Below, one piece after another: positions 1 through 64,000 of a DNA stretch of 64,000 nucleotides (the first letter of the stretch is position 1; each line of letters begins with the position of its first letter). Both the position numbers and the translations under genes were made by a program. Source of the stretch: an uncultured Candidatus Cenarchaeum sp. (lineage in GTDB: Archaea; Thermoproteota; Nitrososphaeria; Nitrososphaerales; Nitrosopumilaceae); the NCBI GenBank assembly GCA_958295735.1, contig OY282369.1:2828983-2892982 (forward strand). Reading direction: 5' to 3'. The notes beneath the pieces are model-generated. The model searched no databases, was not told the DNA's origin, and saw nothing but the letters and a program-made list of their open reading frames with translations.

Positions 1-768
1 GCCACGGCTCGGGCCCCGACCAGCTCAACACGCCGCACGGCGTGGCCGTTAACGCCTCCGGCCACGTGTACGTGGCCGACACGCTCAACCACCGCGTCTC
101 CGTCTTCAACAAGACGGGGCACAACGTCGGCCACATCGGCAACTCGTCCACGTTCACGCACCCGCACGACGTGGCGGTGGGCGGCCCGCACGGCCGCGTG
201 TACGTGGCCGACACCGACAACGACCGCGTCCGGGTGTTCGACTCCGAGTGGGAACACGTCCACGACATCGACTACACCACGCCCGGCAACCAGTTCGGAA
301 TACCCAGCGGCGTGGCCGTCGACTCCTCGGGCAACGCGTACGTGGCCGACAGGGGCACGCACCGAGTCTACGTGTTCAACCACACGTGGCAGTACGTCCG
401 CGACGTCGGCGACTCGTACGACCAGCCGAACGGCATCGCGGTCGACTCCTCGGGCAGCGCGTACGTGGCCGACTCTAACAACAACCGCGTCCGCGTGTAC
501 GACGCCGCGGGGCAGCGCGTCGACGACATCTACAACTCGTTCAGCTACCCGTTCGCCGTGGACGTGGATCCCGCGGGCAACGTGTTCGTCGCCGACGCCA
601 ACAACAACCGCGTCCAGGTATTCGACAGCGCGCGGCAGCACGTCGCCCACCTCACCAGATCGTTCAGCGTCGTGACGGGCGTGGGCGTGGACCCCGCCAC
701 GGGCGACGTGTACGCGTCCGGCCGGAACAACCACCGCGTCACGCTGTTCGATGCGGCGCGCGCCTTCA
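1..768 (+). repeat. NHL block duplicated exactly 8,280 bp downstream (8281-9048)
   Basis: Bases 1-768 align without gaps to 8281-9048 with only scattered substitutions, for example at 15, 27 and 67. Similarity stops abruptly near 768, where the following Ig-like parts differ. The left limit is outside the window. A recent duplication or gene conversion inside one gene explains it. Confidence 0.9.
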
Positions 769-3700
769 AGTTCGACGTGGCGGATCCGGACAACGGGCGG
801 ACGCTGACGGTGGGCCTGCCGGCCGGCCGCGTGCAGGACCTGGAGGGAAGCGCGAACGCCGAGTCCGACGCGGCGAGCATCCGCGCCGAGAGGGGCCCGA
901 CGCCCTCCGTGAGCACCGGGCACGGGGACGCGACCGGCGCCGAGACGGTCGGCTTTCTGCTGCGCTTCGACGAGGCGGTAAACGCCTCGACGCTGGACGC
1001 CTCGGACATCGCCGTTTCCTCGGGGACCGTGCAGAACCTGCGGTTCGCGCCGGCCCGCGGCGCCGAGATCGGCGCCGGCCTGCTGGACGATCCGTCCGGC
1101 GTGGCAGTGGATGCCGAGGGCGGCATATACGTGGCCGACAGGGGCAGCGGCCTCGTCAGGATCTTCAACCGCACGGGGGACCACGCGGGCGCGATCCCCG
1201 TCGCCGGCCCGCGCGGCGTGGCGATAGGCGCCGGCTCGGGCAGCATATACGCGTCGGAATGGAACGGCAGCGACCGCCGGATCTCGGTATTCGACCCCGC
1301 GGGAAACCGCAACGGCAGCATCACCATCGACGGCCTGAGCTACCGCCCGGAAGGCGTGGCGGTGGACGCCGAGGGCCGCGTGTACGCGGCCAATTCGCTC
1401 ACCGGCGGCATCATCATATTCAGCCCCTCGCGGGGCTACGTCGGCCAAATCGCCACCGGCGCCGGCCTCGCTTCTTCGCTGGGCGTGGCGGTGGATGCCT
1501 CCGGGAACATATACGCGGCCAGCTCGGGAAACGACCGCATCCGCATATTCGACTCCTCCCGCGACTTCGTAGCCGACATCACGAACTCCTTCGACAAGCC
1601 GACCGGCGTGGCCGTCGATGCCGCGGGCGCCATATACGTGGCCGACGAGGAAGCCGGCCGCGTCCAGGTCTTCAACTCCTCCCGGGGCTACGCGGGAGAC
1701 CTGCCGGGCCCGTTCGACGGCCCGTACGCCGTCGCGGTAGACGGCCAGTCCGGCGCCATATACGTGGCCGAGAAGGGGGGCGACGCGGTCCGGGCGTTCG
1801 GCGCGGCGTACGCGTTCGACGTCGCGGATCCCCTGGACGGGGAGGACCTCACCGTGAGCGTGCGGGGCGGCCTCGTGCTGGACCTGGCGGGGAACGCGAA
1901 CCTGGCGTCCGACCCCTTCAGCATCTACGTGAACAGGACGGGCCCGATCCCCGCCGTGTCGTCCCCCCAGGGCGCCCGCACCAGCGCCTCGCCGGTAACG
2001 TTCGTGGTGGACTTCGGCGAGAACGTCACCGGGTTCGAGGCCGGCGACGTCGCGCTGTCCGGCACGGCCGACCGCGGCGGAGTCCGTAATTTAGCGGGCA
2101 GCGGCGCCTCGTACTCGTTCGACGTCTTGCCCGCATCGGAAGGGACGATACGGGTCGTCATACCGGAGGGCGCGGCGAACAGCACCGCGCTGGGCAACCC
2201 GAGCGGCGCGTCGGCGCGCTACTCCATAACGTACGACACGACGCCCCCGACAGCGGCGATCGCCCCGGCGCAGCCGGGCCCCGCCAGTTCGCGGACGGTA
2301 TCGTTCAACGTCACGTTCAGCGAGCCGGTGAACGCGTCTACCTTCGCCGCCTCCGACGCGAGCGCCTCCTCGGGGACGGCCCGCGGCGCGCGCCTCTCGC
2401 CGCAGCACGCCGGTAACTTCGGCGGCTACGGCCTCGGCGCGGGGCAGCTTTCCGAGCCGTACGGGGCGGCCGTCGACTCGTCGGGCCGCGTGTACGTGGC
2501 CGAGTCGTCCAACAGGCGCGTCTCGGTGTTCGACTCCGGGAACTACGTCGGCAACATCACCGCCGACCATTTCCGCGGCCCGATCGGCGTCGCCGTCGAC
2601 TCCTCGGACAACGTGTACGTGGCCGACGCGGACGACGACCGCGTCACCGTGTTCGACAACTCGTGGCATCCCGTCGCCAACATCACCAACGTCCCCCCCA
2701 ACAAGTTTACCTTCCCGGCCGGCATCACCGTGGACGGCTCGGACAACGTGTACGTGGCCGACGCGGACAACGACCGCATCCAGGTCTTCGACTCCGGGCT
2801 GCGCCACGTCGCGAACATCGTCGGCACGCCCGGCTCCCCGCTCGAGTCCCCGCGCGGGGTGGCCGTCGATGCCTCCGGCCACGTGTACGTGGCCGCCCTG
2901 CGCAGCAACGCCGTCCGCGTGTTCGGCCCCTCCCTGGACTATATCGGCGATCTCCGCCCCCTCCCCGAGGTGTACCGCTCCGACGTCTACCAGGCCCGGT
3001 TCGCCGCGCCCAGGGACGTGGCGGTAGATCCCGCCACGGGCAACATATACGCGGTCGACGCGCTCGACCGCGTCCTCGTGTTCAACTCCACGCGGCACCA
3101 CGTCGCCACCATATCCGACGAAGTCGATCCGCTCGGCAATTCCCCGCGCGGGGTGGCGGTGGACGGCGCAAACGGTACCCTGTACGTGACCGACACGAGC
3201 GACCACACGGTCCGGGCGTTCGACGTGAACTCGTACGCCTTTTACGTGGAAAACCCGGACTACGGCGAGACGCTCAGCGTCAGCCTGCCGGCCGGCAGCG
3301 TGGACGACCTGGCCGGGAACGCGAACGTCGGGTCCGACACGGCGCGCATCGGCATAGTGAAGGGCCCCGTGCCCTCGATAACCACCGAGCACGGGAGCTC
3401 GACCGGCGCGGAAAAGATCTCCTTCCGGCTGGAGTTCGACGTGGCCATAAACGCCTCGACCCTCGCCGCCTCCGGCATCGAGGCCTCCTCGGGGACCGTG
3501 CAGAACCTGCGCCCGCTGTTCCAGCACGTGCAAACCTTCGGCGGGCGGGGCGACGGCGACTACCAGTTCAAGGTCCCGGCCGACGTCGCGGTGAACAGCT
3601 CGTCCGGCGACATATACGTGGCCGACAGCCAAGGCAACCGCGTCCAAATCTTCGACTCGGACAGGCAGCTCACCGGCACAATTTCAGACCCGGGCAAACA

Positions 3701-6700
3701 CCTGATTGACAGGCCGGCCGGCATCGCGCTGCACGACTCGCACGTATACGTGTCCAACCAAGACGACAACAACGTCCAGATCTTCAACGCTTCCAGGCAG
3801 CGCGTCGACACACTCGCCCCCCCCGCCCCCGACTCGTTCAACAGGCCGTTCGGCGTGGCAGTCAACGGCACGGGCCACGTGTTCGTGGCCGACCTGAACA
3901 ACAACAGAAACCGCGTCGCGGTCTTCAACGCCTCCTGGCAGTACGTACGCGACATCACCGGCGGCTTTGACCACCCGTCCGGCGTGGAGGCGGACGGCGC
4001 GGGCCGCATATACGTGGCCGACAGGGACGGCAACCGCGTCGCGGTCTTCGACAGCGCGGGAAACAGCATCGCCAACGTCACCGAAAGCATCAACGGGCCG
4101 CACGGTATTGCGGTAGACGACTCGCTGGGCATCCTGTACGTGGCCAACGTGAACTCGGGCATCCAGATCTTCAACTCCACCTGGGATCGCATCGGCCATG
4201 TAGCCCACTCTTTCAACCAGCCGCAGGGGGTGGCCCTGGACAGCTCGTCTGGCAACCTGTACGTGGCCGGTTCGGGCAGCCACCAGCTCCACGCGTTCAA
4301 CGCGAGCGCGTACGCCTTCGAGGTGGCGGACCCGGCCGACCTGCAGGACCTCACCGTGAGGATGCCGGACGCCCGCGTGCGGGACGCGGCGGGAACCTGG
4401 AACGAGGCGTCCGGCACGGCGAGCATCTTCGTGAACAGGACGGGCCCGATCCCCGCCGTCGGGTCGCCGCATCCGGACCCGACCGGCTCCCCGACCATCC
4501 GGTTCACGGTGGAGTTCGGCGAGGGCGTCGAAGGGTTCGAGGCGGGGGACGTCGCCCTGTCCGGGACGGCCAACCACGGCGGCGTCGAGGGCCTCGCGGG
4601 CGGCCCCGCCTCGTACTCGTTCAGCGTCTCGCCCGCATCCGACGGGACGATACTGGTCGACATACCGGAGGGCGCGGCGCGCAGCACGGCGCTGGGCAAC
4701 CCCAACGACGCGGCGGAGCGGTTCTCCATAACGTACGACAGCACGGTCCCGACGCCCGCGGTCACGGCCGCGCAGCAGAGCCCGACCAACGCCTCGCCGA
4801 TCAACTTTACGGTAACCTTCAGCAGGCCGGTCACCGGGTTCGAGGCCGGCGACGTCGCGCTGTCCGGGACGGCCAACCACGGCGGCGTCGAAGACTTCGC
4901 GAACGCCAGCGCCACGGCGTACTCGTTCGGCGTCTCGCCCGTATCGGACGGGACGATACTGGTCGACATACCGGAGGGCGCGGCGCGGAACGCGACGGCC
5001 GCCAGCGCCCCGGCGGAACAGTTCTCGATAAAATACGACGGCACGCGGCCCGCGGCGGACGTCACGGCCGCGCTGGACGGCCCGACCAACGCCACGGAGG
5101 TCGGCTTCCGGCTGGCCTTCAGCGAGGGCGTAAACCTCGGGACCCTCGGGGCCCCCGACGTCAAGGCCTCCTCGGGGGACGTGCGGAACCTGCACTCGCG
5201 GCTGCTGCCCGACGGGAGCATCGGCGGCCTTTCGTGGCCGGGCGGCGTGGCCGTGAACGCCTCCGGCTACCTGTACGTGGCCGACCATGGCGGCGGCGGC
5301 CGCGTCGCCATATTCGACCCCGACAGGCGGTTCGTCGGCACGCTCACGCCCCCCGGCCAGTTCAGCGACCCCGCCGGCGTGACGATCGACGGCTCGGGCA
5401 GCGTGTACGTGGCCGACACGGGCAACGACCGCATCCGCATCTACGACTCGGCGCTGCAGCACGACCGCACCGTCCGCCGCGGGTTCGACAACCCGTACGA
5501 CGTGGCCGTCGACGGCGCGTCCGGCAACATATACGTGGCCGACACGGGCAACGACCGCGTCCGGGTCTTCGACAGCAACTGGACGCGCATCACCGACATG
5601 GGGGGCTTCGACGATCCGCACGCCGTGGCCTTCGACGGCTCGGGCAACATATACGTGGCCGACAGGAACAACGACCGCGTCCAGGTATTCAACTCGACGA
5701 GGCACTACAACGACACCATCCCCACGGACAGGCAGCCGCGCGGCGTGGAGGTGGACCCCCTGGGCACCGTATACGTGGTCACCTCGGCCGACCAGGAACT
5801 GGGGTTTTGCGTGAACCAGCAAGGCGACTCCTACATATGCGTGGTCAAGCCGAGCAACACCCACGTCCAGATCTTCGACACGGCCCGGAAGCACGTCGCC
5901 ACCACCGACAACGACTTTCGGGCTCCGCACCACCTGGCGGTCGACGGCCCCTCGGGCACCGTATACGTGGCGGACTGGGACAACCACCGCATCCGGGCGT
6001 TCAACACGACGTTCGCGTTCGAGGTGGCGGATCCCCTCGACGGGCAGAACCTCACCGTGAGCCTGCCGGACGGCCGGGTGCAGGACCGCGCCGGAAACAC
6101 GAACCTCGAGTCCGGCGCGGCGGGGATCCGCATAGACAGGACCGCCCCCGTCCCCGCCATAAGCTCCGCGCATCCGGACCCGACGGCCGCCACGACGATC
6201 GGGTTCACGGTGAACTTCACGGAGCCCGTCGACGGGTTCGCGGAAGGTGACGTCAAGATCACGGGCGCCGCCTCCGGCATCGACGCGGGCACATTCGATC
6301 CCGTCAACTCCACGACGTACACCTTCGACGCCTCGCCCGTATCCGACGGGACGATACTGGTCGCCATACCGGCGAACGCATCGCAGGACGCGGCGGGAAA
6401 CGGCAACGCCCCTGCCGCGTTCTCCATCGCGTACTACAGCTCGCTCGCCACGCTCGTCACCTCCGAGCAGCCCGACCCGACCAACGCCACGACCATCCGG
6501 TTCGCGGTGGAATTCGGCGGCGGCGTGACAGGGTTCGAAAAGGGGGACGTCGCCCTGTCCGGGACGGCGGGCCACGGCGGCGTCAAAAACTTCGCGAACG
6601 CCAGCGCCACGGCGTACGCGTTCGACGTCTCGCCGACGTCGGACGGGACGGTCACGGTCGAGATCGCCGAGGGCGCGGCGTCGTACGCAGACGGCGGCGA

Positions 6701-9700
6701 GAACACAACGGCGGCCCGGTTCACGATAGAGTACGACGGCACGCCCCCCGCCCCCCGCGTGGACGCCGCGCGGCCGGGCCCGACCAGCGCCGCGAGCGTC
6801 GGCTTCCGGCTGGGCTTCGGCGGGGACATCGACCCGGCGACCGTCGCCGCGTCGGACATCGACGCCTCCTCCGGGAACGTGACGAACCTGCGCGCGGTGC
6901 CGAGGCACCACGGGAACATCGGCGGCCCCGGCAGCGGCAGCGGCTCGCTCAGCGACCCGACCGCCGTGGCCGTCGACGGCGCGTCCGGGAACGTATACGT
7001 GGCCGACGGGTCCAGCGACCGGGTCCACGTTTTCGATCCCGGCGGGAATTTCGCGGGGGCGCTTCCCGGCGAGTTCAACTGGCCGACCGGCGTGGCGGTA
7101 GACGGCTCGGGCAGCGTGTACGTGGCCGACTTCCCCCCAGCCCGCATCGCGGTATTCGACTCCGCCCTCCGCAGCACCGCCAACATCACGCGCGACGGCA
7201 TGGAATATCCCTACGCCGTGGCGGTCGACGGATCGGGAAACATTTACGCGCTGGAGGGCGAGAATGAGGTGATCCACATCTTCAACTCCTCGGGGAACTA
7301 CGTCAATTTTATAGCCGCCCAGTTCTGGAATCCGCACGGCGTGGCGGTGAACGCCTCCGGCTACATATACGTGGCCAACACGAACCACGACCGCGTCGAC
7401 ATATTCGACCCAGGCCGCGACCCCGCCGGCTCCCTGCCGGGCGAGTTCGACAAACCGGAGGGCGTGGCCGTCGACGGCGCGTCGGGCCGCGTGTACGTGG
7501 CCGACACGGGCAACCACCGCGTCCAGGTGTTCGACTCCGCATCGGCGTACGTCGGCGACCTGCCCGGCCCGTTCGACGGCCCGACGGGCGTGGCGACGGG
7601 GCCGCCCGACCGCATATACGTGGCCGACAGGGGCAACGACACCGTCCAGGCATTCGACATGAAGGCGTACGAGTTCGACGTGGCGGATCCGGACGACCGG
7701 CGGACACTCGCGGTGGGAATGCCGGCCGGCCGGGTGCAGGACCCTGCCGGCAACGCGAACGAGGCGTCCAACACGGCGAGCGTCTACGTGAGCATGACGG
7801 CCCCGATCCCGGCGGTCTCGTCCGCGCAGCAGAGCCCGACAAACGCCGCGACGATCGAGTTCTCGGTGGAGTTCGACGAGGGCGTCGAGGGGTTCGCGGC
7901 CGACAACGTCACGCTGTCCGGGACGGCCTCGCACGGCGGCGTCAAAGGCTTCGCGGGCGCCGGCGCCTCGTACTCGTTTACGGTGTCGCCCGTATCGGAC
8001 GGGACCATACGCGTCGACATACCGGAAGGCGCGGCGAGCAACGCGCCCGGCATCCCCAGCGCGGCGGCGGCCAGGTTCTCCACCGCGTACGACGGCACGC
8101 CCCCCGCCCCCGCCGTCGCCCCCGCGCGGCCGGGCCCCACCAACCTGGCGGCGGTGCCCTTCAACCTGACCTTCAGCGAGCCCGTGGACGCGACCACGCT
8201 GGAGGACTCCGACATCAGCGCCTCCTCGGGTGCGGTGCAGAACCTGCGCGGCGTCTGGCCGCACGGCGCCGACATTGGCAGCCACGGCTCGGGCGCCGAC
8301 CAGCTCGACACGCCGCACGGCGTGGCCGTTAACGCCTCCGGCCACGCGTACGTGGCCGACACGCTCAACCACCGCGTCTCCGTCTTCAACAAGACGGGGC
8401 ACAACGTCGGCCACATCGGCAACTCGTCCACGTTCACGCACCCGCACGACGTGGCGGTGGGCGGCCCGCACGGCCGCGTGTACGTGGCCGACACCGACAA
8501 CGACCGCGTCCGGGTGTTCGACTCCGAGTGGGAACACGTCCACGACATCGACTACACCACGCCCGGCAACCAGTTCGGAATACCCAGCGGCGTGGCCGTC
8601 GACTCCTCGGGCAACGCGTACGTGGCCGACAGGGGCACGCACCGAGTCTACGTGTTCGACCACGAGTGGCAGTACGTCCGCGACGTCGGCGACTCGTACG
8701 ACCAGCCGAACGGCATCGCGGTCGACTCCTCGGGCAGCGCGTACGTGGCCGACTCTAACAACAACCGCGTCCGCGTGTACGACGCCGCGGGGCAGCGCGT
8801 CGCCGACATCTACAACTCGTTCAGCTACCCGTTCGCCGTGGACGTGGATCCCGCGGGCAACGTGTTCGTCGCCGACGCCAACAACAACCGCGTCCAGGCA
8901 TTCGACGGCGCGTGGCAGCCGGTCGCCAACCTCACCAGTTCGTTCAGCGTCGTGACGGGCGTGGGCGTGGACCCCGCCACGGGCGACGTGTACGCGTCCG
9001 GCCGGAACAACCACCGCGTCACGCTGTTCGATGCGGCGCACGCCTTCGACGTCGCAAGCCCGGCCGAAGGGAGGCTCGAAGTGAGCCTGCCGGCCGGCCG
9101 CGCGCTGGACGTGGCGGGAAACGAGAACGAGGCCTCGAACGCGGCGGGCATCCGCATAGACAGGACCGCCCCCGCCCCCAACATAACGTCCGCGCAGCCG
9201 GACCCGACCGGCGCCACCACGATCCGGTTTATGGTGGAGTTCGGCGAGGACGTCGACGGGTTCGAGGAGGAGGACGTCGCGCTCTCGGGAAACGCCGCGC
9301 TCTCGGGAAACGCCACGCACGGCGTCGTCAAAGGCTTCGCGGGCGGCGGCGGCTCGTACGAGTTCGACGTCTCGCCCGTATCCGACGGGGAGATATTGGT
9401 CGACATACCCGCGGACGCCGCGCGGGACAGGGCCGGGAACGACAATACCGCGGCGGAACGGTTCTCGATAACGTACAACAGCTCGCTGCTGACCCCGACC
9501 GTCACCGCGGCGCAGGACAGCCCGACCAACGCCTCGACGATCAACTTCACGGTCGCCTTCACCAGGCCCGTCACCGGGTTCGACGAGACCGGCATCATGA
9601 TCTCGGGCGCCGCCACCGGCATCGACGCGGACAGCTTCGATCCCGCCAACTCCACGACGTACACCTTTACCGTCTCGCCCCCGACCGACGGGACGATACA

Positions 9701-12700
9701 GGTCGACATACCGGCAGGCGCGGCGCAGGACGGAAGCATCGACAGCATCGCGGCGAAGTTCTCAATAGTATACGACGGCGCGGCCCCGGCCCCGACCGTC
9801 ACGGCCGCGCAGGCCAGCCCGACCAACGCAACGACGATCAGCTTCACGGTGAACTTTACCGAGCCCGTGTACGGGTTCGGGGAGGAAGACGTCAAGATCT
9901 CGGGCGCCGCCTCCGGGATCGACGCGGGCAGCTTCGATCCCGTCAACTCCACGACGTACAAGTTCGCCGTCTCGCCGGCGTCCGACGGGACGATACTGGT
10001 CGACATACCCGCGAACGCGGCGCACGACGATGCCGGGAACGGCAATGCCGCGGCGGCACAATTCCCGATGACGCGCGACACCGAGGCCCCGATCCCGACC
10101 GTCACGGCCGCGCAGGCCAGCCCGACCAACGCAACGACGATCAGCTTCACGGTGAACTTTACCGAGCCCGTCGACGGGTTCGAGGAAGGGGACGTCGAGA
10201 TCTCGGGCGCCGCCTCCGGGATCGACGCGGGCAGCTTCGATCCCGTCAACTCCACGACGTACAAGTTCGCCGTCTCGCCGGCGTCCGACGGGACGATACT
10301 GGTCGACATACCCGCGAACGCGGCGCACGACGATGCCGGGAACGGCAATGCCGCGGCGGCACAATTCCCGATGACGCGCGACACCGAGGCCCCGATCCCG
10401 ACCGTCACGGCCGCGCAGGCCAGCCCGACCAACGCAACGACGATCAGCTTCACGGTGAACTTTACCGAGCCCGTCGACGGGTTCGAGGAAGGGGACGTCG
10501 AGATCTCGGGCGCCGCCTCCGGGATCGACGCGGGCAGCTTCGATCCCGTCAACTCCACGACGTACGAGTTCGCCGTCTCGCCCGAATCGGACGGCGCGAT
10601 ACTCGTCGACGTCCCCGCGGGCGCCGCGCAGGACGGGGCCGGGAACGGCAACGAGGCGGCGGAGCGGTTCTCGATAGAATACGACGGCGCGGCCCCGGCC
10701 CCGACCGTCACGTCCGCGCAAGCGAGCCCGACCAGCGCCGCGACGATTATGTTCACTGTGAACTTCACGAAGCCCGTCGACGGGTTCGAGGAAGGGGACG
10801 TCGTGATCTCGGGCATCGCCTCCGGCATCGACGATGGCAGCTTCGGGACCACCAACGCCACGACGTACACCTTTGCCGTCTCGCCCCCGACCGACGGAAC
10901 CGTGACGGTCGACATCGCCGCGGGCGCGGCAACGGGCGTGGCGGACGGGACCGCCAGCGAGGCAGCGGCGCAGTTCTCCATACAATACGCCGCCGCCCCG
11001 GTCCCGACAATCACGTCCGCCGCGGGGCCCGGCCCGGCCACCGGGTCGCCGATCGCCTTCACGGTCACGTTCAGCAAGAACGTCACCGGGTTCAACGAGA
11101 CCGGCATCATGATCTCGGGCGCCGCCACCGGCATCGACGAGGGCAGCTTCGTTCGCGTCAACGCCACGACGTACACCTTTGCCGTCTCGCCCGCGTCCGA
11201 CGGGACCGTGACGGTCGACGTCCCCGCGGGCGCGGCAACGGGCGCGGCGGACGGGACCGCCAGCGACGCGGCGGCGCAGTTCTCCATAGTGTACAACGGC
11301 GCGCCACCTGTCCCCGCCGCCGCCCCGGTCCCGACGATCACGTCCGACGCGGGGCCGGGCCCGGCCACCGAGTCGCCGATCGCCTTCGCGGTCACGTTCA
11401 GCAAGAACGTCACCGGGTTCAACGAGACCGGCATCATGATATCGGGCGCCGCCGCCGGCATCGACGAGGGCAGCTTCGTTGCCGTCAACGCCACGACGTA
11501 CGCCTTTGCCGTCTCGCCCGCGTCCGACGGGACCGTGACGGTCGACGTCGCCGCGGGCGCGGCAACGAGTATGGCGGACGGGACCGCCAGCGCGGCGGCG
11601 CGGTTCTCCATAGTGTACAACGGCGCGCCACCTGTCCCCGCCGCCGCCCCGGTCCCGACGATCACGTCCGACGCGGGGCCGGGCCCGGCCACCGAGTCGC
11701 CGATCGCCTTCGCGGTCACGTTCAGCAAGAACGTCACCGGGTTCAACGAGACCGGCATCATGATATCGGGCGCCGCCACCGGCATCGACGAGGGCAGCTT
11801 CGTTCGCGTCAACGCCACGACGTACGCCTTTGCCGTCTCGCCCGCGACCGACGGAACCGTGACGGTCGACGTCGCCGCGGGCGCGGCAACGGGCGTGGCG
11901 GACGGAACCGCCAGCGAGGCGGCGCAGTTCTCCATACAATACGCCGCCGCCCCGATCCCGACAGTCACGTCGGCCGCGATCACCGGTCCCCACCAGGTAA
12001 CGATACGCTATGGCGTGGGCGCGAACGCCGCCGACTCGGCATACGGTCCAATTGAGATAGTCGGCACGGTGCCCCGGTTGGCCGTTGAGCTGCAGGGCAA
12101 CGGCACCGACACCCACACCATACGGTTCGACGGCGATCCCGCGGCGCGCGACGCTACCGGCAGTATGGCCATAAACCAGACGGCGGTGACCGATCCCGCG
12201 GGCAGGCCCCTCGGCAACGACGCGGCGTACCGGCAGGCGCTGGCGGACGGCCAGGCCCCCGCGCTCGCATCCGCCGTGCTCGACCTGACGGCCGGGGAGA
12301 ACGGCCTGCTCACCGTAACGTTCGACGAGGCGGCGGCGGCCGCGCCGGACGCGCCGCTGTCCGGGGAGATTATAATACGGGGCGACGGCGGGGAGGTGGC
12401 GCTGTCCGGCAGCGACGTTCCCTCCGTGGCATCGGGCCGCGCGGGCGGAACGGAGTTCGCGCTGGACGTGTCGGGCGCCAAGCGTATAGAGCTCAACGCG
12501 GCGGACCTCGGCCCCGCCGCCATAGAGCTGCCCGCCGCCTTCGTGTCCGACGCTCCGGGCAACTCGTACGCGCCGGGCCGGCAGCCCGCCCCGCTCGCGT
12601 ACGTGCCGGATCCCTCGCCACCGCGCCTCGTAAAGGCGGCGTTCAACCTGGCGCCGGGCAGCGGCAACGCGGGGCGGCTCGTCATAACGTTCGACGAGGC

Positions 12701-14849
12701 CGCGACCGCGCCCGGCGCGCAGTCGTTCCCCGGGACCATCGAGATCCGCGGCCGGAGCTGGGGAGGCGATGCCGCGGTCTCCCTGTCCGCCGCCGATATA
12801 CTGTCCGTCGAGTCCGGCAGCACGGGGGACAGGACCTTCGTGCTCCTCGTGTCCGGCGCGGCGCGGGCGGCGCTGGACGCGGCCGCGTTCTCGGATCCAG
12901 AGTCCACCACGCTGCTGCTGCCCGCCGGCTTCGTCACCGACGGCCGCGCGGCGCACGCGCCGGAGCGGGCGCCGCTGGACGTCGCGCGCGATCCCGACCG
13001 CCCGTCCTTCCTGCTGGCATTCGTGCTGGACGGCAGTTCTATAGCCGCCGTCTATTCGGAGCCGGTGCTTGCCGCCCCCTCCCACTATACGAACATCACG
13101 GTGGGCGGCGCCGCGGCAGCGGGGAACGGCAGCGGCGCCTCCGGGGCGGCCGCGTTCGGGAACAACGTCGTGATATCGTGGAACGCGGATGCGGGCGCCG
13201 CCGCCGCGGCCGGCTCCGCCGTGGGATTCGACCTGTCCGCGAACGTCACTGACGCCTTCGGGAACCCCGTCGTGAATCCCGGCGCAAAGTCCACCGGCGG
13301 GCGGGACGGGACCGGGCAGGCCGGCAAGCGGCCCGTGCAGGTGGGCGTGTTCGCGCGCGGCGCCGGCGACCCCTCCATGGGGGCGGCGAGGCTGGGGGCC
13401 GCCGCTTTCAACGCCGTCTCGGAGGAGCGCGGCTACCAGTTCTACGTCAACGTGTCCGAGCACGATCTCCCGGCGGGCGCCTCCGGCGCGGCTGCGCTCC
13501 GCGGGGCGCACGACGCCGGGGAAGGCCCCTCCCTGTACGTGGGCCCGGCCTCCGACACGGCGCTGGCCGGCATGGCCGGGTACGCCTCGGAGAACGGCAT
13601 AACCATAATATCGCACTCGTCGGCGGCGCGCTCGCTTGCCGTAGGGGGCGATCCCGTATTCCGGATGGAGCCAGGCGCGGCGCACCTGGCCAGGGCCCTC
13701 GCGACGGAGGTGGCGCGGGGCGGGTACGGCGCCATAGTCCCCGTGGTGCAGGCCGGCCTGCGCGGCCCGGATTACGGCCTGCTGGAATCGCTGGAATCGG
13801 ACCTGGGGCCGCTCGGGATACCCTTCGGCGACCCCGTCGCGTTCGCTGCGGGCGGCGGCGGCGCGGCGGCCGCGCCCGTGGGGGCCGCCGTGGCGGCGGC
13901 CGCCGGGAGCGGGACGGCCAGGAGCGTCGCCGTCGTGTACGTGGGCTCGGACACAGAGCTCGCGGCGATGGCCGGCAGCGTGCCGGCGGACGGCCCCGTG
14001 CGGGAGAGGTCGGCGTGGTTCGCGGCCGGCGGCGCGGGGGCCGGCGCGGGGAGCGGGGTGGCCGCGTCGCCCGCCATAACGGCCGATGCGGCGGCCATGC
14101 AGCTGGCCCGCGATACGCGGCTGTCCGCCGTCCAGTTCGCCGTGGAGCGCAATAGTATGACGGACTACATCGACCGCATCGCGGCCCCGCGCGGCCCCGC
14201 TACGTCGGCCACGCCGGCCTACGCCGCGTACGAGGCCGTCCGCGCGCTGGGCGGCGCCTTGGTGGGGGCCGGGGGCGACCCGTCCCTCGCGCGGGGGAAC
14301 GTGGCGGCAGCGGCCAACTTGGAAGGCGGCCCGCTCGGCCGCACGGGCATGGACGGGAACGGCGACCTGCGGCTGCCCGTGACGTACGGAATATGGTCCG
14401 TGTCCGACGTATCGGCGGAGTGGGCGCGGGCCCCCGAGCTGCTCCGGGGCCTGGACGCGTGCGGGATAGACCTGGAAAAGTCGGCGCTCGCCCTCCCCCA
14501 GCTGTCCGCGGGGAGCACGAGCAGGCCGGCGCGGCAGACCGTGACGAACATAGGAACCGGCCCGATGCCCGCGGTGTCCGTGTCCGCCACGGACTGGGCG
14601 CAGTTCAGGGACGGCGTCCCCCTGCCGGGACCGCTGCCGTTCTCGTACACGGAGATGGCCGTGGGCCTGGGCGGCGCCTCCCCCAGGCCGGCCGACTCTA
14701 CCCCGCTGGCCGCGGGCACCGAGATACCGGGCGGGACGCCGCCGGGCGGCAGCGTGGACGTCGACTTCCGGATCAACCTGGGGGGCCTGGACGCGCTCGA
14801 GGCCGACATCATATCGCAGACCGTCACGTTCGTCGCCAACTGCGCGTGA
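1..14849 (+). CDS. Giant NHL-propeller / Ig-like surface protein with LivK-like C-terminus (5' partial)
   Basis: The reading frame is open from base 3, before the GTG at 42, and the residues before that GTG match an internal repeat, so the gene enters from the left edge. About 4,950 residues are visible. Seven blocks of NHL-type repeats (recurring core GVAVD..G..YVADTGNDRVQVF) lie near 3-770, 1075-1810, 2420-3230, 3530-4310, 5220-6010, 6920-7670 and 8270-9040. Each is followed by bacterial-type Ig-like domains with sequences like FTVNFTEPVTGF. Tandem Ig-like domains fill about 9150-11960. Near 13330-14440 comes a module resembling type I periplasmic binding proteins (GPLGRTGMDGNGDLRLPVTY, AYEAVRALGG), then a terminal beta-rich domain ending in Cys-Ala. 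Many N-x-S/T sequons and no terminal membrane helix are seen. An extracellular, envelope-associated role is inferred. It is a paralogue of the giant gene at 18215. Confidence 0.85.
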   Translation, partial: HGSGPDQLNTPHGVAVNASGHVYVADTLNHRVSVFNKTGHNVGHIGNSSTFTHPHDVAVGGPHGRVYVADTDNDRVRVFDSEWEHVHDIDYTTPGNQFGIPSGVAVDSSGNAYVADRGTHRVYVFNHTWQYVRDVGDSYDQPNGIAVDSSGSAYVADSNNNRVRVYDAAGQRVDDIYNSFSYPFAVDVDPAGNVFVADANNNRVQVFDSARQHVAHLTRSFSVVTGVGVDPATGDVYASGRNNHRVTLFDAARAFKFDVADPDNGRTLTVGLPAGRVQDLEGSANAESDAASIRAERGPTPSVSTGHGDATGAETVGFLLRFDEAVNASTLDASDIAVSSGTVQNLRFAPARGAEIGAGLLDDPSGVAVDAEGGIYVADRGSGLVRIFNRTGDHAGAIPVAGPRGVAIGAGSGSIYASEWNGSDRRISVFDPAGNRNGSITIDGLSYRPEGVAVDAEGRVYAANSLTGGIIIFSPSRGYVGQIATGAGLASSLGVAVDASGNIYAASSGNDRIRIFDSSRDFVADITNSFDKPTGVAVDAAGAIYVADEEAGRVQVFNSSRGYAGDLPGPFDGPYAVAVDGQSGAIYVAEKGGDAVRAFGAAYAFDVADPLDGEDLTVSVRGGLVLDLAGNANLASDPFSIYVNRTGPIPAVSSPQGARTSASPVTFVVDFGENVTGFEAGDVALSGTADRGGVRNLAGSGASYSFDVLPASEGTIRVVIPEGAANSTALGNPSGASARYSITYDTTPPTAAIAPAQPGPASSRTVSFNVTFSEPVNASTFAASDASASSGTARGARLSPQHAGNFGGYGLGAGQLSEPYGAAVDSSGRVYVAESSNRRVSVFDSGNYVGNITADHFRGPIGVAVDSSDNVYVADADDDRVTVFDNSWHPVANITNVPPNKFTFPAGITVDGSDNVYVADADNDRIQVFDSGLRHVANIVGTPGSPLESPRGVAVDASGHVYVAALRSNAVRVFGPSLDYIGDLRPLPEVYRSDVYQARFAAPRDVAVDPATGNIYAVDALDRVLVFNSTRHHVATISDEVDPLGNSPRGVAVDGANGTLYVTDTSDHTVRAFDVNSYAFYVENPDYGETLSVSLPAGSVDDLAGNANVGSDTARIGIVKGPVPSITTEHGSSTGAEKISFRLEFDVAINASTLAASGIEASSGTVQNLRPLFQHVQTFGGRGDGDYQFKVPADVAVNSSSGDIYVADSQGNRVQIFDSDRQLTGTISDPGKHLIDRPAGIALHDSHVYVSNQDDNNVQIFNASRQRVDTLAPPAPDSFNRPFGVAVNGTGHVFVADLNNNRNRVAVFNASWQYVRDITGGFDHPSGVEADGAGRIYVADRDGNRVAVFDSAGNSIANVTESINGPHGIAVDDSLGILYVANVNSGIQIFNSTWDRIGHVAHSFNQPQGVALDSSSGNLYVAGSGSHQLHAFNASAYAFEVADPADLQDLTVRMPDARVRDAAGTWNEASGTASIFVNRTGPIPAVGSPHPDPTGSPTIRFTVEFGEGVEGFEAGDVALSGTANHGGVEGLAGGPASYSFSVSPASDGTILVDIPEGAARSTALGNPNDAAERFSITYDSTVPTPAVTAAQQSPTNASPINFTVTFSRPVTGFEAGDVALSGTANHGGVEDFANASATAYSFGVSPVSDGTILVDIPEGAARNATAASAPAEQFSIKYDGTRPAADVTAALDGPTNATEVGFRLAFSEGVNLGTLGAPDVKASSGDVRNLHSRLLPDGSIGGLSWPGGVAVNASGYLYVADHGGGGRVAIFDPDRRFVGTLTPPGQFSDPAGVTIDGSGSVYVADTGNDRIRIYDSALQHDRTVRRGFDNPYDVAVDGASGNIYVADTGNDRVRVFDSNWTRITDMGGFDDPHAVAFDGSGNIYVADRNNDRVQVFNSTRHYNDTIPTDRQPRGVEVDPLGTVYVVTSADQELGFCVNQQGDSYICVVKPSNTHVQIFDTARKHVATTDNDFRAPHHLAVDGPSGTVYVADWDNHRIRAFNTTFAFEVADPLDGQNLTVSLPDGRVQDRAGNTNLESGAAGIRIDRTAPVPAISSAHPDPTAATTIGFTVNFTEPVDGFAEGDVKITGAASGIDAGTFDPVNSTTYTFDASPVSDGTILVAIPANASQDAAGNGNAPAAFSIAYYSSLATLVTSEQPDPTNATTIRFAVEFGGGVTGFEKGDVALSGTAGHGGVKNFANASATAYAFDVSPTSDGTVTVEIAEGAASYADGGENTTAARFTIEYDGTPPAPRVDAARPGPTSAASVGFRLGFGGDIDPATVAASDIDASSGNVTNLRAVPRHHGNIGGPGSGSGSLSDPTAVAVDGASGNVYVADGSSDRVHVFDPGGNFAGALPGEFNWPTGVAVDGSGSVYVADFPPARIAVFDSALRSTANITRDGMEYPYAVAVDGSGNIYALEGENEVIHIFNSSGNYVNFIAAQFWNPHGVAVNASGYIYVANTNHDRVDIFDPGRDPAGSLPGEFDKPEGVAVDGASGRVYVADTGNHRVQVFDSASAYVGDLPGPFDGPTGVATGPPDRIYVADRGNDTVQAFDMKAYEFDVADPDDRRTLAVGMPAGRVQDPAGNANEASNTASVYVSMTAPIPAVSSAQQSPTNAATIEFSVEFDEGVEGFAADNVTLSGTASHGGVKGFAGAGASYSFTVSPVSDGTIRVDIPEGAASNAPGIPSAAAARFSTAYDGTPPAPAVAPARPGPTNLAAVPFNLTFSEPVDATTLEDSDISASSGAVQNLRGVWPHGADIGSHGSGADQLDTPHGVAVNASGHAYVADTLNHRVSVFNKTGHNVGHIGNSSTFTHPHDVAVGGPHGRVYVADTDNDRVRVFDSEWEHVHDIDYTTPGNQFGIPSGVAVDSSGNAYVADRGTHRVYVFDHEWQYVRDVGDSYDQPNGIAVDSSGSAYVADSNNNRVRVYDAAGQRVADIYNSFSYPFAVDVDPAGNVFVADANNNRVQAFDGAWQPVANLTSSFSVVTGVGVDPATGDVYASGRNNHRVTLFDAAHAFDVASPAEGRLEVSLPAGRALDVAGNENEASNAAGIRIDRTAPAPNITSAQPDPTGATTIRFMVEFGEDVDGFEEEDVALSGNAALSGNATHGVVKGFAGGGGSYEFDVSPVSDGEILVDIPADAARDRAGNDNTAAERFSITYNSSLLTPTVTAAQDSPTNASTINFTVAFTRPVTGFDETGIMISGAATGIDADSFDPANSTTYTFTVSPPTDGTIQVDIPAGAAQDGSIDSIAAKFSIVYDGAAPAPTVTAAQASPTNATTISFTVNFTEPVYGFGEEDVKISGAASGIDAGSFDPVNSTTYKFAVSPASDGTILVDIPANAAHDDAGNGNAAAAQFPMTRDTEAPIPTVTAAQASPTNATTISFTVNFTEPVDGFEEGDVEISGAASGIDAGSFDPVNSTTYKFAVSPASDGTILVDIPANAAHDDAGNGNAAAAQFPMTRDTEAPIPTVTAAQASPTNATTISFTVNFTEPVDGFEEGDVEISGAASGIDAGSFDPVNSTTYEFAVSPESDGAILVDVPAGAAQDGAGNGNEAAERFSIEYDGAAPAPTVTSAQASPTSAATIMFTVNFTKPVDGFEEGDVVISGIASGIDDGSFGTTNATTYTFAVSPPTDGTVTVDIAAGAATGVADGTASEAAAQFSIQYAAAPVPTITSAAGPGPATGSPIAFTVTFSKNVTGFNETGIMISGAATGIDEGSFVRVNATTYTFAVSPASDGTVTVDVPAGAATGAADGTASDAAAQFSIVYNGAPPVPAAAPVPTITSDAGPGPATESPIAFAVTFSKNVTGFNETGIMISGAAAGIDEGSFVAVNATTYAFAVSPASDGTVTVDVAAGAATSMADGTASAAARFSIVYNGAPPVPAAAPVPTITSDAGPGPATESPIAFAVTFSKNVTGFNETGIMISGAATGIDEGSFVRVNATTYAFAVSPATDGTVTVDVAAGAATGVADGTASEAAQFSIQYAAAPIPTVTSAAITGPHQVTIRYGVGANAADSAYGPIEIVGTVPRLAVELQGNGTDTHTIRFDGDPAARDATGSMAINQTAVTDPAGRPLGNDAAYRQALADGQAPALASAVLDLTAGENGLLTVTFDEAAAAAPDAPLSGEIIIRGDGGEVALSGSDVPSVASGRAGGTEFALDVSGAKRIELNAADLGPAAIELPAAFVSDAPGNSYAPGRQPAPLAYVPDPSPPRLVKAAFNLAPGSGNAGRLVITFDEAATAPGAQSFPGTIEIRGRSWGGDAAVSLSAADILSVESGSTGDRTFVLLVSGAARAALDAAAFSDPESTTLLLPAGFVTDGRAAHAPERAPLDVARDPDRPSFLLAFVLDGSSIAAVYSEPVLAAPSHYTNITVGGAAAAGNGSGASGAAAFGNNVVISWNADAGAAAAAGSAVGFDLSANVTDAFGNPVVNPGAKSTGGRDGTGQAGKRPVQVGVFARGAGDPSMGAARLGAAAFNAVSEERGYQFYVNVSEHDLPAGASGAAALRGAHDAGEGPSLYVGPASDTALAGMAGYASENGITIISHSSAARSLAVGGDPVFRMEPGAAHLARALATEVARGGYGAIVPVVQAGLRGPDYGLLESLESDLGPLGIPFGDPVAFAAGGGGAAAAPVGAAVAAAAGSGTARSVAVVYVGSDTELAAMAGSVPADGPVRERSAWFAAGGAGAGAGSGVAASPAITADAAAMQLARDTRLSAVQFAVERNSMTDYIDRIAAPRGPATSATPAYAAYEAVRALGGALVGAGGDPSLARGNVAAAANLEGGPLGRTGMDGNGDLRLPVTYGIWSVSDVSAEWARAPELLRGLDACGIDLEKSALALPQLSAGSTSRPARQTVTNIGTGPMPAVSVSATDWAQFRDGVPLPGPLPFSYTEMAVGLGGASPRPADSTPLAAGTEIPGGTPPGGSVDVDFRINLGGLDALEADIISQTVTFVANCA
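9792..10700 (+). repeat. 303-bp tandem repeats coding 101-residue Ig-like domains
   Basis: Identical starts recur at 9792, 10095 and 10398, a 303-bp period. The second and third units are almost base-for-base identical; the first differs mainly around the GFGEEDVKI segment. They code for consecutive Ig-like domains of the first giant protein. Confidence 0.85.
11010..11955 (+). repeat. About 324-bp tandem Ig-like repeats with a proline/alanine linker
   Basis: The segment beginning CGTCCGACGC recurs at 11341 and 11665, giving a 324-bp period with a related unit before it. Each unit encodes an Ig-like domain (GFNETGIMISGAA) plus a linker with PPVPAAAPVPT. Confidence 0.8.
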
Positions 14850-15286
14850 GGCCGGCGCGCCCCCCCCCCGCGGAGCCCCGCGCCCGGACCAGGTTTGCCG
14901 CCGCGCGGGGCCGGCCGATCTTCGCCCTCGCGAAAAGCCGCGATTCGGCCGCCGCCGCGCGCGGCCGCGGACCGCGAGGCGCGGGCAGGCGCGGGGCGCG
15001 CGGGGGCCGGCCGCGGGGCGCGCGGGCCGGGGGCGCCGGGCGCGGGCTGCTGCCGGACGGGCGACGGCGCGGGGGCCGCGATCCGCATCGCGATCGCGGC
15101 GCGCGCGATGCGGGCAGGGCCCCGCCGGGGCCCGGGGGGGCCGGGCCGCGCGCGCCGCCCGGCCGGGACGGCAGGGGCGCCGGCGCGGGCGCCCGCGCGC
15201 GGGATGCCCGGGGCCGGGACGCGGGTTGCGGGCGCGCGGGGCCGAGGCGTCCCAAGAAGCGCGCGCGGCGGGGGCGGGCGCGATCT
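14850..15286. other. Convergent intergenic gap, no gene seen
   Basis: This 437-bp GC-rich stretch lies between the stop of the first giant gene and the stop of the minus-strand gene at 15287. The long open frames here are on both strands at once and low in complexity, as expected from base composition. I see no promoter, RNA gene or clear terminator. Confidence 0.6.
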
Positions 15287-16039
15287 TCAGGCGGCGCTGA
15301 TCTCGAGCCTGGGCAGGTAAGCCCCGCGGCCGTTGTAGAACGCCTCCTGCACTCCCTCGAGCCCGCTCTTGAGGTACGCGGAGGAGAGGCCGAACGCCCC
15401 GCACACGCCGATGCAGGCGCTGACCGCGAGCTTGTCGCGCTCCCGCCACAGCTCGTAGGGCGTCTTCGCCACCTCGTCGACCTCGATCGTGCCCCTGCCG
15501 CACTCGTGAGGCTTGAGGGGGCGGTTGTACGACGTGAGGATGCGGCGGTTCGTGCCGTGCAGCTTGATCAGTATCCGCACGCGATCCCCGAATGCGCCCC
15601 TGGCCGCGAGCTTGGATGCGAACAGGAACACCTCGGTCAGCTGGCACATCGTGGACCCGAAGTCGAGGAACGGGGGATCGGGCCGGGGCTTTCGCGCCGC
15701 GGGATCCCAGCGGGCGCGCGGGGAAGGGTCGTCGCCCAGCCGGTCCTCCGGCATTCCGAGATAGTGGACGAACTTGCCGCTCCGGTAAAACCGGAACAGG
15801 GACAGGTAGCGGCCGTAGTGCATGTGCGACTCCAGGCGCGTTCCCACGTTCCCGTAACCGCCGAACCTCGTTTTTGGCAGCGGGTAGTGCATGTACCTGT
15901 ACCGCACTTGGGCGTACTCGATCATGCCCTCCAGCTCGCCGAACGTGAATTTTTCCTCGTCGCACTGGCCGGCCCCCGGCTTCATGACGATCTCCCAGTA
16001 GCCGCGTTCCTTGATTTTTTCCATCACTTCGGCGCTCAT
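15287..16039 (-). CDS. Schlafen/AlbA_2-associated protein of unknown function
   Basis: A 250-residue protein. The ATG at 16039 overlaps the stop of the preceding gene in an ATGA (16036-16039), so translation is probably coupled; this decides the start over the longer upstream-open frame, which only shadows the neighbouring gene. Visible features are an N-terminal RGYWEIVMKP segment, a central aromatic stretch around HYGRYLSLFRFYRSGKFVHY, and a C-terminal helix-rich half with SACIGVCGAFGLSSAY. From memory, similar GYW...YRSGKFVHY segments occur in or beside proteins with a Schlafen AlbA_2 ATP-binding domain, which is what the upstream gene encodes. The pair may be one functional unit, possibly a regulator or defence protein. 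That is inference; I do not recognise an enzyme active site. Confidence 0.7.
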   Translation of the reverse strand: MSAEVMEKIKERGYWEIVMKPGAGQCDEEKFTFGELEGMIEYAQVRYRYMHYPLPKTRFGGYGNVGTRLESHMHYGRYLSLFRFYRSGKFVHYLGMPEDRLGDDPSPRARWDPAARKPRPDPPFLDFGSTMCQLTEVFLFASKLAARGAFGDRVRILIKLHGTNRRILTSYNRPLKPHECGRGTIEVDEVAKTPYELWRERDKLAVSACIGVCGAFGLSSAYLKSGLEGVQEAFYNGRGAYLPRLEISAA

Positions 16040-16617
16040 GGTTGCGCCTCCCCCGCGGGCGGATTCCTGCCGCCGCGCCCGTGCGACTCGCGCCGATCGA
16101 CCTGCCCGCGAATTCCCTTGTCGGCCGCGCGGTCCGTGATCTCCCTGAATTCTTCTGCCGACGAGACCGACACGCTCTCGGACTCGCGGCGCGGCCGCGC
16201 GCACGCGCGCCCGTTCTTCGTGTCCGCCGAGTCCTTCTTGCAGACGACGGGCACGTTCTCGAACTCGGAAGCCCGGATCACCACAAAGTGCTTCGCGCCG
16301 CCGGAAAACACCCCGACGTCCGCGTCCATGTGGGGCTCGGCATGGGAGTTCAGGCACTCGGTCACGTCGTCCTTTTTGTAGGTGCCGCTGTCCTCCTCGG
16401 AAAATCCGGCGGGGCCGTGCTTGTTCGTGCCGCCGCCCTCGTTCACTCCCGCTATGATGTTCCCGCCGCCTTCAAGATTGGCCATGGCCAGTGCCGCTTT
16501 TGCGATTTTCTACTGCGGGCCCTTCCACGGCCCGCCCGCCTTGTATTCGAGGTTGCGGAGTTCCGAACCCGAACGCGCCGCCAGATAATCCGAGAGCGCG
16601 CCCGTGTCTGAAAACAA
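16036..16617 (-). pseudogene. AlbA_2 (Schlafen-type) ATP-binding domain gene with in-frame amber codon
   Basis: Read from a TTG at 16617, the frame gives SELRNLEYKAGGPWKGPQ, then TAG at 16510-16512, then KIAKAALAMANLEGGG and GNIIAGVNE in the same frame. Together these make a continuous AlbA_2 domain: the LEYK strand, the KI..A.LAMAN helix and the GG.II.GV loop. Later come FVVIRASEFENVPVVCKKD and VSVSSAEEFREITDRA, also usual for the family. The start is placed by a TTTAAAT box 29-30 nt upstream (16641-16647), the same spacing as psmA. An ATG at 16485, after the amber, could give a 149-residue protein lacking the first part of the domain. The stop overlaps the next gene's start. Nonsense mutation, readthrough, internal start or sequence error are all possible. 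Confidence 0.7.
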
Positions 16618-16640
16618 CTGCCGGATAACAGCACCCGCCA

Positions 16641-16648
16641 ATTTAAAC
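16641..16648 (-). promoter_or_regulatory. TATA-like box for the AlbA_2 gene pair
   Basis: Read on the minus strand this is GTTTAAAT, an AT-rich island in about 70 percent GC DNA, 29-30 nt before the TTG start proposed at 16617. The spacing matches leaderless genes elsewhere in the window. Confidence 0.55.
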
Positions 16649-16849
16649 ATGGCGGATGCGGCGGCGCGCGGGGCCCCGCCCGGATCGGCCCTCCCGCCTC
16701 CGGCCCGCCGGGGCCCGCGGGGGCCGATGCCGCCGGGCCGGGGCCGCGGCCCTCCGGGCGGCCCCCCCGCGGGAGCCGCGCCGGCGGCCGCCGGCGCCCG
16801 GCCGCGTTCCTGCCCGGGCGCCCCGCCGGCCCCCCGCGGGAGCCCCCCC

Positions 16850-17263
16850 TCACGCCTCTATCCGCAGCAGTCCCGCGCGCGCCGGATCCCGCAGCATCCC
16901 CACGAGGCGGCGGGGGAGCGAGCCGGCCGCGCCGTCGCATTCGACGGCGACCGTGCGCGGCGAGGCGAACGAGCTCCGGCGCGCCACGATGTCCGTCGGG
17001 TGCGTGAGCTCGAGGCCGGGGTGGCCCCGCCCCGTTATCGAGTGGGAGATGCCCCCCGCCGACACGGTGAGGCGGACGCGCGCCCCCGGATCGCGCAGGC
17101 GGCCCTTGAGCCGCTCCGGCAGGCCGGCGCAGCCGCACGTGGCGCCCACGCCCACGATGCAGTCGCCGCGGACGGTGAGGCGCTCCTCGGCCGTCACCTC
17201 CAGCGTGGTGCGGTGCAGCGAGCGGACGTTCCCGTGCCCGGAGAACGGGACGTCGAATATCAC
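16850..17263 (-). CDS. DUF371 family archaeal protein
   Basis: A 137-residue protein matching the archaeal DUF371 family along its length. It has an HGNVRSLHRTTLE opening, the RGDCIVGVGA motif, a GRGHPGLELTHPTDIV centre, and a basic C-terminal half. The start is a GTG at 17263; a TAATTTAA box at 17283-17290 lies about 27 nt upstream on this strand, fitting a leaderless transcript. It is divergent from psmA and shares that box. The function of the family is not established. The length is typical and the gene looks intact. The product is probably cytoplasmic, since no signal or membrane segment is visible. Confidence 0.85.
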   Translation of the reverse strand: MIFDVPFSGHGNVRSLHRTTLEVTAEERLTVRGDCIVGVGATCGCAGLPERLKGRLRDPGARVRLTVSAGGISHSITGRGHPGLELTHPTDIVARRSSFASPRTVAVECDGAAGSLPRRLVGMLRDPARAGLLRIEA

Positions 17264-17281
17264 GCGACCCGCAAAGCTAGG

Positions 17282-17291
17282 CTTAAATTAT
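17282..17291. promoter_or_regulatory. Shared bidirectional TATA-like box, psmA / DUF371
   Basis: The near-palindrome CTTAAATTAT lies in a 49-bp gap between divergent starts. On the plus strand TTAAAT is 30 nt before the psmA ATG (17313). On the minus strand TAATTTAA is about 27 nt before the DUF371 GTG (17263). One box may therefore serve both directions. Confidence 0.65.
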
Positions 17292-17312
17292 ACGCTGCGC
17301 GCGCGGCGCCGT

Positions 17313-18080
17313 ATGCTTCCGGCCCAGCAGGGGTACGACAGGGCGATAACGGTATTCTCGCCGGACGGCCGCCTGTACCAGGTGGAGTACGCCATCGAGA
17401 CGGTGAGGAGGGGCACCGTCGCGGTGGGGGTGCGCTCGCCCGGGGGGATAGTGATGGCGGCCGAGGAGAAGCCCCGCAAGCTGCAGGTGGCCGATGCCCC
17501 GCAGAAGATCTTCCAGGTGGACGACCACGTGGGCGTCGCCGCGGCCGGCTACATACCGGACGCGCGGAGCCAGGTGGACAACGCGCGGTTCTTCGCCCAG
17601 AGCAACCGGCTCATATACGACGAGCCGGCCGAGGTGGAGGCCGTCGCCAAGCATCTGGCCGACCAGTGCCAGCAGTTCACCCAGTACGCGGGGGTGAGGC
17701 CGTTCGGGGTCTCCCTCATACTGGGGGGCGTGGACGGCGGCGGCGAGGGGCGCCTCTTCCTCACGGATCCCAGCGGCACGTACGTGCCGTACGACGCCAT
17801 CGCCATAGGATCGGGGGCCGACAAGGCGACCGAGTTCCTGGAAAAGTCCTACAGGTGCGACGCGGGGCTGGAGGAGGCCTCGGCGCTGGCCGTTGCGGGC
17901 ATACGCGCGGCCGGCGACGGGGACGCCGAGGACGACCATACTAGCGTCAGGATGGCCCGCGTGCGGGCCGGCGGGGACGGGGCCTTCGAGATGATCCCGG
18001 AGGACGAGGTCGCCGGGTTCGTAGAGAAGGGCCGGGAAAAGTACGGGAAGGCGGCCGGGCGGCAGCAGGGCGGCGAGTGA
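17313..18080 (+). CDS. psmA: 20S proteasome alpha subunit
   Basis: A 255-residue protein with the classic alpha-subunit N-terminus YDRAITVFSPDGRLYQVEYA. It continues with the RRGTVAVGVRSPGGIVMAAEEKP strand pair, then GVAAAGYIPDARSQVDNARFFAQSNRL and the ADQCQQFTQYAGVRPFGVSLI region typical of archaeal alpha subunits. It forms the outer rings of the 20S core particle and gates substrate entry; it has no N-terminal catalytic threonine. The ATG at 17313 is chosen because family homology starts there and a TATA-like box lies 30 nt upstream; the open frame extends further 5' only because of GC content. The C-terminus ends in a Gly/Gln-rich tail. The next giant gene begins 134 bp downstream with its own promoter. 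Confidence 0.95.
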   Translation: MLPAQQGYDRAITVFSPDGRLYQVEYAIETVRRGTVAVGVRSPGGIVMAAEEKPRKLQVADAPQKIFQVDDHVGVAAAGYIPDARSQVDNARFFAQSNRLIYDEPAEVEAVAKHLADQCQQFTQYAGVRPFGVSLILGGVDGGGEGRLFLTDPSGTYVPYDAIAIGSGADKATEFLEKSYRCDAGLEEASALAVAGIRAAGDGDAEDDHTSVRMARVRAGGDGAFEMIPEDEVAGFVEKGREKYGKAAGRQQGGE

Positions 18081-18183
18081 GGCGGGGGCCGGGGCTCTTC
18101 GCCCCGGATGCCCCTCGGCTGGCGCGAGCAGCGCGGGCCCCGCCTTTCGGGATGCCGCGCGCGGCGGGCGCCTTTCATGGGCG

Positions 18184-18193
18184 AGTTTATCTA
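18184..18193 (+). promoter_or_regulatory. TATA-like box of the second giant gene
   Basis: AGTTTATCTA is the only AT-rich patch between psmA and the giant gene. The TTTAT begins 29 nt before the ATG at 18215. Confidence 0.6.
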
Positions 18194-18214
18194 CCGGCGG
18201 AACGGCGGACGCGC

Positions 18215-21200
18215 ATGCCGCTAGGCGGGGAATCCGGGGACGCCGGCCCTGGCATCAGCGCGCGGGGCGGCAAGGGACAGGGCGCCGCGCTGCCTCCGCC
18301 GGGGGCGCGGGCGGTACTGGCGAAGGGCGGCGCCGGCAGGCGGGGCCGGACGCCGCTCCCGATCGGGAATGGTTCCGGGTCCGGGCCAGGCGGCGGCGGG
18401 GGAAAGGACGCGTCCGCGCCGGCGGCAAGAACCCCGATCGCCGCATCCCGTAACCGGCTGCCGCTTGCCGCAACGCTGATCCTGTCCGCGGCCCTTCTTG
18501 CGGGCTGCAGCGCCGCCGCGCCGCACGCGCACGCGGACGGCGACCGGCTGACCGTCGAGATCTCGAACGGCACGGCCTCCCCCACCAACCTGCAAGCCGT
18601 GCCGTTCACCATGAAATTCAACAGGCAGATAGACGACTTGACCCTCGACGCGTCGGACATCAACGTATCCTCGGGCGCGGTGCGGAACCTGCGGTTGGCG
18701 CCGCAGCACAGCGCGACACTTGGCGGCGGCCCAGGCGGCAGCCAATTCTACTATACAACCGGCGTGGCAGTCGACGCCTCTGGCGCGGTATACGTGGCAG
18801 ACTATGGCAAAGACCATCGCAACGCCAGCGTCAGAGTATTTGACTCTGCCAGACGTTACGTCGCCGACCTCCCCGGCTCGTTTGAGAGTCCACACGGCGT
18901 GGCAGTCGACGCCTCCTCTGGCGCGGTATACGTGGCCGACACGCGCACTAGGCGTGTGCAAGTGTTCGACTCAGCCAGAAACTACGTCGCCGACCTCTCT
19001 CATCCATTTTACCGCCCGCACGGCGTGGCAGTCGACGCCTCCTCTGGCGCGGTATACGTGGCAGACTATGGCAACGACCGCGTCCACGTATTTGACTCTT
19101 CCAGACGTTACGTCGCCGACCTCCCCGGCCAGTTTGACAGCCCGCACGGCGTGGCAGTCGACGCCTCCTCTGGCGCGGTATACGTGGCCGACACGGGCAA
19201 CGACCGCGTCGCGGCATTCAATTCCACCGGACACTACGTTGCCGACATCCCCGGCCCGTTCTACCATCCGAACGGCGTGGCTGTTGACCCTTCCTCGGGC
19301 ACCGTATACGTGGCCGACATGCTCAACTCCCGCGTCCCGGTGTTCAACTCTACCCTGCACCACGTCGCTGACCTCCCCGGCAAGTTTCACAACCCGCACG
19401 GCGTGGCAGTCGACGCCTCTGGCGCGGTATACGTGTTGGACACGCCGGTGCGGTTGGCGGTGACCGAAAGGGTGGCACTCGACGGCTCCACGGGCGCGGT
19501 ATACGTGGCCGACACATCGCGCCGGCAGATCAGGGTATTCGATGCCGCATACGCGTTTGACGTGGTAGATCCGGCCGGCGGGCAGATGCTCACAGCAGGC
19601 ATGCCAGCTGGCCGCGTGCAGGATATGGCCGGAAACTCGAACATTGCGTCCGATACGGCAAGCATCCGCCAATACAGGACTCCCATGGTTACCGCCATAC
19701 AGTCCAGCCCGACCAGCGCCGCGACAATAAACTTTAAAGTGGAATTCGGCGATGCCGTCACCGGGTTCGGAGCCGGCGACGTCGTCCTTTCTGGCACCGC
19801 CGCCCGCGGCAACGTGACCAACTTCACGGGCGGCGGCAGCACGTACACGTTCGACGTCGCGCCGGCATCAGACGGGACCATACTGGTCGACATCCCCGCG
19901 GGCGCTGCGCGGGATGCGGCAGGATATCACAACGGGGCGGCAACCCGGTTCTCGATCACATACGACGGCACACCTCCGGTCCCGACAATCAGCGCTGCGC
20001 AGTCCGGCCCGACCAGTCTTCGGGCCGCACCGCTCACCGTAAAATTCAACGAAGTCGTAAACGTCGCTACCCTTGATGCATCAGACATTGACGTATCATC
20101 GGGTGCGGTGCAGAACCTGCGCATGGTACAGCACAGCTTGACCCTCGGTAGCCGCGGCTCAGGCAGCGGCCAGTTTTACGCTCCATTCGACGTGGCGGTC
20201 GATAGCTCCACGGGCAAGATGTACGTGGCCGACCCTGGGATCGACCGCGTTCAGGTCTTCAACTCCACACGGCATTACGTCGCCGACCTCCCCGGCCAGA
20301 TTGGCAGCCCACACGGCGTGGCAGTCGACGGCTCCACGGGCGCGGTATACGTGACGGGCAACCACAGCGTCGCGGTGTTCAACTCCACCGGACATTACGT
20401 CGCCGACCTCCCCGGCCAGTTCAGAAGTCCGACCGGCGTGGCAGTCGACGGCTCCACGGGCGCGGTATACGTGACGGACCACCTCCGCGTCGCATCATTC
20501 AACTCCACCGGACACTACGTTGCCGACCTCCCAAGTACATTCCTCCGACCGTCCGGCGTGGCAGTCGACGGCTCCACGGGCGCGGTATACGTGGCGGACT
20601 GGAGCAACTACGGCCGCGTCCGGGTCTTCAACTCCACCCTGCACCACGTCGCCGACTTGCCCGGCCCGTTCAACCGTCCGGTCGACGTGGCAGTCGACGG
20701 CTCCACGGGCGCGGTATACGTGGCCGACGCGTACAACCACGCCGTCCGTGTCTTCAACTCCACCCTGCACCACGTAGCCGACCTCCCCGGCGCATTCCGC
20801 CAACCGCACGGCGTGGCAGTCGACGGCTCCACGGGCGCGGTATACGTGGCCGACACGTACAACCACGCCGTCCAGATATTCGACACCACATACGAGTTCG
20901 ATGTAGCGGATCCGGCCGGCGGGCAGATGCTCACGGCAAGCATGCCGGCTGGCCGCGTGCAGGATGCGGCCGGAAATGCTAACGAAGCATCGGACACGAT
21001 GGGCATCTACCCCGACGGGACCGGCCCGACTCTCCTAGTCACCGCCGTGCAGTCAAGCCCGACAGGCGCCGCCACGATTAACTTTGAGGTGGAATTTGGC
21101 GAAAGCGTCACCGGGTTCGAAGCCGGTGATGTCGTCATTTCGGGCACCGCCGCCCGCGGCAACGCGACCAATTTCGCGGGCAACGGCTCTGCGTATACTT

Positions 21201-24200
21201 TTGACGTCTCGCCCGAATCCGACGGGACGATAGTTGTGGATATTGCCGCAGGCGCGGCGCAGAATGCGGCGGGCGACTACGACGCGGCGGCGCGGTTCTC
21301 AATAATATACGACGGCACGCATCCGGTCCCGGCGATCGCCCCGGCGCAGGCCGGCCCGGCCGGCCCGCAGGCCGTGCCGTTCGTGGTGGAGTTCAGCGAG
21401 GCCGTAAACGCGGAGACCCTAGACGCATCCGACATCGACGCCTCCTCGGGCGCCGTGAATAACCTCCGCATAGTGCCGCAGCGCAACGCAACCCTCAGCG
21501 GCCACGGCTCCGGCGGCGAACTCAACATCACGTCCGCCGTGGCGGTCGACGCCACCTCGGGCGCTGTATACGTGGCATACGCGGAGAACCACACAGTCCA
21601 GGTCTACAATTCCACGAGACACTACGTCGCCGACCTCTCCTACCCGTTCTACAATCCGTACGGCGTGGCAGTCGACGGCTCCACGGGAAAGGTATACGTG
21701 GCCGACACGTGGGACGGCCGCATCAAGATCTTCGATTCTGCCGGACGCCACATCGACTACGCCTCCCATATCGCGTACTATCCGAACCCCGTGGCGGACT
21801 ACGGCTCGCCGGGCCCCGTGTACGCGATCCGACATGGCGACAAGATCGTCCAGGTGTTCGACACTTACAAGAACCGCGTCGCCAACATTGCCGGGCTCAA
21901 CCAGTCGTACGGCGTGGCGATCGACGGCTCATCGGGCGCCATATACGTGGCCCACCCGCACAACCGCACCGTCCAGGTGTTCGGCACGGCGTACGCGTTC
22001 GACGTGGCGGATCCGGCCGCCGGGCGGGCGCTCGCGGTGAGCATGCCAGCCGGCCGCGCGCTAGACGCGGCCGGAAACGCGAACGTGGCGTCCAATGAGG
22101 CGGTCGTCCACCTGGACAGGACCGCCCCGACTCCCGTGGTCACGGCCGCGCAGTCCAGCCCGACCAACGCCACGACGATCAGCTTCGCGGTGAATTTCGG
22201 GGAAAACGTCACCGGGTTCGAGGCCGGGGACGTCGTCCTTTCTGGCACCGCCTCCCGCGGCAACGCGACCAACTTCGCGGGCAACGGCTCAGCGTACACG
22301 TTCGACGTCTCGCCCACATCCGTCGGAACGATACTGGTGGACATTCCCGCGGGCGTGGCGCGGGATGCCGCCGGCAACCCCAACGCGGCGGCGGAGCGGT
22401 TCTCGGTCACGCGCAGCGGCGAGGCGCCGGTGCCGGTAGTCACGTCCGCACTGCCGAACCCCACCAACTCCGCGGCGATCAGGTTCGCGGTGGAGTTCAG
22501 CGAGAGCGTCACCGGGTTCAGGTCGGGGAACATCGTCCTTTCGGGCACCGCCTCCCGCGGCGGCGTCGCCAACTTTTCGGGCGCGGGCGCCTCGTACTCG
22601 TTCGTGGTGCATCCCGCATCCAACGGGACGATACTGGTGGACATTCCCGCCGGCATGTCAAAAGACGCGGAGGGCAACCCCAGCGCGGCGGCGGAGCGGT
22701 TCTCGATCACCTACGACGGCACTGCGCCGGTGCCGGTCGTCGCGTCCGCGCAGGCGGAACCGGCCGGCGCCGCGGCGATCGGCTTCACGGTAGAGTTCGG
22801 CGAGAACGTCACCGGGTTCGCGCCAGACGACATCAGGATCTCCGGCGCCGCCTCCAGCGGCGTCGTCGCCAACTTTTCGGGCGCGGGCGCCTCGTACTCG
22901 TTCGCGGTGCATCCCGCATCCGACGGGACGATACTGGTAGACATCCCCGCGGGCGTGGCTCGAGATGCGGCCGGAAACGGCAACGCTGCTGCAGAACAGT
23001 TCTCGACGGTGTACGACAGATCTGCCCCGGTTCCGGCCACTTCGGCCGCGCAGCCGAACCCCACCAACGCCGCGACGATCAGCTTTGCGGTGGAATTCAG
23101 CGAGAGCGTCACCGGGTTCGGGGCGGGGGACGTCGTCCTTTCGGGCGCCGCAAACCACAGCGGCGCGGCCAACTTCGCGGGCAACGGGTCCTCGTACGCG
23201 TTCGACGTCTCGCCCGAATCCGACGGGACGGTATTCGTGGACATCCCCGCGGGCGCTGCGCTGGACGCGGCCGGCACCCGCAGCGCCGCGGCGGAACGGT
23301 TCGCGATCGAGTACGACGGCACGCCCCCGGTCCCGACGTTCGCATCTACCCAGACCGGCGCTACCAACTTGACGGCCGTGCCGTTCACCGTGAAATTCAG
23401 CGAGCCCGTAAACGTTGCGATCATCGACGCGTCGGATATCGACGTCTCTTCGGGAGCGGTGCAGGACCTGCGCATGGTGCTGCAGTACAACGCGACCATC
23501 AGCAACCACGTCGCGGGAAGCGGGCCGTACATCATCCCGTACGACGTTGCCGTCGACGGCTCTTCGGGCAGAACATACGTGGCCGACACATGGTTCGACC
23601 GCGTCGCGGCGTTCAACTCCACACGGCATTACATAGCAGATCTACCCGGCCCGTTCAACAACCCGCGCGGCGTGGCCGTCGACGACTCCACGGGCAGAAT
23701 ATACGTGGCCGATTCGGGCAACCACCGCGTCGCGGTGTTCAACTCCACCGGGCACAACATCGCCAACATCACCGGCTCGCTCAACTACCCGTCCGGCGTG
23801 GCCGTCGACGGCTCCACGGGAATGATATACGTGGCCGATTCGGGCAACCACCGCGTCCAAGTATTCAACTCCACCCTGCACCGCGTAGCAGATCTCCCAG
23901 GCCCGTTCAACTATCCCAACAGCGTGGCCGTCGATGACTCTTCGGGCACGGCATACGTGGTCACAAGCGGCAACGCCGTCAAAGTCTTCAACTCTACCTG
24001 GCACCACGTGGGCGATCTCCCCGGCCCGTTTTACCATCCGAACGGCGTGGCCGTCGACCCTTTCTCGGGCGCCGTATACGTGGCCGAATGGGGCAACGAC
24101 CGCATCCGGGTTTTTAACTCCACCTGGCACCACGTCGCAGACCTCACCGGCCCATTCCGCGATCCGTCCGGCCTGGCCGTCGACGGCTCGGGCGCTATAC

Positions 24201-27200
24201 ACGTGGTCGACTTGCACAACACGCGCATCCAGATACTCCGTACGGCGCACGCGTTCGACGTGTCGGATCCGGCAGACGGGCATACGCTCGCGGTGGGCAT
24301 GCCGGCCGGCCGCGCGCTGGACGCGGCCGGAAACGCGAACGAGGCATCGGATACGATACGCATCGACATAGACAGGACGGCCCCGGCCCCCGCGGTCACG
24401 GCAGCGCAGTCCAGCCCGACCAACGCCACGATGATCAACTTCACGGTAGAATTCGGGGAGAGCGTCGACTGGTTCGAGCCGGGAGACATAACCCTCTCGG
24501 GCACCGCCTCCCGCGGCAACGCGACCAACTTCGCGGGCAGCAACGGCACGTACGCGTTCGACGTCCCGCTCGCATCCGACGGGACGGTATTCGTGGACAT
24601 ACCCGCGGGCGCGGCGCTGGACGCGGCGGGCCACCGCAACCACGCGTCGACCAGGCTCCAGATGGTGCGCGACGGCACGCCCCCGGTCCCGGCGATCGCC
24701 CCGGCGCTGACCGGCCCGGCCGGCCGGGTCGCCGTGCCGTTCAGCATGGAATTCGGCGAGGCCGTAAGCGCCGCGACCCTCGACGCGTCTGACATCGACG
24801 TCTCCTCTGGCTCGGTGCTGGACCTGCGCCTAGTGCTGCGGCACAACGCGACCCTCGGCGGCCCGGGCGCGGGCAACGGCCAATTTGACCGGCCGCGCGG
24901 CGTGGCGGTCGACGGCTCCTCGGGCAGGACATACGTGGCGGACACGGGCAACGGTCGCGTCCAAGTCTTCGACTCCGCCGGGCACTACGTCGCCGACCTG
25001 CCCGGCCCGTTCTACGGCCCGACCGGCGTTGCCGTCGACGGCTCGTCGGGCGCCATATACGTGGCCGACGGGGGCACCGGCCGCATCCTGCAATTCTACT
25101 CCACGCCAGAGGGAAGCCACAGAGCCGCTACAGACCGCGGCCGCGTCCTGGTGTTCAACGCCACCATGCATCACGTCGCCGACCTGCCCGGCATGTTCAA
25201 TAATCCGCGCGGCGTGGCCGTCGACGGCTCGTCGGGCAGGACATACGTGGCGGACACGTCAAACGACCGCGTCCAGGTCTTCAACTCCACCAGACACTAT
25301 GTGGCCGACCTGCCGGGCCCGTTCTACCATCCGGGCAGCGTGGCAGTCGACGGCTCCTCGGGCAGGATATACGTGGCGGATTGGAGCAACGGCGGCCGCG
25401 TCCGGGTCTTCAACTCCACACTGCACCACGTAGCCGACCTGCCCGGCCCGTTCAGTGGCCCGTACGGCGTGGCCGTCGACGGCTCGGGCGCGGCTTACGT
25501 GGCCGACACGTCTAACGACCGCGTCATAGTGTTCAACTCCACCCTGCACCGGATCGCCGACCTGCCCGGCCCGTTCTACGATCCGTACGGCGTGGCCGTC
25601 GACCATTTCTCGGGCGCCCTGTACGTGGTCGATACGTACGCCGACCGCGTCCAAGTATTCCACCCCGCGTACGCGTTCGACGTGGCAGATCCGGCCGTCG
25701 GGCGGACGCTCACAGCAGGCATGCCGGCCGGCCGCGTGCTGGACATGGCCGGGAACGCGAACGAAGAGTCCGATGCGGCAGGCATCTACGTAGGCAGGGC
25801 CGCCCCGACCCCCGCGGTCGCCGCCGTCCGGCCTAGCCCTACCAACGCATCGACGATCAACTTTGAGGTGGAGTTCGGCGAGAATGTCGCGGGGTTCGAG
25901 GCCGGAGACGTCGTGCTTTCCGGCACTGCATCTCGCGGCGGCGTGTCCAACTTCGCGGGCGGCGCCGGCACGTACACGTTCGACGTCTCGCCGGCATCCG
26001 ACGGGACCATACTGGTCGACATCCCAGCGGGCGCGGCGCGGAATGCGGCGGGAGACTACAGCGGCGCGGCGGCCCGGTTCTCGATCGCGTACGACGGCAC
26101 GCCCCCGGTCCCGGCGATCGTCCAGTCGCCGTACGGCTCGGCCGATCCGCGGGCCGAAACGTTCATCATGAAATTCGGCGAGGCCATAAACTATTCCACC
26201 CTCGACGCATCCGACATCGACGCATCCTCGGGCGCGGTGCAGAACCTGCGCCTGTGGCCGCGGCAGAGCGCGATCATAGGCGACGGCGCAGGCGACAGCC
26301 GCCTAAACCGGCCGTACGGCGTGGCGCTGGACGACTCCACGGGCACCACATACGTGGCCGACACGTACAGCGCCCGCGTCGCGGCATTCAACTCCACCCT
26401 GCACCACGTAGCCGATCTTCCCGGCCCGTTCAGCTGGCCGGCCGCCGTGGCGGTCGACGGCGCCTCGGGCGCGGTATACGTGGCCGACACGTACGGCCAC
26501 AGCGTCAAGGTATTCGATTCCGCCACCGGGAACCACGTCGCCAACATCACCGGCCCGATCGGCAACCCGGTAGCGGTGGCAGTCGACGGCTCGGGCGCGG
26601 TATACGTGGCAGACGAGTACAACGACCGCGTCCTGATCTTCAACTCCACCCTGCACCACGTCGCCGATCTTCCCGGCCCGTTCTACGATCCAACCGGTGT
26701 GGCAGTCGACGGCTCCTCGGGCGCCGTATACGTGGTCGACAGGGGCCGCGTCCGGGCATTCGATTCCGCCGGGCGCCACGTCGCCGACATTCCCGACCCG
26801 CCCCGCAGCCCGCACGCCGTGGCGGTCGACAACTCGGGCACAATATACGTGACCGGCACACACCACCACAACGTCCGGGCATTCAACTCCACCCTGCACC
26901 ACATCGGCGGCTTGGGCGTCGAGTTCAACGATCCGTACGGCATCGCGGTCAACGGCTCCACGGGCGCGATATACGTGGCCGACACGTGGCACAACAGTAT
27001 CAGGATATTCGATCCCACATACTGGTTCGACGTGGTGGATTCGGCAGGCGGGCAGGCTCCCACGGTAGGCATGCAAGCCGGCCGCGTGCGGGACGCGGCC
27101 GGAAACGGCAACGAGGCAACACGATTCTCTGTAGAGCGTGGCGGCTTGCCCCCGATCCCGACAATCACCTCGATGCTGCCGGGCCCGACCAACGCCACGA

Positions 27201-30200
27201 CGATCGGCTTCGCGGTGGAATTCGGCGAGAACGTCACCGGATTCGCGGCAGAAGACGTCGACCTTTCCGGCACCGCCTCGCACGGCGGCGCGTCCAACTT
27301 TTCAGGCGGCGGCTCCGCGTACGCCTTCGACGTCTCGCCCGCATCCGACGGGACCGTGCTGGTCAACGTACCCGCGGGCGCGGCGCGGGATGCGGCAGGC
27401 AACCCCAGCCTCGCGGCGGCCCCGTTCTCGATCACGTACGACGGCACTGCCCCGGTCCCGGCCATAACTGCCGCGCAGTCGGACCCGACAAGCTCGTCGC
27501 CGATAAACTTCCGGGTGGAGTTCGGGGAGAACGTCACCGGGTTCGGGGCAGCCGACGTCGCCGTGACTGGCGCCGCTACCCGCGACGGCGTGTCCAACTT
27601 CGCGGGAGCCGGCGCCAACTACGCGTTCGACGTCAAGCCGTCCGGGGACGGCGCCATAGTAGTCGACATCGCCGCGGGCGCGGCGCGGGATGCCGCGGGC
27701 AACCCCAGCGATGCGGCGTCCCGGTTCTCGATAACGTACGACGGCACTGCCCCGGTCCCGGCCATAACTGCCGCGCAGTCGGACCCGACAAGCTCGTCGC
27801 CGATAAACTTCCGGGTCGAATTCGGGGAGAACGTCACCGGGTTCGGGGCAGCCGACGTCGCCGTGACTGGCGCCGCTACCCGCGACGGCGTGTCCAACTT
27901 CGCGGGGGCCGGAGCCAACTACGCGTTCGACGTCAAGCCGTCCGGGGACGGCGCCATAGTAGTCGACATCGCCGCGGGCGCGGCGCGGGATGCGGCAGGC
28001 AACCCCAGCCTCGCGGCGGCCCCGTTCTCGATCACGTACGACGGCACTGCCCCGGTCCCGGCCATAACTGCCGCGCAGTCGGACCCGACAAGCTCGTCGC
28101 CGATAAACTTCCGGGTCGAATTCGGGGAGAACGTCACCGGGTTCGGGGCAGCCGACGTCGCCGTGACTGGCGCCGCTACCCGCGACGGCGTGTCCAACTT
28201 CGCGGGGGCCGGAGCCAACTACACATTCGACGTCAAGCCGTCCGGGGACGGCGCCATACTGGTCGACATAGCGGCGGGGGCGGCGCGGAACCTAGCCGGC
28301 AGCAACAGCACCGCGGCGGAACGGTTCTCGATAACGTACGACGGCTCGCGGCCCGAGCCGGTGATCACCACAGTACAGTCGGACCCGACAAGCTCGTCGA
28401 CGATAAACTTCCGGGTCGAATTCGGGGAGAACGTCACCGGGTTCGGGGCAGCCGACGTCGCCGTGACTGGCGCCGCTACCCGCGACGGCGTGTCCAACTT
28501 CGCGGGGGCCGGAGCCAACTACGCGTTCGACGTCAAGCCGTCCGGGGACGGCGCCATAGTAGTCGACATCGCCGCGGGCGCGGCGCGGGATGCGGCAGGC
28601 AACCCCAGCCTCGCGGCGGCCCCGTTCTCGATCACGTACGACGGCACTGCCCCGGTCCCGGCCATAACTGCCGCGCAGTCGGACCCGACAAGCTCGTCGC
28701 CGATAAACTTCCGGGTCGAATTCGGGGAGAACGTCACCGGGTTCGGGGCAGCCGACGTCGCCGTGACTGGCGCCGCTACCCGCGACGGCGTGTCCGGCTT
28801 CGCGGGGGCCGGAGCCAACTACACATTCGACGTCAAGCCGTCCGGGGACGGCGCCATACTGGTCGACATAGCGGCGGGGGCGGCGCGGAACCTAGCCGGC
28901 AGCAACAGCACCGCGGCGGAACGGTTCTCGATAACGTACGACGGCTCGCGGCCCGAGCCGGTGATCACCACAGTACAGTCGGACCCGACAAGCTCGTCGA
29001 CGATAAACTTCCGGGTCGAATTCGGGGAGAACGTCACCGGGTTCGGGGCAGCCGACGTCGCCGTGACTGGCGCCGCTACCCGCGACGGCGTGTCCAACTT
29101 CGCGGGGGCCGGAGCCAACTACGCGTTCGACGTCAAGCCGTCCGGGGACGGCGCCATACTGGTCGACATAGCGGCGGGGGCGGCGCGGAACCTAGCCGGC
29201 AGCAACAGCACCGCGGCGGAACGGTTCTCGATAACGTACGACGGCTCCCGGCCCGCGCCCGCCATCTCTGCCGAGCAGTCCAGCCCGACGAACGCCGCGG
29301 TGATCAGCTTCCGGGTGGAGTTCGGGGAGGACGTCACCGGGTTCGGGGCCGACGACGTCGCGCTTTCCGGAGTTGCCGCCCGCGACGGCGTGTCCGGCTT
29401 CGCGGGGGCCGGAGCCAACTACACGTTCGGCGTCAAGCCGTCCGGGGACGGCGCCATCCTGGTCGACATCGCGGAGGGCGCCGCCCGCAACGGCCTAGGA
29501 AACAACAGCACCGCGGCGGGGCGGTTCTCCATAGAATACGACGGCACGGCACCCGTCCCCAACATAACGGCCGCGCAACCCGATCCCACGGGCTCCTCCC
29601 CGATCACGTTCACGGTGAACTTCACGGAGCCGGTGACCGGGTTCACGGCGGCGGGAATCGTCCTCTCCGGGGATGCCGCTCCCGGCCCCGCGGCCAACTT
29701 CGAGAACGGGAGCGGCGGCGCCGTCTATACGTTCGACGCTGCGCCCGCGGAAGACGGCGCCGTCCTGGTCGACGTACGAGCGGGCGCGGCGCGGGATGCC
29801 GCGGGCAACCCCAGCGAGGCGGCGGAACGGTTTTCCATAATGTACGACGGCTCCCGGCCCGCGCCCGCCATCTCTGCCGAGCAGTCCAGCCCGACGAACG
29901 CCGCGGTGATCAGCTTCCGGGTGGAGTTCGGGGAGGACGTCACCGGGTTCGGGGCCGACGACGTCGCGCTTTCCGGAGTTGCCGCCCGCGACGGCGTGTC
30001 CGGCTTCGCGGGGGCCGGCGCCAACTACACGTTCGGCGTCAAGCCGTCCGGGGACGGCGCCATCCTGGTCGACATCGCGGAGGGCGCCGCCCGCAACGGC
30101 CTAGGAAACAACAGCACCGCGGCGGGGCGGTTCTCCATAGAATACGACGGCACGGCACCCGTCCCCAACATAACGGCCGCCCAGCCGGACCCGACCGGCT

Positions 30201-33200
30201 CCTCCCCGATCACGTTCACGGTGAACTTCACGGAGCCGGTGACCGGGTTCACGGCGGCGGGAATCGTCCTCTCCGGGGATGCCGCTCCCGGCCCCGCGGC
30301 CAACTTCGAGAACGGGAGCGGCGGCGCCGTCTATACGTTCGACGCTGCGCCCGCGGAAGACGGCGCCGTCCTGGTCGACGTACGAGCGGGCGCGGCGCGG
30401 GATGCCGCGGGCAACCCCAGCGAGGCGGCGGAACGGTTTTCCATAATGTACGACGGCTCCCGGCCCGCGCCCGCCATCTCTGCCGAGCAGTCCAGCCCGA
30501 CGAACGCCGCGGTGATCAGCTTCCGGGTGGAGTTCGGGGAGGACGTCACCGGGTTCGGGGCCGACGACGTCGCGCTTTCCGGAGTTGCCGCCCGCGACGG
30601 CGTGTCCGGCTTCGCGGGGGCCGGCGCCAACTACACGTTCGGCGTCAAGCCGTCCGGGGACGGCGCCATCCTGGTCGACATCGCGGAGGGCGCCGCCCGC
30701 AACGGCCTAGGAAACAACAGCACCGCGGCGGGGCGGTTCTCCATAGAATACGACGGCACGGCACCCGTCCCCAACATAACGGCCGCCCAGCCGGACCCGA
30801 CCGGCTCCTCCCCGATCACGTTCACGGTGAACTTCACGGAGCCGGTGACCGGGTTTGCGGCAGCGGGAATCGTCCTCTCCGGGGATGCCGCTCCCGGCCC
30901 CGCGGCCAACTTCGAGAACGGGAGCGGCGGCGCCGTCTATACGTTCGACGCTGCGCCCGCGGAAGACGGCGCTGTCCTGGTCGACGTACGAGCGGGCGCG
31001 GCGCGGGATGCCGCGGGCAACCCCAGCGAGGCGGCGGAACGGTTTTCCATAATGTACGACGGCTCCCGGCCCGCGCCCGCCATCTCTGCCGAGCAGTCCA
31101 GCCCGACGAACGCCGCGGTGATCAGCTTCCGGGTGGAGTTCGGGGAGGACGTCACCGGGTTCGGGGCCGACGACGTCGCGCTTTCCGGAGTTGCCGCCCG
31201 CGACGGCGTGTCCGGCTTCGTGGGGGCCGGCGCCAACTACACGTTCGGCGTCAAGCCGTCCGGGGACGGCGCCATCCTGGTCGACATTCCCGCGGGGGCG
31301 GCGCGCAACGGCCTAGGAAACAACAGCACCGCGGCGGGGCGGTTCTCCATAGAATACGACGGCACGGCACCCGTCCCCAACATAACGGCCGCGCAACCCG
31401 ATCCCACGGGCTCCTCCCCGATCACGTTCACGGTGAACTTCACGGAGCCGGTGACCGGGTTCACGGCGGCGGGAATCGTCCTCTCCGGGGATGCCGCTCC
31501 CGGCCCCGCGGCCAACTTCGAGAACGGGAGCGGCGGCGCCGTCTATACGTTCGACGCTGCGCCCGCGGAAGACGGCGCCGTCCTGGTCGACGTACGAGCG
31601 GGCGCGGCGCGGGATGCCGCGGGCAACCCCAGCGAGGCGGCGGAACGGTTTTCCATAATGTACGACGGCTCCCGGCCCGCGCCCGCCATCTCTGCCGAGC
31701 AGTCCAGCCCGACGAACGCCGCGGTGATCAGCTTCCGGGTGGAGTTCGGGGAGGACGTCACCGGGTTCGGGGCCGACGACGTCGCGCTTTCCGGAGTTGC
31801 CGCCCGCGACGGCGTGTCCGGCTTCGCGGGGGCCGGAGCCAACTACACGTTCGGCGTCAAGCCGTCCGGGGACGGCGCCATCCTGGTCGACATTCCCGCG
31901 GGGGCGGCGCGGAACGGCCTAGGAAACAACAGCACCGCGGCGGGGCGGTTCTCCATAGAATACGACGGCACGGCACCCGTCCCCAACGTGACGGCCGCGC
32001 AGCCGGACCTCACTAGCGCCGCGGCCATCCGGTTTACAGTGGAGTTCGGAGAGAACGTCACGGGGTTCGCGCCGGGGGACGTCAAGATCTCCGGCACCGC
32101 GGCCCGCGGCGGCGTTGCAGACTTTTCGGGCAGCGGCGCCTCGTACTCGTTCGGGTTGTCGCCGACGTCGGACGGGACAGTGCTGGTCGACATACCGGCG
32201 GGCGCGGCGCGGGACATGGCGGGCAACCCCAGCGCGGAGGCGGAGCGGTTCTCGATGCGGCACGACGGCAAGCTGCCGGCCGCGCCCACCCCGACCATAA
32301 CGGCCGCGCAGCCGGACCCGACCAACTCCGCGGCGATCAGCTTCCGAGTGAACTTCAGCGAGCCGGTCACCGGGTTCAGGTCCGCGAATGTCGCGCTCTC
32401 GGGGACGGCCGGCCACGGCGGCGTGGAAAACTTCGCCGGCTCGGGCGCCTCGTACTCTTTCGACGTCTCGCCTACGTCGGACGGGACGATACTGGTGGGC
32501 GTCCCCGCCGGCATGGCAAAGGGCGCCTCGGGCCGCCCCAGCGCGGCGGCGGAGCGGTTCTCCATAGAATACGACGGCACGGTCCCCGTCCCCAACGTGA
32601 CGGCCGCGCAGCCCGATCCCACGGGCTCCTCCCCGATCACGTTCGCGGTGAACTTCACGGAGCCGGTGACCGGGTTTACGTCCGCGGACGTCGTCCTCTC
32701 CGGGGATGCCGCTCCCGGCCCCGCGGCCGGCTTTTCGAGCAGGAGCGGCGGCGCCGTATACGCGTTCGACGTCGCGCCCGCATCCGACGGGACTGTGCAG
32801 GTCGACGTTCCCGCGGGCGCGGCGCGGGACGCGGCCGGCAACCCCAGCGCGGCGGCGCCCCAGTTCTCGATAAGGTACGACGGCTCGCGGCCCGCGCCCG
32901 CCATCTCCGCCGAGCAGTCCGGCCCGACCAACGCCGCGCCGATCAACTTCCGGGCCGAATTCGGGGAGGACGTCACCGGGTTCGGGCCTGAAGACGTCGC
33001 CCTTTCGGGCGCCGCCGCCCGCGACGGCGTGTCCAACTTCGCGGGGAGCGGCGCCAACTACGCGTTCGACGTAAAGCCGTCCGGGGACGGCGCCATACTG
33101 GTCGACATTCCCGCGGGAGCGGCGCGGAACGGCCTCGGCCTTAACAGCACCGCGGCGGCCCGGTTCTCCATAGAATACGACGGCACGGCCCCCGTCCCCA

Positions 33201-36200
33201 ACGTAACGGCCGCGCAGCCCGATCCCACTGGCTCCTCCCCGATCGCGTTCGCGGTGAACTTCACGGAGCCGGTGACCGGGTTCACGGCGACGGACGTCGT
33301 CCTCTCCGGAGATGCCGCGCCCGGCCCCGCGGCCAACTTCGCGAACGGGAGCGGCGGCGCCGTCTATACGTTCGGCGTCTCGCCCGCGGGGGACGGCGCC
33401 GTAACAGTCGACATACCGGAGGGCGCGGCGCGTGACGCGGCGGGCAACCCGAGCGCGGCGGCGCGGTTCTCCACGGAGCACGGCAGCACGCGGCCGGCCG
33501 CGACCATAACGGCCGCGCAGCAGAGCCCCACCAACGCCGCGACCATCGGGTTCGCCGTAAAGTTCACCGGGAACGTCACCGGGTTCGGGCCGGAAGGCAT
33601 CGCGCTCTCGGGCACCGCGGCCCACGGCGGCGTGGAAAACTTCGCCGGCTCGGGCGCCTCGTACTCTTTCGACGTCTCGCCTACGTCGGACGGGACGATA
33701 CTGGTGGGCGTCCCCGCCGGCGCGGCGCGGGGCATGGCGGGCGGCAGCACCGCGGCGGCCCGGCTCTTGATGGTATACGACGGCACGCCCCCCGTCCCGT
33801 CGATCGCCCCGGGGCTGCCGGGCCCCACCGGCGCGAGGACGGTGCCGTTCATTATAGAGTTCGGCGAGTTCTTGGATGCCGCCACCTTCGGCGCGCACGA
33901 CGTCGCCGCCTCTTCCGGCGAGGTGCGGAACCTGCGGTTCGCGCCGCTGCACAATTCCGCGTTCGGCGTCCGCGGGACGGGCGGCGGCCAGTTCGACCAG
34001 CCCGCCGCCGTGGCCCACGACGCCGCCACCGGGAGGGTGTACGTGGCCGACGCGAACAACCACCGCGTCCAGGCGTTCGACGCCGCCCTGAACTACCTCG
34101 CCGACCTCCCGGGCCCGTTCGACTCCCCGCGCGGCGTCGCCGCGGACGGCTTGGGCAGGGTGTACGTGGCGGACACTAACAATGACCGCGTCCGCGCGTA
34201 CGACTCTGCCACCGGGAGCCACGCCGCGGACATTACGGACTCGATCAGCGGCCCGATCGGCATCGCGTTCGACGGCTCCACGGGCGCAATGTACGTGTCC
34301 AACGCCGGCAGCGATACGGTCCAGGTGTTCGACCGCGGCGGGAAGCGCGCGGGCGCCCTCCCGGGCCCGCTCGGCTCCCCGCGCGGCGTGGCCGTCGATA
34401 GTTCCGGCAGGGTGTACGTGGCCGACATAGACGGCGGCGCCGTCCATGCGTTCGACCGCGGAGGGAGCAGCGCGGGCGCCCTCCCGGGCCCGCTCGGCTC
34501 CCCGCGCGGCGTGGCCGTCGACGGCTCGGGGAACGTGTACGTGGCCGACATGGACGGCGGCGCCGTCCATGCGTTCGACCGCGCCTGGAACCGCGCGGGC
34601 GCCCTCCCGGGCCCGCTCGGCTCCCCGAGCGGCGTCGCAGCCGACCATTCCGGCAGGGTGTACGTGGCCGACGCGGGCGGCCACCGCGTCCACGTGTATG
34701 ATGCCGCGTACGCCTTCGACGTGGTGGAACCGGACGGCGGGCGGACCCTTGCCGCGGGCGTGCCGGCCGGCCGCGCGCGCGACCTGGCCGGGAACGCGAA
34801 CGTGGCCTCCGGCGGGGCGGGCATAATGATAGACAGGGCCGCCCCCGAGGTCCTGCGCGCGGCGATCACCGGCCCCAACCAGGCGACCATACGGTACAGC
34901 GAGCCCGTGGCGGCCGGAGGCGGGGCGTACGGCGCGGTCGCCGTAAGCGGCGCGGCCCGCGCGGTCGCCGCCGTATACGGGGGCGGCACGGACGCCCACA
35001 CCGTACAGTTCTCCGGCGATGCCGCCCCCGGCGGCGCCGCCGGCTCCGTGGCCGTGAACCGGACGGCCGTGGCCGACCCCGCGGGCAACGCCCTCGACCC
35101 CGGGCCGGGGGGCCCGCGGGCGCCCGCGGGCGGCCTGCTCGTGTACGCTGCAGGGGAAATATACCGGCAGGCGCTCGCGGACGGCCAGGGCCCCTCGCTC
35201 GTAAGCGCCCTCCTCGACCTGACCGCGGGCGAGAACGGCCGGCTCGCCCTGGAGTTCGACGAGGCGGCGGCCGCGCCCGACGTGGGGTCGTTCGCCGGCG
35301 CGATAAGGGTGGCGGGCGCCGGCGGCGCGGTCTACCTGTCCGCCGGCGACGTCCCGTCGGTAGCGTCCGGCCACGCGGGGGACGCGGCGTTCGCGCTGGA
35401 CCTGTCCGGCGCCAAGCGGGTGCAGCTCAACGCGCTGGACATGGGTTCGGCCACGATATCGCTGCCGGCCGGCTTCGTCTCCGACCTGCGGGGCAACGCC
35501 CACGCGGGGGGCGGCGGGCAGCCCGTCCCGCTGGAGCACGTGCAGGATCCCTCCCCCCCGAAGCTGGTAAGGGCGACGGTGAACCTGGCGCCGGCCGGAG
35601 GGGGCGCGGGGCGCCTCACGCTCGTCTTCGACGAGGCGGCCACCGCCCCGGATCCGCGGCAGCCCGCCGGGATCTCCCGGGCCGCATCCCCCGCGGCGGT
35701 CCTGTCCGCCGGCGACGCCGTGTCGGTGGCGAGCGGCCGGACGGGGGACAGGACATTCGGGCTGCTCGTCTCCGGCGCGGGGATCGCGGCGCTCGGCGCG
35801 GCCGGCCAGCCGCCCGCCACCGTCTCGCTGCCCGCCGGCTTCGTGTCCAACGGGCGCGCCGGCTCCGAGCCGGCCGCGGCCCCGCTCGAGGCGGGCCGCG
35901 ACCCCGCCGGCCCGTCGTTCGCGCGGGCCTTCGTCTCGGGGAACGATTCCGTCACCGTGGCGTACACGGAGCCGGTGCTCACGGTCCCGGCCCACTATAC
36001 CGGGATGACGGTGGACGGCGCCGCGGTGCGGGGCAACGCGGGAGGGGCCTCGGGGGCGGCCGCGTTCGGGAAGTACGTCGTGGTGTCGTGGAACGCCGGC
36101 GCGGGGACGTCCGCCTCGGCCGGCTCGACGGTGGGGTTCGTCCTGTCCGGGAACGTCACCGACGCCTTCGGCAACCCGCTGGACAACCCGGGCCCCAAGT

Positions 36201-37693
36201 CTGCGGGGGAGCGGCGGGGCGAGCGGCGCGTGCAGGTGGGCGCGTTCTCGACGGGGCCGGGCGACCCCGCGGCGGGGGCGGCGAGGCTGGGGGCCGAGGC
36301 CTTCAACGCCCTGTCCGCGGAGCGCGGGTACGGGTTCCTCCTCAACGTGACGGAGCACGCGGTCCCGGCCGGCGCGTCGGGGGCCGCGGCCGAGGCGGCG
36401 CTCCGCGGCGCGCACGACGGCGGGCGGGGGCCCGTCCTGTACGTGGGCCCGGCCTCGGACGCCGCCGTGCGCGGCATGGCGGGGTACGCGGCGGCGAACG
36501 GGATCACCATGGTATCGCACTCGTCGGCGGCGCGCTCGCTGGCAGTTGAGGGGGACGGGATATACAGGCTGGAGCCCGCGGAAGCGCACGCGGCCAGGGC
36601 CCTGGCCGGCGCGGTAGCGCGGGGCGGGTTCGATTACGTGGTCCCGGTGGCGCAGGAGGGCCCGCGCGGCCCGGGGCGCGGCCTGCCGGGGCTGCTGGAA
36701 TCGGACCTGGCGCCGCTCGGGATACCCGTGGGCCGGCCCGTCGCGTTCTCGGACGGCGGGGCCGCCGCCGGGCCCGTGGAGGCCGCCGTGGGGGAGGCGG
36801 CGGGGAACGGGAGCGTGGCCGTCCTGTACGCGGGCTCGGACTCGGGGTTCGCCGCCCTCGCCGGGAGCCTGCCGGAGGGCGGCCGCGCGAGGGAGGCCGC
36901 GTGGTTCGCGGCCGGCGGCGGGCTGGCCGCCTCCCCCATAATCGCGCGGGATGCCGCGGCGGCGCAGCTGGCCATGGACACGCGGCTCTACGCCGTCCGG
37001 TTCGCCGTGGAGCGGAACGCGGTGACGGACTATATCGACCGCGCCGCGGCCCCGCCGGGGCCGGCCGGGACCGCCGCGGCGGCCTACGCCGCGTACGAGG
37101 CCGCGCGGGTAATCGGCGGCGCCCTGGCGCTGGCCGGGGGCGACCCGTCCGGGGCGGGCGCGCACGTGATAAAGGCGGCCGCGCTGGACGGCGGCCCGCT
37201 CGGGCGCGTGTCCCTGGACGGGAACGGCGACCTGCGGATGCCGGCGACGTACGGCGCGTGGTCGGTGTCCGGCGAGCCGGCGGGGTGGGAGCGGGCCCCG
37301 GAGCTGCTCCGCGGGATGGACGCGTGCGGGATATCCCTGGGCAAGCCCTCGCTCGCCCTGCCCGGCCTGGCCCCCGGGCGGACGAGCGGGCAGGCGCGGC
37401 AGACAGTGACCAACGCGGGGACCGTGCCGATGCCCGCGGTCTCGGTCGCGGCAGGGGACTGGGCGCTGCACGGGGACGGGGGCTCCCCGACCGGGGGGAC
37501 GCTGCCGTTCTCGCTCACGGAGATGTCGGTGGACGATGCCGGCTTCGCCCCGCTGGCGGCGGACACCGCCATACCGGGCGGGACGCCGGCGGGCGGCAGC
37601 GTGGGCGTCGACTTCCGGCTGGACCTGACGGGGGTGCCGGAGATCGACGCCGCGTACGTCGCGCAGACCGTCACGTACGGGGCGGGCTGCTAG
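18215..37693 (+). CDS. Giant lipoprotein-like NHL / Ig-repeat protein with LivK-like C-terminus
   Basis: About 6,492 residues. The ATG at 18215 is chosen from the TATA-like box 29 nt upstream; the frame is open from a GTG at 18077 that overlaps the psmA stop. Residues 81-98 (PLAATLILSAALLAGC) look like a lipoprotein signal with Cys 98, after an unusually long 80-residue N-region. Seven NHL blocks follow at about residues 172-445, 645-892, 1099-1259, 1769-2009, 2216-2486, 2692-2939 and 5249-5502. Ig-like domains separate them, and a near-continuous Ig array fills 2972-5189. Beta-rich domains (5542-6002) lead to a type I periplasmic-binding-like module (6004-6372) and a terminal beta domain ending in Gly-Cys. 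A cell-surface adhesion or ligand-sensing role is inferred. There is no membrane helix at the C-terminus, and sequons are abundant. Confidence 0.85.
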   Translation: MPLGGESGDAGPGISARGGKGQGAALPPPGARAVLAKGGAGRRGRTPLPIGNGSGSGPGGGGGKDASAPAARTPIAASRNRLPLAATLILSAALLAGCSAAAPHAHADGDRLTVEISNGTASPTNLQAVPFTMKFNRQIDDLTLDASDINVSSGAVRNLRLAPQHSATLGGGPGGSQFYYTTGVAVDASGAVYVADYGKDHRNASVRVFDSARRYVADLPGSFESPHGVAVDASSGAVYVADTRTRRVQVFDSARNYVADLSHPFYRPHGVAVDASSGAVYVADYGNDRVHVFDSSRRYVADLPGQFDSPHGVAVDASSGAVYVADTGNDRVAAFNSTGHYVADIPGPFYHPNGVAVDPSSGTVYVADMLNSRVPVFNSTLHHVADLPGKFHNPHGVAVDASGAVYVLDTPVRLAVTERVALDGSTGAVYVADTSRRQIRVFDAAYAFDVVDPAGGQMLTAGMPAGRVQDMAGNSNIASDTASIRQYRTPMVTAIQSSPTSAATINFKVEFGDAVTGFGAGDVVLSGTAARGNVTNFTGGGSTYTFDVAPASDGTILVDIPAGAARDAAGYHNGAATRFSITYDGTPPVPTISAAQSGPTSLRAAPLTVKFNEVVNVATLDASDIDVSSGAVQNLRMVQHSLTLGSRGSGSGQFYAPFDVAVDSSTGKMYVADPGIDRVQVFNSTRHYVADLPGQIGSPHGVAVDGSTGAVYVTGNHSVAVFNSTGHYVADLPGQFRSPTGVAVDGSTGAVYVTDHLRVASFNSTGHYVADLPSTFLRPSGVAVDGSTGAVYVADWSNYGRVRVFNSTLHHVADLPGPFNRPVDVAVDGSTGAVYVADAYNHAVRVFNSTLHHVADLPGAFRQPHGVAVDGSTGAVYVADTYNHAVQIFDTTYEFDVADPAGGQMLTASMPAGRVQDAAGNANEASDTMGIYPDGTGPTLLVTAVQSSPTGAATINFEVEFGESVTGFEAGDVVISGTAARGNATNFAGNGSAYTFDVSPESDGTIVVDIAAGAAQNAAGDYDAAARFSIIYDGTHPVPAIAPAQAGPAGPQAVPFVVEFSEAVNAETLDASDIDASSGAVNNLRIVPQRNATLSGHGSGGELNITSAVAVDATSGAVYVAYAENHTVQVYNSTRHYVADLSYPFYNPYGVAVDGSTGKVYVADTWDGRIKIFDSAGRHIDYASHIAYYPNPVADYGSPGPVYAIRHGDKIVQVFDTYKNRVANIAGLNQSYGVAIDGSSGAIYVAHPHNRTVQVFGTAYAFDVADPAAGRALAVSMPAGRALDAAGNANVASNEAVVHLDRTAPTPVVTAAQSSPTNATTISFAVNFGENVTGFEAGDVVLSGTASRGNATNFAGNGSAYTFDVSPTSVGTILVDIPAGVARDAAGNPNAAAERFSVTRSGEAPVPVVTSALPNPTNSAAIRFAVEFSESVTGFRSGNIVLSGTASRGGVANFSGAGASYSFVVHPASNGTILVDIPAGMSKDAEGNPSAAAERFSITYDGTAPVPVVASAQAEPAGAAAIGFTVEFGENVTGFAPDDIRISGAASSGVVANFSGAGASYSFAVHPASDGTILVDIPAGVARDAAGNGNAAAEQFSTVYDRSAPVPATSAAQPNPTNAATISFAVEFSESVTGFGAGDVVLSGAANHSGAANFAGNGSSYAFDVSPESDGTVFVDIPAGAALDAAGTRSAAAERFAIEYDGTPPVPTFASTQTGATNLTAVPFTVKFSEPVNVAIIDASDIDVSSGAVQDLRMVLQYNATISNHVAGSGPYIIPYDVAVDGSSGRTYVADTWFDRVAAFNSTRHYIADLPGPFNNPRGVAVDDSTGRIYVADSGNHRVAVFNSTGHNIANITGSLNYPSGVAVDGSTGMIYVADSGNHRVQVFNSTLHRVADLPGPFNYPNSVAVDDSSGTAYVVTSGNAVKVFNSTWHHVGDLPGPFYHPNGVAVDPFSGAVYVAEWGNDRIRVFNSTWHHVADLTGPFRDPSGLAVDGSGAIHVVDLHNTRIQILRTAHAFDVSDPADGHTLAVGMPAGRALDAAGNANEASDTIRIDIDRTAPAPAVTAAQSSPTNATMINFTVEFGESVDWFEPGDITLSGTASRGNATNFAGSNGTYAFDVPLASDGTVFVDIPAGAALDAAGHRNHASTRLQMVRDGTPPVPAIAPALTGPAGRVAVPFSMEFGEAVSAATLDASDIDVSSGSVLDLRLVLRHNATLGGPGAGNGQFDRPRGVAVDGSSGRTYVADTGNGRVQVFDSAGHYVADLPGPFYGPTGVAVDGSSGAIYVADGGTGRILQFYSTPEGSHRAATDRGRVLVFNATMHHVADLPGMFNNPRGVAVDGSSGRTYVADTSNDRVQVFNSTRHYVADLPGPFYHPGSVAVDGSSGRIYVADWSNGGRVRVFNSTLHHVADLPGPFSGPYGVAVDGSGAAYVADTSNDRVIVFNSTLHRIADLPGPFYDPYGVAVDHFSGALYVVDTYADRVQVFHPAYAFDVADPAVGRTLTAGMPAGRVLDMAGNANEESDAAGIYVGRAAPTPAVAAVRPSPTNASTINFEVEFGENVAGFEAGDVVLSGTASRGGVSNFAGGAGTYTFDVSPASDGTILVDIPAGAARNAAGDYSGAAARFSIAYDGTPPVPAIVQSPYGSADPRAETFIMKFGEAINYSTLDASDIDASSGAVQNLRLWPRQSAIIGDGAGDSRLNRPYGVALDDSTGTTYVADTYSARVAAFNSTLHHVADLPGPFSWPAAVAVDGASGAVYVADTYGHSVKVFDSATGNHVANITGPIGNPVAVAVDGSGAVYVADEYNDRVLIFNSTLHHVADLPGPFYDPTGVAVDGSSGAVYVVDRGRVRAFDSAGRHVADIPDPPRSPHAVAVDNSGTIYVTGTHHHNVRAFNSTLHHIGGLGVEFNDPYGIAVNGSTGAIYVADTWHNSIRIFDPTYWFDVVDSAGGQAPTVGMQAGRVRDAAGNGNEATRFSVERGGLPPIPTITSMLPGPTNATTIGFAVEFGENVTGFAAEDVDLSGTASHGGASNFSGGGSAYAFDVSPASDGTVLVNVPAGAARDAAGNPSLAAAPFSITYDGTAPVPAITAAQSDPTSSSPINFRVEFGENVTGFGAADVAVTGAATRDGVSNFAGAGANYAFDVKPSGDGAIVVDIAAGAARDAAGNPSDAASRFSITYDGTAPVPAITAAQSDPTSSSPINFRVEFGENVTGFGAADVAVTGAATRDGVSNFAGAGANYAFDVKPSGDGAIVVDIAAGAARDAAGNPSLAAAPFSITYDGTAPVPAITAAQSDPTSSSPINFRVEFGENVTGFGAADVAVTGAATRDGVSNFAGAGANYTFDVKPSGDGAILVDIAAGAARNLAGSNSTAAERFSITYDGSRPEPVITTVQSDPTSSSTINFRVEFGENVTGFGAADVAVTGAATRDGVSNFAGAGANYAFDVKPSGDGAIVVDIAAGAARDAAGNPSLAAAPFSITYDGTAPVPAITAAQSDPTSSSPINFRVEFGENVTGFGAADVAVTGAATRDGVSGFAGAGANYTFDVKPSGDGAILVDIAAGAARNLAGSNSTAAERFSITYDGSRPEPVITTVQSDPTSSSTINFRVEFGENVTGFGAADVAVTGAATRDGVSNFAGAGANYAFDVKPSGDGAILVDIAAGAARNLAGSNSTAAERFSITYDGSRPAPAISAEQSSPTNAAVISFRVEFGEDVTGFGADDVALSGVAARDGVSGFAGAGANYTFGVKPSGDGAILVDIAEGAARNGLGNNSTAAGRFSIEYDGTAPVPNITAAQPDPTGSSPITFTVNFTEPVTGFTAAGIVLSGDAAPGPAANFENGSGGAVYTFDAAPAEDGAVLVDVRAGAARDAAGNPSEAAERFSIMYDGSRPAPAISAEQSSPTNAAVISFRVEFGEDVTGFGADDVALSGVAARDGVSGFAGAGANYTFGVKPSGDGAILVDIAEGAARNGLGNNSTAAGRFSIEYDGTAPVPNITAAQPDPTGSSPITFTVNFTEPVTGFTAAGIVLSGDAAPGPAANFENGSGGAVYTFDAAPAEDGAVLVDVRAGAARDAAGNPSEAAERFSIMYDGSRPAPAISAEQSSPTNAAVISFRVEFGEDVTGFGADDVALSGVAARDGVSGFAGAGANYTFGVKPSGDGAILVDIAEGAARNGLGNNSTAAGRFSIEYDGTAPVPNITAAQPDPTGSSPITFTVNFTEPVTGFAAAGIVLSGDAAPGPAANFENGSGGAVYTFDAAPAEDGAVLVDVRAGAARDAAGNPSEAAERFSIMYDGSRPAPAISAEQSSPTNAAVISFRVEFGEDVTGFGADDVALSGVAARDGVSGFVGAGANYTFGVKPSGDGAILVDIPAGAARNGLGNNSTAAGRFSIEYDGTAPVPNITAAQPDPTGSSPITFTVNFTEPVTGFTAAGIVLSGDAAPGPAANFENGSGGAVYTFDAAPAEDGAVLVDVRAGAARDAAGNPSEAAERFSIMYDGSRPAPAISAEQSSPTNAAVISFRVEFGEDVTGFGADDVALSGVAARDGVSGFAGAGANYTFGVKPSGDGAILVDIPAGAARNGLGNNSTAAGRFSIEYDGTAPVPNVTAAQPDLTSAAAIRFTVEFGENVTGFAPGDVKISGTAARGGVADFSGSGASYSFGLSPTSDGTVLVDIPAGAARDMAGNPSAEAERFSMRHDGKLPAAPTPTITAAQPDPTNSAAISFRVNFSEPVTGFRSANVALSGTAGHGGVENFAGSGASYSFDVSPTSDGTILVGVPAGMAKGASGRPSAAAERFSIEYDGTVPVPNVTAAQPDPTGSSPITFAVNFTEPVTGFTSADVVLSGDAAPGPAAGFSSRSGGAVYAFDVAPASDGTVQVDVPAGAARDAAGNPSAAAPQFSIRYDGSRPAPAISAEQSGPTNAAPINFRAEFGEDVTGFGPEDVALSGAAARDGVSNFAGSGANYAFDVKPSGDGAILVDIPAGAARNGLGLNSTAAARFSIEYDGTAPVPNVTAAQPDPTGSSPIAFAVNFTEPVTGFTATDVVLSGDAAPGPAANFANGSGGAVYTFGVSPAGDGAVTVDIPEGAARDAAGNPSAAARFSTEHGSTRPAATITAAQQSPTNAATIGFAVKFTGNVTGFGPEGIALSGTAAHGGVENFAGSGASYSFDVSPTSDGTILVGVPAGAARGMAGGSTAAARLLMVYDGTPPVPSIAPGLPGPTGARTVPFIIEFGEFLDAATFGAHDVAASSGEVRNLRFAPLHNSAFGVRGTGGGQFDQPAAVAHDAATGRVYVADANNHRVQAFDAALNYLADLPGPFDSPRGVAADGLGRVYVADTNNDRVRAYDSATGSHAADITDSISGPIGIAFDGSTGAMYVSNAGSDTVQVFDRGGKRAGALPGPLGSPRGVAVDSSGRVYVADIDGGAVHAFDRGGSSAGALPGPLGSPRGVAVDGSGNVYVADMDGGAVHAFDRAWNRAGALPGPLGSPSGVAADHSGRVYVADAGGHRVHVYDAAYAFDVVEPDGGRTLAAGVPAGRARDLAGNANVASGGAGIMIDRAAPEVLRAAITGPNQATIRYSEPVAAGGGAYGAVAVSGAARAVAAVYGGGTDAHTVQFSGDAAPGGAAGSVAVNRTAVADPAGNALDPGPGGPRAPAGGLLVYAAGEIYRQALADGQGPSLVSALLDLTAGENGRLALEFDEAAAAPDVGSFAGAIRVAGAGGAVYLSAGDVPSVASGHAGDAAFALDLSGAKRVQLNALDMGSATISLPAGFVSDLRGNAHAGGGGQPVPLEHVQDPSPPKLVRATVNLAPAGGGAGRLTLVFDEAATAPDPRQPAGISRAASPAAVLSAGDAVSVASGRTGDRTFGLLVSGAGIAALGAAGQPPATVSLPAGFVSNGRAGSEPAAAPLEAGRDPAGPSFARAFVSGNDSVTVAYTEPVLTVPAHYTGMTVDGAAVRGNAGGASGAAAFGKYVVVSWNAGAGTSASAGSTVGFVLSGNVTDAFGNPLDNPGPKSAGERRGERRVQVGAFSTGPGDPAAGAARLGAEAFNALSAERGYGFLLNVTEHAVPAGASGAAAEAALRGAHDGGRGPVLYVGPASDAAVRGMAGYAAANGITMVSHSSAARSLAVEGDGIYRLEPAEAHAARALAGAVARGGFDYVVPVAQEGPRGPGRGLPGLLESDLAPLGIPVGRPVAFSDGGAAAGPVEAAVGEAAGNGSVAVLYAGSDSGFAALAGSLPEGGRAREAAWFAAGGGLAASPIIARDAAAAQLAMDTRLYAVRFAVERNAVTDYIDRAAAPPGPAGTAAAAYAAYEAARVIGGALALAGGDPSGAGAHVIKAAALDGGPLGRVSLDGNGDLRMPATYGAWSVSGEPAGWERAPELLRGMDACGISLGKPSLALPGLAPGRTSGQARQTVTNAGTVPMPAVSVAAGDWALHGDGGSPTGGTLPFSLTEMSVDDAGFAPLAADTAIPGGTPAGGSVGVDFRLDLTGVPEIDAAYVAQTVTYGAGC
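27463..29262 (+). repeat. Exact 300-bp tandem repeats coding 100-residue Ig-like domains
   Basis: Six successive 300-bp units keep exactly the same phase, each containing GVSNFAGAGANY or a close variant and VKPSGDGAI. Some units are nearly identical. Variants such as GSRPEPVITT against GTAPVPAITA alternate in part, giving a partial 600-bp pattern. Confidence 0.95.
29243..31960 (+). repeat. 606-bp higher-order repeat (300 + 306 bp Ig-like pair)
   Basis: The start GGCTCCCGGCCC recurs at 29243, 29849, 30455, 31061 and 31667, a strict 606-bp period. Each unit codes for two different Ig-like domains (VALSGVAARDG type, then IVLSGDAAPGPA type). Differences between units are few, such as FAGAGANY to FVGAGANY near 31217. 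This suggests recent unequal recombination or conversion. Confidence 0.95.
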
Positions 37694-38480
37694 CCGGCGC
37701 ATTCCGCCGCGGCCGGCGGCCCGCCGCCGGGCCGCCCCCAGCGCCGGCGCGGGGCGGCCGGGGCCGGCTTTCCGGCCCCGGGGCGCGCGGCCCAGGGATC
37801 CCGGCGGGCGCGAAAGGGGCGCGCGGGGCGGGCTTCGGGATCGGCTGCCCGGGCAGGAAGGCCCCGGAGGCGGCCTGCCGCGCGGCGGGCGGGCCCGCCC
37901 CCCGCGCGGGGCGCGGGCGCCGCCGCGGGGGAGGCCGCCCCGAAACCGCGGGCCCGCGCGCGATCCGGCGGATCCGCCCGCGGGGCGGCGCGGCCGCTCG
38001 CGGGGAGGATGCCCGGGGAGGCCGGGGAAAAGGCCGCCGGCGGGCAGGCGGGACGGCGCGGCATCTGCCGGGATGGGAGGGCGAGCCGCTTTCCGGATCC
38101 CGCGCGCCCCCCGCGCGCCGGGGCGCGCCGCCGCCTCCCGGCGCCTGCCGCGCCGGGCCCGCGGGGCCCCGCGCGGCGCCCCCGCCGCGCATCCTGCGGC
38201 CGCCGGGGCAGGGAACGGGGACCCGGCGTATTGTTGCGGGGCCCCGGCCTTCCCGCTCGGACCCGGGCTCCCCGCCCGCGTTCGGATCCTTCCCCGTGAC
38301 GGGCAGCCCGCCGCGCGCGACGCGCCCGGGCCCGGCCGCGGCCGCCGTCCCGGGCCGGGCGGTCCCGGGCGCGGTCGCGGGATGCGCCGCGCCCTCCCGG
38401 CCCGCCCCGCGGCCAGGGCTTCGGGCGCGGAAAACCGCCCCGCCGCGGGCGCGGTTGCGGGACGGGCTGCCCCCGCCAAA
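37694..38480. other. GC-rich spacer, no gene supported
   Basis: Open frames occur on both strands but are low-complexity Pro/Arg/Gly/Ala without recognisable domains or promoter. I see nothing that can be annotated. Confidence 0.5.
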
Positions 38481-38481
38481 A

Positions 38482-38490
38482 TGTTATTTA
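38482..38490 (+). promoter_or_regulatory. TATA-like box before small membrane protein
   Basis: TGTTATTTA is an AT-rich island inside very GC-rich DNA. Its TTATTTA begins 29 nt before an ACG codon at 38513 that opens the downstream reading frame. Confidence 0.4.
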
Positions 38491-38512
38491 GCGCCCCCGC
38501 CGCCCCCGCGCC

Positions 38513-39064
38513 ACGGCAAGACACACCTTCCCGGCGGCCGCGATCGGCTGCGCCGCCCTGGCGGCCGGCGCCGCGGCCGGCGCCGCGGCCGGCGCCGCGG
38601 CCGGCGCCGCGGCCGGCGCCCCCGCCCCCCTGATCGCCCTTCCCGCGCTCGCCGCCCTCGCCGCGGGCTGCATCGCGCTCCGCGCGCGGCGCCGCGCGCG
38701 GCGGTCCTCCCGCGCCGCCCGGGACGGCGCGGGCGGGGATCCGGGCAGGCGGGATCGGGGGCCCGCCCCCCTGGCGGCAGTCCGGGCGGCCCGCGCCCCC
38801 TCCGCCCCTCCCGTCCCGGCCGGCGAGGACCGCGCGCTCGCCCTCGTGACCAAGCGCCAGACCCGCAAGCAGCGCCACCGCGCCGTCCGCGACCGCCAGG
38901 CCTACCACGAGGCCCGCTCCCGGAAGAACATGCCCCCGCACATGCCGGGCGCCCAGGCCGCCGCCAACATCGACCGCCTGAGGGAAATCGACGCCTCGTT
39001 CCCCGTCCGGTACGCGCGCCGCCGGCACCGCGACGAGTACGCGGCGAGGCTGAACGAGCGGTAG
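38513..39064 (+). CDS. Small Ala-rich membrane protein with basic cytoplasmic tail (start uncertain)
   Basis: The C-terminal 72 residues, from a GTG at 38846, already look coding: KRQTRKQRHRAVRDRQAYHE, then NIDRLREIDASFPVRYARRR. The same frame extends upstream to a TAG at 38489 and codes for one long or two short hydrophobic segments (FPAAAIGCAALAAGAAAG, APLIALPALAALAAGCIAL) followed by Arg clusters, as in a membrane anchor obeying the positive-inside rule. With the TATA-like box at 38482-38490, leaderless initiation would fall on an ACG codon at 38513 (183 residues). No ATG, GTG or TTG lies between. A non-canonical start, a mutated start, or use of GTG 38846 are the alternatives. The function is not recognised. 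Confidence 0.5.
   Translation, partial: TARHTFPAAAIGCAALAAGAAAGAAAGAAAGAAAGAPAPLIALPALAALAAGCIALRARRRARRSSRAARDGAGGDPGRRDRGPAPLAAVRAARAPSAPPVPAGEDRALALVTKRQTRKQRHRAVRDRQAYHEARSRKNMPPHMPGAQAAANIDRLREIDASFPVRYARRRHRDEYAARLNER
38561..38620 (+). repeat. Five 12-bp repeats coding AAAG-type helix turns
   Basis: GCGGCCGGCGCC is repeated at 38561, 38573, 38585, 38597 and 38609. In the membrane-protein frame it codes for repeated Ala-Ala-Gly-Ala in the hydrophobic segment. Confidence 0.85.
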
Positions 39065-39866
39065 CGCATCCCGCGGCCGCGCGAGCCTGCGGATCCCGGG
39101 CGCGCGTTCCGGGCGCGGCCCCGGCGCCGCCGCGCGGCCGGGCGCCCGGATCGCGGCGGCGGGCGGGGGCGGCGCGATCGGATTGCTCGGGGGGGAGGCG
39201 AAGCGCGCCGGGCAGGCCGCGCCCCGGTCCGGAACGGCGGGCGGCGCGGGGGCGCGCGCCGCCGCCGCCGCGGCGGGGGCCCCGAGGAACGCGCCGGGAA
39301 GTCCCGCCCGCGCGCGGGGGCGCCCGCGTCCGCCCCGCGGGATCGGCGATGCCGCCCCCGCGTTCGCGGCGGGCCGGCCCCCGGGCGGCGACGAGCCGGG
39401 CGGCCCCGCGCCCGACGTGGCGGGGCCCGCCGGCATGTCGGGGGCGCTGCCGGGGCGCCCGCCGCCGGGCCGCGGGCCGTTCGGCGCGGCCGCGCGGGGC
39501 CGCGGGGGCGATGCCGGGGGGCGCGCCGAACGGGCACGCGGGATCGGGCGACGGGCTGCCGGAAAATCCGGCTGCCGGGATCGGGAGGCTCGCGCCGGCA
39601 CTGCCCGCGTTCGTGGAATGCCAAGAGGCGGGGCCGGCCGACGACTCCCCGGGTCGCGCCCCGCGGCGCGGCGCGGCGTTCCGCGGGACGAGGGCGCGGA
39701 TCAAGGGCGGCCCGCTGCCGCGATGCGCGCGCCCGGCTTCGCGGCCCGCGTCCCTGCCCGGGGGCGCGCGGCGGGAGCGCGGCTGCGGGAGCGGCGAAGC
39801 TGATCCAAGCGGCTCCGCCCCCGAACCGCGCCCGCGCGCGCGGGATGCTGGCCCCGCGCAGGCGCC
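39065..39866. other. GC-rich spacer, no gene supported
   Basis: About 800 bp of low-complexity GC-rich DNA. I find no AT-rich promoter island and no domain in any frame. Confidence 0.5.
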
Positions 39867-39958
39867 GTGCAGACTTGCGCCCAAACCGAAATCGCGCCTA
39901 GCGGCAACAATCCGCCCCGCGATCCCGCGCCCGGATCACGATGGGCGTAAGTCTACAC
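39867..39958. repeat. 92-bp inverted-repeat element, copy 1
   Basis: The ends GTGCAGACTTGCGCCC and GGGCGTAAGTCTACAC are inverted repeats with two mismatches. The whole 92 bp aligns with 44573-44664, which has the same length. A MITE-like element or a structured intergenic repeat is likely. It lies about 120 bp upstream of a small-family promoter. Confidence 0.7.
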
Positions 39959-40075
39959 AGGCGCCCGTATGAGGTCACGTACCCGTCAATTACGGGCGCG
40001 AAAACGACTTCGCCGATCCGGATTCACGCCTGAGGAGTGGGGGGTGCTGACCTCGTACAGGCACCCAAACCAAAA

Positions 40076-40083
40076 ACTAAATA
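40076..40083 (+). promoter_or_regulatory. TATA-like box of small-family gene, copy 1
   Basis: ACTAAATA lies 27-29 nt before the ATG at 40105. The surrounding bases are shared with the other two family members (about 42130 and 46165). Confidence 0.6.
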
Positions 40084-40104
40084 CGAGCAAGATCCATGCC
40101 ACGC

Positions 40105-40329
40105 ATGGTGCAGGCGGCGGAACAGCGCGCGGAGCAGGCGGCGGAACAGCGCGCGCCGCGGACGGAAGCGACAATATCATCAGAACTTTGGGCGCACTAC
40201 CACGAAGAGTCGGCACGGAGGAGCATAGATATGGTCATAAATGACGAAGAGCGAAGATGGGAAGATAATCACAAGTACCGCCGCGAAGATGCCAGGAAAT
40301 GGGAACTCGCGCTGGTTGAGGACGACTAG
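40105..40329 (+). CDS. Small charged repeat-containing protein, family copy 1
   Basis: A 74-residue hydrophilic protein starting MVQAAEQRAEQ and ending ELALVEDD. It has a short N-terminal AEQ repeat and a conserved core (SSELWAHYHEESARR, then a Glu/Arg-rich stretch), probably helical or coiled. A first ATG at 40096 is also in frame. I choose 40105 because the corresponding first ATG is GCG in copy 3 while the second is kept in all three, and because 40105 has leaderless spacing to the TATA box. Copies 2 and 3 are at 42164 and 46196. Promoter, core and about 80 bp of 3' flank are all conserved. No known domain is recognised. Confidence 0.75.
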   Translation: MVQAAEQRAEQAAEQRAPRTEATISSELWAHYHEESARRSIDMVINDEERRWEDNHKYRREDARKWELALVEDD

Positions 40330-40507
40330 CCGCCTCCCCCGTCCCCGACCGCCCGCGGCAGAATCAGGTCCGCCGATCCGCCGTTTCCCTCCTGTATTGC
40401 CCGTACGCACTTATCCCCCCCGCCGCGCCTCGGGGCCTCCCTGGTGGGCCTGCAAGCCGCGTAAGATTGGTTTGGCATGAGTCGATTCGTATTGGTGGGG
40501 CGGATTT

Positions 40508-40990
40508 GTGCCTGCCGGCGTGGCGGAATCTGGGGTGGCGCTGCCGCGCGAGGAACCGGCGGCAGCGCTCGGAAATAACGCGGAGCGGGCAGCCGAGATC
40601 GCGGGACTGGAGGCCGAGGACTCGGAGCGGGAGCTGCCGCGCGAGGAACCGGCGGCAGCGCTCGGAAAGAACGAAGCTGAAAGCTGCGGCCGCGGAGCGG
40701 GCGGCCAAGGCCGCGGAGCGGGCGGCCGGGCTTGCCGCGTGCGGCAGCACGGACGCGCCCTCGTCGACCCTCGGCACGAACGGCCCACGGCGGAACGCCT
40801 GGCGCAAGGGGCGGGGCTGCGAGGGGAGCGACGGGGCGGGATCCGGCGGCGGGCCCGCGCCTTCGGACTGCGGCGCCCCGCGCGAGACGGGCCCGCCCGG
40901 GGGACGCAAGGGCGTCCCGCGCCGCGACTGGCCCCGGTTCGCCACGCGGTGCGGGATCCCGGCGCGCCCCGCGTGCCGCGGCCCCCCGGA
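40508..40990 (+). pseudogene. Possible decayed transposase N-terminus (IS66-like)
   Basis: From a GTG at 40508 the frame reads LPREEPAAALGNN, EIAGLEAEDSERELPREEPA and AALGKNEAE, an acidic heptad-like region. It contains a direct DNA repeat (GCTGCCGCGCGAGGAACCGG) near 40541 and 40632. After about 40680 another frame is more protein-like (AERAAKAAERAAGLAACGST, DAPSST, then GGRKGVPRRDWP). A Leu/Glu coiled coil followed by a PPSS-like and GGRKG-like stretch is the order seen at the N-terminus of IS66 transposases, so a frameshifted remnant is possible. Similarity is weak and no catalytic residue is identified. What follows up to about 42110 is GC-rich DNA without a clear gene. Confidence 0.25.
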
Positions 40991-42115
40991 AATGTCCGCC
41001 CGGTGGCAAAACCTGGCCGGCGACTTCGATCAGCGCCGGCGCGCGGCCACCGCGATCGGGGCGGAGGAGGGCCGGCGCGGCAGGCGCGGGGAGTTACGCG
41101 AGGCCCGGGCGCCGTTTCCCGAGGGCGCCCCGCGCGGCCCCGGGGCGCTCGGCCCGATCCCGGCGCCCTTTACGACGGGCCGCGCGGGCGCGAAGATCGC
41201 GGGCTTTGTCGAGCCCGCGTCCTGCTTACGCATCCCGGGGGCCGCCGTGGCGAAGGCCCGCGGGGCCCCGGCGGGCGCGTCGGGGAAGCGGCCGGGGGAC
41301 AGCGGGCGTTCCGCGGGAACGCGTTCGCGCGCGCGGGAGGGACCGGGTTCGGGATCGGCGCGCCGGGCAGGACAAGCTGCGCGCGGGCGACGCCGCGCGG
41401 GCGCGCTTCGCGCCCGGCCGCGGGGCGGCAGTCCCGGGGGAGCACTTCGGCCGGATGCCCCGTAAGGCGGCGGCGGCAGACGGGCTGCCGGCGTACCGCG
41501 GCGAGTTCCGGCATCCGGAGATGCCGCGGGCACCTGCTCGCCGGGGGCGAGGCCGCCGCCGCGGGCGGCGGCACGGGGGGCGAGGCGAGGCACGGTCGGC
41601 TCCCGGGGCACCCGCAGGACGCGCGGCAACGGGACGCCGGCGCCGCCCGCCGCGGCGTGCCTCGCCGGGGAGTTCCGCGACGCCGTCTGGGCGCACCCGG
41701 AAGGCAGGCCGAAGACGCGCCCCGCCGGCGCCGAGCCGCGCGCGCCAGCGTTCGCGGGATTCCGCGGCATGCCGCCCCGCGACGACCCCGCCGGGCCCGC
41801 CATGCGCGACCACGTGGCGACGCGGCGCAAGGCGCGCCACAAGATCCCCGCGCCGGGGGGGGAGCGAGGCGTTCTCCGGGCTGGCCGCGCTTGCGGCACC
41901 GCCCGCACGGACCGCGCGTTCGGGGGCAGGGTCGGCATCGATCGCCCGCAACCCCGATTGGAGCGCGTTCGACCCAGGACCCCGGGCCGGGCCCGACTGG
42001 CGCGTCTTCGATTCACCCGCATCCGGGCTGGTGCGCCCGCCGGCCCCGCGGCGGGGCGGCCGCCTGGCCGGCCCCGGCGGATCCGCCGGGCGCGCGCGGG
42101 CGGCGTCAGCCCGCA
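40991..42115. other. GC-rich stretch without a supported gene
   Basis: Open frames change from strand to strand with no stable codon pattern. Short protein-like scraps, such as AFSGLAALAAPPARTA near 41860, suggest decayed coding DNA, possibly the rest of the remnant at 40508. Nothing can be assigned. Confidence 0.4.
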
Positions 42116-42133
42116 TCCGGCATCCAAACCAAA

Positions 42134-42141
42134 AATTAAAT
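42134..42141 (+). promoter_or_regulatory. TATA-like box of small-family gene, copy 2
   Basis: AATTAAAT is 28 nt before the ATG at 42164. It sits in the block CCAAACCAAAAATTAAATAC that closely matches copies 1 and 3. Confidence 0.65.
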
Positions 42142-42163
42142 ACGAGCAAGATCCATGCCACGC

Positions 42164-42472
42164 ATGGTGCAGGCGACGGAGCAGCGCGCGGAGCAGGCGA
42201 CGGAGCAGCGCGCGGAGCAGGCGACGGAGCAGCGCGCGGAGCAGGCGACGGAGCAGCGCGCGGAACAGCGCGCGGAGCAGGCGACGGAGCAGCGCGCGCC
42301 GCGCGCGGAAGCGACAAAATCATCAGAACTTTGGGCGTACTACCACGAAGAGTCGGCACGGAGGCGCATAGATATGGCCATGAATGACGAAGAGCGAAAC
42401 TGGGAAGATGAACGCAAGTACCGCCGCGAAGATGCCAGGAAATGGGAACTCGCGCTGGTTGAGGACGACTAG
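42164..42472 (+). CDS. Small charged repeat-containing protein, family copy 2
   Basis: A 102-residue protein, the longest family member because an 8-residue repeat (ATEQRAEQ, 24 bp) is expanded to about five units at its N-terminus. The conserved core SSELWAYYHEESARRRIDMA and the terminus KWELALVEDD match copy 1 closely. The start at the second ATG is preferred for the reasons given for copy 1; an in-frame ATG lies at 42155. The 3' flank after the stop is nearly identical to copy 1. The HEPN-TPR gene begins 120 bp downstream on the same strand with its own TATA-like box. Function unknown; a helical scaffold or small regulatory partner is one guess. Confidence 0.75.
   Translation: MVQATEQRAEQATEQRAEQATEQRAEQATEQRAEQRAEQATEQRAPRAEATKSSELWAYYHEESARRRIDMAMNDEERNWEDERKYRREDARKWELALVEDD
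42170..42300 (+). repeat. 24-bp variable tandem repeat in small-family copy 2
   Basis: GCGACGGAGCAGCGCGCGGA-type 24-bp units occur about five times, with one half-unit. Copy 1 has about one and a half units and copy 3 has none, so the array length differs among paralogues. Confidence 0.85.
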
Positions 42473-42555
42473 CCGCCTCCCCCGCCCCCGACCGCCCGCG
42501 GCAGAATCCGGTCCGCCGATCCGCCGCTTCCCTCCGGTATTGCCTATTAGAAACA

Positions 42556-42563
42556 GATAAATA
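42556..42563 (+). promoter_or_regulatory. TATA-like box of HEPN-TPR gene
   Basis: GATAAATA is an AT-rich island 34 nt before the ATG at 42592, slightly further than at other genes here. Confidence 0.5.
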
Positions 42564-42591
42564 GTAACGGGCCGTACGGCCGGTTGCAACC

Positions 42592-44280
42592 ATGCGGATA
42601 AGATTCAGGCGCATCGACGAGGCGGCGCGCGAGCAGGACATCGGTTCGGTATTCGCGGAGTTTGGCCGGATCAAGTCCAAGATGAAGCGCGCCGACTACT
42701 TTGCGGGGAACTGCTGCACCGTGGGGCTGGTCACGGTGCTCGAGCAGTTCATGAGGCACACCGTCGAAACGCTGATCGACGAGGGAAAGGTATCCCCCGG
42801 CAAGCTTGTGGGCGGCGAACTGCCTGGTCCCGAGCCGCCTGGCGGGGACTCGCTGGCGCGGCGCATCGCGTTTTCCATGAATTTCCAGAACGTCGATTCC
42901 ATAAAAAACGTCCTGAACGAAATCGGCATGCCGTGCGCGTTCGACCGCTGCCTGCGAGGACCGCGCCGGGCAACGCTCGATGCCCTGTTCGTCCACAGGC
43001 ACCGCAGGGTCCACGGGTCCTTTGACCTGCCGCCGATCGAGCTCAACCGGCGTTTTGGAGCCGTCCTGGCGTTCATGAGATGCATCATGCTTGAGATCCA
43101 CTCCAGCAACCGCCATTTCTGCCTGCACGTGGGGGACGGCCTGTCCCGTTCGCGCGAGTACAGGGATGCGATCATGTACTACGACATGGCGCTTGCCGTA
43201 CGGCGGGACGATCCCTGCGCGCTCGTCAGGAAGGGGGAGTCGCTCGCGGAGCTGGGGCGGCACGGGGAGGCCGTGGAGTGCTGCGACCGGGCCCTGGATC
43301 GGGACGACTCCGCGCTCGTCAGGAAGGGGGAGTCGCTCGCGGAGCTGGGGCGGCACGGGGAGGCCGTGGAGTGCTACGACCGGGCCCTGGATCGGGACAT
43401 GGACGACATGTGCGCGCTCGTCAGGAAGGGGGAGTCGCTCGCAAAGCTGGGGCGGCACGGGGAGGCCGTGGTGTGCTACGACCGGGCCCTGGCCATGGAT
43501 CCGGACTACCCGTACGCGCTCGTCAGGAAGGGGGAGTCGCTCGCAAAGCTGGGGCGGCACGGGGAGGCCGTGGAGTGCTACGACCGGGCCCTGGCCCTGG
43601 ATCCGGACTACCCGTACGCGCTCGTCAGGAAGGGGGAGTCGCTTGCGCGGATGGGCAAGCACGGGGAGGCGGTCATGCACTACTGCCGGGCCCTGGCCCG
43701 GGATCCGGGCTACTCCCGCGCGCATGCCATGCGGGGGACGTCGCTCGCGGAGCTGGGGCGGCACGGGGAGGCCGTGGAGTGCTACGACCGGGCCCTGGCC
43801 CTGGATCCGGACTACCCGTACGCGCTTGCCGGAAAGGGGGAGTCGCTCGCGGAGCTGGGGCGGCACGGGGAGGCCGTGGAGTGCTACGACCGGGCCCTGG
43901 CCCTGGATCCGGACTACCCGTACGCGCTTGCCGGAAAGGGGGAGTCGCTCGCGGAGCTGGGGCGTCACGAGGAGGCGGTCATGCACTACGACCGGGCCCT
44001 GGCCCGGGATCCGGGAGACTCCCGCGCGCATGTCGCGAAAGGAGTGTCGCTCGCGGAGCTGGGGCGGCACGAGGAGGCGGTCATGCACTACGACCGGGCC
44101 CTGGCCCGGGATCCGGGAGACTCCCGCGCGCATGTCGCGAAAGGAGTGTCGCTCGCGGAGCTGGGGCGTCACGAGGAGGCGGTCGCGCACTATGACAGGC
44201 GGCTGGACATCGTCCCGGACGACCCGTACGCGCTTGCCAAGAAGGAAGAATCGCTCGCGGAACTGGGGCGTCACGGGTAG
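42592..44280 (+). CDS. HEPN-like domain fused to tandem TPR repeats
   Basis: 562 residues. Residues 1-175 form a helical domain resembling RiboL-PSP/MAE-type HEPN domains: MNFQNVDSIKNVLNEIG, then a loop with R136-H-R-R-V-H141-G. That fits the Rx4-6H signature of HEPN ribonucleases. Residues from about 180 to the end are about eleven TPR units of 34 residues (for example ALVRKGESLAELGRHGEAVE), with near-identical 102-bp DNA repeats. HEPN domains are commonly RNases in toxin-antitoxin and antiviral systems, and TPRs usually bind partners; an RNA-targeting effector with a TPR sensor is inferred. The last TPR stops at GRHG where other units continue GRHGEAV, consistent with GAG to TAG truncating the array. 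No signal or membrane segment is seen. Confidence 0.75.
   Translation: MRIRFRRIDEAAREQDIGSVFAEFGRIKSKMKRADYFAGNCCTVGLVTVLEQFMRHTVETLIDEGKVSPGKLVGGELPGPEPPGGDSLARRIAFSMNFQNVDSIKNVLNEIGMPCAFDRCLRGPRRATLDALFVHRHRRVHGSFDLPPIELNRRFGAVLAFMRCIMLEIHSSNRHFCLHVGDGLSRSREYRDAIMYYDMALAVRRDDPCALVRKGESLAELGRHGEAVECCDRALDRDDSALVRKGESLAELGRHGEAVECYDRALDRDMDDMCALVRKGESLAKLGRHGEAVVCYDRALAMDPDYPYALVRKGESLAKLGRHGEAVECYDRALALDPDYPYALVRKGESLARMGKHGEAVMHYCRALARDPGYSRAHAMRGTSLAELGRHGEAVECYDRALALDPDYPYALAGKGESLAELGRHGEAVECYDRALALDPDYPYALAGKGESLAELGRHEEAVMHYDRALARDPGDSRAHVAKGVSLAELGRHEEAVMHYDRALARDPGDSRAHVAKGVSLAELGRHEEAVAHYDRRLDIVPDDPYALAKKEESLAELGRHG
43200..44280 (+). repeat. 102-bp tandem repeats coding TPR units
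   Basis: About ten full 34-codon units, many almost base-identical (for example two copies of the GDSRAHVAKGVSLAELGRH unit), plus a truncated last one. Low divergence suggests recent expansion. Confidence 0.9.
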
Positions 44281-44572
44281 GCGGCAGCGCGGCCCGGCGG
44301 GGCATCGGCCGCCGATCCCAACAGCCATTCCCCCGCCGCGGGGAGATCCGGGCCGGCCGCGATCCCGGGCTCGCCGATGCCGCGGCGGTGCGCGGCTGCC
44401 TTCCCGCCGCCCGCCGCGCCCGCGGCGGCGCCGTTCTCGCTTGCCGCAGTCCGCGCCAGGAGGCGATACGGCGCATCGCGGTAAGCGCGGCGCCGGCCAG
44501 CCTCCGGGCGGCGGCCGTCCTGCAGACGGGATCGGGGGGCCGCGGGGCGGGCCGCCCAGGGGGAGGCGGCAG

Positions 44573-44664
44573 GTGCAGACTTGCGTCCAAGCCAAAACCG
44601 CGCCTGGCAACGGCAGGCCGCCCCGCGATCTCACGCCCAGATCACAACGGACGTAAGACTACGC
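44573..44664. repeat. 92-bp inverted-repeat element, copy 2
   Basis: Same length and order as 39867-39958. It begins GTGCAGACTTGCGTCC and ends GGACGTAAGACTACGC. The inner part, including CCGCCCCGCGAT, is also shared. A more decayed relative may lie around 45848-45920. Confidence 0.65.
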
Positions 44665-44954
44665 GGCGGCAGGGCCGGTTCCCGCGCGGGCGCTTTCGCC
44701 GATCGGGGTTCCCCCGCCCGGCCCCGCCGCCTCATGCGGGAGGCTCCCTCTCCGGGACACGGTGATCCGGGGGGCTGCCCCGGGGGACTCGCGCGCGAAA
44801 AGGCCGGGGCGGGGAACGCCGGCCGCGCGCGGCCTCGAGGCTGCCTGCTCCCGGGATACGGGCAGGGCGGGGGGACCGGGGGAAGCCGCGCGCGCAGGCC
44901 GGCCGGCGCGGGAGGTTCCGCCCCCTACCTCCACGGCCCCGCCGGTTCCGCCGC

Positions 44955-45573
44955 GCCCGCCCGCGCCGCGTCCGGGGCCGCGCGGATGACGGGCGGCGCC
45001 CCGGCGGCGGCCGGGGGCGACCCGTCGGGGGGGGGGGGGGCGCCACGGGAGCGGCCGCCCCGGACGGCGGCCCACCCGGGCGCATCGCCCCGGACGGGAA
45101 CGGCGACCCGCGGCTGCCCGCAACGTGCGGCGTATGGTCGGTCCCGGGCGCGCCGGCGTAGCGGGAGCGCGCCCCGGAGCTGCCCCGCGGAACGGGCGCG
45201 CGCGGCATTGCGCCGGAACGGCCGCCGCCCGCCCCGCCCGGCCCTGCGCCGGGACGGGCGGGCGGGCGGGCGCGGCGGGCGCGGCGGACCGCGACCGGCA
45301 CGGGAACGGAGCCGATGCCCCGAGCCCCGGTCCCGGCGGGGGACGGGGCGCCACGCGGGGGCGGGGGCTCCCCGACCGGCGGGACGCCGCCGTCCTCGCC
45401 CGCGATGCCCGCGGGCCCGGCAGGGCCCGCCCCGCCGGCGGCGGATGCCGCCGTACCGGCCGGGACGCCGGCCGGCGGCGGCGCGGGCGTCGGCTTCCGG
45501 CCGGACCTGGCGGGGGCGCCCGGGCCGGGCGCCGCGCGCGTCGCGCGGGCAGACGCGCGGCGCGGGTTGCCGG
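44955..45573 (+). pseudogene. Decayed copy of the giant-gene 3' end (LivK-like module)
   Basis: Colinear with the last 600 bp of the giant gene ending at 37693. It has the GCGGCCGGGGGCGACCCGTC stretch, GACGGGAACGGCGACC near 45098, then CGGGCGCGCCGGCG...GCCCCGGAGCTG near 45145, and the final ...GGCGGCGGCGCGGGCGTCGG near 45473. A stop (TAG near 45160) and length changes, including a run of ten G near 45030, break the frame. It is non-functional. It is one of three such 3'-end copies (with 46926 and 51139). Confidence 0.65.
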
Positions 45574-46160
45574 CCGGCCCATCCCGCCGCGGCCTGCCTC
45601 CGGCGGCCCGCGGCCGCGCCGGATCGTCACGGCGGCCCCCCGCATCCGCGGGCGCGCGCCCCGTTCCCGGCATGCCGGGCGAGCCCGCCCGGAGCCGCCC
45701 AGGCCAGGCGGGCGGGGCGGATCCTTCCGGCCCGCGCGGGGCGGCGCCGGGGGGGACGGGGCGGGGAAACCGGGTGGAGGGCGGAGCCCGCGCGCCGCAC
45801 GGCACGGCTGCGGCGCGGGGCGGCGGCGCGCGGGCTCGCCCGGGCCGAAACCGCGCCCGCGGCGGAAAGCCGCCCCACGATCGCGCGCTCGGATCGCGGC
45901 GGGCACGAGCCCGCACGCTGGCAAGTGCGGGGTCGCGCGCCCGTCAGCCGCGGGCGCGGAAGCGCCCCCGCCGATCTGGATTCGCGCCCGAGGGGCGGGG
46001 GTTGCTGGCCCCGTGCGCTGGCAGGCACGGGGCATTTTCTACCGCGCCCCGCCGGGCGCGGGCAATGGCGGTGCCGGATCGCGGGCGGGGAAAGGCGGGC
46101 CCTCCCGTCGGGCACGCGGGGGCGCGGCGGGGAGGGGGGAGGCGGGCGCGGCGGGCGCCA
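45574..46160. other. Repeat debris, with a duplicated promoter/start-like segment
   Basis: CATTTTCTACCGC near 46034 with an ATG 30 nt later (46066) closely resembles the promoter and start at 48693-48726, but the frame here runs into the next small gene and is probably dead. Around 45848-46030 there is a degenerate relative of the 39867-40060 region. No gene is supported. Confidence 0.45.
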
Positions 46161-46167
46161 AACCAAA

Positions 46168-46175
46168 AATTAAAT
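46168..46175 (+). promoter_or_regulatory. TATA-like box of small-family gene, copy 3
   Basis: AATTAAAT lies 26 nt before the ATG at 46196, within a block shared with copies 1 and 2. Confidence 0.6.
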
Positions 46176-46195
46176 GAGCAAGATCCGCGCCGCGC

Positions 46196-46393
46196 ATGGA
46201 TCGGGAGGCGGAACCGCGCGCGCCGCGCGCGGAAGCGACAATATCATCAGAACTTTGGGCGCACTACCACGAAGAGTCGGCACGGAGGCGCATAGAGATG
46301 GCCATGAATGACGAAGAGCGAAACTGGGAATATGATCGCAAGTACCGCCGCGAACATGCCAGGACCTGGGAACTCGCGCTGGTTGAGGACTAG
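46196..46393 (+). CDS. Small charged protein, family copy 3 (no N-terminal repeat)
   Basis: A 65-residue protein with the conserved core SSELWAHYHEESARRRIEMA and the terminus WELALVED, one Asp shorter than copies 1 and 2. It lacks the AEQ repeats and starts MDREAEPRAPRAEA. In this copy the first of the two ATGs seen upstream in copies 1 and 2 is replaced by GCG, which identifies the second as the family start. The 3' flank (GCCGCCTCCCCCGCCCCCGA) is shared with the others. The function is not recognised. Confidence 0.75.
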   Translation: MDREAEPRAPRAEATISSELWAHYHEESARRRIEMAMNDEERNWEYDRKYRREHARTWELALVED

Positions 46394-46470
46394 CCGCCTC
46401 CCCCGCCCCCGACCGCCCGCGTCAGAATCCTGCCCGCCGATATGCCGCTTCCCTCCGGCGTTGCCTACTT

Positions 46471-46925
46471 GCGTGGTCCCAAAACCAGCATACGCCCCCC
46501 GCGGGGGGCGATCCGGGCGGAAGGGGAAGGCGGAGCGGAAACGGCGCGCGGGTCCGATCTGCGCGAGGGGCGCCGGAAGCGGGCGGGCGGGCGGGCGGCG
46601 CGTCCGCGTCACGAGAAAGCCCGGCGGGCTCCGGGCGGAGTGGATCGCCGGGCAAAAGCGGAATGGGGCATGGCCGGCGCCCGGATCGCGGGGACCGCGG
46701 GGGCATCCGGGATGCGGGCCGGAAAACTCGGCGAAACGCAGGCACTCAGGTCCCTGCCGCCCGGCGCTTCGTCCCCCCGGCAGGCCGGCAGGCGGGCCGC
46801 GCGGGCGCGGGGCGGGCGCCCGGAGGCGGACATGGAACGCCCTGCCGGAATTCATGCCGCGCGCAACGCCCCCCGCATCCGCGGGCGCGCGCCACGTTCC
46901 CAGCATGCCGGGCGAGCCCGCCCGG
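46471..46925. other. GC-rich spacer without a supported gene
   Basis: Open frames on both strands are compositional. The segment near 46868-46925 (beginning CCCCCCGCATCCGCGGGCGC) repeats one near 45633, so part of this DNA is a local duplication. Confidence 0.45.
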
Positions 46926-47443
46926 AGCCGCCCCGGACGGCGGCCCGCCCGGGCGCATCGCGCCGGGCGGGAACGGCGACCCGCGGCTGCCGTCAACGCG
47001 CGGCGCGCGGTCGGCATCGGGCGCGCCGGCGGGGCGGGGGCGCGCCCCGGAGCCGCCCCGCGGAACGGGCGCGTGCGGGACATCCCCCGAAAAGCCGCCG
47101 CCCGCCCCGCCCGGCCCCGGGACGGACGAGCGGGCAGGCGCGGCAGGCCGCGACCGACGCGGGGACCGTCCCGATGCCCCCGGGTCCCGGCCCCCGCCAC
47201 GGCCTGGGCGCTACGCGGGCTCGGCGTCTCCCCGACGGGGGGGGGGGGCGCCGCCGTTCTCGCTCGCGGAGGTGCCCGCGGGCTCGGCCGTGTTCGCCCC
47301 GCCGGCGGCCGATGCCGCCGCGCCGGGCGGGGCGCCGCCCGGCGGCAGCACGGGCGTCGACTACCGGCTGGACCCGGCGGGGGTGCCCGGGCTGGGCGCC
47401 GCGCGCGTCGCGCGGACCGTCACGTGCGGGGCGGAATGCTGGC
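46926..47443 (+). pseudogene. Decayed copy of the giant-gene 3' end
   Basis: Colinear with 37190-37693. It has the GACGGCGGCCCGCCCGGGCG start, GGGAACGGCGACCCGCGGCT, the GAGCGGGCAGGCGCGGCAGG stretch, CCGTTCTCGCTCGCGGAGGT, and a terminus where the TGCTAG of the functional genes is TGCTGG. Deletions and a run of nine or ten G near 47240 break the frame. It is probably non-functional. The next gene's promoter begins 23 bp after it. Confidence 0.7.
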
Positions 47444-47465
47444 GGGCGGCGGGCCGATGCAGAAC

Positions 47466-47473
47466 GTTAAATA
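47466..47473 (+). promoter_or_regulatory. TATA-like box of truncated transposase-like gene
   Basis: GTTAAATA starts 28-29 nt before the GTG at 47495. Confidence 0.6.
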
Positions 47474-47494
47474 CCAATCCCGCGACGGGAACGC

Positions 47495-47764
47495 GTGAGA
47501 GAACAGAAGAGGCGGCGCTCCGCGATCTGGAACAAGAAGGCGCGGGCGGGGCCCAAGCCGGCGCGCCAGGATCCCGGCATCCCGCTCAAGATCGAGGACA
47601 TGGACGCCGTGCTTGCCGACCCGCGGCGCCTCAAGGAGTACACGGGGCTCGAGACGGAGGAGTTCGACAGGCTGCTGGAAAAGTTCGCCGCGACGGCCAA
47701 GCGCATGGGCTTGGATTCGGAGTTCCTCGACGGCGGGTCGGACGCCCCGCGGCTGCGGACCTGA
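47495..47764 (+). CDS. Short protein resembling the N-terminus of a DDE transposase
   Basis: 89 residues from a GTG with leaderless spacing to a TATA-like box. The stretch ADPRRLKEYTGLETEEFDRL followed by LEKFAATAKRMG resembles the helical N-terminal region (TGLs.eeFe.Ll) of IS5/DDE_4-type transposases. No catalytic domain follows: the frame runs into a 29-bp tandem repeat and stops at the first unit. It is therefore probably a truncated transposase, or a domesticated N-terminal domain. Two poorer copies of the same segment lie at 51977-52098 and 60858-60994. Assignment rests on short similarity, so it could be an unrelated small protein. Confidence 0.55.
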   Translation: MREQKRRRSAIWNKKARAGPKPARQDPGIPLKIEDMDAVLADPRRLKEYTGLETEEFDRLLEKFAATAKRMGLDSEFLDGGSDAPRLRT

Positions 47765-47872
47765 TCGCGGGCGCCCCGCGGCTGCGGACCTGATCGCGGG
47801 CGCCCCGCGGCTGCGGACCTGATCGCGGGCGCCCCGCGGCTGCGGACCTGATCGCGGGCGCCCCGCGGCTCG
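47742..47872. repeat. 29-bp tandem repeat, four and a half units
   Basis: Units start at 47742, 47771, 47800, 47829 and (partial) 47858. The unit begins GCGCCCCGCGGCTGCGGACC and ends TGATCGCGG. Units are adjacent without spacers, so this is not a CRISPR array. The GCGGGCGCCCCGC part of the repeat can form a short hairpin. Confidence 0.9.
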
Positions 47873-48690
47873 GGCTCGGACGGCGGAGGCGCCCGCGGCC
47901 GGCATGCGGGCCGTACGGGGCCGCCCACGCGCCGGCCGCGTGCACGAAAACCGCTCCGCCGATCCGGAACCGCGCCCGGGGAGCGGGGGTTGCTTGCCCC
48001 GCGCGGCGGGCCGGCCGCGCGATCCCGAAACCAATTCGCATCCCGGCCGGCAGGATGCGCCTCCCCGGCGGGCGCCTTCAACCGCCCGCCCCCTTTCGGG
48101 CATCCGCGAGAACGCCCCGGCGGGCGCCGCCGGCGCGCCCCGGTCCGGGGAGCCGCGGGGCCTGCCGCGGCCGCGCCGCCGCGCGAACCCGCCCGTCCCG
48201 CCGGACCGCCGCATCTTGCCCGATCCCGCCGCGGGGCCCGCCCGGCCTGCCGTCGGCCCCGGGATGCCCCGCGGCCGGCCCGGCGATCCTCCTCCGGGAC
48301 TCCGCCCGGCCGCGCTTCCGGTTCTCCGCCTTGCCGGCGCGGGACACGGACCAGCGGCCGGCCGCTGCGGGGGAGGGCCCGCCGCCCCCGGCCGCGGCCC
48401 TCCGGGGCACCCCCGGGGCGCGCTTCCGCGCGGCCTCCGCTGACGCGCCGTCCCGGCACGCCGCGGACCGCTTCCCGCGGGGGAGCGGCTTGCGGCGGGC
48501 GCGCCGCACGGCGCCGGGGTGCGCGCTCCCGCGCGCGGCCCGCTCGCGCTTCCCGCCCTTTCCCGGACGACGCGCCACCGCCCCCCTCCCCGGCACGCGG
48601 CGGCGCGGCGCGCGCCCCCGCCGGGGCGGCCCGGGAGCGCGGCGGGAAGGGGAGGCGTGCGCGTGCCGGCGCGCGGACTGGCCGGCGCGG
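47873..48690. other. GC-rich spacer without a supported gene
   Basis: Near 47940-48010 a degenerate relative of the 40000-40060 region is seen (GCCGATCCGGAACCGCGCCC and GGGGGTTGCT). The rest is low-complexity with open frames on both strands. Confidence 0.45.
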
Positions 48691-48692
48691 AA

Positions 48693-48700
48693 CATTTTTT
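48693..48700 (+). promoter_or_regulatory. T-rich promoter-like box of the nuclease cassette
   Basis: CATTTTTT is an AT-rich island. Its first T (48695) is 29 nt before the ATG at 48724, the usual leaderless spacing here. A near copy occurs at 46034. Confidence 0.45.
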
Positions 48701-48723
48701 GCCGCGCGCTGCGGGGGCGGGCA

Positions 48724-49002
48724 ATGGCGGCGACGGATCGGGGCAAGGGGGCTCGGCGCGGAGCGGGGCCCAAGGATGCGGGGAGCCGCGCCCGGCCCGC
48801 GGCGGCGATTCCGGGCCGCGGAACCCGCGGGATCGGCGGGGACGGAACGGGGATCCGGCCTGGCGGCGGGGGAAGTGGCCGGCGGGACGGGCCCGCGCGC
48901 GGGAGGCGGGGGGCGGCGGCATCCGCCCTGCCCGGGATCGAGCCCGCGCCCGGCCGCGGGGCATCGCGGCCGATCCCGCGCCCTGACCGCGGGGGGATCT
49001 GA
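48724..49002 (+). CDS. Small Gly/Arg-rich protein, first gene of the nuclease cassette
   Basis: 92 residues starting MAATDRGKGARRGAGPKDAG and ending RPDRGGI. It is basic, low-complexity and has no recognised domain. Support comes from the leaderless promoter spacing and from its TGA (49000-49002), which directly abuts the GTG start of the next gene, as in an operon. Against it, such open frames arise easily at this GC content. If not translated, the same region would be a long leader for the next gene, which lacks its own TATA-like box. Confidence 0.3.
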   Translation: MAATDRGKGARRGAGPKDAGSRARPAAAIPGRGTRGIGGDGTGIRPGGGGSGRRDGPARGRRGAAASALPGIEPAPGRGASRPIPRPDRGGI

Positions 49003-50097
49003 GTGCGGGCGGGCAGCGTAACCGTGGGCAGCAGGCTCCCCAGGGTGGGGACGAGGACGGAGCTCGTGGACGCCCTGGAGGACATGATCGTGCAGCGGGA
49101 AAACGTGGACGGCGGGCACCCGCCGGGGGGCGCGTTGCGCGGGCTCAAAACCTACGTGCTGGAATCCGACCGGGATTTTCCGAGGCGGTTCGGGTCGAGC
49201 TGCATGCAGTGCGAGGTGGAAGACACGGGGCTCGACGCCGTGAAGATCCTGCGCGCGCGAAGGTGCGGGGCCGCCACCGAGTTTTTCCTCGACATGGAGG
49301 ACAGGCGGTTTCCGTTGCTCCACACCAACGGCAGATCCGGGGACACCGACGGGATCGTGGGCGAGCTGGCGGGGGACGACTTCCACACGTTCGACAACAT
49401 CTGGCTGCACTCCGCCATGCTGGAGCGGCTCGCCCGCATGCCGGGCAACTCCTCCGTGGGCCTCGGCGCGCCGCGCCGGGGCGGACTCCTGCAGGCGGAG
49501 GGGGGCAACGGCGCGGCGGCCGGAGGCCAGGACCAGGGCGCCGCGGATGCGGGGCCGCGGGCAGACGCGGCGGCGCGCGGCGGCGCGCGGATCGCGCGGG
49601 GATCCGGGGCCGATCCCCGCGGCTTCGTGCAGGACGACGTGCGCAGCAACGGGCGCTTCGCGGTAAGGCGCGGAGAATCCGTGCGGGAACACCTGCGCCT
49701 GATCGACATGTGCAGGAAAGAGTACGCGGGGGCCGTGGCCGCCGTGGAGAAGCGGCGCATCGGGGTCGACAAGAGGGACGGCGTGATGCGCGTGGTGGGG
49801 GGGCAGTTCGACTTCCAATTCGGCCGAAGCATCGAGGACCTGGACGCGTTCATAAGCTGGATGTTCAGCTCGACCCCGCCGTTCATGATGTGGGGGACGA
49901 AATTCGCCATCCGAGAGAACTACTTCGGGGTCATCGCGGCCGACCTGCACGCGGGGGCCCGCATGCATTTCGACATCGCGCCCGACCTGATGCGGGTGTA
50001 CCTCTACATGCGCGGCTGCGGGAACACAGTGCTGCGCCTGCTCACCAACCTCCAGCTGCACCACGATGCCGGCACCACGTGCAGGCAGATAGGCTGA
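49003..50097 (+). CDS. Unrecognised 364-residue protein of the nuclease cassette
   Basis: The GTG at 49003 follows the upstream stop without a gap; a later ATG at 49084 is an alternative. The protein is not low-complexity: it has folded-looking segments such as CMQCEVEDTG, ATEFFLDMEDRRFPLLHTNG, DDFHTFDNIWLHSAMLERLA and a C-terminal half with GGQFDFQFGRSIEDLDAFIS and MMWGTKFAIRENYFGVIAAD. A Gly/Ala-rich linker lies at about residues 155-205, perhaps joining two domains. I do not recognise the family. It ends one base before the TTG that starts the PD-(D/E)xK gene, so the two are probably co-translated and work together. Confidence 0.7.
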   Translation: MRAGSVTVGSRLPRVGTRTELVDALEDMIVQRENVDGGHPPGGALRGLKTYVLESDRDFPRRFGSSCMQCEVEDTGLDAVKILRARRCGAATEFFLDMEDRRFPLLHTNGRSGDTDGIVGELAGDDFHTFDNIWLHSAMLERLARMPGNSSVGLGAPRRGGLLQAEGGNGAAAGGQDQGAADAGPRADAAARGGARIARGSGADPRGFVQDDVRSNGRFAVRRGESVREHLRLIDMCRKEYAGAVAAVEKRRIGVDKRDGVMRVVGGQFDFQFGRSIEDLDAFISWMFSSTPPFMMWGTKFAIRENYFGVIAADLHAGARMHFDIAPDLMRVYLYMRGCGNTVLRLLTNLQLHHDAGTTCRQIG

Positions 50098-50098
50098 G

Positions 50099-50959
50099 TT
50101 GCCCGCCGGCGATCACACCCGCCTGATGAACATGTTCATGGGGCTCTGCGCGGGCACGCCGCAGTGGCCCAGCATATTTTTGGAACTGGGATACAGCATC
50201 CGGCTTGTCGAGCCCGTCATAAGCACGGATACGGCGCAAAAGGTGAACCCCGACGTGGTGGCCGCATCCGAAACCCACTCCCACGCCATTGTTGCCGAGT
50301 GCAAGAGCGGGAAAAACATAGACGCGCGGCAGGACAAGAAATACTTGGAACTGGATCCGAAGCATCTCGCGCACCACGTCAAGGTTCGCCTCGGGGACAA
50401 ACTGAGGCACGCCTGCTGCTATGTCGACACCGCGGACAACCACGGCCGCCTGGCGCCGCACACGAGCCTTCCGTTCATCACGTTCGGGCGCCAATCCGTG
50501 CAGGGACGCGGCAGTTTCGGCCTGGCCCAGCTGGACGAGAAGCTGTCCGCCGCAACAACCCTGCAGGACGCGCTGGAGCCCAGCGGCCTTTACCCGTTCG
50601 CGCCGGACGAGGACGACTACAAGGCTGCCCCGCACGTGCTCGCAGGGCTGGTCACGTACCTGGCGAACGGGATAGGCGAGACCGGGTTCCGCATCACGGA
50701 TCGCGAGGTGCATAAGGAGATTCTCGAACTGGCGCATCCCTACCACACGCTGATGCACAGCAGGCACAGGACCAGGCTCGTCGGCAAGATCGGGGCGGTC
50801 ATCGGCATGCTCCTGGACGGCGACGAGGAGCTTCGCGAGCAGGCGGCGCGGCTCGAGCAGGGAGCGGACCCGTCCGCGGCGCATAACACCCGCGAGGCGT
50901 GCGGGCGCCTGCTTGAAGAGTACTGGAAGCGTGAGGAGACGGGCAACCTTCCGCGGTAG
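50099..50959 (+). CDS. PD-(D/E)xK nuclease-like protein
   Basis: 286 residues if the TTG at 50099 is used; in-frame ATGs a few codons later (MNMFMG) are alternatives. Residues 50-80 carry a restriction-endonuclease-like core: NPDVVAAS with D52, then AIVAECKSGKN with E67-x-K69 and a downstream Q78, after an N-terminal helix. This is the usual order of PD-(D/E)xK nucleases. The rest (RLGDKLRHACCYVD, then a helical C-terminus with LVGKIGAVIGMLLDGDEELR) is not recognised. The gene is adjacent to and probably coupled with the 364-residue gene. A DNA-cleaving defence or recombination role is inferred; a non-catalytic domain of this fold is possible. Confidence 0.65.
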   Translation: MPAGDHTRLMNMFMGLCAGTPQWPSIFLELGYSIRLVEPVISTDTAQKVNPDVVAASETHSHAIVAECKSGKNIDARQDKKYLELDPKHLAHHVKVRLGDKLRHACCYVDTADNHGRLAPHTSLPFITFGRQSVQGRGSFGLAQLDEKLSAATTLQDALEPSGLYPFAPDEDDYKAAPHVLAGLVTYLANGIGETGFRITDREVHKEILELAHPYHTLMHSRHRTRLVGKIGAVIGMLLDGDEELREQAARLEQGADPSAAHNTREACGRLLEEYWKREETGNLPR

Positions 50960-51138
50960 ATTCGGAAGGGGGCGCCCTTGGAACGGCCCGCCGTGCGGCA
51001 GCGGGGCCGCCGCGCGCGCCGGGCGAGATGCCGCGCCTCCCCCGCGCCGCCGCGCGCGGGGCGGAGAGGCTTCCGGACACGGCGGGTTGCTCCGCGGGAG
51101 GGCCGCCCGCTCGTTCGCGGAGGCCGGCACCGCGCGCC

Positions 51139-51752
51139 GCCGCCCCGCCGCGTACGAGGCCGCGCGCGTACTGGGCGGCGCCTTGGCGCTGGCCGGGGGC
51201 GACGCGTCCGGGGCGGGGGCGCACATTATGGAGGCGGCCGCCCTGGACGGCGGCCCGCTCGGGCGCATCGCGCTGGACGGGAACGGGGACCTGCGGCTGC
51301 CGGTAACGTACGGCGTGTGGTCGGTCTCGGGCGCGCCGGCGGGATGGGAGCGCGCCCCGGAACTGCTCCGCGGGATGGACAGGTGCGGGATTGCCCTGGA
51401 AAAGTCGGCGCTCGCCCTGCCCAGCCTGGCCCCGGGGCGGGCGAGCGGGCAGGCGCGGCAGACCGTGACCAACACGGGGACCGTCCCGATGCCCGCGGTC
51501 TCCGTCTCCGCCACGGACTGGGCGCTGCACGGGCTGGACGGCTCCCCGTCCGGGGCGGCGCTGCCGTTCTCGCTCACGGAGATGTCGGTGGACTCGGCCG
51601 GGTTCGCCCCGCTGGCGGCGGGCACGGCCATACGGGCCGGGACGCCGGCGGGCGGCAGCGTGGGAGTCGACTTCCGGCTGGACTTGACGGGGGTGCCAGA
51701 ACTCGATGCCGCGTACGTCGCGCAGACCGTCACGTACGGGATCGACTGCTAG
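51139..51752 (+). pseudogene. 3'-end fragment of a giant surface-protein gene
   Basis: An uninterrupted frame encodes AYEAARVLGGALALAGGDAS, then GPLGRIALDGNGDLRLPVTY and the complete terminal beta domain ending GIDC plus TAG. It closely matches the last 205 residues of the giant protein ending at 37693. There is no NHL or Ig region and no start upstream; 51000-51138 is decayed. It is the best-preserved of three fragments and could act as a donor in gene conversion (inference). Confidence 0.8.
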
Positions 51753-51976
51753 CCGGCGCGGGCCGGCGGCCCCCGCCCCGCGGGCGAATCCGGATCGACG
51801 AGAGCGGCCCCGCGCGCCGGCCGGCGCCGAACGTCAAACGCGCGTCCCGCGGCGTGGCGGCGCGGTGGGGCCGAAGCGGCGGCGCGCCGCGGCCCGGAAC
51901 GGTGGGGCGGGGAACGGGATCGGGCTCCCGCGGCTGCCGGCGGGCGGCGGGCGCGATGCGGCGCGCGCCGCGATGG

Positions 51977-52098
51977 CCGGCCGCCGCCTCCCCGAGACGT
52001 ACGCGGGGCCCGGGCAGGGGCAGTTCGGCCGCCTGCTGGAAGAGTCCCCCGCGGAGACGGAGCGCCCGGGCTCGGCCGCGCCGCTAGTCGACGGCCGG
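51977..52098 (+). pseudogene. Remnant of the transposase-like N-terminus
   Basis: Colinear with 47620-47735: CCGCCGCCTCCCCGAGACGT, then CAGTTCGGCCGCCTGCTGGA and GACGGC. The reading ETYAGPGQGQFGRLLEESPA parallels EYTGLETEEFDRLLEKFAAT. Decayed. Confidence 0.5.
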
Positions 52099-52499
52099 AC
52101 CTGCATGCCGTGGGTGCTGAGCCGATCCCGGGCGCGCCGGCGGGGCGGGCGCGCCCGGGACGGCGCCGGAAAAGCCGCCGCCCGGCGCGGGCGGAGCCCC
52201 GGGACGCGCGGCCCCGCGCCGATCGCGCGATCCCAAGGGCGGCCCCCCAGATTTACCGCGCGCGATGCCGCCCTCCCGCCCGTCGCGGCCCCGGGCGGCG
52301 GCATCGGGAACGCCGGGGCGAGCGCCCCCCGCCCCGGGGACGCGCGCCTCCCGTCGCAGCCGTGCCGCTCGATCAGCCCGGCCGCCGGATCGGCCGGTCC
52401 CGGCGGGCGGGATGCGCCTCCGGGGCCCGCCCGCGGCGCGGCGCGCCGGCGGGTCCGGGCGGGCCGCGCCGCATCTCCCCGCGGGGCCGCTCCGGCCCG
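52099..52499. other. GC-rich spacer, no gene supported
   Basis: Low-complexity open frames on both strands; nothing recognised. The minus-strand frame from the transposase remnant at 52500 runs through it without family similarity. Confidence 0.4.
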
Positions 52500-52727
52500 C
52501 CGGACGGTAGGAACGGCACCCCCATCTCCGGGTTCTTTTCCTGGTACTTTCTGGCCTTCTCGGACTCGTGCCGCGCCGCGTCGTCCACGATCAGCAGCGC
52601 CACTTCGGGGTACTTTCTGCGCGCCCGATCCAAGCAATTGGCGAAGCGCGCCCCGCCGAACTCGTCGCACGTGCGCATCATCCTAGTGCCGTTGTCCGCG
52701 ATGCTGCCGTACGCCACCGCCTTGTCC
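52500..52727 (-). pseudogene. C-terminal part of IS630-type transposase C, split by element A
   Basis: The minus frame reads RDKAVAYGSIADNGTRMMRT, then KYPEVALLIVDDAARHESEK and GVPFLPSGGPE, where similarity ends. This matches the second half of an IS630 DDE domain (second catalytic Asp in IVDDA). The PELNP-Glu region is lost. When element A (52730-55653) and one CG are removed, this joins in frame to the N-terminal part at 55656: GQGYR followed by DKAVAYGS. Confidence 0.75.
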
Positions 52728-52808
52728 CGTAGTAAATCCAACTAATAAGGAATGGAAAAATCAATACTTTTTTAAGTACGACGTTTGGACCCTAGCACGG
52801 TCAACACG

Positions 52809-53696
52809 ATGAATGCCGACGAATCTTCGATACCAACAGGCGATAAATTCCTGGCCGGCACGTCCTCGAATCGCCTGAAAAAGATGCAAAAGGCAGAGAA
52901 GGATCCCAAAGCCGCGGTCAGGCTGATAGCGTACAACCTGCGCAAGGACGGCATGACGATACAGCAGATAGCGGACTCGCTCAAAAGATCGTACTCGACC
53001 GTCCGCAACTGGCTCGTGCGCGCCGTCCAGTCGGGCGTCGACGGCCGGCACAGCATCCCCCAGAAAGGCGCGCCGAACAAGCTCAGCCCGGGGCAGCAGG
53101 GGCAGCTGCACGCGGACCTGGTGGCGGGCCCGCGCGCCTGCGGGTTCGAGTCGGGGGCGTGGACGGTGCCGCTGCTCATGCGGCACGTCAAGAAAAAGTT
53201 CGGCGTGGCGTACGCCCGCTCCAGCATGTACGTCGTCCTGCACAGGCTGGGCTTTTCGTGCAGGAAGCCCAGGCCAAAGCACCCGAAATCGGCCTCGACC
53301 CGCCAGAAAAACGCGTTCAAAAAAAAAGTTGAGGCCGCGGCCGCCGCGAACCCGGACCACAAGAAGTTCGCGATAGACGGGGCGTGGTTCATCGCCGGCT
53401 GGAACATCCAATACGCGTGGTACCTCAAGGGCCTGCCCATCTCGTGCCCGATCAGCCTGTCGCGCGAAAGGGTCTACATGCTGGGCGCCCTGCACAGCGG
53501 CGGTTTCGACTCCGAGTTCTACGGAAAGATGGACACCGCCGCGATCATAGACATGCTGAGCTACCTGCACAAGCGCTACGGCAAGTCGATCGTGGTCCTC
53601 GACAACGCCAGCTACCACAAATCCGCGGGGGTCAAGAAGTTCGTCGACTCGCTCGGCGGGGACATGATCCTCATGTATAGCCACGGAAATAAGTAA
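52809..53696 (+). pseudogene. Element A transposase, 5' part (IS630 family)
   Basis: The ATG at 52809 is preferred over an upstream in-frame TTG at 52785. The N-terminus has a helix-turn-helix (GMTIQQIADSLKRSYSTVRN). The DDE domain then starts with AIDGAWF (first Asp) and IVVLDNASYHKSAG (second Asp). The frame is cut at 53677 within LMY by element B and ends after six foreign codons (SHGNK and stop) read from B's terminal repeat. The missing end, with the catalytic Glu, is at 55302-55473; together they would give about 346 residues. Non-functional as it stands. Confidence 0.85.
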
Positions 53697-53997
53697 CTGA
53701 GCTGGTCTTCGGCGGCGGAATAAGTAATTGAGCTAGTCTGGGAGCCGATTCGGGCCGCTTTTCGCGGGCGCCTCGCCCCGAGTCGCGAGGGATCAAATTG
53801 CGCAATAATTAGGAAAAAACGCCCGGCCGATCCGGAACGTTCATTTAGATTGTTTTCGAGGGCACGGCATGCTGACCCGCGCGGAGCTCATGCACGCCCT
53901 CGTGACGGAAAAGGATCCCCGCGAGAGGACGAGGATCCACGGAATCTGCAGGATCGTGATCGAGAAGGAAAGCTACAGGGAAGTCGCGAGGATCATG
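53678..53997 (+). mobile_element. IS630-type element B, truncated first copy (5' 320 bp)
   Basis: This matches the first 320 bp of the full copy at 54000 with very few differences. It begins TAGCCACGGAAATAAG directly after TA at 53676-53677 in the element A gene, and ends at GATCATG before TA at 53998-53999, where the second copy begins. Confidence 0.9.
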
Positions 53998-54018
53998 TAT
54001 AGCCACGGAAATAAGTAA
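53869..54018 (+). pseudogene. Element B transposase, truncated copy
   Basis: Begins MLTRAELMHALVTEKDPRER as in the full gene at 54191. After 43 codons it reads into the next copy's terminal repeat, ending MYSHGNK and stop. The same fused ending is made at 53696. Only the start of the HTH region is left. Confidence 0.85.
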
Positions 54019-55299
54019 CTGAGCTGGTCTTCGGCGGCGGAATAAGTAATTGAGCTAGTCTGGGGGCTGATTCGGGCCGTTTTTCGCGGGTGCCTCGCCC
54101 CTAGTCGCGAGGGATCAAATTGCGCAATAATTAGGAAAAAACGCCCGGCCGATCCGGAACGTTCATTTAGATTGTTTTCGAGGGCACGGCATGCTGACCC
54201 GCGCGGAGCTCATGCACGCCCTCGTGACGGAAAAGGATCCCCGCAAGAGGACGAGGATCCACGGAATCTGCAGGATCGTGATCGAGAAGGAAAGCTACAG
54301 GGAAGTCGCGAGGATCATGTACAAGTCGTACAACACGATCAGGGCGTGGCACGAGCGCTACCTGCGGGAAGGGCTCAAGGGCCTTAGCGATCGCCCCCGC
54401 CCCGGCCGCCCGCCCAAGATAACAAACCGGAAGCTCACCGAATTCATGGAAGAGGGGGACACGCTGTCCAGGTTCCCGAAGCTGCTCGCGGAGAAGGTGA
54501 AGGAGAAGACCGGCATCGCGTACAGCGAGGGGGCGGTGCGCCGCAAGCTGCGCGACGGCGGCTATTCCCCCAAGGTCCCCGAGCCGGTGCACGCCAGGAG
54601 GGAGTCGGTCGAAAACGTAGCAAAGTGGCAAAAATGGCTGAAACATTGGCTCCAAAAGGCGGAAAACGACGGATTTCTGCCGTTCGTGGTGGACGAGAGC
54701 AGCCTGCTGCACGACTACCAGCCCAGGCGGAGCTTGTGGACGCTGGTCGGGAAGCGGGCCTACGAGTGGTACACGGGGAACCACACGCGCAGGATGATCT
54801 TCGGGGCGCTGTCCATGAACGGCGACCAGGTGTTCATGAACGCGCAGAGGTTCGACACGGAGACGACGATCAAGTTCTTCAGGCGCGTGACGGCACGGCA
54901 CGGCCCGGCGGCGCTGCTCGTGGACAGGGCGACGCCGCACCGATCGATCGGCACGAACGAGTTCGTAAAGGACAACGAGGGACTCGTGCGCATCGGGTAC
55001 TTCCCCACCGGGTGGCCCGAACTCAACCCGGTCGAATCCTGCTGGAACACGCTCAAGCGGCAGCCGCACGCGCACCAGGTCTACCCGACGGTGGACGCGA
55101 GGATCGCGAAGTCGATGGAATACCTGAGGACGCACCGGTTCCACCTGGACGTCACGCGGTTTCTGTTCAGGGAGCCCGTCGCGAAGATCATCTGACGGCG
55201 CCGCGCGCGGTCGGGCCCCGCGCGTGCCGGCGCGCCGCGTCCGCAAAAACAACCCGAATGAACGCCCGCGATTAGCTCAGTTACTTATTTACGCGGCTA
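54000..55299 (+). mobile_element. IS630-type element B, complete copy (1,300 bp)
   Basis: The left end TAGCCACGGAAATAAGTAAC and the inverted right end TAGCCGCGTAAATAAGTAAC form terminal repeats of about 26 bp with two mismatches. An inner direct repeat of the AATAAGTAA(C/T)TGAGCT part occurs 31 bp later on the left, a likely transposase-binding site. TA flanks it at 53998-53999 and 55300-55301. One intact transposase gene lies inside. Confidence 0.9.
54191..55195 (+). CDS. IS630-family transposase (element B)
   Basis: 334 residues, apparently intact. Residues 1-75 are a helix-turn-helix (SYREVARIMYKSYNTIRAWH) followed by the family GLSDRPRPGRPPK stretch. The DDE catalytic triad is visible: D168 in FVVDESSL, D245 in LLVDRATPHRS and E282 in PELNPVESCW. 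It catalyses cut-and-paste transposition of its own element. The ATG at 54191 has a TTTAG-containing box about 25 nt upstream. It is the only complete transposase of this element in the window; the neighbouring copy at 53869 is truncated. Confidence 0.92.
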   Translation: MLTRAELMHALVTEKDPRKRTRIHGICRIVIEKESYREVARIMYKSYNTIRAWHERYLREGLKGLSDRPRPGRPPKITNRKLTEFMEEGDTLSRFPKLLAEKVKEKTGIAYSEGAVRRKLRDGGYSPKVPEPVHARRESVENVAKWQKWLKHWLQKAENDGFLPFVVDESSLLHDYQPRRSLWTLVGKRAYEWYTGNHTRRMIFGALSMNGDQVFMNAQRFDTETTIKFFRRVTARHGPAALLVDRATPHRSIGTNEFVKDNEGLVRIGYFPTGWPELNPVESCWNTLKRQPHAHQVYPTVDARIAKSMEYLRTHRFHLDVTRFLFREPVAKII

Positions 55300-55301
55300 T
55301 A

Positions 55302-55473
55302 CCTGCCCCCCTACACGCCGGAACTCAACCCCGTGGAGGGGCAGTGGAAGATGTTCCGGAAAGCGACCGCGAACATGCTGCATGACAGCGCGGGCGCGAT
55401 GGAAAAGTCGATGCTGGCCATGCTGCGCAAGGGCGAGGTCAAGATCGCCAAAATGAGTTCTTATTTGTCTTAG
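55302..55473 (+). pseudogene. Element A transposase, 3' part
   Basis: The frame reads LPPYTPELNPVEGQW (catalytic Glu of the DDE triad), then KMFRKATANMLHDSAGAMEK and a stop at 55471-55473. It joins directly to the 5' part at 53677 (LMY + LPPYT) once element B and one TA are removed. Confidence 0.88.
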
Positions 55474-55507
55474 GCGGCGCGTTGCCGCCTCCGGCTTTTT
55501 TTTTTTT
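55473..55507 (+). terminator. Hairpin plus T-run after element A transposase
   Basis: GGCGGC, a five-base loop, GCCGCC, and after a short gap a run of twelve T (55496-55507), immediately after the transposase stop. It resembles an intrinsic or T-rich archaeal terminator. Confidence 0.65.
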
Positions 55508-55655
55508 GGCGATCTGCGGGCGCGCCGGTCGGGGATTTCCCGCCTGCTGGCGTTGCGGGCCCGCTGGCATTCGCGGTGCTGGCAGCGCTGAGAACTAAAC
55601 GTCATGCTTAAAGGGCCGCAGATCTGTTAGTCCGTAAGTAGTTAGATTTACTACG

Positions 55656-56200
55656 GTAGCCCTGCCCCGCCACCTCGATCCTCTTGGCAAGGCTCCACGA
55701 CTCGGCGCCGTTCTTGCCGGCCCCGCTAAATGTTGACTCGCCCACCACGACAATGCGCCTACCGCTCCCTTTCGCGCCAGAAATGGCATCCCATGCGCCT
55801 TTTTGCCGTTTTTTTACGCCGGCCGGGCCGGCCGCGCTGCCCGGCCTGGTCACGGGAGCCTTGCGCGAGAATCCCGCCCCGCGCATGATCGACCTCGCGC
55901 TGACTGCGCCGCAGCGGGCGTGCGGCTTGCGCCTCACTCGCCCGCACGCTCTTCGGCGAGCGCGTCCTTCCCGCTCAGAACGAGCGCGCGCTTTGCCGCC
56001 TCGGCCGGGTCGCACACCGGGCGGCCCCCCTGCCGGGGAAGTCGCGGAGGCCGTCCGCCCCGCCCGCGCGGAATCTTCCGACCCACGACTGCGCCGTGCG
56101 CTGCGTCACGTCCGCAAACGTGGCTACGCCGGATGTGGAAAAGCCCGGCGGCACGCGGCGCGCTGCCGAGATCCTAGCACGCGGCCGGTTGCCTTTCACG
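55656..56200 (-). pseudogene. N-terminal part of IS630-type transposase C
   Basis: On the minus strand near 56000-56130 an HTH region is readable (FADVTQRTAQSWVGRFRAGG, then LRDFPGRG). It shifts frame into GRPVCDPAEAAKRALVLSGK, and another shift leads to RRIVVVGESTFSGAGKNGAE and IEVAGQGYR at 55656. The first catalytic Asp position reads VGES rather than VDES, so it is inactive. It continues in frame into 52727 if element A is removed. It is the oldest layer of the nest. Confidence 0.65.
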
Positions 56201-56484
56201 CCGCGCGGGGCCCCCGCGGGGGTGTTTGCCACGTCCGTGCCAGATCCCCCGAACTTTCGATGCCTAAACCCTTCGGTTTTTAGATCGCGCGAGACGAATT
56301 TGCTGCCAACCTCTGCTAATGTCCCGCCGAGATCGGCATCCGCGCGCGTCTGAAACGCGGTGCTTGATGCGAGATTATCGCCAATCGGCGGCATGGTGGT
56401 GCTGGCCAATCCGCGCTTGCGTCAGCAAACACGCGCAAACTTCAGTCAGCATACCCACATCCCCCAGATCGCGTGTTTTGTGGG
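56201..56484. other. Region between transposase C debris and the PIN gene
   Basis: GC content falls here towards that of the toxin module. A minus-strand frame continues from 56409 but shows no domain before the HTH of transposase C. The outer end of element C is probably in this stretch but I could not fix it. Confidence 0.4.
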
Positions 56485-57012
56485 TCAGAATACCAATTCT
56501 TCCCTCCTGAACAACCCGAACAGGTCGTCCCACTCTATTTCAAATCTGTCTGCTACGTCGGGAATCTTGGGGCGCTTCATCGCCCGCCTGCAATCCGGGT
56601 TCTGTTGGGAACCACCAGCAGCTCTGTCGCGGCTCGCGAACTTCGCTTTTTTCTCCTGGGTGATTATGACAGGCCCCATTAGTCCTCCCATTTGCATTGC
56701 CAAAGCTGCCACGAAGGGATCAGCATGATCACGATATCTGATCATTTCGTAGTACGGGTATTTCTTGGTGATCGTCTTAAGCGCTTCCATCAAACTTTCA
56801 TCTTCGCGAAACATCTTCTCGTGCTCCGCGCGCCAATTGTGGAGGAATTCGTTGCGCTCGTGTATCTCTTTTTTTACCATTCTTGGGGCGGCGATGCGAT
56901 CTTCCTTCGACAGTTTCTCCAACCTTTCCCAGACAGACGGGAACGTGTGATCTGGATACCACTTGTGTAGATCTATGAGGGCGCTGGTGTCTACGACGTA
57001 TGTATTACCCAT
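56485..57012 (-). CDS. DUF4411 PIN-like toxin
   Basis: 175 residues with the layout of DUF4411 PIN-like proteins: YVVDTSALIDLHKWYPDHTF with D8, MVKKEI with E49, RDHADPFVAALAMQMGG with D98, and PVIITQEKKAKF. Acidic residues at these positions coordinate metal in PIN ribonucleases. The start ATG overlaps the last 8 bases of the upstream ImmA/IrrE gene (57005-57012), so translation is probably coupled. A pair of an Xre/ImmA-IrrE protein followed by DUF4411 is a known toxin-antitoxin arrangement. The product is probably an RNase toxin neutralised or regulated by its partner. Its GC content is lower than the surroundings, suggesting transfer. Confidence 0.85.
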   Translation of the reverse strand: MGNTYVVDTSALIDLHKWYPDHTFPSVWERLEKLSKEDRIAAPRMVKKEIHERNEFLHNWRAEHEKMFREDESLMEALKTITKKYPYYEMIRYRDHADPFVAALAMQMGGLMGPVIITQEKKAKFASRDRAAGGSQQNPDCRRAMKRPKIPDVADRFEIEWDDLFGLFRREELVF

Positions 57013-58222
57013 ACCAGCCTGCCGCTTCCCGCACCTCGTCTACTCGATCCAAACTGACTTCGAGGTAGTCGATCACGTCTTTGGTCGTGATCTTTTCGTG
57101 CTTGTTTGCCTCAAAAACCAACGAGACGAACATATTCCCTCGTCTGCTTATGCACAACCTAGCCGGATTTGGGCCACCGCTCTTAATTTTGTCAACTTTG
57201 CGCACGTCTTGACTTGGCGGCTCTTTCAAAAGGCGCCGGTATTCGTCCGCCCGTTTTCCGCCCGTCATGTTTATGGCGCGTATTGTGGTCGCCCGCATGC
57301 TGGTCTTGAACCTTTTGGCCAACTTGTCAATGATCTCTCGTGGGTCTGTGCCTTTGTCTTCGTGCCCGCGGATCTCTTCCCTGAACTCCCCTTCGGGCAT
57401 GAGTGCCTCTGCCGCAAAGTGGTTGCACCACCGTTCCGCGCCTTCGTCGCTCTTCTCGCCCCCTCCCACACCCGCCGCGGGGTCGCCCCACCACCGTTCC
57501 GCATCTTCGTCGCCCTTCTCGCCCACCTCCCCACCCGCCGCCGGATTGCACATCCCGTCGCCCTTGCGAAGCAGCAGGTGTCCGTACTCGTGGAGTAGCG
57601 AGAATCTCCTAGCCTCGAATCCGTCTTTGGTACTTACCAGTATTGCATTCGGCTCTACGCCCGAGAACGCGAGCCCGCGCACCTGTTCCACATCAATGGG
57701 TGCTTGGAACACCAGCACGTTGAGGGATTCAACGGCGGCCCTCAGTTCATTGTAAAGTTCGCGGGCGGTGGCCGCCTCGGGGCGCCTTGGGGCCGCAACC
57801 TTGAGTCGCTTCATTTCCCCCCTGGCAACATCCTTGGGAGACTTGTCCAGCGTGATTCCGGCCCCAATCCCGGGCCGCGTGCTCATTTCCATCTCGTCCA
57901 TCATATCCATTGCGACCGACTGCAGCCAGCGCGCCTTCCTGATCGCCGCGACGGTTTCGTGGGACGGGCGCTTTCCGCCAGCGCCGGCGAGCGTCCTGTA
58001 GTCCGTCGTCTCCCTCTCTTTGAGCGGCCTGTCCAGCAGGAACAGCGCGACGGGCCGCTTTATGCTCCCTGCTAGCCTTTTCAGTTCGGGCAGGCCGATT
58101 TCCTTCCTCTCCCCCTCCATCCAGCCCTCGATCCGCGGCTTGGGCACTCGGATCTTTTCTGCCAGCTCCCCAACGTCCCAGCCGCTGCTACTTATGAGCC
58201 ACCGCGCCACATCGGGTTCCAC
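57005..58222 (-). CDS. Xre-type HTH / ImmA-IrrE metallopeptidase, antitoxin-regulator
   Basis: 405 residues from a GTG at 58222. Residues 1-65 form an Xre-like HTH (WDVGELAEKIRVPKPRIEGW). Residues 195-285 carry the ImmA/IrrE (COG2856) zinc-peptidase core, with HEYGH at 211-215 in LLHEYGHLLL and the following CNHFAAEALMP at 266-276 that supplies the family's third ligand region. Between these two motifs a 21-residue segment is duplicated (63-bp DNA repeat starting near 57426 and 57489), lengthening the loop. The gene lies directly upstream of the DUF4411 PIN gene with an 8-bp overlap. It probably binds the operon promoter and controls the toxin. The frame looks intact. Confidence 0.88.
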   Translation of the reverse strand: MEPDVARWLISSSGWDVGELAEKIRVPKPRIEGWMEGERKEIGLPELKRLAGSIKRPVALFLLDRPLKERETTDYRTLAGAGGKRPSHETVAAIRKARWLQSVAMDMMDEMEMSTRPGIGAGITLDKSPKDVARGEMKRLKVAAPRRPEAATARELYNELRAAVESLNVLVFQAPIDVEQVRGLAFSGVEPNAILVSTKDGFEARRFSLLHEYGHLLLRKGDGMCNPAAGGEVGEKGDEDAERWWGDPAAGVGGGEKSDEGAERWCNHFAAEALMPEGEFREEIRGHEDKGTDPREIIDKLAKRFKTSMRATTIRAINMTGGKRADEYRRLLKEPPSQDVRKVDKIKSGGPNPARLCISRRGNMFVSLVFEANKHEKITTKDVIDYLEVSLDRVDEVREAAGWYG

Positions 58223-58836
58223 GCTTATGGCCCGCCGCCGCCTGCTGCCGCTGCTCAGCCGCCTCCCTCCTCCGCCCGCCGGCCCGCGTTCCCGCCGATC
58301 CCGGCCCCCGCGGCGGCGGTTGTGCGCTCCTTTTCCCGCCGTCCCGCCTGCCCCTTCCTCCCGCCCCGCGTCGTTGTGAACGCGCCGCTGCTCCGCGGGT
58401 TCCTCGCGTACCGGGAGCCGCCCGCATCGTTGGCCACCGCCACGTCGGCGCCCGGCCGCCGCATCCCCCCCGCCCCGCGCTCCGGCCCCTCCCGGGACGG
58501 GTCAGACGCCTCGAATTCCTCGGGAGCGCCCCGCGCCGCACCGCCCCGGCCGGCCGCATGATCTTGGGCGCCCTCTCCCGCTCCGGCGTCGCCCTCCCCG
58601 CCTCGCCGTCGATCTTGGCTCCGCGCGGGCGCCTCGCGGCATGGTCGGCGGCGGCAATTGCCGGCGGGTTGAACCTTTTCCCGCGCGTCTGCCTGCGGAC
58701 GGCACCGTCCGTCTCCCTCGCGGCGGCCACCCGCACAACCCTCGCGCCCGCGGGTGGGTTCCTCCGAGCAGTGCCTGCACACCAGCGTGACGGAGCAGCC
58801 GGCGGCCGAAAACTCCCGCGCCAGCAACGCCCATGT

Positions 58837-58891
58837 CCTGCTGGTGCTCCTGCTGGTGCTCCTGCTGGTGCTCCTGCTGGTGCTCCTGCTG
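58837..58891. repeat. 12-bp tandem repeats, left of element D (4.5 units)
   Basis: CCTGCTGGTGCT is repeated four times plus CCTGCTG, ending at the TG next to element D. Minus-strand coding is Ser-Thr-Ser-Arg. Confidence 0.95.
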
Positions 58892-60206
58892 TAGATATCG
58901 TGAATTAAAAATGAGTGACTTGTCGATTCTTTTTGGCTATTAGTACACATTAACCCCCCCTCCCACCCCATGGACGGCGATGGCGCGAACGAATCCCCTC
59001 AAGGCGAAGGCGGGACGAGAGTTCCTGCCGAACACCAGCATGAAATACCTGGAAAAGCTCTACAAAGAGGAGAAGAACGCCAGGAAGCGCGACAGACTGC
59101 GCGCGTACATGTACAGGAAGGAGTGCATGGCGCTGGAAGACATCGCGCACAACCTGAAGCGGGCCCCGTCCACAATATACAACTGGATAGAGCGCGCCCA
59201 GGAAGAGGGCATACGCGCCAGGCACGAGCGCGAGGGGCGCGGCCGGGAGTGCTTCCTGGACGAGGATCAGCTAAAACAACTCGTGGCGGATCTCAAGAAG
59301 GACCCAGGACAGTCCGGGTTCGAGTCCGGCGCGTGGAATGCCAACCTCGCCCGCATGCACGTCAAGAAGAAGTTCGGCGCGGAGTACACCCAGATAGGGA
59401 TGCAGTGCCTCGTCACGAGGCTGGGATTCTCGTGGAAGAAGGGGCGCCCGAAGAACCCAGGGGCGGCTTCCAAGAAGAAGCAGGAGGAGTTCAAGGAGAA
59501 CGCGAAGCGGCTCGTGAACGAAATGGCAGAGAAGGGCTTCACGGCGTTGGCGGGAGACGAGGCCGGCCTCCAGAACGCCCAGAACAGGCCCGGATACGGG
59601 CGGTACTGGCGCTCCAGGCGCGCCGTCTCCCGGTCATACCTGACGCGGGAGGGGAAGCACATCTTCGGGGTCCTGGCCGTCGGCGCGTTCTTCTACGCGT
59701 TCTACGACAAGCCGAACGCCGACAACTATATCGACTTTTTGAAGCGCGTCCACAAGAGATTCGGCAAGGTGCTGATATTCGTCGACAACGCCTCGTACCA
59801 CAAGTCCGCGAAGGTCAAAAAGTTCCTGGAATCCCGCAACGGGGAGATAGTCCTGGAGTACCTGCCGCCGTACACCCCGGAGCTGAACCCCGTCGAGGTG
59901 CAGTGGATGGTGATCAAGCGCACGCTTTCCAACAAGATCTACAAGTCGGTCAACGATATGACGAGATCCGTGCGCGCGATGTTCCGCAAGAAGGAGATCG
60001 CGCCAGTCAAGACGTTCGACTACCTGCATGCTGACCATGCTCCTCCCCGCGGCGCCGCGGGCTGTTTCGAGCCGCGCGACGGGCGGAAAAGCCGATCCGC
60101 CCCCGGCCCCCGCGCCCGGTTTGTTGCCGTCGCGCGCCTGACCGGCGGCCGCCGCGCGCGCCGGCGAAGGGTTGTCAGGAGATTCGTTTTTCAAACATGA
60201 TTACTA
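58892..60206 (+). mobile_element. IS630-type element D (1,315 bp) inside the 12-bp repeat array
   Basis: The ends are TAGATATCGTGAATTAAAAA and, inverted, TAGTAATCATGTTTGAAAAA, imperfect terminal repeats. It is flanked by TG at 58890-58891 and 60207-60208. Removing it with one TG restores the exact 12-bp period of the host array. It carries one transposase gene. Confidence 0.85.
58980..60200 (+). CDS. IS630-family transposase (element D)
   Basis: 406 residues from the ATG at 58980; another ATG at 58970 is in a different frame. The HTH is at about 50-75 (ALEDIAHNLKRAPSTIYNWI). The catalytic triad is D193 in LAGDEAGL, D269 in IFVDNASYHKS and E306 in PELNPVEVQW. Related transposases end near the position of FDYLHAD (residue 350). 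Here the frame continues another 55 Arg/Pro-rich residues almost to the element end, so the original stop seems lost. It is similar to, but clearly diverged from, the element A enzyme. It may still be active; the extension could reduce this. Confidence 0.88.
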   Translation: MARTNPLKAKAGREFLPNTSMKYLEKLYKEEKNARKRDRLRAYMYRKECMALEDIAHNLKRAPSTIYNWIERAQEEGIRARHEREGRGRECFLDEDQLKQLVADLKKDPGQSGFESGAWNANLARMHVKKKFGAEYTQIGMQCLVTRLGFSWKKGRPKNPGAASKKKQEEFKENAKRLVNEMAEKGFTALAGDEAGLQNAQNRPGYGRYWRSRRAVSRSYLTREGKHIFGVLAVGAFFYAFYDKPNADNYIDFLKRVHKRFGKVLIFVDNASYHKSAKVKKFLESRNGEIVLEYLPPYTPELNPVEVQWMVIKRTLSNKIYKSVNDMTRSVRAMFRKKEIAPVKTFDYLHADHAPPRGAAGCFEPRDGRKSRSAPGPRARFVAVARLTGGRRARRRRVVRRFVFQT

Positions 60207-60207
60207 T

Positions 60208-60291
60208 GGTGCTCCTGCTGGTGCTCCTGCTGGTGCTCCTGCTGGTGCTCCTGCTGGTGCTCCTGCTGGTGCTCCTGCTGGTGCTCCTGCT
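60208..60291. repeat. 12-bp tandem repeats, right of element D (7 units)
   Basis: GGTGCTCCTGCT is repeated seven times in register with the array left of element D, giving about 11.5 units in the uninterrupted gene. Confidence 0.95.
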
Positions 60292-60326
60292 GGTTGTTGA
60301 CACCATGAGGTCTACCGCAGTCAACC

Positions 60327-60334
60327 TGTTAAAG
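60327..60334 (-). promoter_or_regulatory. TATA-like box of the (STSR)n-ImmA-PIN operon
   Basis: CTTTAACA on the minus strand, about 27 nt before the ATG at 60306. This is the only clear promoter-like box upstream of the three minus-strand genes. Element D now separates it from ImmA/IrrE and PIN by 1.3 kb. Confidence 0.5.
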
Positions 60335-60857
60335 AAACCAGCTGCTTGAGTGCGAGCTCACGGTTTTGAAGCGGTTTTCCCCGCAACGGCGCCGCCGGCC
60401 CGCATCCCCGATCCCGAGGGCCGCGGCGCGGGCCGCGGCGCGGGGGGCCCCGGCGCCCCGCCCGCGCGCCCCGCCCCGCGCCGCCGGATCGGCCCCGCGC
60501 CCGGCGATCCGCGCGCGGCCCCGCGGATCGCCCCGTTCCCTTGCCGTCCCGGACGTCCCGCGCCCCTTCCCGCGCCCCTTCCCGCGCCCCCCGATCGCGC
60601 GCCTGATCCGCCCGCCGGCCGGGAGGCCCGCCGGCCGCCCCGCGGCCCGCGCGGCCCGGAAAAACCGCCCGCCGGCCGCCGAAGCGGCGCGGTTCCCGCG
60701 CGGCGGGCCGCGCCGATGCCGGAGGTTGAGCGGCGATCCCGCGGCGGGAAGGCGCGAACGGGCTGGAGGGGCGCGCCGCGGCCGGGGCGGGCGCGGGCGG
60801 AGCCCGGGCATCCGCGGCAGCCCGCCGCCGGGCAGGGGACCGGAACGGCGGGCGCCG
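60335..60857. other. GC-rich spacer, no gene supported
   Basis: Open frames on both strands, dominated by Pro, Arg and Gly. No promoter box or domain was seen. Confidence 0.4.
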
Positions 60858-60994
60858 TGCCGGCCGGCCCCAAGCTGCCGAAGATGCGCACGGGGCTCGA
60901 GCCGGGGCAGTTCGGCCTCCTGCTGGAAAAGTCCGCCGCGGGGGCGAAGCGCCCGGGCCCGGACTCGCAGTTCCCGGGCGGCGGGGCGGCGGCC
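60858..60994 (+). pseudogene. Remnant of the transposase-like N-terminus
   Basis: KLPKMRTGLEPGQFGLLLEK, then SAAGAKRPGPDSQFPGGG, colinear with EYTGLETEEFDRLLEKFAAT and MGLDSEFLDGG of the gene at 47495. No start or catalytic part. It is the third copy of this fragment. Confidence 0.5.
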
Positions 60995-61261
60995 CCGATC
61001 GCCGGCGTGCGGGGCCGGAGGCCCCCGCTCCTCTGGCGCGGATCCGGATCAGCGAAGGCGCTTCCGCGCCCGCGGCTGGCGGGCGCGCGGGCCGCGCGGC
61101 GGGAGGCTTCGGGCGATCCGGCCGCGGCATGCCGGCCGTCCCCGACGCATCGCCGGCGGCGGTGCGGCCCGCGGGGCCTGGTCCGCCGCGCGGCGCGGCA
61201 GGCCCGCCTCCGCGGGCAGCGCCGCCGCCCGCATGCTCCGCGCCAGGTCCCCGGGGCGCGC

Positions 61262-61270
61262 GCTTAAATA
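61262..61270 (+). promoter_or_regulatory. TATA-like box, start of a short ORF
   Basis: GCTTAAATA stands out in GC-rich DNA. TTAAAT begins 28 nt before the ATG at 61292, the leaderless spacing seen at psmA. Confidence 0.5.
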
Positions 61271-61291
61271 GCAGGCGCGCCACAGGGCGGC

Positions 61292-61438
61292 ATGGAGCCG
61301 GATCGTCCCGCAGCGGGGATGGGGCGCGCGTTCCGGGAGGCGCGCGGCGGACAGGGGCCGGAAGGGGCAGCCGGGCGGGCGCGCCTCCCGCGGGGCCAGG
61401 CGGGCGCGCCTCCCGCGGCCGTGGGGCGGCCGGCGTGA
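61292..61438 (+). CDS. Possible 48-residue peptide
   Basis: From the ATG: MEPDRPAAGMGRAFREARGG, ending VGRPA and stop. Support is only the well-spaced promoter box. An 18-bp direct duplication (near GCGCGCCTCCCGCGG) lies in its second half. It may be the start of a gene that has since decayed, because tandem repeats follow directly. No family recognised. Confidence 0.3.
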   Translation: MEPDRPAAGMGRAFREARGGQGPEGAAGRARLPRGQAGAPPAAVGRPA

Positions 61439-61546
61439 GCGCGGGCGCGCCCCGGGGGCGCCGATCCGGGAAGGGATCGCGGGCGCGGGGCCCGGCAGCC
61501 TGGCGGGATCGCGGCCCCGGCCGGCGGGACGGGGGGCGCGGCCCCG

Positions 61547-61785
61547 CGGCGGCCTGGCGGGATCGGGATCGCGGCACCGGCCGGCGGGATGCCCCGCATC
61601 GGCGGGACCGGGACGGGGGGCGCGGCCCCGCGGCGGCCTGGCGGGATCGGGATCGCGGCACCGGCCGGCGGGATGCCCCGCATCGGCGGGACCGGGACGG
61701 GGGGCGCGGCCCCGCGGCGGCCTGGCGGGATCGGGATCGCGGCACCGGCCGGCGGGATGCCCCGCATCGGCGGGACGGGCCCGCG
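61547..61785. repeat. 84-bp tandem repeat, about three units
   Basis: GGCCTGGCGGGATCGGGATC recurs with an 84-bp period (61551, 61635, 61719), 28 codons. All strands stay open: plus reads GGMPRIGGTGTGGAAP, minus reads VPPMRGIPPAGAAIPIPPG. I cannot tell which, if any, is translated. Confidence 0.85.
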
Positions 61786-61913
61786 GGCGCGTGGGGCGCC
61801 CGCGGCGGGGACCGCACGCGCGCGCCGGCGGGGCAGCACGGCGGCGAATTCGGGGGGAGCCGTGTCGGGCGGGAGGACCGCGGCAGGCAGCCCGCGCCCG
61901 CGGCGTGGATCAC

Positions 61914-62706
61914 TTTTGTTGACAGGCTGCGCACGAATCTGATCGGCATCTTGTCCCGCGCGCTGGACAACCTGCAGCGTTCCGCGGGCATGTTCAGCGC
62001 GCATTTGGGCCCTGCCCCGGACGTGCGCGGCCGGATCTTCAGCCCCGCGCTCTCGCCTAACCGCATCTGGGGCGGCAAGCGGCCGCCCCCGAGCCGGATC
62101 GGGGGCGGCAACCCGCCGCCGCTCAGCCGGTTCTTCGGGGGCTCGCGCGGCCGGATCCAGGGCGGCCCGCCGTCCCCGCGCGGCAAGGGATCCACGTCCG
62201 CGATCGACCGGATCTTCGGCTCCGGCTCGCGCGGCCGCGGCCCGCCGTCCCCGCGCGGCAAGGGATCCACGTCCGCGATCGACCGGATCTTCGGCTCCGG
62301 CTCGCGCGGCCGCGGCCCGCCGTCCCCGCGCGGCAAGGGATCCACGTCCGCGATCGACCGGATCTTCGGCTCCGGCTCGCGCGGCCGCGGCCCGCCGTCC
62401 CCGCGCGGCAAGGGATCCACGTCCGCGATCGACCGGATCTTCGGCCCGCCGTCCCCGCGCGGCAAGGGATCCACGTCCGCGATCGACCGGATCTTCGGCC
62501 CGCCGTCCCCGCGCGGCAAGGGATCCACGTCCGCGATCGACCGGATCTTCGGCCCGCCGTCCCCGCGCGGCCGGCGCTCGGGGGGCTCGTCCGGCGGCAT
62601 CTGGGGCTCGGGGGGCTCGTCCGGCGGCATCTGGGGCTCGGGGGGCTCGTCCGGCGGCATCTGGGGCTCGGGGGGCTCGCGCAGCCGGATCGGGGGCGGC
62701 TTTTGA
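61914..62706 (+). CDS. Possible Gly/Ser-rich repeat protein (strand ambiguous)
   Basis: The plus frame reads TFVDRLRTNLIGILSRALDN, LQRSAGMFSAHLG, then repeats of R-I-W/F-GG type and tandem units containing GKGSTSAIDRIFG. It ends in SSGGIWGSGG repeats and a stop at 62706. The non-repeat start looks amphipathic and coding. No start codon or promoter is clear near 61914. The opposite strand is also open with similar codon bias (KIRSIADVDPLPRGDGG repeats after MPPDEPPEPQ). It is either a repeat protein on one strand or a non-coding repeat block. Confidence 0.3.
62160..62560. repeat. 75-bp and 54-bp tandem repeats
   Basis: The unit CCGCCGTCCCCGCGCGGCAA...ATCGACCGGATCTTCGGC occurs about seven times. 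The first spacings are 75 bp and the later ones 54 bp, where the SGSRGRG-coding part is lost. A short GC-rich core is kept throughout. Confidence 0.9.
62577..62690. repeat. 33-bp tandem repeat
   Basis: GGGGGCTCGTCCGGCGGCAT followed by CTGGGGCTC occurs three times plus a part. It codes for GGSSGGIWGS-type repeats on plus or PPDEPPEPQM-type on minus. Confidence 0.85.
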
Positions 62707-62881
62707 GATGCGGGAGCAGCGCGGCGGGAGGGGCCTGCCGCGCCGCGCTGCCGCGGGCGCGGCGCCGACTGCGCCGTCCCGGAAGCGGCATTAACAAAAG
62801 CCGGCGCGCGGCGCGGCCGCGGGGGCGCGAACCGGACTCGCGGCCGGGGGCGCCGGGCCCCGCGCCCGGCCGCGCGCTCGA

Positions 62882-63241
62882 ATGGCCGGCGCGCGGCGCG
62901 GCGGCATGAAGCCGAAGCGGCGGCCCCGCGCGGCCGGGAAGGGGCGGGGGCCGGAGCGCGCGGTCCGGGATCCCGGCGGGGACGGCGCGGCCGGCCCGAT
63001 GGACGGCGCGCCGCGCGCGGCCGCTTGGATGGATGCCACGCTGGCCGACCGCGCGATCATGGAAAGGGTCGGCGAGATCTTTCAGGAGCCCGGCGGGCTC
63101 GGGCCGGAGGATGTCATCCGCAGGGTGGGCGCGCGCTTCGCGAAGATCGAGCGCGGCGACCCGGACGCGCTGTTCGGCCTGCGCGCCGGGGCCGAACTGG
63201 ACCGGTGGCAGCGGATGATCGAGCGCGGCGACCCGGGCTAG
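62882..63241 (+). CDS. Unrecognised small protein
   Basis: 119 residues from the ATG at 62882. The first 45 are basic and low-complexity, so a later in-frame ATG (62906, 62999 or 63029) may be the true start. The C-terminal 70 residues look like a folded helical domain: AIMERVGEIFQEPGGLGPED, VIRRVGARFAKIERGDPDAL and ELDRWQRMIERGDPG, with an internal IERGDP repeat. No promoter box has the usual spacing (CATTAACA at 62789-62796 is too far). No known family is recognised. Confidence 0.5.
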   Translation: MAGARRGGMKPKRRPRAAGKGRGPERAVRDPGGDGAAGPMDGAPRAAAWMDATLADRAIMERVGEIFQEPGGLGPEDVIRRVGARFAKIERGDPDALFGLRAGAELDRWQRMIERGDPG

Positions 63242-63306
63242 CCGCTCCAGCGCGTCCCGGGCGCGGGTTTCGGGCGCGGGCCCGCGCCGCCCGAAACTGC
63301 CGCGCG

Positions 63307-63567
63307 ATGCAAATATCCATACAGACAAGTTTTCAGATCCCGGCGACGGGGGCGCCAAACGGCCTGGACGCGCAGCAGATCGCCCGCCGCGCGGCGAAGT
63401 TCGTGGGAAAGTCGTTCGGGGATCTGGGCACAGGGGCGGGGAAGAGGCACGACGCGGCGCGCGGGCCGGCCGACTTCGCGCGCGCGACGGTGAAGGCGGG
63501 GCTCGAGAAATCCCCCATACAGGCCGCCGCGAGATCGATGCGGCGGGCGGCGGGGGCGGCCGCGTAG
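63307..63567 (+). CDS. Unrecognised small basic protein
   Basis: 86 residues, starting MQISIQTSFQIPATGAPNGL, with QQIARRAAKFVGKSFGDLG and a basic Ala-rich C-terminus. The AT-rich start (ATGCAAATATCC) and the change in composition from the upstream frame favour the ATG at 63307 over longer forms. It follows the gene at 62882 by 65 bp on the same strand and could be co-transcribed. No domain is recognised. Confidence 0.5.
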   Translation: MQISIQTSFQIPATGAPNGLDAQQIARRAAKFVGKSFGDLGTGAGKRHDAARGPADFARATVKAGLEKSPIQAAARSMRRAAGAAA

Positions 63568-63710
63568 TAATGCGGGTCCGGCGCGAAGCCGGAGCGCATC
63601 CCGAACCCCGATCCCGCCAGGTCGTCCGTCCTCGCCGCGCGCGAGGGAAAAGCGGCCGGGTGCTGCAACAGAAAGCTGGGTAGCACCGTCCGGCGGCCGG
63701 CCGGTCCGGG

Positions 63711-64000
63711 ATGAAGCCCGGCGCGGCGAAGGGCGCGATCGACACACCGACTACGGGTACCGCGGCGAGAAACTGGAGGAGCACGCGCGGGATTCCCGCC
63801 CGCGCGGGGGGGCGTCCGCGGCCCTCCCGCGCGCGCTGCCCCGCGGCATCGGCGAGGACGCGAACGTCGTGCTCAAGGTCAAGCGGTTCCCCCGCGGCTG
63901 CAAGCTGGAAGGCATCATGCTGTCGATACTGGCGGCCGCCGCCAGGGCCTGGGTGCTGCCGGAGCTGCTGCTGCCGGGCCGCGGGTTCTGCGACGCGGGC
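63711..64000 (+). CDS. Unrecognised protein, cut by the right edge, possible frameshift
   Basis: The best coding frame (phase of 63710) reads DYGYRGEKLEEHARDSRP, ANVVLKVKRFPRGCKLEGIM and RAWVLPELLLPGRGFCDAG, up to the last base. No start codon lies in that frame nearby. A good start, MKPGAAKGAID from the ATG at 63711, is in the neighbouring frame. The two join as AIDT-DYGY if an extra AC in ACACACC near 63738-63744 is removed. This suggests a 2-nt insertion or sequence error. No family recognised. Confidence 0.4.
   Translation, partial: MKPGAAKGAIDTPTTGTAARNWRSTRGIPARAGGRPRPSRARCPAASARTRTSCSRSSGSPAAASWKASCCRYWRPPPGPGCCRSCCCRAAGSATR

Follow-up and report, generated by a model that had tools for sequence, protein, structure and literature searches.

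A small-protein cassette paired with HEPN-TPR genes forms a putative, multiplied two-gene module in an archaeal genome

The genome, assembled as a single contig of 3.17 Mb, contains 12 HEPN-TPR paralogues, and each of them (12 of 12) has a cassette encoding a small charged protein upstream on the same strand. Judged from their sequences, the cassette and the HEPN-TPR gene look like a two-gene module, with a possible role in defence or stress. The window, that is, the whole stretch of 64,000 nucleotides that was analysed (positions 2828983–2892982 of the contig), carries three cassette copies. The preliminary description correctly noted that these copies surround a HEPN-TPR gene, the meaningful relation being the location of a cassette upstream of every such gene. 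The features of the window are as follows:

40060–40104, + strand: promoter/leader block of copy 1, with TATA box AACTAAATA and a leaderless ATG at 40105, placed from the sequence and the alignment of the family 5' blocks
40105–40329, + strand: ORF of copy 1 (74 aa), with 1.9 units of the 24-bp repeat; a solo cassette
40330–40401, + strand: conserved 3' flank of copy 1, pyrimidine-rich, without a conserved RNA fold
40579–42080, + strand: decayed IS66-family element separating copies 1 and 2
42119–42163, + strand: promoter/leader block of copy 2, with TTAAATA at 42136–42142, centred about 25 nt 5' of the ATG
42164–42472, + strand: ORF of copy 2 (102 aa), with 5.2 repeats; it is paired with the HEPN-TPR gene and its product is modelled as one helix
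42473–42544, + strand: conserved 3' flank of copy 2
42553–42591, + strand: HEPN-TPR promoter, with TATA box (AGATAAATA) and the palindrome GGCCGTACGGCC (42570–42581) between TATA and ATG
42592–44280, + strand: HEPN-TPR gene, 562 aa, with a HEPN domain (E51x3R55, R136x4H141) and about 10.5 near-identical 102-nt TPRs
46158–46195, + strand: promoter/leader block of copy 3, with a 2-nt deletion 3' of TTAAAT
46196–46393, + strand: ORF of copy 3, 65 aa, zero repeats, end ...LALVED, solo cassette
46394–46467, + strand: conserved 3' flank of copy 3

All features first reported were found: starts at 40105, 42164 and 46196 behind the TATA block, the core followed by the ELALVED end, and conservation of about 75–80 nt after the stop. 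According to blastn, the blocks common to the three copies span 40060–40401, 42119–42544 and 46158–46467, and the DNA outside them is unrelated, as had been stated; the sequence between copies 1 and 2 is, more precisely, a decayed IS66-family element, of which the genome contains more than 20 near-full-length copies. This block of about 1.6 kb was also considered as a third gene of the module and rejected, being the IS66 remnant. Tandem Repeats Finder placed the number of 24-bp units at 1.9, 5.2 and 0 in copies 1, 2 and 3, close to the earlier estimates of about 1.5, 5 and 0. Repeat number is not, however, the only difference, as had been thought: the cores are also about eight nonsynonymous changes apart, and in copy 3 the final D codon and 2 nt of leader sequence are missing.

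The family was initially taken to have three copies, but 24 cassettes were counted in the 3.17-Mb genome, a number on which protein, pattern (with a control) and profile searches agree. With up to three mismatches allowed, the 5' block occurs 21 times in the genome versus 0 times for the reversed control, which excludes chance. The dispersed cassettes have the same two edges, in line with the suggestion that they are duplicated as a unit. Each comprises an archaeal TATA box, a variable repeat body, an acidic C-terminus (W-E-L-x-L-V-E-D-D) and a conserved 3' flank of about 75 nt. The element AAATTAAATA or a close variant is present in nearly all cassettes, with a conserved ATG about 21 nt downstream, a spacing expected for a leaderless archaeal transcript. 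The promoter block (–36 to 0) is the best-conserved cassette DNA, with 84% identity across subfamilies versus 48% in shuffled controls. Identity in the 3' flank is 66–67% over about 76 nt and then drops to near the shuffled level; RNAalifold found no conserved pairs in this flank. The subfamilies, named by their starts (MVQ, MEx, MD and MAQ), differ in repeat type, MVQ having a unit of 8 aa, MEx and MAQ units of other kinds and MD no repeat; the C-terminal ends across the cassettes read W/M-E-L/F-x-L-V/D-E-D-D or nearly so. The frames of 23 of the 24 cassettes are intact, with protein lengths of 49–199 aa that change by whole codons; the copy at 2337835 is frameshifted.

The cassette lies 114–326 nt upstream of the HEPN-TPR gene in 11 of the 12 pairs, and the two genes have separate promoters. 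In the twelfth pair the distance is 1958 nt, and the gap sequence, bounded by inverted copies of TGTTGTGCAGAAAT, is on this sequence evidence an insertion element. Genome-wide, no HEPN-TPR gene lacks a cassette while 12 cassettes lack a HEPN-TPR gene, which is the pattern expected of a toxin that needs its antitoxin. The distances among the HEPN domains correlate with those among the small proteins (Mantel r = 0.79, p = 5e-5); this correlation and much of the pairing could be a product of co-duplication. Eight HEPN-TPR promoters carry GGCCGTACGGCC between TATA and ATG (six exactly, two with one mismatch), and the promoters of the MAQ-type HEPN-TPR genes carry diverged forms of it. Of the eight exact GGCCGTACGGCC sites in the genome, six immediately precede HEPN-TPR genes; around the remaining two the DNA is GC-rich and contains no promoter. 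The location of this palindrome suggests repression of the HEPN-TPR genes.

The residues E51x3R55 and R136x4H141 do not vary among the 12 HEPN-TPR paralogues and occur also in two distant homologues, with H or N following R136 in all of these proteins (R136(H/N)x3H141). E-x3-[KR] and R-x4-6-H, in which R is followed by a polar residue, are given as signatures of HEPN RNases in PMC3710099, and their retention in 12 of 12 HEPN domains predicts that these are RNases. The best match of a paralogue to PF18735 (Ribo L-PSP-HEPN) had an E value of 1e-5, under the Pfam gathering score, and the two distant homologues matched the same profile with E values of 6e-6 and 9e-6. PADLOC gave no match for the HEPN domain, and for the full protein only generic TPR and other weak matches. 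The single-sequence AlphaFold model of the HEPN domain with TPRs (mean pLDDT 40.6) was too poor for use.

The small protein has no match in Pfam above the cut-off, PHROGs or NCBIfam, and no convincing one in PADLOC. AlphaFold, with the three window copies as input, returned one continuous helix (mean pLDDT 85, pTM 0.39); for a lone helix, fold matches would be uninformative. Most of the proteins are acidic (pI 4.5–6.2), one copy being basic, and the N-termini of the sequences read by eye are hydrophilic, without a hydrophobic segment or secretion signal. The small protein is a charged, probably all-helical rod of a length set by in-frame repeats, with a conserved acidic C-terminal tip.

Selection on the cassette, as proposed in the preliminary description, finds support only for the family as a whole. 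Across seven subfamilies, pN/pS over the final 10 codons of the small-protein gene is 0.43, and the C-terminus is, on this measure, under purifying selection; the conservation of the promoter points the same way. For the cassette copies most closely related to those of the window, pooling gives a pN/pS of 2.1, an excess of nonsynonymous change that is based on few differences. HEPN pairs that share their duplications with these close copies have values of 1.3–1.5, more diverged HEPN pairs 0.30–0.35, and others are intermediate. Recent copies thus appear relaxed or diversifying, and the family as a whole constrained. The cassette promoters and ORFs have a GC content of 44–65% versus 81–84% in intergenic DNA, which would fit constraint acting while the genome drifts towards GC and suggests that, where this drift leads to more than 80% GC, low-GC islands mark constrained genes.

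These observations can be combined into a tentative mechanism, in which a helical partner, acting like an antitoxin or an adaptor, controls an RNase-TPR effector; we regard this as quite possible, though somewhat short of probable, with activity, binding and inhibition all predicted. The first gene would encode the small charged helical protein and the second, usually 114–326 nt downstream with its own promoter, a HEPN RNase domain followed by a long TPR array. The small protein would bind the TPR array via its conserved C-terminal end and, while bound, hold the HEPN enzyme in check as antitoxin or adaptor; once released or triggered, the HEPN domain would cut RNA. The module would have spread to 12 copies, with 12 extra first-gene cassettes accumulating without the second gene. 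Points that speak against this mechanism are the separate promoters of the two genes, the missing carboxylate clamp of the TPRs, the lack of a PADLOC match for the HEPN domain, the frameshift in the one HEPN-TPR gene paired in a second archaeon, the nonsynonymous excess or relaxation in recent copies, and the possible origin of much of the pairing by co-duplication.

The main null explanation takes the cassette for an independent dispersed repeat or gene family of unrelated function, which is found near HEPN-TPR genes owing to segmental duplication only. The segment with copies 1 and 2 and the HEPN-TPR gene is indeed duplicated twice elsewhere: 40057–43594 is repeated at 82149–78646 with 91.6% identity, and 40829–44421 at 69509–65604 with about 95% identity in two pieces. 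Part of the multiplication is therefore plain segmental duplication, in which cassettes, IS66 remnant and HEPN-TPR gene travel together and which runs through non-coding DNA too. The possibility of a plain recent repeat, raised in the preliminary description, accordingly describes the nearest pairs, with their pN/pS of 2.1. The 12 solo cassettes also favour this explanation. Against it stands the pairing in 12 of 12 cases, including diverged subfamilies whose HEPN domains have 51–66% identity to the window copy.

The occurrence of the module in another organism argues in the same direction. The small protein is absent from the other genome of the genus and from the rest of the 150 family and 397 phylum genomes, in which a distant HEPN-TPR gene was found in only two other genera, with no cassette seen. 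A contig scan located cassettes on contigs of MAGs classified as Binatia and Acidimicrobiia, both of which contain this same DNA; the presence of a TFIIB gene on one of the contigs suggests that they are archaeal and were put in the wrong bacterial bins. In this second archaeon, a cassette ORF with the same 5' block starts at 82187 on contig 2 of G493 and a HEPN-TPR gene, frameshifted in the assembly, follows 128 nt downstream, indicating that the linkage is older than the genome studied here. Other cassettes of this archaeon are in direct tandem without an adjoining HEPN-TPR gene, as a self-standing family would allow. No relatives were found in viral contigs and plasmids, and the contig scan with a HEPN query gave no confirmed relative. 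Overall, the null explanation appears rather unlikely.

The main functional alternative to control by a bound partner casts the small protein as a trigger or ligand that the TPR array senses and that activates or aims the HEPN enzyme. TPR receptors with a small partner gene are present in multiple copies in the Bacillus subtilis group, with about 11 rap genes of the Rap-Phr type per genome (PMC5199041). Such a role would suit the many paralogous pairs in which a TPR receptor stands beside its small cognate gene, and also the conserved C-terminal end of the small protein. However, the hydrophilic N-termini make Phr-like export unlikely, and the C-terminus hardly varies between copies, unlike the diverging Phr signals. 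On balance we consider a trigger function unlikely.

A function of the proteins in host interaction by a symbiont, rather than in an intracellular conflict module, is quite improbable. In work on sponge symbionts, TPR proteins are discussed among the eukaryote-like ones (PMC7848895), and the genome is GC-rich and IS-rich, which seems to resemble reported sponge thaumarchaeota; yet the sequences read contain no secretion signal, and the RNase motif is invariant. A small MITE-like mobile element with a short ORF of little importance would account for the sharp 5' and 3' edges and the dispersal but is very improbable, given that no terminal inverted repeats are evident by eye, that 23 of 24 frames are intact with whole-codon length changes, and that the cassette has a leaderless promoter and a C-terminus under apparent purifying selection.

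It is also conceivable, at a slightly lower probability than the mechanism above, that HEPN-TPR effectors under a dedicated family of variable-length single-helix proteins constitute a previously undescribed archaeal RNase module, with 12 pairs and 12 spare regulators, perhaps a diversified set of sensors deriving specificity from the length of the helix and the number of TPRs. Fusions of HEPN RNases to TPR arrays are already known; what is new is the small helical partner, without a convincing family match. The 12-fold growth of paired genes for a predicted RNase and its regulator is seen in one archaeon and, apart from the mis-binned contigs, in no other sampled genome of its family and phylum; lineage-specific expansion of this kind is unusual for what is probably a conflict system. 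The availability of same-subfamily and different-subfamily pairs makes the proposed interaction directly testable.

Among known systems, Ribo L-PSP-HEPN (PF18735) proteins resemble the HEPN-TPR proteins in a weak but repeated profile match and in the conserved R-x4-H and E-x3-R; the score is, however, below gathering, the HEPN domain is here fused to TPRs instead of an endoRNase L-PSP, and the small partner is novel. In the available text of PMC3710099, LA2681-type HEPN domains are fused to TPR and found in operon with TPR, thus sharing the HEPN and TPR architecture and the conserved R-x4-6-H; that text mentions no helical cassette partner, and the Pfam scan assigned no LA2681 profile to the HEPN-TPR proteins. 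The combination of an acidic C-terminal tail with a TPR protein is reminiscent of Hsp90/Hsp70 MEEVD/IEEVD docking. In the regex-matched TPRs of the 12 arrays the carboxylate clamp K5N9-N6-K2R6 is absent (no N at position 6 or 9, no K at 5), position 9 being mostly E, and docking of the tail of the Hsp90-MEEVD type was therefore rejected. The Rap-Phr and other RRNPP TPR sensors likewise have a TPR protein beside a small gene and paralogous pairs in one genome, but here the effector is HEPN and not Rap, the small gene is upstream, its product has a near-invariant C-terminus and no export signal was seen. The HEPN/MNT (HepT/MntA) type VII toxin–antitoxin system is also a two-gene module with a HEPN RNase (predicted in our case), although the partner here is no nucleotidyltransferase but a charged protein of 49–199 aa, modelled as a helix, with no Pfam match at the cut-off. 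Type II and VII toxin–antitoxin systems are approached most generally in the adjacency of the two genes and in the HEPN-TPR gene never occurring without its partner, in 12 of 12 cases and in one pair of a second organism.

Constrained genes stand out as islands of lower GC against intergenic DNA of ~81–84% GC, as found at window 37700–40000 and 44290–46157; these two intergenic stretches are full of long spurious ORFs in every frame. Other features of the window and genome are as follows:

Window 18077–37693: 6538-codon open frame whose repeats are NHL-like and Ig-like
Window 40579–42080 and genome 116024–117551 (in stretch L078): IS66-family element
Window 39867–39956 and 44573–44662: short palindromic element of ~90 bp (GTGCAGACTTGCGCCC...GGGCGTAAGTCTAC)
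Genome 79648–75636 (stretch L077): HEPN-TPR gene interrupted by a ~2.3-kb insertion
Genome 1277434–1277877: separate gene for a short HEPN_RiboL-PSP protein, above the Pfam cut-off

The 6538-codon frame probably encodes a giant surface protein, and decayed fragments of its 3' end reappear at window 44938–45621 and 46927–47449. The short HEPN_RiboL-PSP protein is not a member of the TPR family.

Identical archaeal DNA, including the cassettes, is shared by contigs filed under Binatia and Acidimicrobiia MAGs (L131–L134 and L140–L143; CATQHV010000002.1, CATQHD010000001.1 and others), and a TFIIB gene was found on a sister contig. The placement of these contigs in bacterial MAGs is a probable case of mis-binning.

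Near-full-length copies of the IS66-family element number more than 20 across the genome; the copy in the window has decayed to 77–78%. In the split HEPN-TPR gene, the remainder of the TPR array resumes at genome 76329–75636. The palindromic element is present where this gene is broken (genome 78638), and several cassettes carry it on their downstream side; it resembles a MITE.
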